From positions 17,739,725-17,803,724 of the forward strand of contig CM046866.1 in assembly GCA_025617745.1 (NCBI GenBank): DNA of 64,000 nucleotides, given 5' to 3'. The notes under the pieces were generated by a model. That model was given only the letters and a program-made list of their open reading frames with translations. It did no database searches and was not told where the DNA came from. Shown one piece after another: positions 1-64,000 of the stretch. A program made the position numbers and the translations under genes. Numbering within the stretch: the stretch's first letter is position 1; each line of letters starts with the position of its first letter. The DNA is from Heliocidaris erythrogramma (Eukaryota > Echinodermata > Echinoidea > Camarodonta > Echinometridae).

Positions 1-2073
1 GGGACCAACGTTCCACTTGTTATAAATTCTGCGTACTGAAATAATGCAGCAAAAAATGAGGTGTAATCACAACCACTACAAACATATGTTGCCGGTATTA
101 CAGCTGCACGATGTTCGGCTGGGATGTGGTGTAGAGCTGGGTCTTGGAAGTTTTTCTGCAAAGGCTGTCATGGTGCAGAACATGTGATCTGTAGTCTTCA
201 TTGACAACTGCACCATTACTTTCTTTTCTTTTCTGTCACAAGTGCTTTTCTGGGTGATTCATCATTCTGCAATGGAATAAGGAAAAAAAAAATGCTGATA
301 TAAGGGGTGATGTTAGAATGAGTGATCCTGAAAGGAACAAAACAATTGCAAAAAATAAAACACATATTGCCAGGATTGTCTCCGTGGATGAGATTCAATT
401 TTAAAGTGCTAGCCTTCATAGCCTTGCTAACTTTACAAGCAGTAAGGACAAGGTACAATAAAGTACACTAGCGGTGGACTGTACCAGGCAGAAGGGAAGA
501 ATTAAGATCATGACATTAGGTTGGGGAATTGTCTTTCCATTTACGTGAGATCTAGACCAAGATATAGTTATATTAAATTATTACCACTCAGATCTGTGTC
601 AGCGTGTCTCTGATACTAGCAGTGGCGGCACCAGGATTTTTAAAGTGGGGGGGGGGGGCAAATGGGGGCAAAAGAAAATGTTTGGGGGCAAGGGCGAACA
701 ACAAATTTTTCCACCCTTTTATTTTTTTTCACTCCGAAAATTATTGGAGGGGGCAACTGGGGGAAAATGGCCCCCCCATGCCCCCCTTGGTGCCGCCACT
801 GGATACTAGTACTAGTACTATTACTACTAGGATGGGTATCCAGTCCTAATCCGGACATAACAAATGAGTCAATAAGAATAAGATTTCACTGGAAATTTCA
901 GACGATTTAAAAAATAAATTTAAAAATAAATTGCATGCATTATTTCAGGAATCTTTTAAAACTTATTGTTGAAAAATATTTATGGTTAGAAAATATAGAT
1001 GGAAAATAATATGGTTTTATTTGATCCATCATTTCCGTGAAAATAAACAGCAATAGTGATGGCTTTAATTGTCTAGTGTCTGGGCACATGCACAACTCAA
1101 GCCCAACAACAGCAACACTGTCAGTAAACACTGCCTCCTGCATTACAATTACATGGCTGCTAGTGCTGCCTGCTACAGTCACTGCTAGCCAAGAAAGTTG
1201 GCTCGGAAAACCTAAAATGAGCATGTCACACTTTCTGGTAAAGAACATTAAATATATACTTTTTACAATACAATCAAAAGCATAATGCAACACTTACCAG
1301 CTGAGCTGAATGGGCCAGTTGTAAACGGAAACAGCTGATCGGTGATGTATTCGCTGACGAAAGAATTTGGGAGAGCGCATGCCCACAGGGGCGATCTCCC
1401 TCGCTCATAGTTGTAGCTTCCCAGTCTTTTTATGAAAGTTCTTGATTTTTGAAGGCCGATTTACAGAAAAGTACTAATTGCGCAAACTCAAATGGGCAGG
1501 GAGCGAGACTGGAATCTAAAGTCTAGTAACATGTAAATTGTTTTCATATTCATTTTGTCCCAGACTTGTGTCGGGGGAAAAAAAACAAAACCCCTTTTAA
1601 CGGCCCTCTGAAACAGAAAAATACTCATATCTCAAAAAAACTCCCGTTTTCAGAGAAAATTGATATGAAGCATAATATCATTTCCTATGGACTCTAAAAT
1701 TTTCATGTTTAAGGCCCAAATAAGGGAGATACAAGGTGAATTTTTGAGGATTTCTGCTCCTCGCTCAGCAGAGGGCTTCGATAGCCGTTAGGAATTCAAA
1801 AGCTTTTACGACTTTACGAGGATTAATTAGGGTGTAGAGCCGCGCCTGTACAGTCAAACCATACGCTGTGGAAACAGCTCCAGGAAAATAAGTGTTCTTT
1901 TATATGCTGATGGTCTTTACATGCAGGGTTTTATGTTTTACATGTTGCAAGGAAAACAAAATGTGCTCTTTATAGACAAGGGGTCTACAAGAGCAGGTTT
2001 GACATTTATTTTGTGTGTGTGTCAATTTCCATGGTCTTAATGACTCATGACCAGTCCTTTTGTCTTTTGGTAG
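1..2073. other. Upstream/intronic DNA, no supported exon
   Basis: I found no exon here whose splice phase joins the first supported FG-GAP exon at 2074, which needs one base from a preceding exon. Apart from the MITE at 620-801 the stretch is non-coding to my eye; short open frames at 940-1293 on both strands lack domain features. It is either a long intron or lies upstream of a second unsampled part of the gene. Confidence 0.5.
612..809. mobile_element. hAT-like MITE with 8-bp target duplication
   Basis: A 182-bp element at 620-801 has inverted ends: CAGTGGCGGCACCA on the left matches TGGTGCCGCCACTG on the right. It is bracketed by identical 8-bp copies of GATACTAG at 612-619 and 802-809. 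An 8-bp target duplication and CAG-type ends fit hAT-superfamily non-autonomous elements. The interior is a G-run, a T/A-rich middle and a C-run with no coding capacity; open frames drawn through it are artefacts. Confidence 0.85.
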
Positions 2074-5000
2074 ATTTGACATCAAGCTTTGAGGAGCATG
2101 TTGCTGGCCACCATTTTGGAGGGCTTCCTCCCCACTCTGCATCAGAACACATCAAGAACCCTAATGCCATCGTCATTCATTCTCAACAGGTAAATATTGA
2201 AAATCTTTACTAAAACGTAAAGGTCTGTATTGTACATTTAAGCCTAATTTAAGCCCAACGTTGGTTTTAAGTTTGGTCAAATTTAATGAAGGAAGTTTAA
2301 TAGACAGGGGCCTAGGTTTTCGTTTTTGGTTAAGATGACTTTAGTCATGTCGGGTTTTACTATAAAATTTGAAGAATATAGGCCTTGGTGTTTGAGCTCC
2401 TTGTTGGTTACTTGACCTTTTACTAAGTACAGATTTTTGTTGATAACTCGAGCAATATGATCTGTCTTGAATTTTATTTTTACGCTCATACAAGCAGTGA
2501 TCTTGCTAGAATTGTATCGGGTTCAGTTTTAAGTTTGATAAATTGTGTAAAACTTGACATAATATACAACTTTCTCAAATTGCCAAATTTACTTCTTGCA
2601 ATGCATATTCAAAGTTATATGCAATATTTCTATGCAGGGCATAGAGGTTCTTGATCTGAAGTCGGGACGACCTTTGACACGACTTGACCTTTCACCCGAC
2701 GCAGCTTATGCTGACATTGACAAGGATGGGGTCGTTGATCAAGCTAAAGGTGAGTACATCCATTAAATCAACTTTGTATGAGGGTAAAGTAATCGACCAT
2801 TTAATGACTTTTCTAATTTCAGTCTGTAGTTACCATATTTGCTTATTCCTTGTAAATGTACTGTATGCTGATAACAGCTACTGTAGCTCAAAGCTGGGAT
2901 GATTATTTCCTGTATGGAAGTACACAGAAAGAAATACAATATGTACTATACAAATGAAAAAATTGTTATATTCAGTTATGTCTAGGTATTGCATTTATTA
3001 GCTGATTTGTTGAAATATTTTTCAGTATTAGTATTAGTGGAAGTAGTAGACGTAGAGCTTGTTTAGCACAATGCTAACCTGTTACAAAGTCCATTATCTT
3101 TCTGAACATAACATCTAAATTGTCCAAGGATTTATCACGGTGCTTTACAGTTATTTTAGATAATAGTACGTCACTGCCTGCATAGATATGTGGTTCATGT
3201 ATGCTGGCCAAAAATAATTTGCTACAATTCCTTTAAAGCCATATTCATTCAGTGTTGAAAACATGTGAGCTCTCTGTTGTTGAGACATGTAGTCTGTAGA
3301 GTATTGATAAATATTATTTGAATGGGTTATGAATTATCATTCAGTATTCTCTTTACTTTTTCTCCTTAAAGCGCTATTCACGGATTCAGAAAATAAAGAC
3401 AATTGTCAAGCTGTTGTAAAGACTGGCCATCCTCCCCACTCTCTGCTGTACAATGGATCCATTTGCTACCCCTCCTCCCTCTGGGCAGCTTTATCTTACC
3501 CATGTGAGTTTGTTTGAAATGTGCTATTATAAAAAGACTTGTTGCTTCTTTTTTTCTGTTTTTTTTTAAAGAAACTTTTATTGCACATTCTATTAAGTGG
3601 TAGACACAGGCATGTATACTCTTGCGCCATTACAGGGCTAGGCTTGTTATGATTTTTTTGTTACACTGCAATAAAAAAGTAATTTTAACTGCATTATTGA
3701 ACTCCTACGCTTTGTGAAAAAAATGTGTGTGGGGCCATTCTTTGTAAAGTGAAACAAATGGTCAAACGTGACCATCTAATATTGCATCATTGGAAAATCG
3801 GATTACATTTGATTTTTTTAATGTCAAAAGTTTCTTACATAAAAGATTTCCTTCTCTTTGACAAAAAGTAATTTCCCAAGCATGTTTTTACAGAGACATT
3901 AAAGGGAAGGTAAACCCTGGACTTTTGGCCTACTGAGAGTGTTAAGAGGACAATTCTTGACATTACTGTGAAAATTTACCTCTTACGAACACTTGACGGA
4001 GTAATTCATTTTTGTGAGCAATGATCGTCTGCTACAGCCTGCTATCGGGGTTGGCCATATTTTTGATTCACCGCGCTATGATGATGTTTTGTCGGACATG
4101 CCAAGGGGGAACTGTGATTGGCTGAAATTCGGAACGTCTTCATTTTTATTATATTGGAGCATCCGAACGCCTGGCAGTACACCATTTTGAAATGCGTAAT
4201 AATGGCGGCATCCGGGTACTTCTGGTCCGAGAGGTCCGACAAAACGTCACAGGGCGGGGCTTATCTGTTCAAAATGGCGACGCACACGATCGATATAGGA
4301 CCTTCTAGCAGACGACAAAATGATATTTCTAACTACTTGTTGACGGCGTTAGGGGGGCCCAAATGTGTTGAAATTTGACATGTATAATCAACAATGTGCC
4401 CTTCAACTAAACAGCTAACTAAATCGCCAGGATTTACTTTCCCTTTAAAAAACGCCTTTTTTGAGTGGTCACACACTGACCGACCCAATTTTCACCTCTG
4501 AAAAGAAAATAATGAAAATAATTGCTTCCAGAGCTATCCCACCAAACAATGAAAAATGAAAATTGAAATCCAAGGGAAATACAAGAAAAGTCGGTTTGAA
4601 TACAGACAAAGACCCATTTTCGTGCGAGGTCATACACGTTACTGACCCAATTTCGACCTGAAAGAAAATGGTGTACTCTAATTTAAAATAATTACCCCCC
4701 ATCTGTTGGAGGTACGTAAGATTGTTATTTAAATATCCAAAATGAGACTGCTACTACAAGACAAATACTGAAAAATTTAGGTTTAAATAAACTATTTTTC
4801 AGGATTTTGGTCACACACCTGACTGAGAATGGCCCTGTAGCATATGTATAGCTTTAATATATCTTCAACAATAACGTTATCTTTGGAAATTATAATCTTG
4901 CAGGTTACAATTTTCCTTCATTGCCAAATTAATATCCAACTCTTTTGTTATCCAATATCTTTTAACATTCAACTCTTATCATTTTACAGGGGCTTATGCT

Positions 5001-8000
5001 TTGGGGAAGTCAGAGATAAAGGAAAATCAAGAACTCAGTCTGCGCCCATTGATTATTAAGAGGTAAGATTTCATGGCAGGATGACTCTTTCGAATGCATA
5101 CATTGTCACTTCACCATATCATGATTTGTGGGGTACTTTTCTCATTCCCCCTTCCTTCTCTGCAATTCAGTATTTAAGAACTTGAAATGATGGTTGAAAA
5201 TGTTGCCTGGGTTAAAATTGAGAAGTTGTAGATGCCTCATTTGAAGAAAGGAATGTAAATACATTTAAAGATGCATATGTTAAACTTGTATGATGTAGCA
5301 CTTCTAGCAAAGCAATGTTATTCTTGATGGAAGTAAAGGTCTATTGAATTGATGAACTGTCTTTCAAATTTGATGGAAATTTGATTTTAGAATGTTAATA
5401 ACCATAATTGAATTTGAGGTGGTACAGTTAAGCCTGATCTAGAAAAACTTGTCACTTTACCTTTTAAACATGCAAACCTGTAAATTTGAGCCTTTTGAGT
5501 GAAAAATTGAGTGTTGCCCTGCCTTCTACATTGTACAGAACATCCTGTTACAGATTAGGCATATGGTACACCTCTATTGTCTTCCAATTAGTGGCATCCT
5601 GAAGGATCCTTTTGCCCTTCACTATTGTGTTGGTCTTGGTCTATTCTTCAAATGGCACGTGATATTTTTGAGAGTACATGTACCTGTATGTATGAAGGTG
5701 TGTGTATGCTTGATATGATCTAAGGATTATGTAGTGTTCCGAAACATTTTAACTGCCATAGACTATATCGCAAATAGCCTTTGTCACCACTCCAATTCCT
5801 AGCAAGCTTGTCCTGAATTGATTCGCTGCTCTTTTCGCGGCATTTTTAACCTTTTTTGAAGATGTCCTACATATCTACCCGACACACCTCGCTATCGCGT
5901 AGAAAGTTTAAACAATGCTGGCGAGTCCACTTGGTTTGTTTTTTGTTTTTTTTTTTCTCTCTGGTCCTTGAAGAACATCAAACTCCTTTATCCTCCCTAT
6001 TGCTTGTTTCACATGTATCTGAGCATTGGCCACAGTCGTTGTCTCCACATCCTCTGACTTTGTAAATTGCTCCAAGCGCACCTGGAGAAGGAAGCTACGG
6101 AGGGCAAGATATTTAGAGCTGGGGGAACTCCATATGAACTGTAAGCGGCGGCAAACCGGAATGCAAGGTCCTCCTTGAAGTCATAGTTTCATCAACGTCA
6201 TTGAGTTCATCTTCAAGGGCTTGTGATCTTTCTTCCAGGCTTTTGGTGGTTCTTTACCTGGTATGATTTTCCTCAAGCGAGGAATGTCTTTTGTAGCAAT
6301 GCAAAGTTGCGTAAGGGTGCACTTGTTCCATGAGCCATCTAAATTGTTGATATGTTGGGATTCCAGTGTACTGTGTGACCACTTTATCGGATGACAATTT
6401 CCTTGATTCCAAACCTCTTTGTAGCACTTAGTGTCTTTTCCAGTGCGGTACATGTAACTTTCACCGCCAGATCAATAACGGTCTGATGTAACCCCATACA
6501 ATTTGATTTGGTGTCCTGCAGCTGTGTCTCGATGTTGTTGACATAGGCTTGTGAGAAGAACCTCAAAGAAATGCTACTGTCGGGGTAGCTGTGTTCTTCA
6601 CTGGTCCGTAATGTGGCAAAATCTCTGGGGCTGACCTGAACTAGACAGGTTTGGGCTTTTTGTCTTGGCGGCTTGGTTGCGGTGGTACATTATTTTCCTT
6701 GTTACCCAGCTGAGCTCCAACAAAGTTATGTGTCTTTCGCTGCATCTTGTAACCTTTCAAGTACAGGGAAGGGCCGTCCGGGCTGAAAATGGTTACTGCA
6801 CGCTCGCGTTGAAGAATTAGTCTTTGTTGAGGAGCCTGGTACAATGGGCATAGTTCTTTGGGTCTGCGCATCTCTACTTGTGGTATTCAGTCTGTAAGCA
6901 TTTTGTCATCAGAACATAAAAGTAAAAGAAAAAAAAAGTGCTTTTACTTGTCAGAATATCTTTGGTCATTATGGCAGCCATCAACAGCACGTCTGTCCCC
7001 GCCACCCATAGTGCAGAATTCCAGTGATCGGAGAGTTCGCAAACAAATTTGACAAATTTTTGGTTGAAAGGAGCAGAGAGCTGAATGTGAGCGACTATAT
7101 CTACGCATTAGATACACATGTGACTTCGGCTGCTAGTACTTCGCATGATCGCATTCAGACAGTAAGACAATCGCGCTCTTGCTCCCTTTTCAATCGCATA
7201 ATCCCTTGCACCCGGCTATTTGTGATAAGGTTTATTGCTCGCAACACTCTGCTTACAAAAGTGTCGGCCTTTTTATACTGTCTGAATTTCAGTGTAAAGC
7301 TAGTTAATTTTGAGTATTGAAAGTAAGACAAACTTCAGGGCTTAACTGTAGATCAATTGTTAAGGAATTTGCTTCCCTTGTCATTGCAGTGTTGCTAAGC
7401 GACGAGGGATCATCAGTCATCTTCTCGGTCTCTCGATGTCCAAAGCTGGAATGGACACCATCTTCCTGGTTAGTACGGGTCAGGTGACCAGTTACGGACC
7501 TCAAGGACAGTTTAACTGGCAGGTCGGTCGTTTAATACTCCCTCTTTCTGGTAATGTCAATCCATGATAAGCATGATGGATATTTTAAACTTGTACATTG
7601 CTTTTAAGTTTGAAAAAAGAATATGGCCAATCAAATAAACTAATTATATATGTTCAAAATTTTTTACCCACGTTATCTGCAAAATTACATATTGTATTAA
7701 AGTTCTGTCGATATACACTTTTTTTGAGCAGTTCAAATTCCTCAGTGTAATTCTTGCAATTGAATATAACTTGTATGTCACAATTTCACTATCGTGCATA
7801 CCATATTCTTATGAAACTATCTGATTGTTTCTATTGCCATCGTGCAAGATTTGAATACAAATCAGCATAGCATAAATATTACTAAGGTATACTTTTTGTT
7901 TTGTCAGGTATCTACATCAGCTCTTTGGAGCGAGCGTTCAATTGTGAAGAAGTTCAAAGGTCATGTAGATCAAGATCTACAGGAGACGTATCATCGAGCA

Positions 8001-10236
8001 TTCCTACCCAGCATTCATCCTCTCTCTATTCAAGAGTTTGGTAAACAGGTAAGATCATTTTTTATATTTTTTCAAGATTTGAAACCATATATATTATGTC
8101 AACTTTCAGTGCAATATCAATTCTGTATACAAGGATATTAATTTATTGTATCCCCTGCATTCAGCAGCGTTCCACCTCCGCCGCCGCGTCACGCTTGTGT
8201 GCGCTCTAGTGCGCTCTATTGCGCTCTATTGTCTCTTATCTAAAAACCTAGTTTTTGGTGATGCTGCTACCAGTGTCCCGTCATTTAGGTCAAAGGTCAT
8301 ACTTTGGAGGATGGCGTGAGTGCACTCTGCAGGCCACATTTCTGGATAGATTTTAATTTTGTATGGAGATGTATAAATGTATACTTTTTGATAATGCTGC
8401 CCTCATCATTCCATCCTTTATAGGGTCAAAGGTCATTTTTATGCCTCCGCCCACCGAAGGTGGGTGCCGGAGGCATTATGTTTTCGGGTTGTCCGTCCGT
8501 CCGTGCGTCCGTCCCACTTCTCGTTACCGCGATATCTGAAGAATCATTTGAGGTAGGAACCTCAAACTTGGTACTAGTATGTATCCCCATACGAAGATGA
8601 ACTGATTAGATTTTGGGGTAAGTAGGTCAAAGGTCAGAGGTCACAGAGGTCAATTTACATGAAATTACATAAAAATTCTTGGTTTTTAGCACCGTTACCA
8701 CGATATCTCAAGAACTGTTTGAGGTAAGAACTTCAAACTTGGTACTAGTATGTTTCCCTATATGAAGATGAACTGATTAGATTTTGGGGTAAGTAGGTCA
8801 AAGGTCAATTTACATAAAATTACATGAAATTACTGGTTTTTAGCCTCGTTATCAAATATTTCTAGTTTATTTATGAAATGAAATAAATTTTCAGTCTCCT
8901 GTGCATTTTAAGTGAAAAGATTTGTAATTTTGTTGGACCAATCCTTTTTAGAGTGTACATGTATGCCATACATTTCCAATCTGGTGATGGCGGAGGCATA
9001 AATTCCGACCGCGCACGGTCGAAAATTCATCTAGTTTAACTTTTTAACTGCCACATTTCTTGACGGATTTCTTTCAGATTTTTTATGGAGGTACACCTAA
9101 AATCTAAACAGTGTTTGCTGATGCTGCCCCCAGTGTTCTGCTTATTATAGGGTCAAATGTCATACTTTGGTTGCTGTCTTGCATGCACTCTGGAAGACAC
9201 ATTTGTCGACTGATATCATAGATTACTCTAGACCTCTACAGTTTTTGGTGATGCTGCCCCAGTGTTCCGTCTTTTATAGGGCCAATGGTCATATTTTAGT
9301 TGATATCTCGTTTGCGCTCTGAGGTCACATTTCTCGACAGGATATTTTTCAAATTTTCTATAGAGATGCATTATACTCTAATCTACCCACATTGTTTTGG
9401 TGATGTTGTTCCTAGTGTTGACAATGGTCCAGGCCACTGGCACCAATCTCTTTGTCCCTCCAAATCGCCGCCAGTGCGGGGGATACATTCGCATTGCGCG
9501 GCAATGGACATTTCTAGTATGGACAGATGTTTGCAGTGCTCAAAACAAGGTAACCTTCATGTTTCTAAATACTTCTCTCTTTTTAGTCAGCAGCAGTGAT
9601 CGCAGGATGGGATCACATAGTTCTCCTCTCACTGGAAACGGGCAATGTTCTAGCAGAACATTCGTTACCATGCCAACCTACTGCTCCTGTTGTCATTGGT
9701 GATTTTGACGATGATGGTTTGAATGACGTCATCGTCCAGTGCTCACACAGGTCGGTTTACTTAATCATGTTTCCATATCTACTATTCCAATTTAAGGATT
9801 TTGAAACTTATTCTCCATTTTGAAATTCCTGGCATATGCAACGAAAATGGACACGGTGTGCAGAAATTTTTGCTCTTTTTACTCGTGCATCTGATATACT
9901 CTTTAGAGCTCTGAATCTAAAGTTATTGAGCCAAGCCACATGTGGTCAACTGTCTTGAAAGGGTAAATGCTCTCTTGTTTATGCTGTCAATTCCCCAAAC
10001 TCTCCTCTCATTATGTTCTCTTTTAATGTTTATTAATCCAAACCCAACCTATTTCTACCCATGTTTTTTTCTGCTGCAGTTACCTGGGTTTCTCCATCCA
10101 GCGCTATTCTGGTTACTGGGTTACAGCGTTCATTGGTCTTGCTGTGGTTGTCATAGTAACAACACTTGTAGCCACCTGCACTCCCAAGGAAGAGACTATA
10201 GAGGGAGCTGCTTATGCCGACGAACATGATAGCTGA
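2074..10236 (+). CDS. FG-GAP repeat membrane protein, C-terminal half, eight exons
   Basis: Exons: 2074-2189, 2638-2749, 3372-3503, 4990-5062, 7390-7522, 7908-8048, 9587-9750 and 10080-10236 (stop TGA). All junctions are AG/GT and every phase joins, giving about 341 residues. The order of motifs is that of the plant FG-GAP repeat protein family (DEX1-like/At3g51050-type) as I know it: GIEVLDLKSGRPL, the calcium-loop-like DAAYADIDKDGVVDQ, HPPHSLLYNGSICYPSS, DTIFLVSTGQVTSYGPQG, AGWDHIVLLSLETGN, a second loop GDFDDDGLNDVIVQCS, then one membrane segment (TAFIGLAVVVIVTTLVA) and a short acidic cytoplasmic tail ending ADEHDS. Predicted to be a type I membrane protein with an extracellular or lumenal beta-propeller. 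The N-terminal half and signal peptide (several hundred residues in the family) were not found. Intron 6 (8049-9586) is repeat-filled. No break was seen, so the gene is probably functional. Confidence 0.85.
3899..4448. mobile_element. piggyBac-type MITE with TTAA target duplication
   Basis: Element 3903-4444 (542 bp) begins AGGGAAGGTAAACCC and ends GGATTTACTTTCCCT, imperfect inverted ends, and is flanked on both sides by TTAA (3899-3902, 4445-4448). TTAA duplication is the hallmark of piggyBac insertion. The element lies in the intron between exons 3 and 4 of the FG-GAP gene and carries no transposase. Confidence 0.75.
5963..6084 (-). pseudogene. Decayed DDE_Tnp_4 (Harbinger/THAP-type) transposase C-terminus
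   Basis: On the minus strand the frame reads QFTKSEDVE..., then ANAQIHVKQAIGRIKEFDVLQ. This matches the conserved C-terminal block of DDE_Tnp_4 transposases, usually A(S)xRIHVERAIxRIKxFxIL. Upstream on the same strand (6181-6871) are further open stretches in different frames that could be the rest of the same gene, but I could not recognise them or the catalytic residues. It lies antisense in the FG-GAP intron 5063-7389. Fragmentation over about 900 bp says it is dead. Confidence 0.55.
8160..9430. repeat. Diverged tandem repeat interrupted by a mobile element
   Basis: Units of roughly 115 bp recur before and after the inserted element at 8441-9034. Each contains a version of 'gcactctg..gccacattt', 'ttttggtgatgctgcc', 'agtgtt/ccgtc' and 'tagggtcaaaggtcat'. 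Units are visible near 8190, 8300, 9060, 9180 and 9300. They fill most of the intron between FG-GAP exons 6 and 7. No coding potential. Confidence 0.65.
8441..9034. mobile_element. GCCTCC hairpin-ended repeat, long copy
   Basis: Starts with an imperfect hairpin (ATGCCTCCGCCCACCGA then GGTGGGTGCCGGAGGCAT), followed by 'tttcgggttgtccgtccgtc', and ends with 'ggcggaggcataaattccga', 'ccgcgcacggtc' and 'ttcatctag'. Shorter copies sit at 11948, 16387, 20475, 29753 and 52275 in this window. This family is common in marine invertebrate genomes. An internal duplication ('aacttcaaacttggtactag' type, about 170 bp) is visible. No protein is encoded. Confidence 0.7.
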
Positions 10237-10829
10237 CAGGTCTGGAGTTGAGCTGAAAGAGATGAAGCAATATTATTTCACAAACTTGTTCTTGTACTAA
10301 ATACTTTTCTTCTGAAAGGTACTCATGGTTTTTCGCAATAGCCAATAGCAGTATTTTCTATTTGTGTAAATATATTTTGTATTGTGTTGAAGTGAAAGTA
10401 CTATTGTTACTCCAATCATAATTTGCTCGAATGTATTCACTCGTGTGCGCCAAAACTTACCTGTAGATTTTTTTTTTAATAGTTTTACTGGGTATTTTAC
10501 TCTTCTTGCCTCAAGAAAATTTACTAGGCGATGAAAGTAAAATCAAACTAACTGAAGACCAAGTCTACATGAAATATGAAAATGTTACTCAACCAAAGTC
10601 AATTACTTAGAGTAGAACAGTATCTAGTTAGGTTTTGTCATTCTATTAAAAATCAAAGAATCTGCTGAGATAACTTTGAAATGCCCCCCCCCCCCCTGGT
10701 GCCCAGTAGGCCTTAGCAAATGCAGAAAATCACGATTCGTTAAAAACAGATCTGTAAAAGTTTGAGGAAACATCAATATAAAAAGTATTTTGTTTTTATT
10801 ATAAATATCCATTTTTTCCCATGTGTAGA

Positions 10830-11312
10830 CTGGTTTGCTAAATAGTTGCGCCACCCGCCGCGGTGCGCGGCAACTTCTTAGAGGGACAAGTGGCGTATAG
10901 CCACGTGAGATTGAGCAATAAGGGTCTGTGATGCCGTTAGATGTTCGGGGCCGCACGCGCGCTACACTGGCGGAATCAGCGGGTACACTGCCCTTGGCTG
11001 GAAGGTCTGGGTAATCTGCTGAACCTCCTACGTGATGGGGATAGGGAATTGCAATTATTTCCCTTGAACGAGATATGCTTGTCTTAAAGATTAAGCCATG
11101 CATGTCTAACTAAAAGCTCGTAGTTTGATCTCGGGCCCAGGCCTGCGGTCCGCCGTGAGGCGTGTACTGTAGTCCTGGCCTTCCTCTTTGTTTTCGCCCG
11201 GTGCCCTTAATTTGAGTGCCAGGAGAGGCCCGGAACATTTACTTTGAAAAAATTGGAGTGTTTAAAAGCAGGCCTCGCGCCTGAACAGCAGAGCATGGAG
11301 TAAATGGAAATG
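10830..11312 (+). pseudogene. Scrambled 18S rRNA pseudogene
   Basis: Three 18S segments lie in non-native order. About 10830-11072 matches the 3' major domain (CTTAGAGGGACAAGTGGCG, GAGATTGAGCAATA, CACGCGCGCTACACTGG). 11073-11110 matches the extreme 5' end (ATGCTTGTCT.AAAGATTAAG, CCATGCATGTCTAA). 11111-11312 matches the central/V4 domain (AAAAGCTCGTAGTTTGATC, GGCCCGGAAC, TTTACTTTGAAAAAATTGGA). Substitutions hit near-universal sites, for example GATGCCGTTAGATG for GATGCCCTTAGATG. It cannot fold as a normal small-subunit rRNA and is a pseudogene or a chimeric retrocopy. Confidence 0.85.
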
Positions 11313-11947
11313 AAGCTACATCAACAGAAAAGTAAAGGTAGCCTTATACAAGGAATAAAGAAACACTCCCGTAAAAGCCTTGTCGACTTTTGTTTGTGAC
11401 TGCCTGCAGCTACAGTGAAAACTTCTTGCCTCTTTTAAACCAAATAACATGTCTGCAGCTAACAAGATGGTGCAGATAATTGATTTAAGAACAAACATCG
11501 ATTTCTTGCGTTTGTCTTCGAAACTCAATTTGTCTTGCCGAAGATGGCGCTCTTAACTTTATCACACGTAACTCAAATACATCTTCATGGTTCCTTTAGA
11601 TTTGTTCACGAATTTACCATTATCCTATTTGTATTGTTCAACATCTCTATGTACTTGAAATTTTGAAATGGATAAGCAAATTTAGAAATAAATGTAATGT
11701 AGCTATTTGCGTTTACAAGTATCTGTATTCAATAAGCAAATCACTATTGATGTCCTTTACTGTATGGCGTATGTAAAACATTCGAGAAATAAAATTGATT
11801 CATAACAGTCTATACCTTTAAACCTTAACTCATCTTATGACTTTACAAGGCAATGCATTTAAACATCTCCATACCCAATTCCAAGAGATTGGTCAACAAA
11901 TAAAGAAATTGATTATCCTTTTCACACAGATGGACAGACTTCCTGAA

Positions 11948-11993
11948 AACATAATGCCTCCGGCAACCACCTTTGGTGGGTGGAGGCATAAAA
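11948..11993. repeat. GCCTCC hairpin end, solo fragment
   Basis: Reads ATAATGCCTCCGGCAACCAC then CTTTGGTGGGTGGAGGCATA, the hairpin end of the repeat described at 8441-9034, in reverse orientation. The rest of the element is missing. Confidence 0.65.
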
Positions 11994-12013
11994 ATTTCAG
12001 CGCGTGATTATGA

Positions 12014-13130
12014 CTACACAGAACCAAAACCGTGAGAATTTCTGATGGCATCAACCATCATGCTGATGAAGGCATCAGCATCGGAATATCCCCTTGGAAT
12101 GGTCAACTCAAGGGTGCATGTTGACACTCGAGGGAAGCCTGTCATCTGAAAAATGTAGGGTTGGTCTTGGGCTAAATCCACCCACAGGAATCTCTTGGCT
12201 ACCAGTACAAAACTGGAGAAACTCATGAAGGTTCATCCCTCTGACCTCCTCATCTTCTCTTCCGCACTACTCAAGGAACATAATGAAGTGCATGGTAGTC
12301 TCCTCTTTAGTCCTTCTATTACTTCCAGGAGGGGACTATTCAGGGTGGAAAAGATCAAACACCTCATTAGCATCTAACCTTTTTGATTGGACCCCGAACA
12401 GGCTCCGGAAGCAATCTGGGTGGAGCTGGACATATTTCCTTGCCCAGTAACTGTTGAGGCCAAAGACCAGCTCATCAATGGCAGCTTTGTACATCATATA
12501 GGTGTAGTGTACTGTTGCTGACAACAGCAACTCCTCCAATTTTACCATTGCTGTGTAGTTGAAATCAGCTAGTCCATCCATGGCATCATGCAGCTCTTCT
12601 GTTGAAGCTTGCTGTACCTTCATGACACTTTCCCGGTGAGCATCAACAGGTATGAGTTCAATTGCCCACTTAACTTGCTGCACGGTCTCTTTGATTATTA
12701 ATTCTCCCACAATGGGATTGATGAATGCCAGCCTTGACCTGGCATGTAGGGCAATTGCTCCAAGCATTTGTCCTACTGCCCTTATTTCTCCGGTGATTAT
12801 CTCCCGTGGCAACTGTGCTGGGATCATTTTACCTGCAGGGCCTACAAAGTATTTGCTGCCTTGCAGCACAGGAAGGAGAAGGGTAGCCATCTCCCTCGTC
12901 AATCCCCCTGTATCAACTCCGGACTCTCCTACAAAGAGGACTTTGAGCTTGTCTGTGGTATCAATTCTGCGTGGGAAATACACCTACACCATGGAAACTG
13001 TATTGTCATACATGTGCCTTATTTCTTTGTCATCAGACATAATGAACCAAATTTTCACAGATGCACAGAATTTGCTTTCATTGTCTTCATTTTCTTTGTT
13101 ACTTTCATGTTCAAATTGACTCCATAACTG
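12014..13130 (-). pseudogene. HECT-type E3 ubiquitin ligase (G2E3-like), broken
   Basis: The longest open part, 12336-12983, contains the HECT signature block VLFVGESGVDTGGLTREMAT and a continuous N-lobe-like region ending FRSLFGVQSK...EVFDLFHPE. The C-lobe end is recognisable at 12014-12226: PRVSTCTLELTIPRGYSDAD..., AIRNSHGFGSV at the stop. The two parts are joined by sequence in the same frame (including MNLHEFLQFCTGSQEIPVGG) that holds two TAG stops near 12340 and 12270, then a frameshift near 12160. A third TAG precedes VYFPRRID near 12985, with HECT-like sequence (WSQFEHES.., VKIWFIMSDDKEI) continuing upstream to about 13130. In the catalytic loop the expected L-P-x-A-x-T-C appears as FPRVSTCTL, so the catalytic cysteine is present. 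HECT proteins transfer ubiquitin through that cysteine. Three stops and a frameshift make this a pseudogene unless several sequence errors are involved. Confidence 0.75.
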
Positions 13131-13492
13131 TGGTACATGACTGAAAGAATTTCCCAGCCATGATTATTCTAATCTCTGTCATGAGATGGGACAACAAATG
13201 GTACCATTGAACACAGACAAATACTTGGTCTTACTCCTGTGGAGTTTGAAATTTGCTTGTCATTCAGTGCTGCATATCAATGGAACAATACCCGATTGTA
13301 CTTAAGATTCCTGTTGATCACAACATCATCGGTAGTTCAGATTCTGGCCCATTATTGTTCTTCACATACGTTCGTGAGGGCCTTTTCCTGCTTGCAGGCT
13401 TTTGAATAATTTGCTTTCATAATTACGGAATCAAACCCGTTTTGATTGATTTAGTTCAGTTTCTAATTCAGATAGACATTGAAATGAGTTAC

Positions 13493-13738
13493 TTAACTCG
13501 AGCGTTGATGATAGTGTTCTGGTGCCCACTGAAAATTTATTCCCTGCTGTGGGTTGTACCTGTTGTAGTTGTCTCCTCGATAGTTCTTTGTGGCATCTGC
13601 GTAGCTCTGGTTGCCTCTGTAGTTCTTGCCTCTGTTGCGATGGTGACCGTTTTGCCTATAATCCCTCGTGGCATCCTCATCGGTCCCTCGGTTGAATGTG
13701 TATCTGTTGCCTCTGTTGTGCCGAAAGAAGGTGTTAGC
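13493..13738 (-). CDS. Open frame rich in Asn, Arg, Gly and Tyr; unknown
   Basis: An 82-codon minus-strand open frame ends with TAA at 13493 and has biased composition: repeated NRG, NYRG and RDYRQN-like motifs, then YNPQQGINFQWAPEH. RG/NY-rich tails occur in RNA-binding proteins and in some transposon Gag-like proteins. No start codon is evident and it begins after a stop at 13739, so it would have to be a terminal exon or a remnant. It lies 5' of the HECT pseudogene on the same strand. Function not recognised. Confidence 0.3.
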   Translation of the reverse strand, partial: ANTFFRHNRGNRYTFNRGTDEDATRDYRQNGHHRNRGKNYRGNQSYADATKNYRGDNYNRYNPQQGINFQWAPEHYHQRSS

Positions 13739-13739
13739 C

Positions 13740-15229
13740 TAGTGATGATCTTCATAGTCTTGTCCATGTCATGTGTCTCACTTGTCAAATCCTGTTATAT
13801 ATATATATATCTCTGGGGGTGGGAATTCTTTAGACATGAAATCATTCTTTGTAACATCAATGTTGGATAAATGCTGCAAAATGAATCTTGGACCCGACCC
13901 CCACCCCCATAAATACACATGTAAACAGAAATGTCAGCATTGTCCGCCATAAGGGTGAGGGGCACATGCCCCCATTTTGCCAAAAAGTGTTTTGGGCATG
14001 CTCCCCCTTTTGAAGCCGTTTTTTTTTTGTGGTCAGATAATTTGACATAATTTGTTGAACGGTATGCTGAAAAATGCCGAGGACCCCCTATTTTCTTTTT
14101 TTAGTCTGAGAAATTGAAGTGCCGGAAAAAGCTAAATGCTTAGAATTTTTTTGTCTGTTAAATGTGTCCATCCCCCTCCACTGAATCCTGCATCCGCCCA
14201 GACTATACTTTCTCTCGTCTTATTTTCACCTAAAATATTTGCTACATAAATGAATTATTTGTGATTTCTGACAAAATTCACATAAACTAGTTATCCCAAC
14301 AGTTTTAACTGTTTTATATTTTTTCCTTGTAGGTAATGAAAAGAACCATCCAAAGAACCCCTTCTTGAAGGAATCAAAATGTAGACTCCAGAGATACATG
14401 TACAAGCTACCTCATTCCATACGACTTAACATTAAGGATACTCCTGCCTGTCATCCCCTCCACTTAGCAGACTCCTATACATGTACTTCACACATCTGGG
14501 CTGGGATAAGCTTCAGTTTGTGTCCCACAAAGTTGCCATTCAGCCTGAGTTAACTTTGCTCTCCATTTTTCACATAATTGACCTTCGTTAAATTTAGTAA
14601 AAAGGTCTAAGTATGGCTTTCGGTATTGGAGTGATATTTTTAAATGTAACCTTCAACAATATCTCTTGAGACATGTATCTTTAGTGAATATAATACATTC
14701 TTGTTACATGTAACTCTATATAATTTTGCACCAGAGCATCAAAAGGATAGCTTACATGTTCATTGCTGAGGAAACTGCAATTAAAAAAAATAACTTCATT
14801 TTTGGTCATCACTGTGATTCAGGGGTCTATATATAAGAAAATCCAGCACGCAAACCTACGCGAACATTAACAAAACTAGTACGTGGACAAACTTTTGCGC
14901 ACTTTTGCTGTTGAATCAACAAAAGTGATGTCTTTAGCTAGTCTAGAGAGTAAATTGTGCAGTAAATCATTTGGTCATTGCAAGCATGTCTTATATGTCA
15001 AATAATGATTTTGTTACTTCAGATAATAGATTTGGGACCAAGAACTACTGGACCAGTTTTCATAAAAATCAGTGCATGAGGGAAAATAGTGTCTAATCCA
15101 AAACAAGTAGGGTAAGCCCTACTGGTATTGTGCGCTAAAGGGAGCCCTAGTTTAAGTAATATACACCATCCTACCAATGTTTCCCTGCTTTCTGTCAAAT
15201 TTGATAACAGAAATTCAGAAACTTTTCAG
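13740..15229. other. Non-coding, repeat-like DNA
   Basis: I see a short (TA)n run at 13796-13809 and a C-rich stretch around 13890-13980 resembling decayed repeat sequence. From about 14700 the sequence is the start of module A, repeated at 18715 and 28866 (shared 'aattttgcaccaga.catcaa'). No exon is supported. Confidence 0.5.
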
Positions 15230-16131
15230 TTATATACTTTTGCTTGATTTTTTAACATCAGGGTGAATGTACTTTAAAGCTATGTGTAACAGATATCCCC
15301 TAGATGAATGTCTGAAGAATTCTGCTACTGTCATGAAAAAGAATTCATCACTGCCCTCATACAATATTTCAAATTCTCCATCCTTTGAGCTGGTCACTCT
15401 CCCGTTGTACCAATGTTCTCTTCCATTTTCATTCCATTTATGAGCAAACGGTCTGATAACGTGGTTTATATCTTCTATTTTCATTTCCTACTTTTTTCAG
15501 TGTAAAAATTGAAAGTGTACAAGTAGGTAAACTAAAGACTGATGCAATGACACTCTTATATATACAATTTGTAGTAACAAATAATGAATTATGCAGAGAT
15601 GAACTCACATGAGCTTTCTTTAATGTACCACCTTTGATTGTGATACATGCCTCCACGAATCTGTCATGACCATGCATGCTGAACTGTTGAAGGCATCCAA
15701 AGATGTCGTGCTCTTCCTTGATGCCCCGAAGAGCTTGAAATTTGAATGCCTTCAGAGATGGCTTGTCAGACAAGAGTTCCTCCACGATTTTGAAACGGCA
15801 GTTAGAAAGAGATGCCAATTTCATTTGCATCCTCTTTGCATCCATTGCACTTTGCTGAATTTCAGTGAGATGCAAAATGAAACAAAAAGTATGCATTTAT
15901 GAAAGAAAAGGTTTTGTTTTCTGTATGTGCACAACTTTTATGCTTCAGTGAGGAAAACAAAGATGAGTCGATAGGATAAGTTATTAAATTATAGTTACCT
16001 CTATAGAACATCCATGTTCTTTCAGGTGCAAGGAAATTATCTTTTGGAATAAATTGCATCGTTGATTGTTTGTAAATGCAATCACAGAGACCACAGCAGC
16101 TGTGCGGGTCATTGTCCTCTCCTGGTTTGAC
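15230..16131 (-). CDS. Module A copy 1: three terminal exons, Tudor-like C-terminus
   Basis: Exons 16131-15999, 15854-15609 and 15487-15230 (stop TAA) on the minus strand have AG/GT borders and joining phases (first enters with one base, then phase 0 and 0). The first encodes SNQERTMTRTAAVVSVIAFT then NNQRCNLFQKIISLHLKEHG, a block reminiscent of the start of DUF6589-type mobile proteins. The second is helical (SDKPSLKAFKFQALRGIKEE). The last has HWYNGRVTSSKDGEFEILYE followed by GSDEFFFMTVAEFF, a small beta-barrel pattern like Tudor/chromo-barrel domains. This is the best copy of three; copies 2 and 3 are broken. The 5' exons are separated by the A/B junction near 16552, so the gene is truncated. 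Family assignment is inference. Confidence 0.55.
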
Positions 16132-16386
16132 CTACAAAAGGGAGACAAGAAATTTAAATACACATCTACATATGCTTTTCTGAAATGATCATGTTCATGT
16201 TTTTTTTTTAATGTATCTTCTGCACATGTCCGTTCCATGCAAATGATCTTGTTATTGAATATAAACATTTAACCTAGTATCATAATTATGTATATACAAA
16301 TGTTGTGAGATAACAAAAGGCGTTCAAAGGTCACTGTTATTTATCACCAGATCACTATTGTATCAATATTACAATGTTCATTTTTT

Positions 16387-16424
16387 TATGCCCCCACCCA
16401 CCAAAGGTGGTGCCGGAGGCATGG
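16387..16424. repeat. GCCTCC hairpin fragment in module A copy 1
   Basis: ATGCCCCCACCCACCAAAGG followed by TGGTGCCGGAGGCATGG is the hairpin end of the 8441-9034 repeat family, and is present at the same place in the module A copies at 20475 and 29753. It therefore inserted before module A was duplicated. Confidence 0.65.
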
Positions 16425-16816
16425 TTTTTGGGTTGTCAGTCCATCCGGCCATGTTATATTTAGAATCTGGTTTTGTCTGCTAATCACTGTCGCTGTCACT
16501 TGTAACCCCTGGCTTTTGGTATTCATCCTCCAATACCTCTATCAGTGACTGATTCTCTCCACACACAGAATACAACAATATAATCAAGACAAAAGCAAAG
16601 GCTCATTATTTAGTCTCGGCAGAAAAATATGTAATGAAGAAAATACTTATCTAGGCCTATTATGGTTATGCTTTAAATTCCATATTTCCTGCATCACTGG
16701 TTTAGCTGGTCATCAAACAAGAGAAGGATACTAACATGATTTTGGTTAACATATTGATTTCAAGTGGACGTGGGGCTGAGTTGTTCAGAAACACAAGTGG
16801 TCTTAGAAACTCTTAC

Positions 16817-17149
16817 CTTTGACTTGGGCGTGAACTTATAACTGCTCGGGAAACGCAAGACATTTGTCAAAATTGCCCTCGTTCCCACTGCCAATCCCAA
16901 TAACTTTGATTTCAACTTGTCGTCATAACTGTTGACGTAACACGGCATAACAACATTAACACCGCTACTGCTAGTGGTTGCACCACCGCTGGAACAGGCA
17001 TGCTCTCCATCTCCTCCAAGTCCAAGGGCATCACTTGTTTCATTTTCACCACCTTCAAGAACCATTCCTACAATATGACTCCTATCATCCGTTCTTCGCC
17101 GATCATCGAATGCCTCCACAACGATTACCTTAATAGATGAAAACACCAT
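16817..17149 (-). CDS. Module B copy 1: first exon of unknown protein
   Basis: ATG at 17149 opens MVFSSIKVIVVEAFDDRRRT; the exon runs 111 codons to KFTPKSK and a good GTAAGA donor after 16817. The middle is acidic/Ser/Gly-rich (GENETSDALGLGGDGEHA), and the end is SKLLGLAVGTRAILTNVLRF. The same exon occurs at 27095-27396 (frameshifted) and 42435-42764. In this copy the downstream exons are absent, replaced by module A near 16552. The product is not recognised. Confidence 0.45.
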
Positions 17150-17744
17150 TATGGTCAAAAGACGGGTCTATCCCATGACGCAAAATCCTCGTTTGGAATA
17201 CCTATACCCCGTTTTCAAATCTGCCTCTCCTCTCTTCGCCCAGCAGGAGGGCATAAAGGCAAAGCTTTTAATCACCTGTTTATTGACACTGGCCTAATCT
17301 CGCCAGCAGCTCATGGCCACAGGGAGACTTGAATAGGAGCAGGGAATTGTGTGGGTTTTGGAATGGGCTGTGTGTACTGTATTAGTGGGCTTGGATGCCC
17401 CCTTCTGATCAAAGAACCTTTTGTCAGAAATTTATGATTAATAAATCAACGACGAAAGCAAAATGATTCATATTTCTTTATCCATTAGGTCTTTTTAATT
17501 ATTCTTGTTCATATATAGCTAATTTTTATGGGCAGTGGAACCCCTTTTATCTTTTACCTGATCATTTAGATAATTAAAATAGGCCTATATAGAAGTAGAT
17601 TAATAATGAAATCATTATTGGAAGAATTTGCAGCTGCATTTTTCAGAATTATAAAGAGAAATATACATGTAAATAAGATCTAAAAGCTTTAGATCTAGAA
17701 CTATGTTAAATTTATAATTTATAAATGAAGAGTTTCCATTGAAA

Positions 17745-17779
17745 ACTTTCTTGACATTATGGTGGCTCTGAAAAGAGCC
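17745..17779 (-). terminator. Histone-type mRNA 3' end: stem-loop plus downstream element
   Basis: On the minus strand, 27 bases after the Tc1 transposase stop, GGCTCTTTTCAGAGCC (17779-17764) forms a perfect 6-bp stem with a TTTC loop in the context CAAAA-stem-ACCA. This is the consensus replication-dependent histone stem-loop. CAAGAAAGT follows 10 bases later (17753-17745), matching the purine-rich histone downstream element (CAAGAAAGA) bound by U7 snRNP. Histone mRNAs are cut between these two elements and are not polyadenylated. Preserved in all three module B copies. Confidence 0.8.
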
Positions 17780-17805
17780 TTTTGGTGGCTATAATTTGTA
17801 TAAGT

Positions 17806-18712
17806 TCAAAAGCCTGTTGCTGCCCCCTCCTTCTGGATGACGACAGGTGCAACAGTTGATACATGGTCGATGTATCTGTTGCATAGGCGCTTGGTCATCA
17901 CGGTACTCCAGAAGTCTCGAATTCCTTGCTTCAGCTCGGGAACGGTGGTAGGTCTCCGGTTTTTGAGGAGCCATCTTTTCAGCTGGTTCCACACCAATTC
18001 GATGGGGTTCAAGTCTGGACTTTCAGGCGGCGTCCTCCACCAATTGATGCCCAGCCGCCGGAAGCATTCCTGGGCCTTCTTGGAAGTATGCTTTGGGTCG
18101 TTGTCTTGCATAAAACGATGACCCGAAGGATACTTCCCGTCCAGAAATGGCTTCAGCGCCTTGGTGACTATTTCTGAGACATAGAACTCGGCGTCCATAA
18201 TCCCAGTGAAGATGACTATAGGGGTAGCTCCTTGCCATGAGATACCAGCCCAGACGTGAAGTTTCGCTGGATGTTTGGGCCTTGGCTTCAGTGTGCGTGG
18301 CCGCCCGACCTGTTTGAAGCACAGGACAGGATTTTGGTGGAGCTGGACCGTGCACTCATCAGTGAAGATGACGTTCTCGAAGCTATCCTTGGTGCGAATT
18401 AGTTCCCTGCAGTGGTCAAGGCGCTTTAACTTATTCGCATCTCTGATCATCTGGCTCGGTTTGGGGGAACACTGAACCCACCCCAGACTGCGCCGAAACT
18501 TCTTAATGGAGGACAGAGATACATCCTCCAATCCAGTGTTGATGCAGAACTTTCGCAACATCTGCTGCCGACGTCTCATTTTTTCGATACATCTCGTCGA
18601 TTAGCGGCCGAAAAAGATCTAGCTTGCTTCCTCGCGGAGTGGGTCGCTGTGGGGCAATCTTTCCAGTCTCTCTGTAGATCCTGATGAATCTTGAAAGAGA
18701 CTGGCGGCTCAC
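17806..18712 (-). pseudogene. Tc1-type transposase, copy 1 (frameshifted, 5'-truncated)
   Basis: N-terminal helix-turn-helix part: SRQSLSRFIRIYRETGKIAP. Catalytic domain: NVIFTDECTVQLHQ (first D), HRFMQDNDPKHTS (second D) and SPDLNPIELVWNQLK (E). Exactly 34 residues separate the second D and the E, the DD34E spacing of Tc1 transposases. It ends ...QKEGAATGF then TGA at 17806. A frameshift lies near 18535 (after VLHQH), and the frame is truncated at 18714 where module A copy 2 begins. DNA cut-and-paste enzyme, now inactive. The start present in copy 3 is missing here. Confidence 0.85.
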
Positions 18713-18714
18713 AG

Positions 18715-20645
18715 CGATGTAATTCTATATAATTTTGCACCAGAACATCAAAAGGATAGTGGTTACATGTTCATTGTCGAGGAAACTGCAATTAAAAAAA
18801 CTTCATTTTTGGTCATCACTGTGATTCAGGGCTCTCTACATAATAAGAAAATCCAGCACGCAAACCTACGCGAACATTAACAAAACTAGTACGTGGACAG
18901 ACTTTTGCGCTCTTTTGCTGTTGAATCAACAAAAGTGATGTCTTTAGCTAGTCTAGAGAGTAAATTGTGCACAGTCAATCATTTGGTCATTGCAAGCATG
19001 TCTTTTTCTGGTTAGGTTTCATCATTTCTTTCAGAAAATAATGATTTTGTTACTTCAGATAATAGATAGCTTCAGATAATCTATAGATAATAGATTTGGG
19101 ACCAAGAATTACTGGACCAGTTTTCATAAATCAATAATGCATGAGGGAAAATAGTGTATAATCCAAAACAAGTAGGGTAAGCCCTGCTGGTGTTCTGCGC
19201 TAAAGAGAGCCCTAGTTTAAGTAGTATACACCATCCTACCAATGTTTCCCTGCTTTCTGTCAATAAATTTGATAACAGAAATTCAGAAACTTTTCAGTTA
19301 TATACTTTTGCTTGATTTTCTAAACATCAGGGTGAATGTACTTTGAAGCTATGTATAACAGATATCCCCTAGATGAATGTCTGAAGAATTCTGCTACTGT
19401 CATGAAAAAGAATTAATCGCTGCCCTCGTACAATATTTGAAATTCTCCATCCTTTGAGCTGGTCACTCTCCCATTGTACCAATGTTCTCTTCCATTTTCA
19501 TCCCATTTATGAGCAAACGGTCCGATAACGTGGTTTATATCTTCTATTTTCATTTCCTACTTTTTTCACTGTAAAAATTGAAAGTGTACAAGTAGGTAAA
19601 CTAAAGTCTGATGCAACGACACTCGTTTATATATACAATTTGTGGTAACGAATAATGAATTATGCAGAGATGAACTCACATGAGCTTTCTTTAATGTACC
19701 ACCTTTGATTGTGATACATGCCTCCACGAATCTGTCATGACCATGCCTGCTGAACTGTTGAAGGCATCCAAAGAATTCCTGCTCTTCCTTGATGCCCTGA
19801 AGAGCTTGAAATTTGAATGCCTTCAGAGATGGCTTGTCAGACACGAGTTCCTCCACGATTTTGAAACGGCGGTTGGAAAGAGATGCCAATTTCATTTGCA
19901 TCCTCTTTGCATTTCAGTGAGATGTATGCAAAGTATGCATTTATGAAAGAAAAGGTTTTGTTTTCTGTATGTGCACAACTTTTATGCTTCAGTGAGGAAA
20001 ACAAAGATGAGTCGATAGGATAAGTTATTAAATTATAGTTACCTCTATAGAACATCCATGTTCTTTCAGGTGCAAGGAAATTATCTTTTGGAATAAATTG
20101 CATCGTTGATTATTTGTAAATGCAATTACAGAGACCACAGCAGCTGTGCGGGTCATTGTCCTCTCCTGGTTTGACCTACAAAAAGAAGACAAGAAAATTT
20201 TAATACACATCTACATATGAAAGGATGATGTTTATAAGAATAGGAAAGAAGTTGATACATTTTGTCCATGTTTTTTTTAGTGTATCTTCTGCACATGTCC
20301 GTCCCATGCAAATGATCTTGTAATTGAATATAAACATTTAACTTAGTATCATAATTATGTATATACAAATGTTGTGAGATAACAAAAGGCGTTCAAAGGT
20401 CACTTATTTATCACCAGATCCCTATTGTATAAACATTACAATGTTCTTGGAATTCCATCAATTTTCATTTTTTTATGCCCCCGCCCACCAAAGGTGGTGC
20501 CGGAGGCATTATGCTTTTTGGTTGTCCGGCCATCTGGCCATGTTATATTTAGAATCTGGTTTTGTCTGCTAATCACTGTCGCTGTCACTTGTAACCACTG
20601 GCTTTTGGTATTCATCCTCCAATACCTCTATCGGTGACTGATTCT
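18715..20645. repeat. Module A, copy 2
   Basis: Repeats 14706-16552 almost base for base ('aattttgcaccagaacatca', 'cagcacgcaaacctacgcga'). It starts directly at the truncated 5' end of the Tc1 gene, the same junction as at 28866. Contains the broken three-exon gene and a GCCTCC fragment at 20475-20510. Confidence 0.8.
19298..20175 (-). pseudogene. Module A copy 2: broken Tudor-like gene exons
   Basis: Counterparts of the copy 1 exons: 20175-20043 (SNQERTMTRT block, intact), about 19911-19680 (MQMKLASLSNRRFKIVEELV), and 19556-19298. A small deletion removes the acceptor and first codons of the middle exon, and GAT-TAA replaces GAT-GAA in the last exon, placing a stop inside GSD(E)FFFM. Confidence 0.65.
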
Positions 20646-20960
20646 GGTTCAGAGTCGTTGCTCAGCAGTGCCTGCTGGTCTTCACTTGTTTGTATACTCC
20701 TCTATAGTGTTTGAACTATGTTCCAAACATCTAATGCCACAGTGCTCCTGCAAGGTGATGGAAGTCAGGGCGGTGGTTGTGGCATCTCCCATGTCTCATT
20801 GACTGAGTAAACACAATCTTTTGAATGGCGAGTGTGGTCATTCAGAAGACAGTTGTGGTCAGTGTCCTCTGGGTCACCATTACGGATTCCAATATTACAT
20901 ATTACATTCTTTAACAATCTTCTCTGCAACCTCTTTGAAAATCCATGGTAGAATGAAACA
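20575..20960 (-). pseudogene. RecQ-like helicase C-terminal tail and acidic linker remnant
   Basis: On the minus strand one frame gives an acidic run ending VVTSDSDSD at about 20580-20640, and around 20760-20950 are frames with remnants of NGDPEDTDHNCLP...KDCVDSVNETWEMPQP type. Better versions at 45075-45300 begin KIVKECNVILES, matching DEIVENCDLIDSS at the end of the helicase exon at 46339. This links the helicase tail, acidic linker and module A exons in one order. Confidence 0.4.
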
Positions 20961-21475
20961 TGTTCTTGTGTTTACTTGCACACCTGCCACACAGATCTTT
21001 CCTAAATTTCAGCCTCAACTTTCCTTGATGAACAATGTATAATGGTTGTAGTTGTGTCACTACCATCATGTGGCGTACATTGTTTAATGTTTAAATACTA
21101 TTAAAGAAAAAATGGAGCCGAAGCCTGTGAAGGATTCATTGAGTCTTTCACTGGTGCCAGAACAAGATGTTTTTAGAGAGTTGCTTTCTCAGTTTTGGTC
21201 CGGTAATAGCATCTGTCATTTCCTTCCCAAAGTGGTAGAACTTGATCCTCGTGTACATGATACAATGTTGTGGACATGGTCGTCTTTCTACAGTGGTGTC
21301 CAATTGATGGCCATCTAACTCTGGAAATTACTGTAAGTGGCTTGTGATCATAGTGTAGGGTTCCTCCCTGTATTGTTGGGAGGTCTGTGGTCCCTTTCTG
21401 TTGTGGTTTCTATCATCCAATAGAGGTACCCCCGTAGTCGCATATGTAGGAGCTTAGGTTGGAGTAAAACGTCAA

Positions 21476-21850
21476 CTATACTTGTGGAGTTGTTCTCATA
21501 GATCTGTTAGATGGGTTGCCACTTCTCTGGAGGGAGGTATAAATGATGGTCACTGCCAAATTCGGTGAAAACCTCTTTTGTGGGGAAAAGTCTGTCGGGT
21601 AGGACCGTTCCCTCCTGTATTGGTCAGGAGCAGCCTCTGGTCCCACATTGTTTTCATCGTGGTTTCTTTCATCTGATGGTTGTACCCTCATTGTCTTAAG
21701 GAATGGTGCAGGAAAACCTATTGATCCTCTATTTCTGACAGTCCTTAATTTGTCTTCTGAAATTGATTTCAGTCGAAGTTGCGCACCCATGCCAGCTGAT
21801 GACAGTCTCTCTTCCCCGACTTTACTGGAGCGAATCTACTCGGGGCCGGT
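21476..21850 (-). pseudogene. Module C copy 1: unknown coding segment
   Basis: Minus-strand frame GMGAQLRLKSISEDKLRT, then RNRGSIGFPAPFLKTMRVQP and SDERNHDENNVGPEAAPDQY. The same segment is at 22167-22510 and 38265-38669, with small indels. Composition looks coding but no family was recognised; its position upstream of other mobile-gene segments suggests a linker region of the same family. Confidence 0.4.
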
Positions 21851-22166
21851 GATGTCTAGTTGGTTAGGAAAGTCTTTGAGTGGTGACTGAGGCTCTTTGT
21901 CATAGGATATTGCAGGTGCTTGCAATGGTCAAATGGCCAGCAATTCTATGCTGGAGCTCTTGTAGCTGTATGTCTGTTCATTTTCATGAACTGTAAGTTA
22001 TAGACTTGTCAAGAAAGAACACAAGTTGTTAATTTATGCCTGGAATAAAGACTGAGAAGAGTCCTTTCTTTTAAAAATGTTCTCTGCTTGAATGGAAATC
22101 CTCATGCCCTCTTTATTTTCTTTGTCTCTTCCTGATACTACCTTATTTTCTATGGTTTCCACATCC

Positions 22167-22594
22167 TCAGACCTCTGCTGGAATGGAAATGGTTGTATCT
22201 ACATCCTTATCTTCTTTTTCGTGATGCATCACAGGATGGAGGTGCGAATGATGGTGACTGCCAAATTCGGTGAAAAACTCTTCTGTGGGGATTAGTCTGT
22301 CGGGTAGGACCATTCCCTCCCTGTATTGGTCAGGAGCAGTATCTGGTCCCACATTGTTTTCATCTTGGTTTCTTTCATCTGATGGTTGTACGCTCATTGT
22401 CTAATGGAATGGTGCTGGAAAACTTATTGATCCTCTATTTCTAACAGTCCTTAATTTGTCTTCTGAAATTGATTTCAGTCAAAGGTTGCACACCCAAGCC
22501 AGCTGATGACGCTCTCTTCCCATACTTTGCTGGAGTGAATCTTGTGATGTCTTGGTGTAAAATTATCCTCTTCCAACTTCATTTTCCTTGCCCA
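22167..22594 (-). pseudogene. Module C copy 2, split by a solo LTR
   Basis: Degenerate copy of the 38265-38669 segment (SVQPSDERNQDENNVGPDTA visible at 22330-22397). It is interrupted at 22594 by the 1.68-kb LTR and resumes at 24277 ('catctgtgatttcctcatcc'). Confidence 0.45.
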
Positions 22595-22666
22595 TGTAGC
22601 ACGCGGACTTTTTGGGTGTGGGAGGATTTTTCACATTATCAAAAAAAAACATGCGCAGCGGAATTG

Positions 22667-22675
22667 TATATAAAG
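22667..22675 (+). promoter_or_regulatory. TATA box of the solo LTR
   Basis: TATATAAAG lies 72 bp inside the LTR, followed by a G/C-poorer stretch; consistent with a U3/R boundary just downstream. Confidence 0.45.
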
Positions 22676-23113
22676 GAATTTAACTCCCCACTCTAGCCCG
22701 TCTACAAGACAGTTATAACAACACATATAATACAATCAATCACCATCAATCAACAACATTCACACTATGTTATTAACTAAAAGGTAATACACAATAAAAT
22801 AAACTAACATCCTATATAAAGGATATATGTTCCTTTAATATTAAAATAGACTTATTTACAGAATATTTACAAAAAACGACATGGTTGTAACTTCTATTTA
22901 CATAATTATTTATTAAGCTTTATGAACATATTGTTCATACCGCTCGCCTTACAGCCTTACGCTATCATTTAAATAATAGCTTAACTATTAACATAATACT
23001 TACATTAATAAAGTAATAACATATCCTACACTAACATAATTAATAACTGAGGGTCTCGGTGCAGAATAGACATGATAGACATAATTGTTGCGGAGTGGTC
23101 AGATGACCATCAC

Positions 23114-23195
23114 CTGAAAAATCAGGAAAACAGAAGTTGCTTGAGAATTAATATTTGGAGGATGCCTTCTCACTCCGTCTTCAAAAGTTAGGAAT
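23114..23195 (+). repeat. 82-bp direct repeat inside LTR, copy 1
   Basis: Starts CTGAAAAATCAGGAAAACAG and ends TTCAAAAGTTAGGAAT; repeated with no visible change at 23813-23894, 699 bp downstream. The repeat begins with a small palindrome (CTGA..TCAG). Confidence 0.85.
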
Positions 23196-23812
23196 CTTTG
23201 TATAATCATGGATATGATTTAATTATTTAAAATATCAAATATATCAACTAATGATTAGTAATTTGGTAATACAATTTGAGAAATGGTCTAGCACAATATT
23301 ATTCAGGAGAGTCTTTATGAACACATACATTAGAGTTCGCACGGCAGTACTGCTACAGATAGAGAACTCAATCTATCTGATTGACCAGGGTAATGCCGTT
23401 TCTTTGTTTTAGCATAGCTTAATTTCTTTTGACGCTTAGTTCAAAAAACTAGAATACAAAACGCTCCGATGCAAGCGCGGCGAGACAATACTGAACAACA
23501 TGTGCTTGACCATGAACAATAATGGGAATGGTTAGTAACATTTAGATGAAATTTAAATATTTACTAAGATGTATGTAAATTATAAAATAATATCCATCAT
23601 CAGATATAAAAATAAGTTTCATAATATCTTCAATTTAGAAATCGCCAAAACATCAAAGGTAAAAGTGTAAAACTTAATTTCAAAAAGCATCTTTAAAATC
23701 AAACTTTAAATCTATAACATCCATTGTGTTCAACAATGATAGAGATATTCTAAAGTAAGCGATTAATTATTATAAATGCTGAAACATATAGAAGAATGAC
23801 TTTGGATCTTAA

Positions 23813-23894
23813 CTGAAAAATCAGGAAAACAGAAGTTGCTTGAGAATTAATATTTGGAGGATGCCTTCTCACTCCGTCTTCAAAAGTTAGGAAT
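23813..23894 (+). repeat. 82-bp direct repeat inside LTR, copy 2
   Basis: Second copy of the repeat at 23114-23195. Identity over 82 bp within an otherwise drifted AT-rich LTR suggests recent internal duplication or conversion. Confidence 0.85.
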
Positions 23895-25317
23895 GAGGAA
23901 AATGCCTCCAGAAGTTCTGGATGATATTTTCGGCAAAATCCATTATTAAAGAAGGGGTGTGTATATTAGTAAAAGGTTATAAATTGTTGATCCTCGGTTA
24001 TCTCTATAAGAAATATAAAACTAAACATTTTACAAGCAATGTAATACATGATACAAAGTGTAATCAGTAATAGTTGCATGAATCTATATAATTGTAGGTG
24101 ATAATTACATATTAATTAATAATACACCCCTATGTGGTAGTGACCCTTCCCTCAGTCTGTACAAAGACTTGGGGGGGGGGGGTCGGTACAGTACAATACT
24201 AAAAGAGGAATTTATTTTAACATATTTAAGTTATTGATATTCTAATTATGTGGCACCATAAGAGGGGCTACACCCACATCTGTGATTTCCTCATCCTCGG
24301 GATGGACATAGATCTCTGCTGGAATGGAAACGGTCATGCCTCCTTATCTTTGTCTTGTCCATACAATTGTAACACTCAAATATGAATGCATAAACAACAT
24401 TTATTGTAGAACATAAACATCGAAGTGGAACAGTTTTATATATGAGAACATATGTTGAACATATAGTACATATATATGTTAGCGATAAAGGCTTGGTATG
24501 AAGACTTGGTACTCCCCTATCGAGGTCCACATGGGCAGGAGCACAGCACGGGAAGAGGAAGAAGTCTAAAGACTTAAAAGAACCAGAGAACATAATTTTC
24601 TCAGGGCTTGTACTAATAATGTAATGTTAACAGTAAGACATTCAACTTGAACACCAGAAACAGTTTTAATTAGAAATATTGCCTACATTGTACAAGGGGC
24701 ATGTATTCAAAGCAAGAGAATATGCAAAGAATAAGAGCAGAATGCAGTAAAAACTATATTTACAGGATCTCCATTGCACTATCTTTTATGTCTGGGTGAC
24801 ATAACCATAGGGACTGATTTGCAGATCAATACATTTTATACTCGGCGATGGTGAAAAAGGACCATTAATTATACATCTGTTAATATCTCTCCTGGCTATT
24901 AAAACTGTCCGATTTACAGCAAATCAATTTTCCAATATGCCACTTAATGATTGCGTACTCGTGTGGCCAAGTCCTGGGAGCTCTAATGCCTTCCGTGGGT
25001 GGCGGAAATCAGCTCTTGATAAGCACTGATCACGTCGTGCTCCTGATCTAAGGATTCGGCGCAACTTTGGTAGGGTCAGGTCAACCCTGCTTTCTAGATA
25101 CCCTTCAATGGCACCCCACGGCTGACAGGACCACACCATCCACCTCTCAATCGTCGTTCTTTGTGATACCATCTTCAATCTGACAGGTTAGACTCTGGTA
25201 GCTCAGTTTATCATCTTGTCCTGGGTTTCCCATCTTGTGAAAGTTAAGTCTGTAACAGACTACAATTTCATTTGAAGTTAACAAAGAAACTTCTTTAGGG
25301 TTGACTTATACTGGGAA

Positions 25318-25940
25318 GATTATTCCTCATCCTGAAGCGCCCCCAAATGAATTGAGCACGAGTTTACTGAGTGAACTCAACACTATTAAAAATTTACTGA
25401 GGTTCAACAGAATTGGTGATATCCCTCAAGGTAGCGGACTGTAACCTCATCAGTCTTACACCACTCGGGCTATCTAGAAGCCTCTTGTTTGATTTTGAGG
25501 AAAGTGTTAATGTACCCATTCATTAACACTTGTGCGTTGATACTCGGATCGTACAGACTTTGCTTTGGAAAATGCCAAACGGGTTCAATTTCTACCATGT
25601 ACTGTGGAGCATTCCCTTGTGTGTGCTGTAACATGGGAAACATCAACTTGCCATCCATATTAACTGGAACAGGTAAGACTGGGTAGAGCAGATTTTGGGG
25701 TGGGAGTACTTTGCATCTTACAAACCTGTAGTATGCAGAGATATTTTTGAAAGTGACGTAATGACCTCTGGATGACCTAATGGATAGGAGGGTACAAGGA
25801 TGCAAAAATGAGTATCATTCCCCCCCCCCCTTCCATTTGTGCGCTCCGTTAAGTCTTCTTGGGTGTTCAGATGTACAGGATGATTGGCAAACTTGAAATC
25901 AGAATCAGACAGTGTCGCTTTCAGATTCTCTCCACTCACA
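25318..25940 (-). pseudogene. Family-B DNA polymerase (protein-primed type), decayed, copy 1
   Basis: Reading down the minus strand: SYPLGHPEVIT (about 25770), a frameshift, then FKNISAYYRFVRCKVLPPQN, LLYPVLPV, GKLMFPM, EPVWHFPK and YINTFLKIKQEAS, then after a stop WCKTDEV and KLVLNSF-GG. These are the ordered blocks of DNA_pol_B_2 polymerases (YPxGHPE, VLPPxxLxxPVLP, FLKIKQEASGWP, and motif B KxxxNSxxG). Such polymerases copy DNA in Polinton-type elements and linear plasmids. Several frameshifts and stops show that it is dead; the exonuclease domain and the YxDTD motif were not found. Confidence 0.7.
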
Positions 25941-26006
25941 CTCCAAACTGATCATGCATTCGGGGAAGATGGATTTGATATAGTGACCTGGCATCCTCTT
26001 TCTAAA

Positions 26007-26614
26007 TTAATTTATAAGCAGAGTTCCACTGAAATTTTCAGATACATAAGTAAGTTCCTCTGGTGTTATCATCAGACTAGCAGTATGGGTATGATTGCAG
26101 CTGACTGGCACAGAATATTTGGCTTTAGCAGTTGAACCATTGTTGCTTCCACTCACTGCACAATGGTGAACTGCCTGGGCAGCCAGTTTCCCAAGCTCAA
26201 CAGGAATTTCCTTTAGAAGGGCCCTTTTTTCTTCTGTGTCTCCTACTTTCAAATGCATGAGAACCTCAAGAGCATCAGATGAATTCTCTTTTTGATTTCT
26301 TTTTTTTTGGAACATGGATCAATGAAAAAAGAAGGTAATATACATGTATCTACACCATTCTTTTCTAGGCACAAATCTATATACTTCCACCCATTGTGTT
26401 TTACATGACCTCCTCCGCGGATAATGTCCACAACATGCAGAAAATTTATGAAGACTTTTTCGCCTTCTGCAACAATAGGTAAAACCTTATCCCCCACCAA
26501 AATGGTACTATGAGAGTGGTTCATTTCCGGTTGAATCACATGTGGTCTCTTTTGTGCATCATGATTTAGGTCACCGGCACTCTGCCTGAACCTTAAATTT
26601 GCGACAGTTTTCAT
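26007..26614 (-). pseudogene. Unknown module D gene, 3' part, copy 1
   Basis: Two overlapping minus-strand frames form one broken protein: TVANLRFRQSAGDLNHDAQK, FINFLHVVDIIRGGGHVKHN, VDTCILPSFFIDPCSKKK, then a shift to ENSSDALEVLMHLKVGDTEE, AAQAVHHCAVSGSNNGS and MITPEELTYVSENFSG. Same in copy 2 (40478-41549). No family recognised. Confidence 0.45.
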
Positions 26615-27094
26615 GACTGAATTTTTATGGGCTTTGCCATATTTTGAGTAGTGCTCAACAGAATTACAGCATCATTTTTTAGATAACTAAATGTATAAAA
26701 ATCTAGTTCCCCATTCATTTTTGCAAAAAATGCAAAACTTTCCAGGGGTATGAATTTTGAGGATGACTAAGTGCTGCCCTCTCATACTCTACTGCTGTAC
26801 TATTGCCACCAACAACAAACAAATGCACATTTTCTCTCTCCACACACAGAATACAACAATATAATCAAGACAAAAGCAAAGGCTCATTTAGTCTTGGCAG
26901 AAAAATATGTAATGAACAAAATATTTATCTAGGCCTATTATGGTTATGCTTTAAATTCCATATTTCCTGCATCACTGGTTTAGCTGGTCATCAAACAAGA
27001 GAAGGATACTAACATGATTTTGGTTAACATATTGATTTCAAGTGGACGTGGGGCTGAGTTGTTCAGAAACACAAGTGGTCTTAGAAACTCTTAC

Positions 27095-27396
27095 CTTTGA
27101 CTTGGGCGTGAACTTATAACTGCTCGGGAAACGCAAGACATTTGTCAAAATTGCCCTCGTTCCCACTGCCAATCCCAATAACTTTGATTTCAACTTGTCA
27201 TAACTGTCATAACGCTACTGCTAGTGGTTGCACCACCGCTGGAACAGGCATGCTCTCCATCTCCAAGTCCAAGGGCATCACTTGTTTCATTTTCACCACC
27301 TTCAAGAACCATTCCTACAATATGACTCCCATCATCCGTTCTTCGCCGATCATCGAATGCCTCCACGACGATTACCTTAATAGATGACAACACCAT
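27095..27396 (-). pseudogene. Module B copy 2: first exon, frameshifted
   Basis: Copy of 16817-17149. The donor GTAAGA is intact, but a deletion near 27200-27210 removes the HVVMPCYVNSYDD region and shifts the frame. Confidence 0.55.
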
Positions 27397-27901
27397 TATG
27401 GTCAAAAGACGGGTCTATCCCATGACGCAAAATCCTCGTTTGGAATACCTATACCCCGTTTTCGAATCTGCCTCTCCTCTCTTCGCCCAGCAGGAGGGCA
27501 TAAAGGCAAAGCTTTTAATCACCCGTTTATTGACACTGGCCTAATCTTGCCAGCAGCTCATGGCCACAGGGAGACTTGAATAGGAGCAGGGAATTGTGTG
27601 GGTCAACGACGAAAGCAAAATGATTCATATTTCTTTATCCATTAGGTCTTTTTAATTATTCTGGTTCATATATAGCTAATTTTTATGGGCAGTGGAACCC
27701 CTTTTATCTTTTACCTGATCATTTAGATAATTAAAATAGGCCTATATAGAAGTAGATTAATAATGAAATCATTATTGGAAGAATTTGCAGCTGCATTTTT
27801 CAGAATTATAAAGAGAAATATACATGTAAATAAGATCTAAAAGCTTTAGATCTAGAACTATGTTAAATTTATAATTTATAAATGAAGAGTTTCCATTGAA
27901 A

Positions 27902-27936
27902 ACTTTCTTGACATTATGGTGGCTCTGAAAAGAGCC
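27902..27936 (-). terminator. Histone-type 3' end signal, copy 2
   Basis: Stem-loop GGCTCTTTTCAGAGCC at 27936-27921 and CAAGAAAGT at 27910-27902 on the minus strand, unchanged from copy 1 and again 26 bases after the transposase stop. Confidence 0.8.
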
Positions 27937-27962
27937 TTTTGGTGGCTATAAATTGTATAAGT

Positions 27963-28862
27963 TCAAAAGCCTGTTGCTGCCCCCTCCTTCTGGATGACAA
28001 CAGTTGATACATGGTCGATGTATCTGTTGCATAGGCGCTTGGTCATCACGGTACTCCAGAAGTCTCAAATTCCTTGCTTCAGCTCGGGAACGGTGGTAGG
28101 TCTCCGGTTTTTGAGGAGCCATCTTTTCAGCTGGTTCCACACCAATTCGATGGGGTTCAAGTCTGGACTTTCAGGCGGCGTCCTCCACCAATTGATGTCC
28201 AGCCGCCGGAAGCATTCCTGGGCCTTCTTGGAAGTATGCTTTGGGTCGTTGTCTTGCATAAAACGATGACCCGAAGGATACTTCCCGTCCAGAAATGGCT
28301 TCAGCGCCTTGGTGACTATTTCTGAGACATAGAACTCGGCGTCCATAATCCCAGTGAAGATGACTATAGGGGTAGCTCCTTGCCGTGAGATACCAGCCCA
28401 GACGTGAAGTTTCGCTGGATGTTTGGGCCTTGGCTTCAGTGTGCGTGGCCGCCCGACCTGTTTGAAGCACAGGACAGGATTTTGGTGGAGCTGGACCGTG
28501 CACTCATCGGTGAAGATGACGTTCTCGAAGCTATCCTTGGTGCGAATTAGTTCCCTGCAGTGGTCAAGGCGCTTTAACTTATTCGCATCTCGGATCATCT
28601 GGCTCGGTTTGGGGGAACACTGAACCCACCCCAGACTGCGCCGAAACTTCTTAATGGAGGACAGAGATACATCCTCCAACCCGTGTTGATGCAGAACTTT
28701 CGCAACATCTGCTGCCGACGTCTCATCATTTTTTCGATACATCTCGTCGATTAGCGGCCGAAAAAGATCTAGCTTGCTTCCTCGCGGAGTGGGTCGCTGT
28801 GGGGCAATCCTTCCAGTCTCTCTGTAGATCCTGATGAATCTTGAAAGAGACTGGCGGCTCAC
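27963..28862 (-). pseudogene. Tc1-type transposase, copy 2 (stop near C-terminus)
   Basis: Open from 28862 (VSRQSLSRFIRIYRETGRIA) to a TGA at 28065, 265 codons, including all DD34E catalytic blocks. The stop lies in KQGI(R)DFWST, where CGA of copy 1 is TGA, a CpG-type transition. The remaining C-terminus follows, with a short deletion, to TGA at 27963. The 5' end is lost at the same base as in copy 1. Confidence 0.85.
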
Positions 28863-28865
28863 AGC

Positions 28866-29930
28866 GATGTAATTCTATATAATTTTGCACCAGAACATCA
28901 AAAGGATAGTGGTTACATGTTCATTGTCGAGGAAACTGCAATTAAAAAAACTTCATTTTTGGTCATCACTGTGATTCAGGGCTCTCTACATAATAAGAAA
29001 ATCCAGCACGCAAACCTACGCGAACATTAACAAAACTAGTACGTGGACAGACATTTTGCATCTCTTCCTTGATGCCCTGAAGAGCTTGAAATTTGAATGC
29101 CTTCAGAGATGGCTTGTCAGACACGAGTTCCTCCACGATTTTGAAACGGCTTCATTTGCATCCTCTTTGCATCCATTGCACTTTTCTGAATTTCAGTGAG
29201 ATGCAAAATGAAACAAAGTATGCATTTATGAAAGAAAAGGTTTTGTTTTCTTTATGTGCACAACTTTTATGCTTCAGTGAGGAAAACAAAGATGAGTCGA
29301 TAGGATAAGTTATTAAATTATAGTTACCTCTATAGAACATCCATGTTCTTTCAGGTGCAAGGAAATTATCTTTTGGAATAAATTGCATCGTTGATTATTT
29401 GTAAATGCAATTACAGAGACCACAGCAGCTGTGCAGGTCATTGTCCTCTCCTGGTTTGACCTACAAAAGGAAGAGAAGAAAATTTTAATACACATCTACA
29501 TATGCTTTTCTGAAATGATCATGTTCATAAGAATAGAATTGTCCATGTTTTTTTTAATGTATCTTCTGCACATGTCCGTTCCATGCAAATGATCTTGTTA
29601 TTGAATATAAACATTTAACCTAGTATCATAATTATGTATATACAAATGTTGTGAGATAACAAAAGGCGTTCAAAGGTCACGGTTATTTATCACCAGATCA
29701 CTATTGTACGAATATTACAATGTTCTTGGAATTCCATCAATTTTCATTTTTTTATGCCCCCACCCACCAAAGGTGGTGCCGGAGGCATGTTTTTGGGTTG
29801 TCCGTCCATTCGGCCATGTTATATTTAGAATCTGGTTTTGTCTGCTAATCACTGTCGCTGTCACTTGTAACCACTGGCTTTTGGTATTCATCCTCCAATA
29901 CCTCTATCAGTGACTGATTCTGGTTCAGAG
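28866..29930. repeat. Module A, copy 3 (internally deleted)
   Basis: Begins at the same Tc1/A junction as 18715. About 880 bp is missing between 29053 and the sequence matching 19785. Retains the first of the three exons (29460-29328) with both splice sites; middle exon partial, last exon absent. A GCCTCC fragment lies at 29753-29788. Confidence 0.75.
29328..29460 (-). pseudogene. Module A copy 3: surviving SNQERTM exon
   Basis: Encodes the same 44 residues as 15999-16131 with one change (TMTCTAAV for TMTRTAAV) and intact AG and GT borders, but its downstream exons are deleted. Confidence 0.55.
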
Positions 29931-30075
29931 TCGTTGCTCAGCAGTGCCTGCTGGTCTTCACTTGTTTGTATGCTCCTCAGTAGTGTTTGAACTGTTACAG
30001 TGCTCCTGTAAGGTGATGGAAGTCGAGGGCGGTGGTCGTGGCATAATCTTTTGGATGGTGGGTGTGGTCATTCAG

Positions 30076-30210
30076 CCCTTGGAAAAAAAGTACCATAGTA
30101 TCCATGGTAATGTGACCGAATTACCATCAACACTTGGTAATTTGATCTAGTATTCTGCATGATTTGATGTTAATTTGGTCAAATTACTATGGTTTTTTTT
30201 TTTACAAGGG
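30076..30210. mobile_element. Short MITE with CCCTTG ends
   Basis: 135-bp element with inverted ends: CCCTTGGAAAAAAAGTACCA left, and ACTATGGTTTTTTTTTTTAC then AAGGG right. The uninterrupted site is visible in paralogous copies at about 20848 and 45196 ('cattcagaagacagttgtgg' type), so the insertion is direct observation. Target duplication is unclear. Confidence 0.7.
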
Positions 30211-30373
30211 AAAAGACAGTTGTGGTCATTGTCCCCTGGGTCACCATTACGGATTCCAATATTACATTATTATATTTTTTAACAATCTTAAATCCACAAG
30301 ACAAGTTGGGCTTTCACAGTAACAATCTTCTGTATGCAACCTAAAAAAAAATAATTACTAAAACAAATGGCAT

Positions 30374-30600
30374 TTATGTACCACAGGGGTTCATAGTGCT
30401 CCCGTATGGTGATGGAAATAGAAGGCGGTGGTCGTGGCATCTAAGTCTCGTTGACGGAGTCGATGCGATCAGTTGAATGATTGGCTTGGTCATTTGGAAG
30501 GTAGGCATGCTCATCAGTGTCCTCTTCATCACCATTACGGATTGCAATATTATATATTGCATTCTCTAACAATCGTCTCTGCAGCCTCCCTTGAAATTCC
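30374..30600 (-). pseudogene. Helicase-tail/acidic linker remnant, further copy
   Basis: Minus strand, shifted frames read NGDEEDTDEHAYLPNDQANH and DRIDSVNE, a variant of the linker at 45075-45500. No intact frame joins them. Confidence 0.35.
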
Positions 30601-31010
30601 ACAAGGCAAGTTGGTTCCACAGTTTAGATGCTCTGGATCATCACCAAGGAGAGTCTGCCTGTAGTCCTCGAGTGAAGTATGCAGTTTGTCAACACTATTT
30701 GGAGTTAGGATTTTAAGCAGCAACTCCACTTTGCCATAATTTTAGTTTGTGTTTGGGGGTTTATCTGGCAATTATAGTAAGAATTGATGGTTTTTGCCAA
30801 TTTTCTTTCAAAAGAAAAGAACTATTTTTTAGGTCAATTTTTATTCTCTTCATTTTACTGATACAAGTACATGCATATGGAACCAATAAATTGTTGGTAC
30901 ATAGTGTGTACCTTATATACAATCTCACAATTCAGAAATGATCTTGGATTTTAACCTACATGTACAGTGTACCTGAACTTTTAATAAGTAATTCCCATTT
31001 ACATCATCAT

Positions 31011-31289
31011 TTATGTACATGTACATGTATAATTCATATCTTGGTTTGATGAATTGTACTGTACATATCCATATATATATTGCGATAACAAACAACTTAT
31101 ATGAAGTGTCAATTCTCGAGCTCCTGGTAGTGATGTCTTGTATCTAGGTATGGTGCTTGCTTTTCTGCTCTGAGGAATCTGGTCACATGACTGCTTCCCG
31201 CCAGACTCGTCGAAGGCGTTGAAAGGAGGGATCAGCCCATTTAGCCTTGGGACGGACCTAACTATTAAATTAAAAAGGGGTGCCCCCAA
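31011..31289 (-). other. Open stretch of unknown origin
   Basis: A 92-codon minus-strand frame contains SVPRLNGLIPPFNAFDESGG and ASTIPRYKTSLPGARELTLH. It reads like coding sequence but no splice structure or family was recognised. It borders the GC-rich element beginning near 31262. Confidence 0.2.
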
Positions 31290-31648
31290 ACCCGGGAAAA
31301 ACTACCACACTCCCCCCGTCCCATAAAAAGGCGGGCGGCCCATCGGAGCTCCCGGTGGACATGGAAACAGCCCAAATGGGAGTTTTCCGGAAGCCGGTGG
31401 GACAACTCACGAGCCACGGAGCCCTTCCCTTGAGAGTACCCCATAAGGCAAAAACCTAGGAGCTGCCAGGACAATCCTTCCACTACCCATTCTAAATCGT
31501 AGGAGATGGCCGATAACCGCCTGGCCATAAAACAGCCCTTGATTCTGGCGGCACGGGGGTATAAAAAAATAATTACTTTCCCAACACCCCGACATGCTTG
31601 CACCTAGTTGTTCTAGATTAAGGTCGGGGCGAATTAAAAGAATTCTTA
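31262..31648. mobile_element. GC-rich element carrying TatD gene, left part
   Basis: Base composition changes sharply to GC-rich at about 31262 ('ggggtgcccccaaacccggg'). The block is cut at 31648 by the 5-kb TIR element and resumes at 36690 with similar composition, running to about 38260. The ends of this host element were not identified. Confidence 0.4.
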
Positions 31649-32130
31649 GGGAGACCATCCAAATTCATCGACCATTCAGAATGCATCCGGAATGGGGTCA
31701 TCAAGCATTCCAGAATGGGTCGGGAATATCCCCATTCTAGTCGCGTTCTCAAATTTCCGGCCGATCGGCGTCTTTTGTGTTGCCGAACAAAGGGGCATTC
31801 TGAAAGCATTCTGGAAGCATTCTGGGAGCATTCTGGAAATGTCCCTTTGTTGTCGACATGGCATGGTCCCAGAATGCGGTGATTAAAAATCATGAACGGG
31901 ACAGCCAAGGATGCGCGGCGCGATCGAAGGTGCTTCATTTATTGCGATATCGATCATGCCGGCATGATACATGTATAATCTCATTTCAAAGTATTTCCCT
32001 TTCTTTGACTGTAAGGCTCGGAAGAATTATTTTTGAAGATTCAAGTTGATGCCATATACTATAGTGAATTCGCTTTATTTATGAATATTGTAAGCGACGG
32101 TCACCAGATAAGATACAGCGTCGACCGTTA

Positions 32131-33010
32131 GATGAAAAAGGAATACGATTTCCAGATTGAACGAAGTGATGATCGCCGCGGGAGAAAAATGGGCATTATT
32201 TCTTCCGATATTAGGACGCAACAAGTAGCTGATATTTGTTTTTAATGACATGTATGGATCGCAAGTATTATGCGGAAGTTTAATGGTGAAAGAAATTGAA
32301 GTTCATCATATGAAATAAAGTAATGATCGTCAGATGAAATTAAATTACACTCGCTAGATGATACAGATTTACGATCGCGATCATCGCCCAAATAAATAAT
32401 ATTAATATTACTACAGTATAAACAGATGAAAAAAGAATACGATTGCCAGATTGAACGAAGTGATGATCGCCGGGTGAAAAAATGCGCATTATTTCTTCCG
32501 ATATTAGGACGCAACAAGTAGCTGATATTTGTTTTGAATGACATGTATGGATCGCAAGAATTATGCGGAAGTTTAATGGTGAAAGAAATTGAAGTTCATC
32601 ATATGAAATAAAGTAATGATCGTCAGATGAAATTAAATTACACTCGCTAGATGATACAGATTTACGATCGCCCAAATAAATAATATTAATATTACTACAG
32701 TATAAACAGATGAAAAAAGAATACGATTGCCAGATTGAACGAAGTGATGATCGCCGGGTGAAAAAATGCGCTTTATTTCTTCCGATATTAGGACGCAACA
32801 AATAGCTGATTTTTGTTTTTAATGACATGTATGGATCGCAAGAATTATGCGGAAGTTTAATGGTGAAAGAAATTGAAGCTCATCATATGAAATAAAGTAA
32901 TGATCGTCAGATGAAATTAAATTACACTCGCTAGATGATACAGATTTGGACGATTGTCCAATGAAATAATATTAATATTACTACAGTATAGACAGATGAA
33001 ATAAATGACG
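32131..33010. repeat. Tandem repeat, unit about 290 bp, three copies plus partial
   Basis: Units begin 'gatgaaaaa.gaatacgatt' at 32131, 32425 and 32709 (periods 294 and 284), with a degenerate fourth start at 32995. Blocks such as 'cttccgatattaggacgcaa' and 'gtatggatcgcaagaattat' recur, with a further diverged partial copy at 33130-33215. Open frames across it (32242-32828) are by-products of the repeat. Confidence 0.9.
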
Positions 33011-33214
33011 GCCGATATATATTTTTGTTGCCCTTAAATAAATTCACTGATGAGAATGATCAATACATGAAAAATGCACGATATGATTGATAATAATTAT
33101 TAACAAATGATAATCAGTTTTGCGCACCAAATGCGCTTTATTTCTTCCGATATTAAGATGGCAATGCATTTTTAAGGACATGTATGGATCGCAAGAATTA
33201 TTGCGGAAGTTTAA

Positions 33215-34120
33215 CGTATGTATATATTTTGTTGCCCTTAAATAACTACAATGATGAGAATCAGTGAAGTTATGTGTATATAACCTTTTTTCATGTTTAT
33301 ACTATATTTATGGTGACAACCCGTCTATTTATAATGAAACAATGTAAACGAAAGACGCCAGAATAGAGCGGCGACCGCGAGGTGAAAGAGGAGATCACCA
33401 GATAAAATAATTGATAGTCCGAAATATGAAATATATAGAGTTAATTCTTTTGAAGGTTCATACTTTTTTCCGAATCTTTTATATTTTTAGCACACCGCTT
33501 GAGCGTAAAATAGAGGGCAAACACTGTGAGAGCGGAATAGAAACATGGAGAGGAGAGAAATAAAATGGAATCGTGTCAACGTGACAGATAGAAAGAGAAT
33601 AAAATGACAAATTAAAGAGAAACATCGGAAAAGTTGAATGAAAAGCTGACAGAATAAAAGCCATAAGAAAAGGGTGATTATTCTTGATAAAAACAAAGAA
33701 TAACATAAGGAAACACGATAGAGTTTTTAGCACCCTTAAAATTGCAAGAGGCATCGGCTATCAACAAATTCCCAAAAAGTAAATGAATTAACTCAACTCA
33801 TTTTAACGATATTTCTCTCCTTGCTTTTGCATGATCCCCTCTTTCTGAGCTCATTTTACCCTTTTTCTATAGCTCCATCAATCCGTCAATACAACGCGAC
33901 TTTATGTAACTTCCCCCCCCCCCCCTCTCTTTACTTTTTACAAATTATTTCGGGGAAAAGGCTTGTTTGATCTACCCGCGCGCGCGCATACTATTTATAA
34001 ATAACCGCAGTGATATCAACAACTTGCCAGACAATGGCTCCCAAGAGTCTCTCAATGTCATTGACCCAGTTAATGATTTATGACCTGCTGTGATTTTTTT
34101 TGTTTTTCATGCTAGCCTAT
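33215..34120. other. Non-coding interior of the TIR element
   Basis: Purine-rich tract (33480-33760), a C-run near 33911 and a (CG)n patch at 33978-33987. I see no gene. Confidence 0.5.
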
Positions 34121-34123
34121 GCG

Positions 34124-35481
34124 ATATGCGCCGGGCTTTCTGGCAAGTATACTAATTGCGTTACGTAAACTATGGAGACAATACGGACAATGGGCGAGGG
34201 CGTTAGCCCAAGCGAGTATCATCGCTGGTGAACTCATCATTATTCATATATGTTTTAAATATCGAATGTGAGAGGAGGGTATGCCATGCATGATTCATAA
34301 ACTAGCCTTATTTGGTGATCGACCTCCTTTTATTCAACCAATCAAATATTTTCAAGTTCCGATTTTTTCCGTCCTGTACTAGTACAAAATTCATAATACG
34401 CTACAACGCCCTATTTTGTTGGAGTGGCTTAATATAGTCTGTATGCAAGTATGTAATAATTTACTGCACTGTTGCTGTATCGAAGTTTGTATCCAGTATC
34501 ACATCTTATTTTTAACTAATCATAATAACGCATTATTCTAGACTACGGTACATTCTTTCCAACTGGGTGTTGTGGTGTATATCTCTTCCTACCCTCAGTG
34601 GGTGTAGGTTGGCTAATAAAAATACTCTTTATTTTGTGACATATTGCCTGTACATATGTTCATTATTCCCAGTACGTATTCTTTGTATTTTTCTTATGCC
34701 AGATATTGCCGTTTTATTTATGATCTCTTCCATGCCCACAGGAGGGGCCGTCAGAAATAAAATCATTGTCAATGTCATTGTACCGCATGCGTACGCCTCT
34801 AATCCAGCTATCGTGGAAGTTATACTTATAAACTCAGCCCCGGGACGTTTTGAGGGAAACCACTAAAGTTACTATTCCGTGCGTCTCACAATTACATGGG
34901 CAAATGACAATGTATAGTTGTATCGTAGGGACTATTTTTTCAATCAAAGTATCATATATGTCCTGCCACTTACCTAAACAGACCTTCCGCAGATCAGCTC
35001 TTCCTCAGAAATGTATAGAATCAATAAAATATCACCTTTTTTCACTCAATTGTAATCCTCCCTCTCGTCTCTCTCGAGCGAGAATTCGAACGTATGTAAA
35101 AAAATATACGGACGCGCATGCGTATTGCAAACTATACATCGGCCTCCGAAAAATTTTAGTACAGGATCCGGGAAATTAATAGGCTTTTTATATCATTCTC
35201 GTCGAAAAGAAAGACGACAGTTATCCGGACAGTATTGTAATTACCTAAAGCATCTTCAAATGAAGTTATGTCATATTTCATGGTATAATTTTGACATACG
35301 AGCTTGGATTTATGAGGCATCCAACCTTTCTAATGACTGCTGATCGCAGCCCGAACGCGTAGCGTTCGGGCTGCCGCAGTAAAGCGGACCCAGGTTTGGG
35401 CTACTGCCGGCCTTCGCCGATTGCCCGTCTCCATAACGCGATCAGTATACTTCATTACTTGCCAGAAAGCCCGACGCATAT
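34124..35481. mobile_element. Inner inverted-repeat element, 1.36 kb
   Basis: Left end ATATGCGCCGGGCTTTCTGG then CAAGTAtac; right end is its inverted counterpart (ACTTGCCAGAAAGCCCGACG then CATAT). Subterminal similarity continues (GGAGACAATACGGACAATGG and the inverse of GCCGATTGCCCGTCTCC). Nested in the 5-kb element. Two open frames inside (34567-34866, 34850-35179) show no domain. Confidence 0.6.
35346..35374. repeat. Perfect 13-bp stem hairpin
   Basis: GCAGCCCGAACGC, loop GTA, then GCGTTCGGGCTGC. Located just inside the right end of the inner element; it could be a transposase-binding or folding signal. Confidence 0.85.
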
Positions 35482-37395
35482 CTGACAGACTATTTTCATG
35501 CTACTGTAGAAAGAAATTCAGCAGCATATCTCCCCTCCCATCCTCCCATCCTCCCACCCCCTCCAATCCTCCCACCCCCTCCAAATAAAAGATAAATACG
35601 AAGACGATCTCTGTAGCCTAGTCACTGAGGTGAGGGGCACTTGCATCCTTTTTTTTTGGGGGGGGGGGTGGGGGGTCCTCAGAAAATTTAATGCGAATGT
35701 AGGAAGTCACAGAAAGTGGTGGATGTTTTTTTGTTTTGACTTTCCCTTCACTTTCCCTCTTTCCCGGTCGCTAGAGCTATATAATATAAAGATGATAATG
35801 AGTGAAATTTTATGATAATTATGATATCAAATGAATCATACAAAAAATTTAAAAATGAAAAAATATTCTGCTTGACATTTGTGTTAAGAACTTATTAATA
35901 TGGCCATTGAATTTCGGCGAAATAATATCACAATATCAAATTCCATTGAAAGAGAAAAGAACCAAACAAATACGAAATCACCCCTCTCAAGAATTGACAA
36001 GCTTATTTCACAGACGTATTTTTATGTTTCCATAATTTCATCATTTTCTCTGCATCACTGGAATCACGCGGCAGCAGCCCGAATGCATGCGTATAGTGTT
36101 CCAATTCCGGGGCCACCTGTCATCATGACTGTAAACCATTTTCAAACATCGTTGATGAAATTCACAAACACACAAATTTACATCGACACAGAATGATCAA
36201 AAGTAATAACATGTTGTGCAAGTTTTGTAAGTCGTTTAAAATATGATACGTCACTGATTTGTTTTCAGAATCATGTTATTTTTCCCCAAAATAATATCAG
36301 ACGGGTTCGCGTGTTTTTCATTTGCTTTCCGAAGTATGTCCGCGATCACTTCAAAAAGGCATCGATCGATATCGCGGCGCGCGCGGCATGAGAAAGACAG
36401 ATCAGCGATCGGCCGCGCCAGCTGCGCTGGCTGAATAGCTCTTCCTTGCTGTACTGTGAACAATAGCGTGTTCTGGATTGAGTGGCGCATTCTCGGAGCA
36501 TTCCGGAACATACCCATTCTGACACCATTCTAACACCATTCTGACCCCATTCCGGATGTAATCCTCCATAGCGCGGAGTTAAGTACCGCATTCTAAACGC
36601 AGTCCAGAATGGGGATGAGCAAGACAATGGATTTTTAGGGGACCATTCCGGATGCATTCTGAATGGTCGATGAATTTGGATGGTCTCCCTTATAACCCAA
36701 CTGAATGGAGCAAAATCCCAAGGAGCCCTGGGGTAATTGGAATCCCTCCCCTAGCATCATGTAAAAATATTGCGACAATGAATGCGGCCGTACTGCCAGG
36801 GCGTGACCTAATTTTTTGATAGCTTCCCAAGGAGAGTATAGATTTGTCGCTCCGGAGTATTGGAAAACCGGGCACAAGGGTGATAGGCATCAACCGGGCT
36901 CATTCCAGATGAAATGGCCTCAGCTGCTGTTACCTAGGCAACCGTGAAATTCCAATTTCTCTGTCGACGACTTCCTTCTTCCATTCAAAGCCAATCCACC
37001 CTACCCAAAATATGATACCCTTCATTGGGCGAGGTCACCCCTGAAGCCAATGATGCTTTCCCCCAACCCGTTCCAGGAACAAAAGTACATCCCCGGAAAA
37101 TCTTATTCTCGCACAAAAAAAAAATGCGAAAAACTTATCGATAAAACACGTAGCGCCGAGGTAATCATTTTTACTCATGCACTTACGTGTCATATAACTA
37201 ACACAGGGTTGAACATTAAACACCAAACTCTAACAAGAGAACATAGTAAACACTGAACTATAAACTGCATGGAATTAACGAAGAGTTAACTATGCCAAAT
37301 AACCCTATACCCCATAGGGGTAAAAGGACGTCCCCAAAAAAATTGAAACACTATGCTCACTTTCTCGCCACCACATCCTCACGGAAACCACCCGT

Positions 37396-38239
37396 TCACA
37401 GGTCGTACAACCTGCGGGTGTTTGCCGTGGTGATGGCAAGGACATGGGCTAGGGACTCCCCGCGGATCTGTGCCACTAGCTGCGCAACTTCACCCACGTA
37501 AGCTGGAGTGGAGCATTTAACGGCGTGATCTGGGCGCATGTATGGAGCGTCCGTCTCCAGGAGCAACCGGTGAGCTGGAACAGCTCGGAGGGCTTCCTGG
37601 TTGGTGCATCCTGCGCGATCAAGCACGATGGTGAATCCAAAGTAACATCTTGGGAATGCTTCCGTCCATGCTCGGATCTGGGTGACTGACGTCATACAAC
37701 AGTGAACATGCATCCGCGTGTCCCGCTCGCAATACTTCTGAAGAACCTCGCGACAGCGCCGTTGAGGGGCTTCATCAGAAGGGTCGCTGCGGCTCCCGCG
37801 TAGGTGAAGGATTAGAACCTTCCCTTGGACCTTCATCCGAAGAATCCTCTCCATGAGGCTGATCTGTTTGGGCCATCTGAGGTCCGGCACAGAACAATCC
37901 ACTCCAAGCTCGCCGACGCCAATGACCCTGGGATCAATCTGCAGCTGTTCTAGTTCGTAAAGCTGACGATCCGTCACGGAATCAGCGTGCTTGGGGTGTA
38001 TTCCGGCCGCAAATCTCCAGCCTGGATCTTCGGGAAAGACAATCCGCGGGAAGCGCGCCGGGTCGCAAAAATTGAGGACCCCTCCCACAAGAGTAACGGG
38101 AACGAGAGGCTTGCGCCCCGGGAACTGCTTCAGAGCCTGGCTCAAACCAGACACTCGTAGACGACCTTCGAGTCTGTCTAGGTGGAAATGAGTGTCGATG
38201 GCTGATGGAGAATAGACAAGGCTAAGTTTACTTTGCTGG
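37396..38239 (-). CDS. TatD-like metal-dependent deoxyribonuclease, intact, intronless
   Basis: Open frame from after a TAA at 38240-38242 to TAG at 37396. The metal site is complete: DTHFHLDR (HxH) at about 38190, VIGVGELGVD (E), LILHLRGS (H), MHVHCC (H) and LLLETDAPYM (D), plus GIHPKHA. Length about 265-280 residues is normal for TatD hydrolases. The first ATG (38154) lies after the HxH motif, so translation must begin upstream (no ATG before it; a near-cognate start or a 5' exon joined at the AG near 38222 are options). TatD enzymes are Mg-dependent 3'-5' DNases. Base composition is GC-rich unlike the surroundings, and it sits in the GC-rich block split by the 5-kb element, suggesting a mobile-element cargo gene. 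Confidence 0.75.
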
Positions 38240-38264
38240 CGTTAGGTTTTACTGCTGTTACGTC

Positions 38265-38669
38265 TCATGGATGAATCATCTGGTCACTGCCAAATTCGGT
38301 GAAAAGCTCTTTTGTGGGGATAAGTCTGTCGGGTAGGGCCATTCCCTCCCTGTATTGGTCAGGAGTAGTCTCTGGTCCCACATTGTTGTTTTCATCGTGG
38401 TTTCTTTCATCTGATGGTTGTACCCTCATTGTCTTAAGGAATGGTGCTGGAAAAGCTATTGATCCTCTATTTCTGATAGTCCTTAATTTGTCTTCTGAAA
38501 TTGATTTCAGTCGAAGTTGCGCACCCATGCCAGCTGATGACGGTCTCTCTTCCCCGACTTTACTGGAGCAAATCTCCTCGGGCCCAGTGATGTCTTGGTG
38601 TAAACTATCCTCTTCCATCTTCATTTTCCTTGCCCACATCTGTGATTTCCTCATCCTCAGGATGGACAT
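38265..38669 (-). CDS. Module C copy 3: longest open version, unknown product
   Basis: 134-codon frame: KMKMEEDSLHQDITGPEEIC, SSAGMGAQLRLKSISEDKLR, FPAPFLKTMRVQPSDERNHD, ENNNVGPETTPDQYREGMAL and ELFTEFGSD. Copies at 21476 and 22167 are more decayed. Hydrophilic with no membrane segment. It could be an internal exon of the mobile multi-exon gene; no start or splice border is certain. Confidence 0.4.
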   Translation of the reverse strand: MSILRMRKSQMWARKMKMEEDSLHQDITGPEEICSSKVGEERPSSAGMGAQLRLKSISEDKLRTIRNRGSIAFPAPFLKTMRVQPSDERNHDENNNVGPETTPDQYREGMALPDRLIPTKELFTEFGSDQMIHP

Positions 38670-41115
38670 AGATCTCTGCTGGAATGGAAATGGTCATGCC
38701 TCCTTATCTTTGTCGTCTTGTCCATACAGTTGTTACACTCTTAGAATTAGTCATTTGTAGAAGATATCGTAGCGTGGATGATGGTGACTGTTAACTAAGA
38801 TCACGACACTATGAAGGAGAGTCCATTCACAATGTGGAAATATGAATGTATAAACATTTATTGTAGAACATAAACATCGAAGTGGAACAGTTTTATATGA
38901 GAACATATGTTGAACATATAGTACATATATGTTAGCGATAAAGGCTTGGTATGAAGACTTGGTACTCCCCTATCGAGGCCCACATGGGCAGGAGCACAGC
39001 ACGGAGGAAGAAGTCAAGACTTGAAAGAACCTGAGAACATAATTTTCTCGGTGTTTGTACTAATGCAATGTTAACAGTAAGACATTTAACTTGAACACCA
39101 GTAACAGTTTTAATTAGAAATATTGCCTACATTATTTTGTACAAGAGGCATGTATTCAAAGCAAGAGAATATGCAAAGAATAAGAGCAGAATGCAGTAAA
39201 AACAATATTTACAGGATCTCCATTGCACTATCTATATGTCTGGGTGACATAACCATAGGGACTGATTTGCAGATCAATACATTTTATACTCGGCAATGCT
39301 GAATAAGGACCATTAATTATACATCTGTTAATATCTCTCCTGGCTATTAAAACTGTCTGATTTACAGCAAATCAATTTTCCAATGTGCCACTTAATGATT
39401 ACGTACTCGTGTGGCCAAGTCCTGGGAGCTCTTATGCCTTCCGTGGGTGGCGGAAATCAGCTCTTGATAAGCACTGATCACGTCGTGCTCCTGATCTAAG
39501 GATTCGGCGCAACTTTGGTAGGGTCAGGTCAACCCTGCTTTCTAGGTACCCTTCAATGGCACCCCACGGCTGACAGGACCACACCATCCACCTCTCAATC
39601 GTCGTTCTTTGTGATACCATCTTCAATCTGACAGGTTAGACTCTGGTAGCTCAGTTTATCATCTTGTCCTGGGTTTCCCATCTTGTGAAAGTTAAGTCTG
39701 TAACAGACTACAATTTCATTTGAAGTTAACAAAGAAACTTCTTTAGGGTTGACTTATACTGGGAAGATTATTCCTCATCCTGAAGCGCCCCCAAATGAAT
39801 TGAGCACGAGTTTACTGAGTGAACTCAACACTATTAAAAATTTACTGAGGTTCAACAGAATTGGTGATATCCCTCAAGGTAGCGGACTGTAACCTGATCA
39901 GTCTTACACCACTCGGGCTATCTAGAAGCCTATTGTTTGATTTTGAGGAAAGTGTTAATGTACCCATTCATTAACACTTGTGCGTTGATACTCGGATCGT
40001 ACAGACTTTGCTTTGGAAAATGCCAAACGGGTTCAATTTCTACCATGTACTGTGGAGCATTCCCTTGTGTGTGCTGTAACATGGGAAACATCAACTTGCC
40101 ATCCATATTAACTGGAACAGGTAAGACTGGGTAGAGCAGATTTTGGGGTGGGAGTACTTTGCATCTTACAAACCTGTAGTATGCAGAGATATTTTTGAAA
40201 GTGACGTAATGACCTCTGGATGACCTAATGGATAGGAGGGTACAAGGATGCAAAAATGAGTATCATTCCCCCCCCCCCCCTCCCATTTGTTATACATGAT
40301 TTGGCATTTGTGTGCTCCGGTAAGTCTTCTTGGGCATTCAGATGTACAGGATGATTGGCAAACTTGAAATCAGAATCAGACAGTGTCGCTTTCAGATTCT
40401 CTCCACTCACACTCCAAACTGATCATGCATTCGGGCAAGATGGATTTGATATAGTGACCTGGCATCCTCTTTCCAAATTAATTTATAAGCCGAGTTCCTC
40501 TGAAATTTTCAGATACATAAATAAGTTCCTCTGGTGTTATCAGACTAGCAGTATGGGTATGATTGCAGCTGACTGGCACAGAATATTTGGCTTTAGCAGT
40601 TGAACCATTGTTGCTTCCACTCACTGCACAATGGTGAACTGCCTGGGCAGCCAGTTTCCCAAGCTCAACAGGAATTTCCTTTAGAAGGGCCCTTTTTTCT
40701 TCTGTGTCTCCTACTTTTAAATGCATGAGAAGAACCTCAAGAGCATCAACAGATGAATTCTCTTTTCGATTTCTTTTTTTTGGGAACATGGATCAATGAA
40801 AAAAGAAGGTAATATATCTACACCATTCTTTTCTAGGCACAAATCTATTGTTTTACATGACCTCCTCCACGGATAATGTCCACAACATGCAGAAAATTTA
40901 TGAAGACTTTTTCGCCTTCTGCAACAATAGGTAAAACCTTATCCCCCACCAAAATGGTACTATGAGAGTGGTTCATTTCCGGTTGAATCACATGTGGTCT
41001 CTTTTGTGCATCATGATTTAGGTCACCGGCACTCAGCCTGAACCTTAAATTTGCGACAGTTTTCATGACTGAATTTTTATGGGCTTTGCCATATTTTGAG
41101 TAGTGCTTCAACAGA
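38638..41115. repeat. Module D, copy 2
   Basis: Counterpart of 24277-26690 with few differences (small indels, for example an extra block at 40286-40310). Together with modules B at 26833 and 42171 it shows that D+B was duplicated as one segment. Confidence 0.8.
39768..40410 (-). pseudogene. Family-B DNA polymerase remnant, copy 2
   Basis: Same blocks and same frameshifts as 25318-25940: KCVLPPQN-type block (CKVLPPQNLLYPVLPV), GKLMFPM, NGYINTFLKIKQ, then stop. Shared lesions show that the gene was already dead before the segment was duplicated. Confidence 0.7.
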
Positions 41116-42764
41116 ATTACAAGAGAATGCCGCAGTATCCATTTTCTTCTACTTTTCCCTTGCACTAAAAATTCTGTATGACATTTCTGTGGGTGTTTTG
41201 CCAACACTGTATCAATCTTTCTGTATCCTGAACATGTTCTTATACCACTAGCTCTCAGCACTTCACATGACAAGTAAATATGGTCATTATACTTTGTATA
41301 TGCAACATCCTTCCCTGAAATATTCACAAAGTCCATCGTGCTGATGTCTTTCAATAAATTCAATTGAATACGTCTATCTTGCTCTCTGGAAAACTGAGGT
41401 ATGCAATTCATCATTTCTTTGTTGGCTACTAGTAGCACTGTGTGAAGGCAAACTTTCAGGTTCGTCAGAAAAACAAAGCTTTGATTTTGAGGTAAAAGAA
41501 GTAGGGTTTTCAGTATCAGAGAAAACACCCACGTTCTTTTCACTCCCATGACCTGGGAAAGATTTGTGTCGTTTATTTGGGGTACGCCAAATATTAGAAT
41601 TACCTGCGGTCAAGATTGGGAATTTGGCTGCTTTCCGAAAGCGATGCAGATCCCCGCGCCTCTGCAATAGACACAATCTCGGGTCTTACAAACCTTTCAA
41701 AAACTCCTTCATCCACAGGAAACTTACACACATTCTGGATAACCTACATGTAAAAAAAGTAAAACCAAATCTATGCCCGACTATAAACTCATCATAAATT
41801 CAACATTCAGTACAAAATTCTACAATATGAAAAAGAAATTACAAATCATATACATGTAACAAGTCATGAACCACATAACACGTCCCAAATACCCATAAAA
41901 AATTCAAATTTTTAATATGGGGGTATAACTTCTGTTCATTCTAAATTACATTTCGTATTAAAATGAAATTAAATTTAGCATGTGTGGCAACCAGAAACGG
42001 CAATCATTTTTAGATAACTAAATGTATAAAAATCTAGTTCCCCTTTCATTTTTGCGAAAAATTATCCTATTTTCCAAGGGGTATGAATTTTGAGGACGAC
42101 TGTAAGTGCTGCCCTCTCATACTCTACTGCTGTACTATTGCCACCAACAACAAACAAATGCACGTTTTCTCTCTCCACACACAGAGAATACAACAATATA
42201 ATCAAGACAAAAGCAAAGGCTCATTATTTAGTCTCAGCAGAAAAATATGTAATGAAGAAAATATTTATCTAGGCCTATTGTTATGGTTATGCTTTAAATT
42301 CCATATTTCCTGCATCACTGGTTTAGCTGGTCATCAAACAGAAGGATACTAACATGATTTTGGTTAACATATTGATTTCAAGTGGACGTGGGGCTGAGTT
42401 GTTCAGAAACACGAGTGGTCTTAGAAACTCTAACCTTTGACTTGGGCGTGAACTTATAACTGCTCGGGAAACGCAAGACATTTGTCAAAATTGCCCTCGT
42501 TCCCACTGCCAATCCCAATAACTTTGATTTCAACTTGTCGTCATAACTGTTGACGTAACACGGCATAACAACATGATTAACACCGCTACTGCTAGTGGTT
42601 GCACCACCACTGGAACAGGCATGCTCTCCATCTCCTCCAAGGGCATCACTTGTTTCATTTTCACCACCTTCAAGAACCATTCCTACAATATGACTCCTAT
42701 CATCCGTTCTTCGCCGATCATCGAAGGCCTCCACAACGATTACCTTAATAGATGAAAACACCAT
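40478..42764 (-). pseudogene. Unknown multi-exon module D/B gene, most complete copy
   Basis: Exon 1 is 42764-42435 (MVFSSIKVIVVEAF... to KFTPKSK, donor GTTAGA instead of GTAAGA). A second exon fits in phase at 41743-41604 (VIQNVCKFPVDEGVFERFVR then PEIVSIAEARGSASLS, donor GTAATT). Long open frames follow: a Ser/Pro-rich stretch at 41374-41676 (PNKRHKSFPGHGSEKNVGVF), then 41549-40845 (QLNLLKDISTMDFVNISGKD, SLVILLKHYSKYGKAHKNSV, FINFLHVVDIIRGGGHVK), and 40789-40478 (ENSSVDALEVLLMHLKVGDT, ELGKLAAQAVHHCAVSG). Frame changes between them imply unseen introns or lesions. Function unknown. Confidence 0.4.
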
Positions 42765-44254
42765 TATGGTCAAAAGACGGGTCTATCCCATGACGCAAAA
42801 TCCTCGTTTGGAATACCTATACCCCGTTTTCGAATCTGCCTCTCCTCTCTTCGCCCAGCAGGAGGGCATAAAGGCAAAGCTTTTAATCACCTGTTTATTG
42901 ACACTGGCCTAATCTCGCCTGCAGCTCATGGCCACAGGGAGACTTGAATAGGAGCAGGGAATTGTGTGGGTTTTGGAATGGGCTGTGTGTACATACGTGT
43001 GTGTGTGTGTACTGTATCAGTGGGCCTGGATGCCCCCTTCTCATCAAAGAACCTTTTGTCAGAAATTTATGATTAATAAATCAACGACGAAAGCAAAATG
43101 ATTCATATTTCTTTATCCATTAGGTCTTTTTAATTATTCTTGTTCATATATAGCTAATTTTTATGGGCAGTGGAACCCCTTTTATCTTTCACCTGATCAT
43201 TTAGATAATTAAAATAGGCCTATATAGAAGTAGATTAATAATGAAATCATTACTGGAAGAATTTGCAGCTGCATTTTTCAGAATTATAAAGAGAAATATA
43301 CATGTAAATAAGATCTAAAAGCTTTAGATCTAGAACTGTTAAATTTATAATTTATAAATGAAGAGTTTCCATTGAAAACTTTCTTGACATTATGGTGGCT
43401 CTGAAAAGAGCCTTTTGGTGGCTATAATTTGTATAAGTTCAAAAGCCTGTTGCTGCCCCCTCCTTCTGGATGACAACAGGTGCAACAGTTGATACATGGT
43501 TGATGTATCTGTTGCATAGGCGCTTGGTCATCACGGTACTCCAGAAGTCTTGAATTCCTTGCTTCAGCTCGGGAACGGTAGTAGGTCTCCGGTTATTGTG
43601 GAGCAATCTTTTCAGCTGGTTCCACACCAATTCGATGGGGTTCAAGTCTGGACTTTCGGGCGGCGTCCTCCACCAATTGATGTCCAGCCGCCGGAAGCAT
43701 TCCTGGGCCTTCTTGTATGCTTCGGGTTGTTGTCTTGCATAAAACGATGACCCGAAGGATACTTCCCGTCCAGAAATGGCTTCAGCGCCTTGGTGACTAT
43801 TTCTGAGACATAGACATAGGGGTAGCTCCTTGCCGTGAGATACCAGCCCAGACGTGAAGTTTCGCTGGATGTTTGGGCCTTGGCTTCAGTGTGCGTGGCC
43901 GCCCGACCTGTTTGAAGCACAGGACAGGATTTTGGTGGAGCTGGACCGTGCACTCATCGGTGAAGATGACGTTCTCGAAGCTATCCTTGGTGCGAATTAG
44001 TTCCCTGCAGTGGTCCACGCGATACTGCGCCGAAACTTCTTAATGGAGGACAGAGATACATCCTCCAACCCGTGTTGATGCAGAACTTTCGCAACATCTG
44101 CTGCCGACGTCTCATCATTTTTTCGATACATCTCGTCGATTAGCGGCCGAAAAAGATCTAGCTTGCTTCCTCACGGAGTGGGTCGCTGTGGGGCAATCCT
44201 TCCAGTCTCTCTGTAGATCCTGATGAATCTTGAAAGAGACTGGCGGCTCACAGC
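42171..44254. repeat. Module B, copy 3
   Basis: Counterpart of 16553-18714 and 26833-28865. Unlike those, the Tc1 gene here continues through its true N-terminus and promoter, so this copy preserves the state before the B/A junction formed. A (GT)n patch lies at 42999-43010. Confidence 0.8.
43378..43412 (-). terminator. Histone-type 3' end signal, copy 3
   Basis: Stem-loop GGCTCTTTTCAGAGCC at 43412-43397 and CAAGAAAGT at 43386-43378 on the minus strand, identical to copies 1 and 2. Confidence 0.8.
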
Positions 44255-44356
44255 GATGTCGTCCTTAAGAAGCGCCGCCCGTATCGCCGACACGTGCATC
44301 CCGTCAGTCGACATCTTAGCGACTCGCTGTCGATTTGGTAGTGACATTCGCGTCAT
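43439..44356 (-). pseudogene. Tc1-type transposase, copy 3 (full 5' end, several lesions)
   Basis: The N-terminus is complete: MTRMSLPNRQRVAKMSTDGM, SAIRAALLKDDIAVSRQSLS, a paired-type helix-turn-helix. TGA replaces CGA after PQRPTP (44171), a deletion removes the NKLKRL region near 44020, another removes TGIMDAEF near 43815, and a short one lies near 43715. Ends with the same QKEGAATGF and TGA at 43439. Confidence 0.8.
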
Positions 44357-44440
44357 CTTAATTGCAAGGATCAATGAATAGTTATGGTGCTAGGGCAAGG
44401 TCGACGAATTGAAGAACGAATCCCAACGTTTGCTCACGAT

Positions 44441-44447
44441 TTATATA
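44441..44447 (-). promoter_or_regulatory. TATA box upstream of Tc1 copy 3
   Basis: TATATAA on the minus strand, about 85 bp before the ATG, in the context GGACCGGAGTGAACC-TATATAAATCG. A near TATA box with a compact 5' leader resembles histone gene promoters, matching the histone-type 3' end; the resemblance is suggestive only. Confidence 0.4.
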
Positions 44448-45074
44448 GGTTCACTCCGGTCCGGCTGCATTGCATCCAAATAATTGAAAAGCAGTCGGGG
44501 CGTCGAAGTAACTAAATGAAGGGATGTGTATCAACATAAAAACATATCGGCAGAAACTAAAGTTTAATAAAGAAATATACACACACACACATATACATGT
44601 ACATATATAACGTTTTTGAACCGAAAATTCAGGAAGAAAATGAAAGGTAGTAAAGGAGTGTTGGAAAAAGAGAAATGTAAACAATAATAAATAAAATAAG
44701 ACGAGTGTTGTGAAGAAAGTAATTTACGACACCGCGATTTCTAGACCATGTGATGCGTATTCATGTTTTAAGTATACAGTAAGAATCATTTTGAATTGCT
44801 TGTACATATTGTAAAAAAAATATACATTAAACGTTTTTGAACAAACCATACAGGAAGAAAACGAGTTAAAACGAAACGTAGTAAATGAATGGAAGAAGGG
44901 CATTTTGGCTGTAGAAGTCATTTTATCCATCCAAATCTAAACTTGTTGACCTTGTATCGTTCTCGGGAAATCGTGTCAATCTCGGGGAATATCAGATGCA
45001 ACTACAGTAGGGTAGATTATCAAATGGCGATAATGAACGCTGAAATTGTTCTTAACGACTACAAACTAGGATTT

Positions 45075-45500
45075 TCACTTGTTTGTATGCGCCTCAGTAG
45101 TGTTCCTGTAAGGTGATGGAAGTCGAGGGTGGTGGTTGTGGCATCTCCCATGTCTCATTGACGGAGTCGACACAATCTTTTGGATGGTAGGTGTGGTATT
45201 TCGGAAGACAGTTGTGGTCAGTGTCCTCTGGGTCACCATTACGGATTCCAATATTACATTACATTCTTTAACAATCTTCTCTGCAACCTGAGAAAAAAAA
45301 ACCAAGAAATATTCATTACTAAAAGGAATGAGATTTACATACCACAGGGGTTTCATAGTGCTCCAGTATGGCGATGGAAATCGAGGGCGGTGGTCGTGGC
45401 ATCTATCTCGTTGACGGAGTCGATGCGATCGGTTGGATTATTGGCTTGGTCATTTGGAAGGTAGGCATGGTCATCAGTGTCCTCTTCATTGCAAGGCACA
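45075..45500 (-). pseudogene. Helicase-tail and acidic-linker remnants, two tandem copies
   Basis: Minus strand 45300-45100 reads KIVKECNVILES, then (shifted) NGDPEDTDHNCLPKYHTYHP and VDSVNETWEMPQPPPS. 45490-45370 repeats a variant (EEDTDDHAYLPNDQANNPTD). Same pattern as at 20760-20960 and 30000-30560. Confidence 0.4.
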
Positions 45501-46205
45501 CAGCGCCGAGGCCTCTAATCACTTGCCCGCTAGACTTAACACTTACAATTCTTTTTATATTTATTGATAAACATCTACCAAATCGGTAGATCATAATATA
45601 CAATTTGGGTGCCCAACTTGTGACATGCGACCAATTGTATTGCTGCAATGCAATGAGAGTAATAAAGAAAAATAAAAATGCAATCGGCAAGCTTGTCCGT
45701 CACAATTTCTAAGAGGACACATTTCAATAAAGCACATGTGACTGACGACAGTGCATGGCTGTGATTGAAAAGCACTGTCATTGTGCTCACACGGTTATCA
45801 CGCAATATTTTTATAGTATTTCGCAATACTGATCTTATAGACAGGCTTTGAAAGAGCATTATTTACAGGTTTGCAAAGCTAATTAAAACTTGCATCAAAA
45901 TATATCAGTGACATGGTTACACTTTGTAAAAACCATCTATTCAAAAATTCTTAAACACTCCATTTTCTTTTTTGAAAATATAAACCCTTGTTTTGTACAC
46001 AAGTTGCATAAATCAAATTCCTGCCAGTCATTCAACTATACACTACAAGGCATTACGTTAAAGATGTGACATCAAATTTCTCGGGATAATTAAACTTTAC
46101 GGTTATCTCCCGATCTCTCAAATTTAAATTAGTTTGTGTAGCACTTGATCTAATAAAATAGTGTCTAAATATATAATTCTGAATCAGATTGATATGTTAA
46201 AGTAC
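45500..46205. other. No gene seen
   Basis: AT-rich sequence between linker remnants and the helicase gene; no exon or repeat recognised. Confidence 0.4.
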
Positions 46206-46209
46206 CTCT

Positions 46210-47416
46210 TAAACGGTTACTATCATTACTACTTTCCTCTGATTCTGAGTCACTATTATGAACAGTGGTAAGAGTCTCTCGTACAACTTCAGTACTTGAA
46301 TCAGGATCAGGATCACCTACTGTCTCTAGTATGACGTTTCAAACAAAAAAAATGTAATTCGACTGTAGTGTTGCACTGCTGTCTATCAAGTCACAATTTT
46401 CGACTATCTCGTCGATTACCGCTAATGGTAAGGCACTAGCAATGTCTGTTCCCGAGTACATGGAACCATGAATATGATGGAGATTTTCCTCTCGTAAAGA
46501 GATAAGCTCAGCTCGAAGTGTATCACGCATTCCTGGTGTAACATTTCTACATTTCCGACCAATTGGATTTTCTTTTACATTAAAATTGAATGTCCCATAG
46601 TCTGGATTTGAACATGTGTCAGTATCTCTGCATGTACATTTCTTTGAACACACATCACAGCATAGGTGTGGTTTGTCTATTGGCCTTGGCTGCACACTAA
46701 ATGGCGCCATCAATTTTACCCTACGACACTCAACATCATTGTCTAAGTAGTCTTTCATGCCCTCACTCATCTTGTTTTTACGACATCCATGATATTTTAT
46801 AAGAACAGCAACACATGCTTCTCCTCCACGACCTCCACGTCCACTCTCCTGGACATAATCATCAATGTCTTCTGACGGTCCGAAATGAAATATTCTTGTC
46901 AGATTTTGACAATTGATGCCCATTCCAAATGCAATTGTGCAGAACAGAACCTTCACAACACCATTTGGATCATCAAAAGACTTCAGAATGTCATCTTTAA
47001 CTCCTTCATGCGTTGTTGAGTGATACATAGCGAAGTACTTAACTGGTTCAGATTCAAGATTTTCTTTAAAGAGACCATATAGCGAGCGGCATTGGCCATG
47101 GGTCCTGCAAAATATAATTGTTCTAGGTGTGTTGTCCTTTAGTTCCTTTAGTTCATCGATAATGAAGGAGAAGATTGCTGGGTCCTCTTTCGCAGATGTG
47201 TTGGCAACTGAATATCTGATGTTGGGGCGATCTGGAGATTCCGTAATTATTGCAGGGGATGTGAGCGAGAGACTTTCGATCAACCGAGACCTCAAGGCTA
47301 AGGAAGATGTTGCAGTGAGGCTGAGAGTTGGAACAGACCGGGGGATGAGAGAACGAAGTTCTGAGAGGCGGCCATAACACTGACGAAAGGCTTTCAGCTT
47401 GTGTGAATCCTGACCC
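46210..47416 (-). CDS. RecQ-like DNA helicase, large C-terminal exon
   Basis: Exon begins after TTCCTATTCAG at 47417. It reads GQDSHKLKAFRQCYGRLSEL, SVPTLSLTAT (motif III), PRTIIFCRTH (motif IV), KVLFCTIAFGMGINCQNLTR (motif V) and YVQESGRGGRGGEACVAVL (motif VI, arginine finger), then the zinc-binding-like CCDVCSKKCTC and a tail VIDEIVENCDLIDSS. TGA at 46339-46341 ends the frame, but the same frame continues with NVILETVGDPDPDSSTEVVR and an acidic DSESEESSNDSN stretch to 46210, so the stop may be a lesion or an extra exon follows. RecQ enzymes unwind DNA 3'-5'. The N-terminal motifs I-II lie upstream and were not found. The tail is repeated in remnants at 20.9, 30.5 and 45.2 kb, indicating a mobile or multicopy gene. 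Confidence 0.7.
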
Positions 47417-48570
47417 CTGAATAGGAAAATAGGAAGAAAATAGTTAATGCATGAATGACTAAAACATATATTTAAATTTTAAAATTTCTCTGGTCCTGTA
47501 TGTCACAGAGCACATTAACAATGATAGATAGAATTAAATTAGGAAAGCCACGAGAGTTACAGTATATTTTTTCTTACAAAGGGGCCCCCAATATACTGTA
47601 CATATCAACCTAAAAGATTTGGATATCCATATATTTTTTCATATTGCTTTTCTTTCAAAATTTTTTTTTTAATATTCTTGTGCATATGTTCTTATATGTG
47701 CATAAAGGAAATGAAAAATTAATCTTGAATATCAATATATTTTTTTTTACATGAAACTGAAAGAATAACAAAAATAAATATCCAACTCACATTGGTCACG
47801 TACATTTAGCATCATGTCGGTCTCGTGAGGTTACGTATTGTCTAAGAAAAGTGATTTTTAATATTAGTAATATAGTCAACCTCATGAACTAAATACACAT
47901 CAATTTTTAATAATTTTAATACTATTTCAGATTTGTCAGATATGCTTTCAATTCAACGGTAAAAGCGGCCGTTTAGAAAGTGCAGGCACTCTTTTCATTT
48001 TTTTTTCTCTACACGAGACAGTGATCTGGCATCAATGATAGTGTAAACTGCACAGTATCTATTTAAGGTGTCAAATTAATAATTCCTCTGACACATTACT
48101 CAGACTCGCCAATGGAGAATGCCAAATAAATGTGGCTATTATTATACGTTCCCCTTACCCAGGATCAAGCTAACACAATTCACAATTTCCAATGAATTGA
48201 CAAAGAAAAGAATCAATCACATCCTCTTATGAATGGAGGAAAAATATCTAATAGTGGTTTTAAATAAATTTTAATAAATTACTAGCGTAATACATTTTTG
48301 AGACAAAATTTCAGAATGATGTGTAGAGGTTCTGTGTACTTCATGGAGTTCTACAGGATGAAAGTCTGAACTTTCACACCTTCTCTTCAAATCATGCCTA
48401 TAAAACTTTCATCACCTATTAGTTTTCAAGCATGATTCAATATTTGTCACCTGAAGCCGGATGGACAAGGATGCACAACTAATATCATGCATCTTCCATA
48501 TAAGCCTCATCCCTCGGTAGCTGTTTAAATTTTATTACAATACATGAACAAATAGTCATTGCAAACTCAC

Positions 48571-48786
48571 CAATGAACTGCTCCAAGTCTGTATAACTAG
48601 TGTAATTTGGGTACTCCCTGCAACATTCCTGCCATGATTTCTTCTCGCCAAAAGCTGAAATTCATTACGCACTGCATGCAGCCCTTTTAGATGCTTTGAT
48701 GCTGTCTTCAGTTGGTCAAGCTCTATAAACTCACCATTCACAACCTTGGTTAAGAGTGAGTGTACCTCCTCGTCCTCTTTCAAGCC
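48571..48786 (-). CDS. Exon of unknown gene (possible RecQ-gene upstream exon)
   Basis: Minus strand: GLKEDEEVHSLLTKVVNGEF, LDQLKTASKHLKGLHAVRNE, then in another frame FGEKKSWQECCREYPNYTSY and TDLEQFIG to a GTGAGT donor at 48570. The frame change near 48655 is either a lesion or a mis-seen junction. Composition is strongly coding-like. Its position 1.1 kb upstream of the helicase exon on the same strand makes a shared gene plausible. Confidence 0.4.
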
Positions 48787-49668
48787 TTGAAGATTCATGA
48801 AAACACATGCACACATACAAAACCCATTAACTTCCTTTTTTCATTAAAAAGCATTTTCATTTCTTTACAGATGCCTAGATCTATCTATTCTTACTTTAAC
48901 CCTTACAGTACAGCCTTTATTATGTTTTTATTTCTCGTTTCTGAAATATTTTATTAATCAATCACATATTACAAATCAATGTAAAATATGACACATGTAT
49001 ACTGACTTAAACAAACTTACACATTTGTGATTGACAAATTATACATAAAAACGCACATATACAAAAGAAAATACAAATTACAGAAAGCGGCTTAACAAAA
49101 CTGATTCAAGCAAAGAACTACACAAGTGATGCATTCCTAAATGATTTCGTTCATTTGCAAATTTGTATTCATTTTCCTTAATTACTTTCATAACTGATTT
49201 TATGTCCTTTACAGTTGGAAGTTTACCTTTTCTCTTGAAATTAATTTCTCAAGCCCATGAAACCGAGTTCACAAAGACATTATCACTTATTGCTGCATCG
49301 TCATGTCCTCCAGGTGTGATTATATCAGGCAAACCAGTTCAAGGACTGGCAACATAAAAATGACCAAGCCCATGAAACCTATTTCACAAAGACATTATCT
49401 CTTATTGCTGCATTATCATCCACAACATAAAATTGTAATACAAGAAATATCATCCTATATTATTACACCTTGTTTGATTCTTTTGATGAACCAAATAATA
49501 ATTATAATACTAACAATTAATAAAAACCATCATGATCATCCTGATCACGGGACCTATGAATTCTTATTCAAGAATACTAATAAACAATACCACTAATCTA
49601 CTGAAAGTAATTTTAATAATATAAAAAATAAGTTAGCAAAAGCAATAATTTACATAACTGTTACAAAA

Positions 49669-52600
49669 TCAAGAGTGTAATACAGTTTGCTTCAGAGCTT
49701 TTCCATTCTTCTCTTCATACAGCTCAAACATTCTCTCCAGTTTAACATAACACCTTCGGCTGTACAAGGCAAGCTGGAACGTTGTCTCCAATTTCTTACG
49801 ATCCTATGTGAATTTACACACAAAAAAAACAACCTGTGAATAATGAGTACATTATAAGTCTTTGCAAGTTGAAAAAGAAACACAAAAGAAAAGGAGAAAA
49901 ATAAGATTTTTTTGTGCTGCATTTGACCATAACTTAAAAAATATCTTTATGTAATGAGCAACAGATCATGCTGCATTTTGAATTTTCAAAATTGGACATT
50001 ACAGACTCTTCATATACAATATAATGTAGGTATATATTAAAAAGAATATAATTGAACTGAATAATACATGGAGCAACATGTTTAGTTCTTCATATTTAAC
50101 CTAAAATGTAGAATAGCTTTATACTATGAACAATTTAGGTAGCATAAAAATTCCCTATATATGAATTATGCATTGTGCAGCGACAATTTGTGTACAGATT
50201 TCCTTCTGAAAACGTATAAAAACGAGAAATAAATATATATACAAACAGAATTTCATAACAACTGAAACACCACTAATATAGCAATATTCACCTTGGGATT
50301 TGTCGATAAGCATCCTAATGCAGCGCTGCCCTTTTCCTCCAGCAATCTTGTACTTTGGTACATGGTATAGGAGGCTCCTCTGCATCCAAAGCTAGGAGCC
50401 GTCTACAAACGGTTACCTTTGTTTGGAGGGTCGGTAGGTCATCAATCAGACCTTGTTCCTGTTGAAATAGTGCTCCTATATGTAGAGCCTCGGCCATTTC
50501 AAGATCTCCATGCACCCCTCACTCTGTATTTCCTCAAATGTGCAAACTTGCGAATGCAATGAAAAGTATAGAACAAAATGGGGACAAAAAATCACTTGAG
50601 AATTTTCCATCATGGATGCAATATTTAAATGGTTACATGTAAGTACTTAAGAGTCGCTTGATATATTCTAGGTCCTCGAATATTTGATAAAGTTTAGACT
50701 TAAGTAAGTTTGAAATAACACTTTGAGAAAGATGTGCATTGTGAAAATGAAAAGTACCGATAAGCACAATCTGTGCATGATAATGTACCTCATTAAGTGA
50801 AGAAACTCGACAAGATTTAACCCTTTGACAGCTAGAGTCAACTATACTATCAATCATACAATTAAATTCAACAATAGTAAGGTTTCTCCTTCACCCTTGT
50901 ACAACAGAAACTAAGACATAGCTAGTGTGTTTTAAAATACATGTTTGACATTAAGCAAACAAAAAAATGCATGCAAATCGTAAAGAAATAATTCTCTAAT
51001 GTACTTCATTTGCTATGTTTGTACATATTGATGTCACTGAAAGAAATGAATACAAGAATATTTTTAAAAATGAGTATATGCTTGCATGACACGAGCATGC
51101 TGTGCATGAATGAATTTTGAATTGTTGTTCAAGTTCAAAGTCTTAAAAAAAAAAATCATTAAAATTTAACCCCTGTCTTTGGAAGTATGAAAACGATCTT
51201 AAGTTTTCATCAATTTATGATATGTTTCAATCTATAAATATTTTTGTTCATATATTTTTGGTCAAATATGCATTTTCCTTCAACTGATATAAATTTATTG
51301 CTCAAAAATATCTTGTTCCCTTAAATGTCTCTGATTTAAATCAATTGTATCTATCCACACTTTTAATAAATTCATATAAAATCGCGGCAATGATACCTTC
51401 AACAATCCAAGCAAGTAATCGCAAGAATAATTATAAATTCTCCCGCCAGATGTTTTGTAGCATATTTGAAATATTGTTTCCATTTCATTGCATTATTCTT
51501 TTAGACTTTTAATCCACATGACCCTCTGTGCCTTTATAAACCATTGAAAATTCATCATTTTCAAGCCACCAAGGTGGTAATCTAATGGTAATACAACATA
51601 ATTATATAAATTTAGAAAAAATAAACTGCTTTAATACCGGTATTTTGCCCATTAATGTTAAATCTCTTTGCATCCACCAGTTCAACAATTTCTTTATAGT
51701 TTAACCTTTCCTTTACTTCCACATCTAAAGAAAAAATACACCGAGAATCTTCGCAAAATCTACTTTTTGACCAAAAGAAATATGATTTTCTTTGAGAGGA
51801 ACCTAATTATAACACCTTCGTCTTCTCGTTATTAACTCTAAGTCCTGATACTTTTCTGAAATTTTCTAAAATTTGTATGTATAGAAAAGAATAAATACCA
51901 TTGAAAAAATATTTGTCGACATGTGGTCAGACCTCCAAACCTGGAATTAAAAAAAACAACTATTCTTTAATCTCAAAAGTTGTACAGGTGTAGTTTACTG
52001 AAAAAAAATGTATTTTCAATAAACGCAGACTGATTTGCAGATCAATACATTTTATACTCGGCGATGCTGAAAAAGGACCATTAATTATACATCTGTTAAT
52101 ATCTCTCCTGGCTATTAAAAAGTGATTTACAGCAAATCAATTTTCCAAGGTGCCACTTAATGATTACGTACTCGTGTGGCAAAGTCCTGAGGGCTTTTGA
52201 AAGCCATATACTTTGATTCTGCTAATAAAATACATATACGGTTTTGAAGGGGACGTACAGACGGACGACCCGAAAACATAATGCCTCCAGCACCACCTAC
52301 GGTGGGCAGAGGCATAAAAACCCAAATTTATCGACTTCTAAATAGATGTCCCTGTGCACGTGCCTAATGAATGCAACTTTCTTGAATTTAGTAAAACGGT
52401 GTATAATACAAAAGTCTGTTAGAGCCACATGCATTATCTGGAGGCTCTTTAATATAAGGAGGTAATAAGGAGGTAATCAGTCTCTGTGCTGTAATCATCA
52501 ATCATCATGAATGTTTAGCCTTTGATTAAACCTTTTCCATTTCCAAATGGATAATAGTATTGCAATAAAAATCACCTTAGGATTTTCTCTTTCACGTGGA

Positions 52601-52691
52601 GTGCATCTCCTAAAACTTGCCAATTTTTCACCCAAGTCATTCTTCAATATCGCTTTTTCCTCTTTCATGGGGACTTGTTCCTGAGTGCAAT
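49669..52691 (-). CDS. Three exons of an unknown gene ending at 49669
   Basis: Exons: 52691-52576 (TQEQVPMKEEKAILKNDLGE, KLASFRRCTPRERENPK, donor GTGATT), about 50515-50292 (GDLEMAEALHIGALFQQEQG, LPTLQTKVTVCRRLLALDAE, then +1/-1 shift to STRLLEEKGSAALGCLSTNP) and terminal 49803-49669 (DRKKLETTFQLALYSRRCYV, KLERMFELYEEKNGKALKQT, stop TGA). The last two join in phase 0 only if the 50380 frameshift is accepted. Helix-rich, no domain recognised. Whether the first exon belongs to the same transcript is uncertain. Confidence 0.4.
52026..52200. repeat. Module D fragment, third copy
   Basis: 'actgatttgcagatcaatac' and 'attacgtactcgtgtggc' match 24813-24980 and 39258-39425. An isolated 175-bp piece 12 kb from the nearest full module. 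Confidence 0.7.
52268..52318. repeat. GCCTCC hairpin end, solo fragment
   Basis: 'gacccgaaaacataatgcct' then CCAGCACCACCTACGGTGGG and CAGAGGCATAAAA; reverse-orientation end of the 8441-9034 family. Confidence 0.6.
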
Positions 52692-53366
52692 CTGGAAGGC
52701 AAATGAGGATCCTGCTGAATGTGCTCATCTTCTCTGTAAAGAGGTGAATTTTGAAATAAAACATCACAAGGGGAAGAATGGACAATCCCGCAAAAGAATT
52801 ACTTTTGAACAAGAATCGTTCAGGTCCATAACAAGTAAAGTAAAAATGGATTTTCATGTTCATGCACTGAATGAACGTAGAAAGAGAAGCTCTTTTTACG
52901 TATTGACCTGTGACCTTAAAGCTCAAATTTAATTCAAATGATCAATTTTCAAGCATAGCCCCAGTGTAAAGCTGCCTTTAGTTATCCTCGGAACAAAAAA
53001 TCATTACAGATGGACGAACGAATGACTGTGAAAAGTCCTAAATAGCTTTAAATTTAACTTGAGTTGTTGACTAAAATCTGTTTTATTCTGTCTTGTAATT
53101 TCATTAAAGTAAACATTCCTTGAAATTAAATTGTAAAAAAAATGTATTTACGAGCTATTTTGGTCTTCAGCTATACTAGCTGAAACAATAGAAAGGTATA
53201 ATCATTTTTCCATGGTTTAAAACCAGAGCTATAGATATGATTAACAGCTTTTTTTTTTTTGTATGAATCGTGCAAAAGCAAACAATGGCTAATTCAAATG
53301 TCCCTGCCTAGGAGAATTCGAAATTAGGCTAATCAAATGGTTCGCTGCTGCTCAGAAAAAAACGGC

Positions 53367-53677
53367 TTAATCTAGCATATTTTTCAAGGCTTGAACTAAC
53401 CCATTAGGCATAGGAAGGGTTTCATCCCACTGAACGATACATTCTACCTGCTTTGGAAAAACAAAAATCCTCTGCATATACCCCTACCTCCCAAGAAGTA
53501 GCATACATGTAGCTGCCCTTAAAAAAATTCAAAAAAATATTTTTCTTTATGTAATTCTTTTCACTTTCCCAAGCCATGGCTCTCCCTTCACATAATGCTT
53601 TGTTTGAGGCTGTATGAGAATGTTGTCCCTAACTTTTAAAGCACTCGGGTCTTCTTTGATTGTATACTTCCCATCAT
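53367..53677 (-). pseudogene. Terminal exon of unknown protein, copy 1 (KGEPWLG type)
   Basis: After CTTCTTGCAG at 53678: DDGKYTIKEDPSALKVRDNI, LIQPQTKHYVKGEPWLGKVK, TAA; then in other frames GSYMYATSWEVGVYAE, and IFVFPKQVECIVQWDETLPM then NGLVQALKNMLD, TAA. The order of blocks equals that at 62302-62603, so the ancestor was one longer exon and this copy has a stop and frameshifts. The first part (KVRDNILIQPQ...KGEPWLG) resembles a small beta-barrel module; family unknown. Confidence 0.5.
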
Positions 53678-53699
53678 CTGCAAGAAGAAGCAAAGATAA

Positions 53700-56600
53700 G
53701 GATTAAGAAACAAAGAACAGCGGAGAAGACTGCAATAAATTCATATATTTGCAGTCAGTTTTCACATGCTTCACATGCTACATGAACATAACATGTGAAT
53801 GTTTGTTTATGGAGTGGAGTGGAATTCAGCATTTGCCAAGGTCAGATGAATACCAAAATTCTTTTTATTTTTAATCTTTGTCTGTTCTATATTAAATATA
53901 CTTATGAGCTTCTGGTGAAAGGGGTACTAACCAGATGTTTCCATATTTTGACAAAAGGTTTATTTGAATAAATAGAAAATTCAAACAAGCCTATAATGCT
54001 TGAAATTTTCATCAGACTTGGATGTAAAATAAAGTTATGAAATGTTAAAGTTTTGCTTAATTTCACAAAAAATGCACATCCTGGTCAGTATGCAAATGAG
54101 GGATATCACCCAATCAGTTTCTTTTGCATTTTTTTAATAAGAAATATTTCATTTTTCCTTTATGTTTAGCAAGTTTTGATTCCTCCATTAATATGGGGAA
54201 TTGCCATTGTTCCAACCAAATTTGATTCAATATTAGAGGTTCCTTTTTGTCAAATCTGCTTAATACAAAGTATCGCATTATTACCCCTGCTCTAGCCAAG
54301 CCGCCATGAGGACTAGGATGTTAATCAATATACCCATCAACATTTTATGTGATTGACCGTGAGTTCATAACTTTATACTTACCAAAATATCATTTATATG
54401 CACATTGAGTATATTTGCTGCAAACTAGTCCTGTAAATATCATCTTTTCACTGTTGCTAGTATGGAACCGTCCCTAGTAACCACTTTGACTTAGCTTTTC
54501 TTTGTTTTCTGTCGTTATTAGTTACTGCTTAAGTTTCAAAAGTGGGGTCATATCATTTCTGTTTCAGATACATATTTCCAACATATACAATCATAGGAAT
54601 TTAGAAGATTGAGACCACGGACCGCAAAAATGCAAGAAAACAGACCTTGGCCCTCAGTCTATATGTTCTTAATATGGCAGATTTAATTTGGTAGTTATAA
54701 ACAATATCAGAATCTGTTTGTCTAACTTGGTCATGAATGTACAAAGGCACTTTTATATCTTGTGAGTGAAAAAGTTATAGCAATCCAATTCAAAGGAACT
54801 GAATCATTACTAAAAAACTGGTGTTCTCCTTCATTCATCAGGATTTAATAAGAAGTTTACCCTGATATTAAGTTGGTTTAGATTATACATGAAGAAAAAT
54901 CAGAAGAAAGAGTGAGCTAAATGTGAGCAAATTTTGATTACAATTATTCCGTTGTGGTCTTGTCAATCAAGTAATTGACAATTCTGTTATTTCTGTCAAT
55001 TCTGTATCCCAACAGCACCACTTCCTATTCCAAAGTATAAAAAGGGGCAAAATGAAGCAAATAAACACAAATCAGATTTTATTAAGTCCTCTATAACTTT
55101 AACATAATTCATGTGCTCTATAATATAATCATTTAAAAATGTCATTTCAGACAACGTCTAATGGCAATAAATCTATTCCATAATCGGTAACATGGCAGTT
55201 TATGAAGTTTGAACAGAGGGAATAGGACGGGAGCTTGCAAGATAATTCACAGAATTGCCACTTTGTATTTTATATTTAATGCAAGTTCATTAAGTCATGT
55301 TAGTATAACTGAAAAGGGATGTGCTTTATTACAGAGTTATTTTTATAAGCAAATTATGTAGACCTTTATAAATTAAACCTTTAAAATTCAATGTATTTTT
55401 AAAAAACAAATCAAGTCATACAACTACAAATAGTTTTTCATTATTGTGATATTGACAAGTATTTTAGAGCATATGTCACAAGGGCATCATAGCACAATTA
55501 AGTCTATTCAGAATTAATATAATTCTATTGAAAATGGACACAAATTCCTTGTCATGTGCTATTTTTTTAATGTATGAATCAGTGATTTTTATTTGACTTT
55601 ATAGCAGTGATATCTAATTAAAATACAAATACTAAAAGTGAATAACAACAAACACACATGGGATAGAAGTAGAACAATTTAATGTAGATAATGATGTTTG
55701 TAAGTGGTCATCAACAAAGTATTACGTAAGGGCCGACACTATTTTTTTCATTCGAGTAAACATAAAAAACATTGTTACCTTTTATCATATTATATCACAT
55801 GAATTTGCTCCTTTCCCTAATTATCTTTCAGGTTATTTTAATGTTTTCAATATGATCTTCAAATGAAAGGAATCTATCATGTTGATTATAACATAATGCA
55901 TGCATAGAATGTGAGGGGGGGGGGGAGTAATTTTAGACAGTAAATCGTTTGTATACCATATGCGTTACAATATCCTAAAACTGAAACCATCGTAAGCCCA
56001 CATCACTGGTACAATTAATGTTTCCCAGCTCTTGCCATTCATGACATTGTCATTGTATCAGAGGAAGGCCAAGGGAGTTGTTGCACCCTGTTAAATAGTA
56101 CTGGTTAAACCCTTCTCTAATTGCATCGCATAATCTGTAATGAAAAAGACAATTTATTTGAATATTATACCTTTTTGTGAAATCTTCCATGAGATAAAAA
56201 AAATCATCACTTGTCTGTCAAATAATTGTCATTGACAAAAAAACTTTTGTTATATTTAGCTATCACCATTTTAATGCAATCATTATTCCATAAGGATTTG
56301 CAAGAAATATAATGCATGGATGACAGTATACTATAAGCCATGAACATTTCTTTCCAAAGTGGATTCTTTGTTTACCTGCCACTTTCCGAAAATAATTGTT
56401 TCCCAGATATAATTTTTAAGTCTACAGGTTCAGGTAAAAATAATTGTTAAAGAATGGGATATTGCGAGCCACTCACAAATCTCTTATTCCAGGAGACATT
56501 TGATATCTCCTTATGTAATCATGTCCCTTCCCTAATATAAATATGAGCAATTATATCTTTTAAAAGATTTGCACCTTCATTAAGGAGAGAAAAAATAAGG

Positions 56601-57150
56601 TAGTTTAATTTGGATACCAGCAATTATTTCACATTGACTCTTCCAAGAACAGTTAATTCATTTGACTCATCGTTTCTTTTACTTTTACTAATAAGAATCT
56701 ACATTTTCTGCAAAGTCATACAAAAGTGTATACCTAAATATCTGATATCATCAAATATCAAATTTAGGATTCTGTTCAAAAGTATATCTTGTTTTTATAT
56801 CTTCCAGTCCATATCGCATATGTTTTATGTATATTAACGTTTAAGCCCGACATTGTATTATATTCATCTAAAATGTTTAATGAACTGTTTGAATCCATTA
56901 TGATAAGCTCATTGTAATTAGAACATTATGTGCATACTGAATTATTTTAAGATATATACCAGGTAATCTCTAACCTGCAATGGAATCGGATTTCTAAACA
57001 TAAGTCCTTACATTTCGGCGCATAATAGAGAAATGTATGGTGAAAGAAGATCTACTTGACATCCTCACTCTACTAAAAAGCTTGGAGACATTTTGTCCAT
57101 TAAACAGTACACATGATTGAGCATTTTCATAGTATGCATTATAAAACATC
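53700..57150. other. AT-rich non-coding DNA
   Basis: No exon, RNA gene or terminal-repeat element was recognised. A poly-G run is at 55915-55925. Sequence around 53930-54310 looks like an old repeat, unproven. Confidence 0.45.
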
Positions 57151-57210
57151 ACAATAGAGAGACCAAAATTTTGAAAGTGTAATACGGCGTTGAAGAGACG
57201 TACTGAAGCT

Positions 57211-57230
57211 TTTCGTCTTCCACTCATCAG
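57211..57230 (-). ncRNA. Hammerhead-ribozyme-like core, Penelope type
   Basis: Minus strand reads CTGATGAGTGGAAGACGAAA: the conserved CUGAUGA, a minimal stem II (GU...AC with GGAAG loop) and GAAA. It is followed by AGCTTCAGTACGTC. This word is typical of the short hammerheads linked to Penelope-like retroelements. A convincing stem III was not shown. Confidence 0.45.
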
Positions 57231-57799
57231 AGCATACCGCAGGAATGAACGGAAAGCTAAAGGAACAAAGCGCCCTAAATATTAAACAGATTTTGATTGG
57301 CTGCTTGAACATGACGGGAAATTAGGCTTTCTGTTCTTCAATCTGTTTATTTTGTTGTATCCCCTGTGCCCGCAGTGGTCCTTGAATTGTCTCAGGGATA
57401 CCTCACCATGAAGAAATTTCATAGTTCGGTAAACACCGGTTACCTGTATTGTTGAAACCAAGAAGACAGTCATGTAATTTACAACTGACCAATTGTGTTC
57501 AGCTGTTCACAAATTTATACCATTACTATGATAAATGTACTTCAAATAATTTTATATAAAAGAACTGATTGCCATGCAGCCTTTTTCCAATGCTGGTTAA
57601 AACAGTGAAACCGTGCAAAAATCGGCATTCTATTTGTTAAAACCTATCCACAGTTTTGGTATGTATTAAAACAAAATGCATGAGATTCTTTTGATGTAGA
57701 TGATAAAGAGAATATTTTTTTCTCTTTCTCTCTGGTTACATACTATTAATTAGACGAGATGAAAAAAAGATTAAATATCTGTACATGAATTCCATTTCA

Positions 57800-57993
57800 C
57801 TGCAGCAGGGGCGTATCCAGGATTTCCCAATAGGGGGGGGGCGCCAGGAATTATTGATCGCCGTCATGGAGGAATTTTTGCTTCTGAAGGGCCGAGGTGC
57901 AAAATAGTGCTATACAGTGCTATATTTTTTTTTATGGCGGCCAATAGGGGGGCGCGCACCTGTTGCGCCCCCCTGGATACGCCACTGCTGCAG
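57800..57993. mobile_element. 182-bp MITE with CAGGGGCGTATCCAGG ends
   Basis: Element 57806-57987. Left CAGGGGCGTATCCAGGATTT, right CCTGGATACGCCACTG inverted. CTGCAG flanks both sides (57800-57805 and 57988-57993), a probable target duplication of at least 6 bp. G-run and C-run next to the ends recall the 620-801 element, which has the same length. Confidence 0.75.
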
Positions 57994-58257
57994 GAAAGTG
58001 AGCAAACTACAAATATTGTAAAGGCGTCGACCTAATTTATACAGAAGTTCTTAAACACATTTCCTCTTCACATTCATCAGAAAGTACAGAAGGGACATGT
58101 ATAGAAATATTGAGCATGTGTACCTTACAATACAATATGAGATTATCTTTCATTCCAATTTGTTTTTCTGCCACAAGACGTCATAAAAATTATATAAAAA
58201 ATGAATAATAAAAAATGAATATAAGAAAAAACACAAATATACAACAATAATACCTTT

Positions 58258-58740
58258 CAAAGCCTTTGAGTCTGAAAGCCATTCTGTGTATACAGATATA
58301 AGGTGTCTGTGTCTACTACAAGTTATTATTAATTTGGAGTACCTGTGCCTGGGAGTAGAAAAGCGAACCGAATCACTGTAACCCTTGGCCATCTCCTCCC
58401 GGGGAGAAACCAGGGGATTTCCCTGGTATAAACTGACTAGGATATCAAGGTGTACCACTATACACAGGGGTTTTCCTGTAGTCTTCTATGAATAGTGCAA
58501 TGGGTTCTTAACATGCAAAGGTGGGGACTCTCCTCTACACGGGGCCTCCATTTAACATTGTAGCTTCATGATTTAACATGGAGTGTTTTCCACTGTAACA
58601 TAGGCTTTGTCTACATGTATGAAACAGGGAAAGGGGTTCATTAACACATAACGGCTTCATTCATCCGCCAGGGGTGGATTCGAACCTATGATCTTTGGTT
58701 CTACAGATGATTCACCGAGTGAGTCAACTCACATAAAGTG
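58258..58740 (-). mobile_element. tRNA-derived SINE
   Basis: On the minus strand the head has an A-box-like GACTCACTCGGTGAATCATC and a B box GGTTCGAATCC (58690-58680) in tRNA-like spacing, preceded by AACCAAAGATCATA. The body that follows ('gttaagaacccattgcacta', 'cctgtgtatagtggtacacc') is non-coding and ends near 58258. It cannot form a complete acceptor stem, so it is a SINE and not a tRNA gene. Confidence 0.6.
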
Positions 58741-59525
58741 TGAGTAGTACACTTAATGACATCCCATGACTATCAAAGCATTAAACATAATACCATAAAT
58801 AAACACTGACATGGCAATATATACAGAGTGCAATAAAAACAACTTTAAAGAGGCTCATTTGAATGAAGGAATAACCTTTACCCACATGGAAGGGATTTGC
58901 TTTCATACTATTCTGTACTTGGCTTTATTGTAGTGGATGGGTAATCAACAATCATAATAATATATCTTATAAAAATCAACAAATCAAGAAAAAAATGGGG
59001 AAAAGGAACATCCGGCTCTACCCCCCCCCCTCCTGTAAATTAGGTTTTCTAGCTAACAGTAATACATAGATCACCATTGGATTGAACGATTCACCTCCCC
59101 ATGATGCTAAGGTAAAGATACTTGACTGAGGAGGTGTATAATGAAAAATTGTATACATGTAGGAGGGGGCTTGCCTTCATGTCCCAAGCCGCACGCCTGC
59201 GTATATGGTTCAACAGACACTGGGCTAAATTTTTCTAGGTGAGAGCAACCATTCTGCTCAACACTGATACAAATAACAAAAGGAAAGACGTTTGTCTTAT
59301 TGTAAAATAAACATGAACAAAGTATGAATGTAATGTTGAATATCACTAAGTTATTTGTATTCTAGAGGTTCCATGGAATTTGCTATTTTTTTTACTCAGT
59401 TTTATTTTCTGTGCTTTCTAATGTGTCCCCAACCCCTCCCCCACAGTTCCTGTTACATGTATACTGTTTTGTGTCTGTAGTCTATATATATGCATGTCTT
59501 GCTTTTTATGTTTGTCTTTTTGCCT

Positions 59526-59552
59526 CTGACGAAGATTCTGCTAGGATCGAAA
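59526..59552 (+). ncRNA. Second hammerhead-like core
   Basis: CTGACGA-A-GATTC-TGCTA-GGATC-GAAA: CUGANGA, a 5-bp stem II (GAUUC with GGAUC, one G-U pair) and GAAA, followed by GCTCAGG. The catalytic core bases are all present; stems I and III are not evident. Confidence 0.35.
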
Positions 59553-59664
59553 GCTCAGGCCCCTTTTGACTCCACTTTCTAATAATCAACAGAAATTTCT
59601 ATTATGAACAAATCACACTAATTGCCCCATTCTTGATTTTGTGTGAGCGTCGGGGGTGGTTACA

Positions 59665-59985
59665 GACAGCAGAGCACTTATTGCGAATATTTATTAAACC
59701 CAAATAATTCTAATAGAATACAATCCAATTCTTCTCTCAAAAGAGGCCCTGAGGAAATTATCAATTTCTCTATACTTTATACATGTTTAAATGCTACATA
59801 GAAACAAATTGGAGTTATCCTCTACATATTATTAACTTCAAAATAAACACTTGAATAATTAAGGCAAATGGTTAAGATTTGTTGTCAGTTACATGTATTT
59901 TACTTTAAATTAAATTGTTGCATATGCCGACTTACAGTACATTCATTTAAAATTGTGTATACAAGGATGTGTGCTCTTGTCAGCC
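59665..59985 (+). repeat. Large inverted repeat, outer left arm
   Basis: Matches the inverse of about 63385-63048: 'tttaaatgctacatagaaac', 'aaataaacacttgaataatt', 'gtgtatacaaggatgtgtgc'. Diverged by point changes and small indels. Confidence 0.8.
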
Positions 59986-60362
59986 AATCCGCAGGTCCCC
60001 TAAAAGCGCACTATTTTATTTCCAATTCTGCCTGACTATGAATACATAATGAGCAAGAACAGCCAGGAACATCTCATTTGCAAACTATTGAATAGACTAC
60101 TTATCATTCACCAATTGTCATGAGTTATACATCAAATAAAAGAAGAGGGATCAGAGATTTGTGACATGCTTTTATTGTGTTCAAAATGAGACGAAATTGG
60201 TATAAAATGGTGTTCCTTTTATGACAAAAAATGGAAATTAAATGAAATATAAATCTGGCCAAATCTACCATAGTTTTATTGTGAGCCAGGGCAAATTTGA
60301 CATGAGCGTAAAGGGCATTTTCTGTACTTTCCAAAGATTGAAATAACATTAATGTGCACTTC

Positions 60363-60658
60363 ATGACAGGGTCAGGATCCAGCAATATGTAACCAATGTA
60401 CACACTTTGTCTTTAAAAAAGTCAATTCCAGCATTTTGATTGGTTACCACCACGCAAAATGTTTTCTCACAGCCAGGCAACAGCTATGCGCATGTTTGCG
60501 CAAGGATGAAGCAACAGGTTGCGCAATGTTTCATTCAACGCGCACTTGGTTACGGATGGCTCGCTTGCCAATCACAGGGCTAAGATTCTATGGTCTTGAC
60601 CATGGTCTTGACAACTGATGATCTGCGGCTGAATATTGCTGGATCCTGACTCTGTCAT
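60363..60658. mobile_element. MITE with ATGACAG ends
   Basis: Left ATGACAGGGTCAGGATCCAG then CAATAT; right ATATTGCTGGATCCTGACTC then TGTCAT, inverted with one mismatch over 26 bp. Non-coding, about 296 bp. It lies within the extra DNA separating the two parts of the left inverted-repeat arm. Confidence 0.75.
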
Positions 60659-61057
60659 AAATTTATGGATGATTTGAATGTAACGATGAAAAAGATGAGA
60701 TTCCAGCGCTTCCATACATATGTGTCTTGATGGCGGCTCATATACTTTTTATGTCTTTTAACAACTTGAAATCTTGTGAAAAAAGGCTTTTGTATGACTA
60801 TTTCATCAGTTATTTTAAACATTTTATTTTTAAAATTCTGACTAAAACAAAATATCCCTGTGTTGGTAAACTATTCATTTATTTTTGCAGAAAGTCTAAT
60901 GAGCACAGCATTAATATTTATTGAAGAGCATAACTTTAAAGATGACCATGCGATACAGCCGGCTGGGTGCAGGGAGAAAGTCCATTTCGGGCACTGGAAA
61001 TAAAATGCGCGATTTTTGCTCATTTGCATATGACCTGCGGTCTGACTGTTGTACTTT

Positions 61058-61260
61058 ACCTAATGTGTAAATCGAGCTATATGACACAAGTACTCCAATG
61101 ATATTTTGTCACATGTACAGGAGAGACAACCATGAGGAAAAGAAATGATCCGTATGCCTTCCATGAAGAAGACCTCACTGATGGTATGTAGCAAGTCATG
61201 AATTAGAAATTTATTTTTAAAAATGTTTGTACGAGATACATATGGCATATACAGCAGTTC
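61058..61260 (+). repeat. Large inverted repeat, inner left arm with exon copy
   Basis: Inverse of 62830-63045. Includes a 63-bp exon copy at 61121-61183 on the plus strand (ETTMRKRNDPYAFHEEDLTD) with AG before and GTATGT after, the mirror image of the minus-strand exon 62915-62977. Confidence 0.8.
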
Positions 61261-61282
61261 TCATGTGATCTGACGCAAGCCC

Positions 61283-62183
61283 CAGATCACAAATAAGTCT
61301 GAATCTTGCAATTTGTTTTTTATGTTTCATAATCCCCCTCTAAAGAGTGAAAATAATGTTGGACTCTAATTGGCAACTATGTTATTATCTGTGATGTCAC
61401 ATATGGACAACTCTTTGGTTCTGTACACAAATTCATAATTTCATTCATTTTGTTTCTTCAAAAATACAATTACCCCTAACTTGTTATTCACGCTTACATA
61501 CTTGAATAGTCTTGAACATATTGTATAATAAAACACAAATGTTGACCTCTTTACACAGTTATGTATTTGGAGTGCATGTTTAGTATACTGTACTGAGGAT
61601 TAGACTTCAGTCTAATATTAATGCTGTACCATAAAACATTATCCAATAAGAATTAGGTGTATCCGTTTAAATACTATTTAAATGGTTATGTCCATTATAT
61701 TTTAACTACAAAGAGGAATTGACACTAGACATCTACATGTACATGCATATGCATATGCATTCAGTGAATGCAGTAAATTTAGATAGTCCAATCAACCATG
61801 ATCCAATGAAGTGTTAAGATTTTCAAAGTTTTTAACACTTCCAATTACAGGGCCCTTAATTTGTCAACTACATGTCAGTCTGTGGTGTCAGTCTGAAATA
61901 TCAATCGAGGAGTTGACCTAGAAAGCCACCGATAATCATTTTAGTCTTTGGGTTTGTGAAAAGGGTAAAATTGAATAACAAGTGAGGGGTAATTGACTTT
62001 TTGAAGAAAGAAAATGAAAATGTTGTGAAATTTGTGTACAGAACCACAGAAGAGTTATCAATATGTGACATCACACATAATTACAGAGTTGCCAACTAGA
62101 GTCCTACATTATTTTCACTCTTTTGAGGTGGGATTGTAAAACATACAAAAACATTGCAGGATTCACTTATTTGTGATCTGGGC
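61283..62183. mobile_element. Foldback element with about 200-bp inverted ends
   Basis: 61283-61485 is matched in inverted form by 61985-62183 ('ccagatcacaaataagt', 'gagtgaaaataatgt.ggact', 'ggttctgtacacaaatt'). GCC flanks both sides as a possible 3-bp duplication. The central 500 bp is non-coding. Confidence 0.7.
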
Positions 62184-62301
62184 CTGGCAAATGGAAAATA
62201 CCATCTTTAAGTTAACAATTTTAGGTGTTTGAAAACATAAATCAACTCCTAAATGCAGGCATACAATGAAAATAAAACACAAATCGAATGCATACACAAA
62301 C

Positions 62302-63475
62302 TCAATCATCTAATAGGCATTTGAGTTCTTGAACAAGACCTGTGGGCATGGGTTGGTGTTCATCCCACTTTATAATACATTCGATTTGTGTTTTGGGAAC
62401 TGTTTGGCGTTCTTATAAACACCAAGCCCCCAAACATTGTTGTATGTGCCACAAAAATTCAAATTTGACACTTCTCGATGAGACATGTGACACTTGTCCT
62501 ATTCACGGCTCTCCTTTCTGGTACTGCTTTGGTGGTGGACGGATTACAATCCTATCTCCGATCTTTATCTGGTTACAATTCTTTGTGAGAGTGTATGATC
62601 CATCTGTGGTTAAAAAAGAATCATAAGGAAATTTCAGTGTTATTGTAAACAGGAATTTACTTAAGCATCAATTGGAATGGAAACTATTAGCTGTTAGCTT
62701 TATCCAAAGTAATTGTAATAATATAATCACACGCACTTGTACTGTGGAAGCAATGTTGCATGTTATTTTATCTAAATGTATTTCTATTAATGAATAGATC
62801 AGTTTGAAGATGTGTCAGTTCACATGAGATACTGAAGTGATGTATATGCCATATGTATCTTGTACAAACATTTTTTTTAAATAATAAATTTCTAATTCAT
62901 GACTTGCTACATACCATCAGTGAGGTCTTCTTCATGGAAGGCATACGGATCATTTCTTTTCCTCATGGTTGTCTCTCCTGTACATGTGACAATATATCAT
63001 TGGAGTATGTGTGTCATATAGCTCGATTTACACATTAGGTAAAGTACAAGAGCACACATCCTTGTATACACAATTTTAAATGACAATGTATAATTGTAAG
63101 TCGGCATATGCAACAATTTAATTTAAAGTAAAATACATGTAACTGACAAAACAGATCTTAACCATTTTTTGCCTTAATTTGCCTTAATTATTCAAGTGTT
63201 TATTTTGAAGTAAATAATATGTAGAGTATAACTCCAATACGTTTCTATATAGCATTTAAACATGTATAACGTATAGAGAAATTTATAATTTACTGAGGGC
63301 CTCTTTAGGATGAAGAACTGGATGGTATTTTATTAGAATGATTTCGGTTTAATGAATATCCCCAATAAATAATCTGCTGTCAAAAGGTACATACCGCTGT
63401 GTTCCTCGTGATCCTGCTCATGATCCTCATGGAAGTCAAATGGACTCCCATTACTTCCATCAACTGAACTTCTGT
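62302..63475 (-). pseudogene. Three terminal exons of unknown protein, copy 2 (KGEP-stop)
   Basis: Exons 63475-63395 (SVDGSNGSPFDFHEDHEQDH EEHSG, His/Asp/Glu-rich), 62977-62915 (ETTMRKRNDPYAFHEEDLTD) and 62603-62302 join with AG/GT borders and phases 1 and 1. The last encodes DGSYTLTKNCNQIKIGDRIV, IRPPPKQYQKGEP, then TGA where copy 1 at 53.4 kb has TGG (W). IGQVSHVSSRSVKFEFLW, GVYKNAKQFPK and QIECIIKWDEHQPM then TGLVQELKCLLDD follow in mixed frames. The stop and frameshifts mark it as a pseudogene, or the frame ends early. Family unknown. Confidence 0.5.
62830..63385 (-). repeat. Large inverted repeat, right arm
   Basis: Contiguous counterpart of the two left-arm pieces (59665-59985 and 61058-61260). 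It contains the minus-strand exon 62915-62977. The left arm has about 1.07 kb of extra DNA, including the 60363 MITE. Confidence 0.8.
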
Positions 63476-64000
63476 CTACATATGTTGTGAAGATTTATTA
63501 TAAAGATCATTAATATGTGTATATCATTATGAAATGAGTATACTACAGAATTGGAAGTGGAGCTCAGTGAGTGGTTTTACAACCCCCCCCCCTTCCCCCT
63601 TCTGAGTAATATGTAAGAGACCTGTAACCCAAGTTGGGACATCTTTTCTTTTATATCACCACCCATCTCATGGTGCAACATATACATGTATAAGCACACC
63701 CCAAACCCCATTAGAAAATGATCCAGTACTTTAACCATATACATTGTAACCATACCCTTTATTAAATGTTTTTTTGGTTACATTCATGATAAGCATGAAA
63801 AGCAAAGAAAACAGTGCCCATTTTACACTGGCCTCTGGTCTTATGATTAACAATATATAACAGCTGGATAGTTGATAATATCATGCCATTTTTTTCTGAT
63901 GGCCATATGCTCCCATAGATCACATAAAATGTATGTATTTGTGTTTGTACTGTGCAAGTTTTTCATCACAAAATAGACGTCATATTCTCTACCTAGGTTT

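Follow-up and report, generated by a model that had tools for sequence, protein, structure and literature searches.

Introduction

Replication-dependent histone mRNAs are considered almost the only transcripts with a histone 3′ end. In the established pathway the stem is bound by SLBP and the downstream element by the U7 snRNP, and the pre-mRNA is cut between the two, as outlined in passages of PMC7026596 and PMC1924863. According to a passage of a 2009 Drosophila paper (PMC2781718), nothing had ever implicated SLBP in directly regulating non-histone genes; taken with this statement, a working case outside the histone genes would be notable. Among the matches listed by a literature search that covered mainly journals outside subscription, we recognised no described transposase or element with a histone stem-loop 3′ end, and the same literature returned nothing on a sea urchin histone with CAAGAAAGA. 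Here we describe a locus in a 64 kb stretch of Heliocidaris erythrogramma DNA (the window) at which the stop codon of a predicted transposase gene is followed by what is, judged from its sequence, a genuine and unusual histone 3′-processing signal.

A predicted histone-type 3′ end after the transposase stop codon

A scan of the window for GGCTCTTTTCAGAGCC returned three exact sites, all on the minus strand (17779-17764, 27936-27921 and 43412-43397), and no additional site with up to two mismatches. At this tolerance the expectation in the shuffled window was 0.03 sites, and at least three sites occurred in none of 100 dinucleotide shuffles; even one exact stem-loop placed here exceeds what chance would give. 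All three sites were recognised as histone-type stem-loops by the Rfam model RF00032, each scoring 38.1 bits (gathering score 34) and spanning positions 1-46 of the 46 in the model (E 1.4e-7 for the whole search), which bears out the claim of an earlier sequence-only reading that a perfect histone stem-loop follows the stop codon of a Tc1 DD34E transposase. That reading had placed the stem about 27 nt from the stop; the closeness stands, but the measured distance is 26 nt in all three transposase copies (A, B and C). The purine-rich element that it had located 10 nt after the stem was also found, as CAAGAAAGT beginning 10 nt past the stem in every copy. The window contains six CAAGAAAG sites over both strands (4.7e-5 per base), three of which are those associated with the stem-loops.

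Minimum-energy folding gave the 6-pair stem as the sole structure, and the fold energy of the 69-nt 3′ stretch was not unusual (z -1.31, with 17 of 200 shuffles equally stable). Pairing of the downstream element with sea urchin and human U7 5′ ends, neither of them the species' own U7, did not exceed that of shuffles, 556 of 1000 reaching the score for the sea urchin end and 979 of 1000 for the human end. Past the stem of copy C, the first ATTAAA lies at 262 nt and the first AATAAA at 497 nt. Three stem patterns had 0, 0 and 1 matches in viral contigs and are thus rare there. As a separate observation, AGCCACCA flanks the stem-loop on both sides (17791-17764, with the same placement in copies B and C), one occurrence preceding the stem and the other running from the end of the 3′ arm into the ACCA flank.

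Table 1. Position, strand and supporting evidence of features in the 64 kb window.
Feature	Position	Strand	Evidence and remarks
Histone 3′ UTR stem-loop with flanks and purine-rich downstream element, copy A	17740..17784	-	RF00032, 38.1 bits
Histone 3′ UTR stem-loop with downstream element, copy B	27897..27941	-	RF00032, 38.1 bits
Histone 3′ UTR stem-loop with downstream element, copy C	43373..43417	-	RF00032, 38.1 bits; CAAGAAAGT at 43386-43378
Predicted transposase, copy A	17806..18720	-	DDE_3 1.9e-19; 5′-truncated at unit X junction near 18717; 1-nt frameshift, 3-nt deletion
Predicted transposase, copy B	27963..28870	-	DDE_3 6.1e-20; same 5′ truncation as A; premature stop near C-terminus; 9-nt in-frame deletion
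Predicted transposase, copy C	43439..44356	-	DDE_3 1.3e-9; native ATG and stop; internal premature stop; deletions of ~61, 31 and 4 nt
TATATAAAT (TATA box, TATATAA)	44439..44447	-	Starts 91 nt before copy C ATG
Diverged eukaryotic small-subunit rRNA fragment	10966-11069	+	RF01960, 62 bits
Weaker RF01960 piece	10802-10933	+	19.5 bits, below gathering score
Open frame, 215 aa	12336-12983	-	HECT-like by eye; no Pfam match at E 0.01
TatD-like nuclease frame	37396-38241	-	PF01026, 7e-38; top-ranking named relatives are from sea urchins (Diadema setosum 47%, Lytechinus pictus 38%)
RecQ-like helicase C-terminal frame	46339-47478	-	Helicase_C 1.7e-15; RecQ_Zn_bind below cut-off; upstream of copy C, same strand

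The coding region and its native ends

The predicted products of the three coding regions are Tc1/IS630-type transposases. Pfam DDE_3 was matched in every copy, and the NCBIfam IS630 model scored 83.6 for copy A and 93.3 for copy B, both below its cut-off of 100; a match of copy B to HTH_Tnp_Tc3_2 reached 22.5 bits, under the cut-off of 31.5. The sole solved relative was the Sleeping Beauty chain 5cr4_A (5.7e-16 with copy B). An alignment of 20 sequences including copy B contained the DD34E triad as invariant D123, D208 and E243, with 34 residues separating the last two catalytic positions when counted by eye, and inspection by eye showed the catalytic D, D and E retained in both A and B. A protein search with copy B gave 1443 proteins at E <= 0.001 out of 1701 candidates; identities among the best 120 of these were 43-53%, and there was no close relative among the matches listed.

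The ends of the gene could be placed in copy C, where tblastn aligned residue 1 of the full-length relatives P0007 and P0013 at 44356, the position of the copy C ATG, and where both alignments reach their last residue immediately before the stop codon. Since the coding ends of copy C are those of full-length relatives, the signal sits at the position of a 3′ UTR; the stretch that precedes the stem is a transposase coding region with native start and end and zero histone codons. The close TATA box that the sequence-only reading had reported for the copy at 43.4-44.4 kb is present (Table 1), and transcription of copy C probably starts near 44421. None of the CCAAT, octamer and cap motifs, in their consensus forms, occurs in the 400 nt that precede the copy C ATG, and with these other histone promoter motifs missing, specific likeness to a histone gene is confined to the 3′ end.

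Duplication and decay of the locus

Pieces of copies A (16554-18908), B (26835-29059) and C (42170-44259) are 92.5-98.4% identical to one another by BLAST, gaps counted, and the similarity includes more than 1 kb of DNA 3′ of the transposase. Neighbouring sequence is also repeated (24378-26668 versus 38838-41121 at 95%, and 14708-16556 versus 18717-20645 at 89%). The three stem-loop copies are segmental duplicates of one locus and represent one event. All three copies described earlier are present, but as segmental duplicates and not as independent insertions, with A and B 5′-truncated and all of them broken; lying as they do in duplicated segments, they do not replicate the observation independently.

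Substitutions alone amount to ~0.3-3% in the aligned parts, two short stretches excepted. The 18 nt between stop and stem have 0 or 1 change, and the 45-nt motif has no change in any pair of copies; as most other parts change by only 0.3-3%, this gives no ground for claiming that the motif is especially conserved. At first, second and third codon positions we counted 3, 2 and 2 substitutions between A and B, 5, 5 and 9 between A and C, and 5, 3 and 7 between B and C, a spread across all codon positions as in decay. Disabling lesions are present in every copy. None was seen to be common to C and A/B, in a comparison that gives no view of the parts deleted in C or of the 5′ part that A and B lack; from this absence of a common lesion, duplication of the segment probably involved a still intact ancestral gene.

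In copies A and B the truncated transposase is abutted by a further unit (unit X), at 18717 and 28867-28870, respectively. The junction carries ACAT, which is common to both of its parents and suggests an illegitimate deletion. Of 68 candidates for the unit X peptide, none matched at E 0.001.

Terminal repeats and relatives

From 741 bp upstream to 1227 bp downstream of copy C, no terminal inverted repeats flanked by TA were accepted, in keeping with the statement in the sequence-only reading that none flank the gene. The best inverted pair around copy C (42988-43011 with 44578-44603) had a score of 31, which was reached by 7 of 200 shuffles. It would span ~1.6 kb, a usual length for a Tc1 element. 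We rejected this pair as terminal inverted repeats because it consists of a TG microsatellite, which is shorter at the corresponding site in copy A, where the outer TGTACATACG part is missing. A mobile gene at this locus is thus putative, as terminal inverted repeats were not accepted and the copies trace to one duplicated locus. Transposase peptide patterns matched 3 and 11 stretches in viral contigs and 44 in prokaryote genome contigs, and no relative was among them.

Origin of the histone-type 3′ end

The explanation that we favour, and consider somewhat better than evenly balanced, is that a Tc1/IS630-class transposase gene acquired a histone 3′-processing signal, consisting of the stem-loop and a U7-type element, and that the locus was then duplicated and its copies decayed. 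From the observed motif, spacing, native coding ends, duplication and decay we infer processing, S-phase expression and capture. The signal would most likely have been acquired through capture of histone 3′ DNA. The SLBP/U7 machinery would then have cleaved the pre-mRNA of the intact gene between stem and downstream element, leaving a short poly(A)-minus transposase mRNA whose abundance would have been limited to the time of DNA replication. The locus and its surroundings would have been duplicated afterwards, followed by decay of the copies. SLBP/U7 processing of the transposase pre-mRNA and replication-coupled expression of the transposase are both suggested by the motif.

A second account is that of an accident at a single locus, in which a transposase came to lie beside a dispersed histone 3′ end (an orphon fragment) in a functionless join, with the three copies as its duplicates. 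Histone orphons are known in sea urchins, one of them with a transposon inside. Descent of all three copies from one duplicated lineage is consistent with such an accident, as are the lack of accepted terminal repeats and the rearrangement junctions at the locus, for example the truncation of A and B at 18717/28870 with shared ACAT. Against it, the signal lies no more than 26 nt from the native stop, in the correct orientation and with the correct spacing to the downstream element, and the window yielded no remnant of histone coding sequence: tblastn of H1 (part), H2A, H2B, H3 and H4 against the 64 kb gave a best E of 7.7, over 11 residues of H1. Such precision in the layout of stop, stem and element would not be expected of a random join, and we consider the accident possible but doubtful. 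The same five queries leave unsupported the suggestion of an ordinary histone gene cluster in the flanks as the place where the transposase inserted; the TATA box and short leader of copy C do resemble a histone gene, but the promoter motifs absent upstream of its ATG count against this origin as well, and we regard it as very improbable.

The gene might instead have been an immobile, Tc1-derived host gene that was selected intact until recently and given histone-like regulation for a role in replicating cells. Such domestication would fit the lack of accepted terminal repeats around copy C, a gene probably intact until its duplication and now changed by ~0.3-3% in substitutions, and the lack of a close family among the best 120 of 1443 proteins, although the protein database may lack Heliocidaris erythrogramma. 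It is opposed by the broken state of all copies here, by the changes on all three codon positions and by the catalytic D, D and E, which A and B retain as an active transposase would; we judge it unlikely.

Beyond acquisition of the signal by this one gene, which remains our preferred reading, it is conceivable that a whole Tc1-like echinoid lineage adopted histone 3′ processing. Transposase mRNA would then be made without poly(A) and only during DNA replication, as in cleavage embryos or germ cells, and transposition would be tied to S phase; we put this forward tentatively and think it rather doubtful. If true, SLBP/U7 would have in the transposase gene one of its rare clients outside the histones, and the arrangement would give a DNA transposon a direct, testable means of timing its activity to replication, during which cut-and-paste movement can raise copy number.

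Comparison with known systems

The locus shares with Tc1/mariner transposons (IS630-Tc1-mariner, DD34E) a DDE_3 transposase, the 34-residue last spacing and a relative in Sleeping Beauty, but unlike them it has no accepted terminal inverted repeats and carries a histone-type 3′ end. It differs from replication-dependent histone genes (SLBP/U7; RF00032) in that the coding region is that of a predicted transposase and not of a histone. In common with these genes it has an intronless coding region and a short leader, and it resembles them in its short 3′ UTR with a stem-loop and flanks, ACCA and a purine-rich downstream element.
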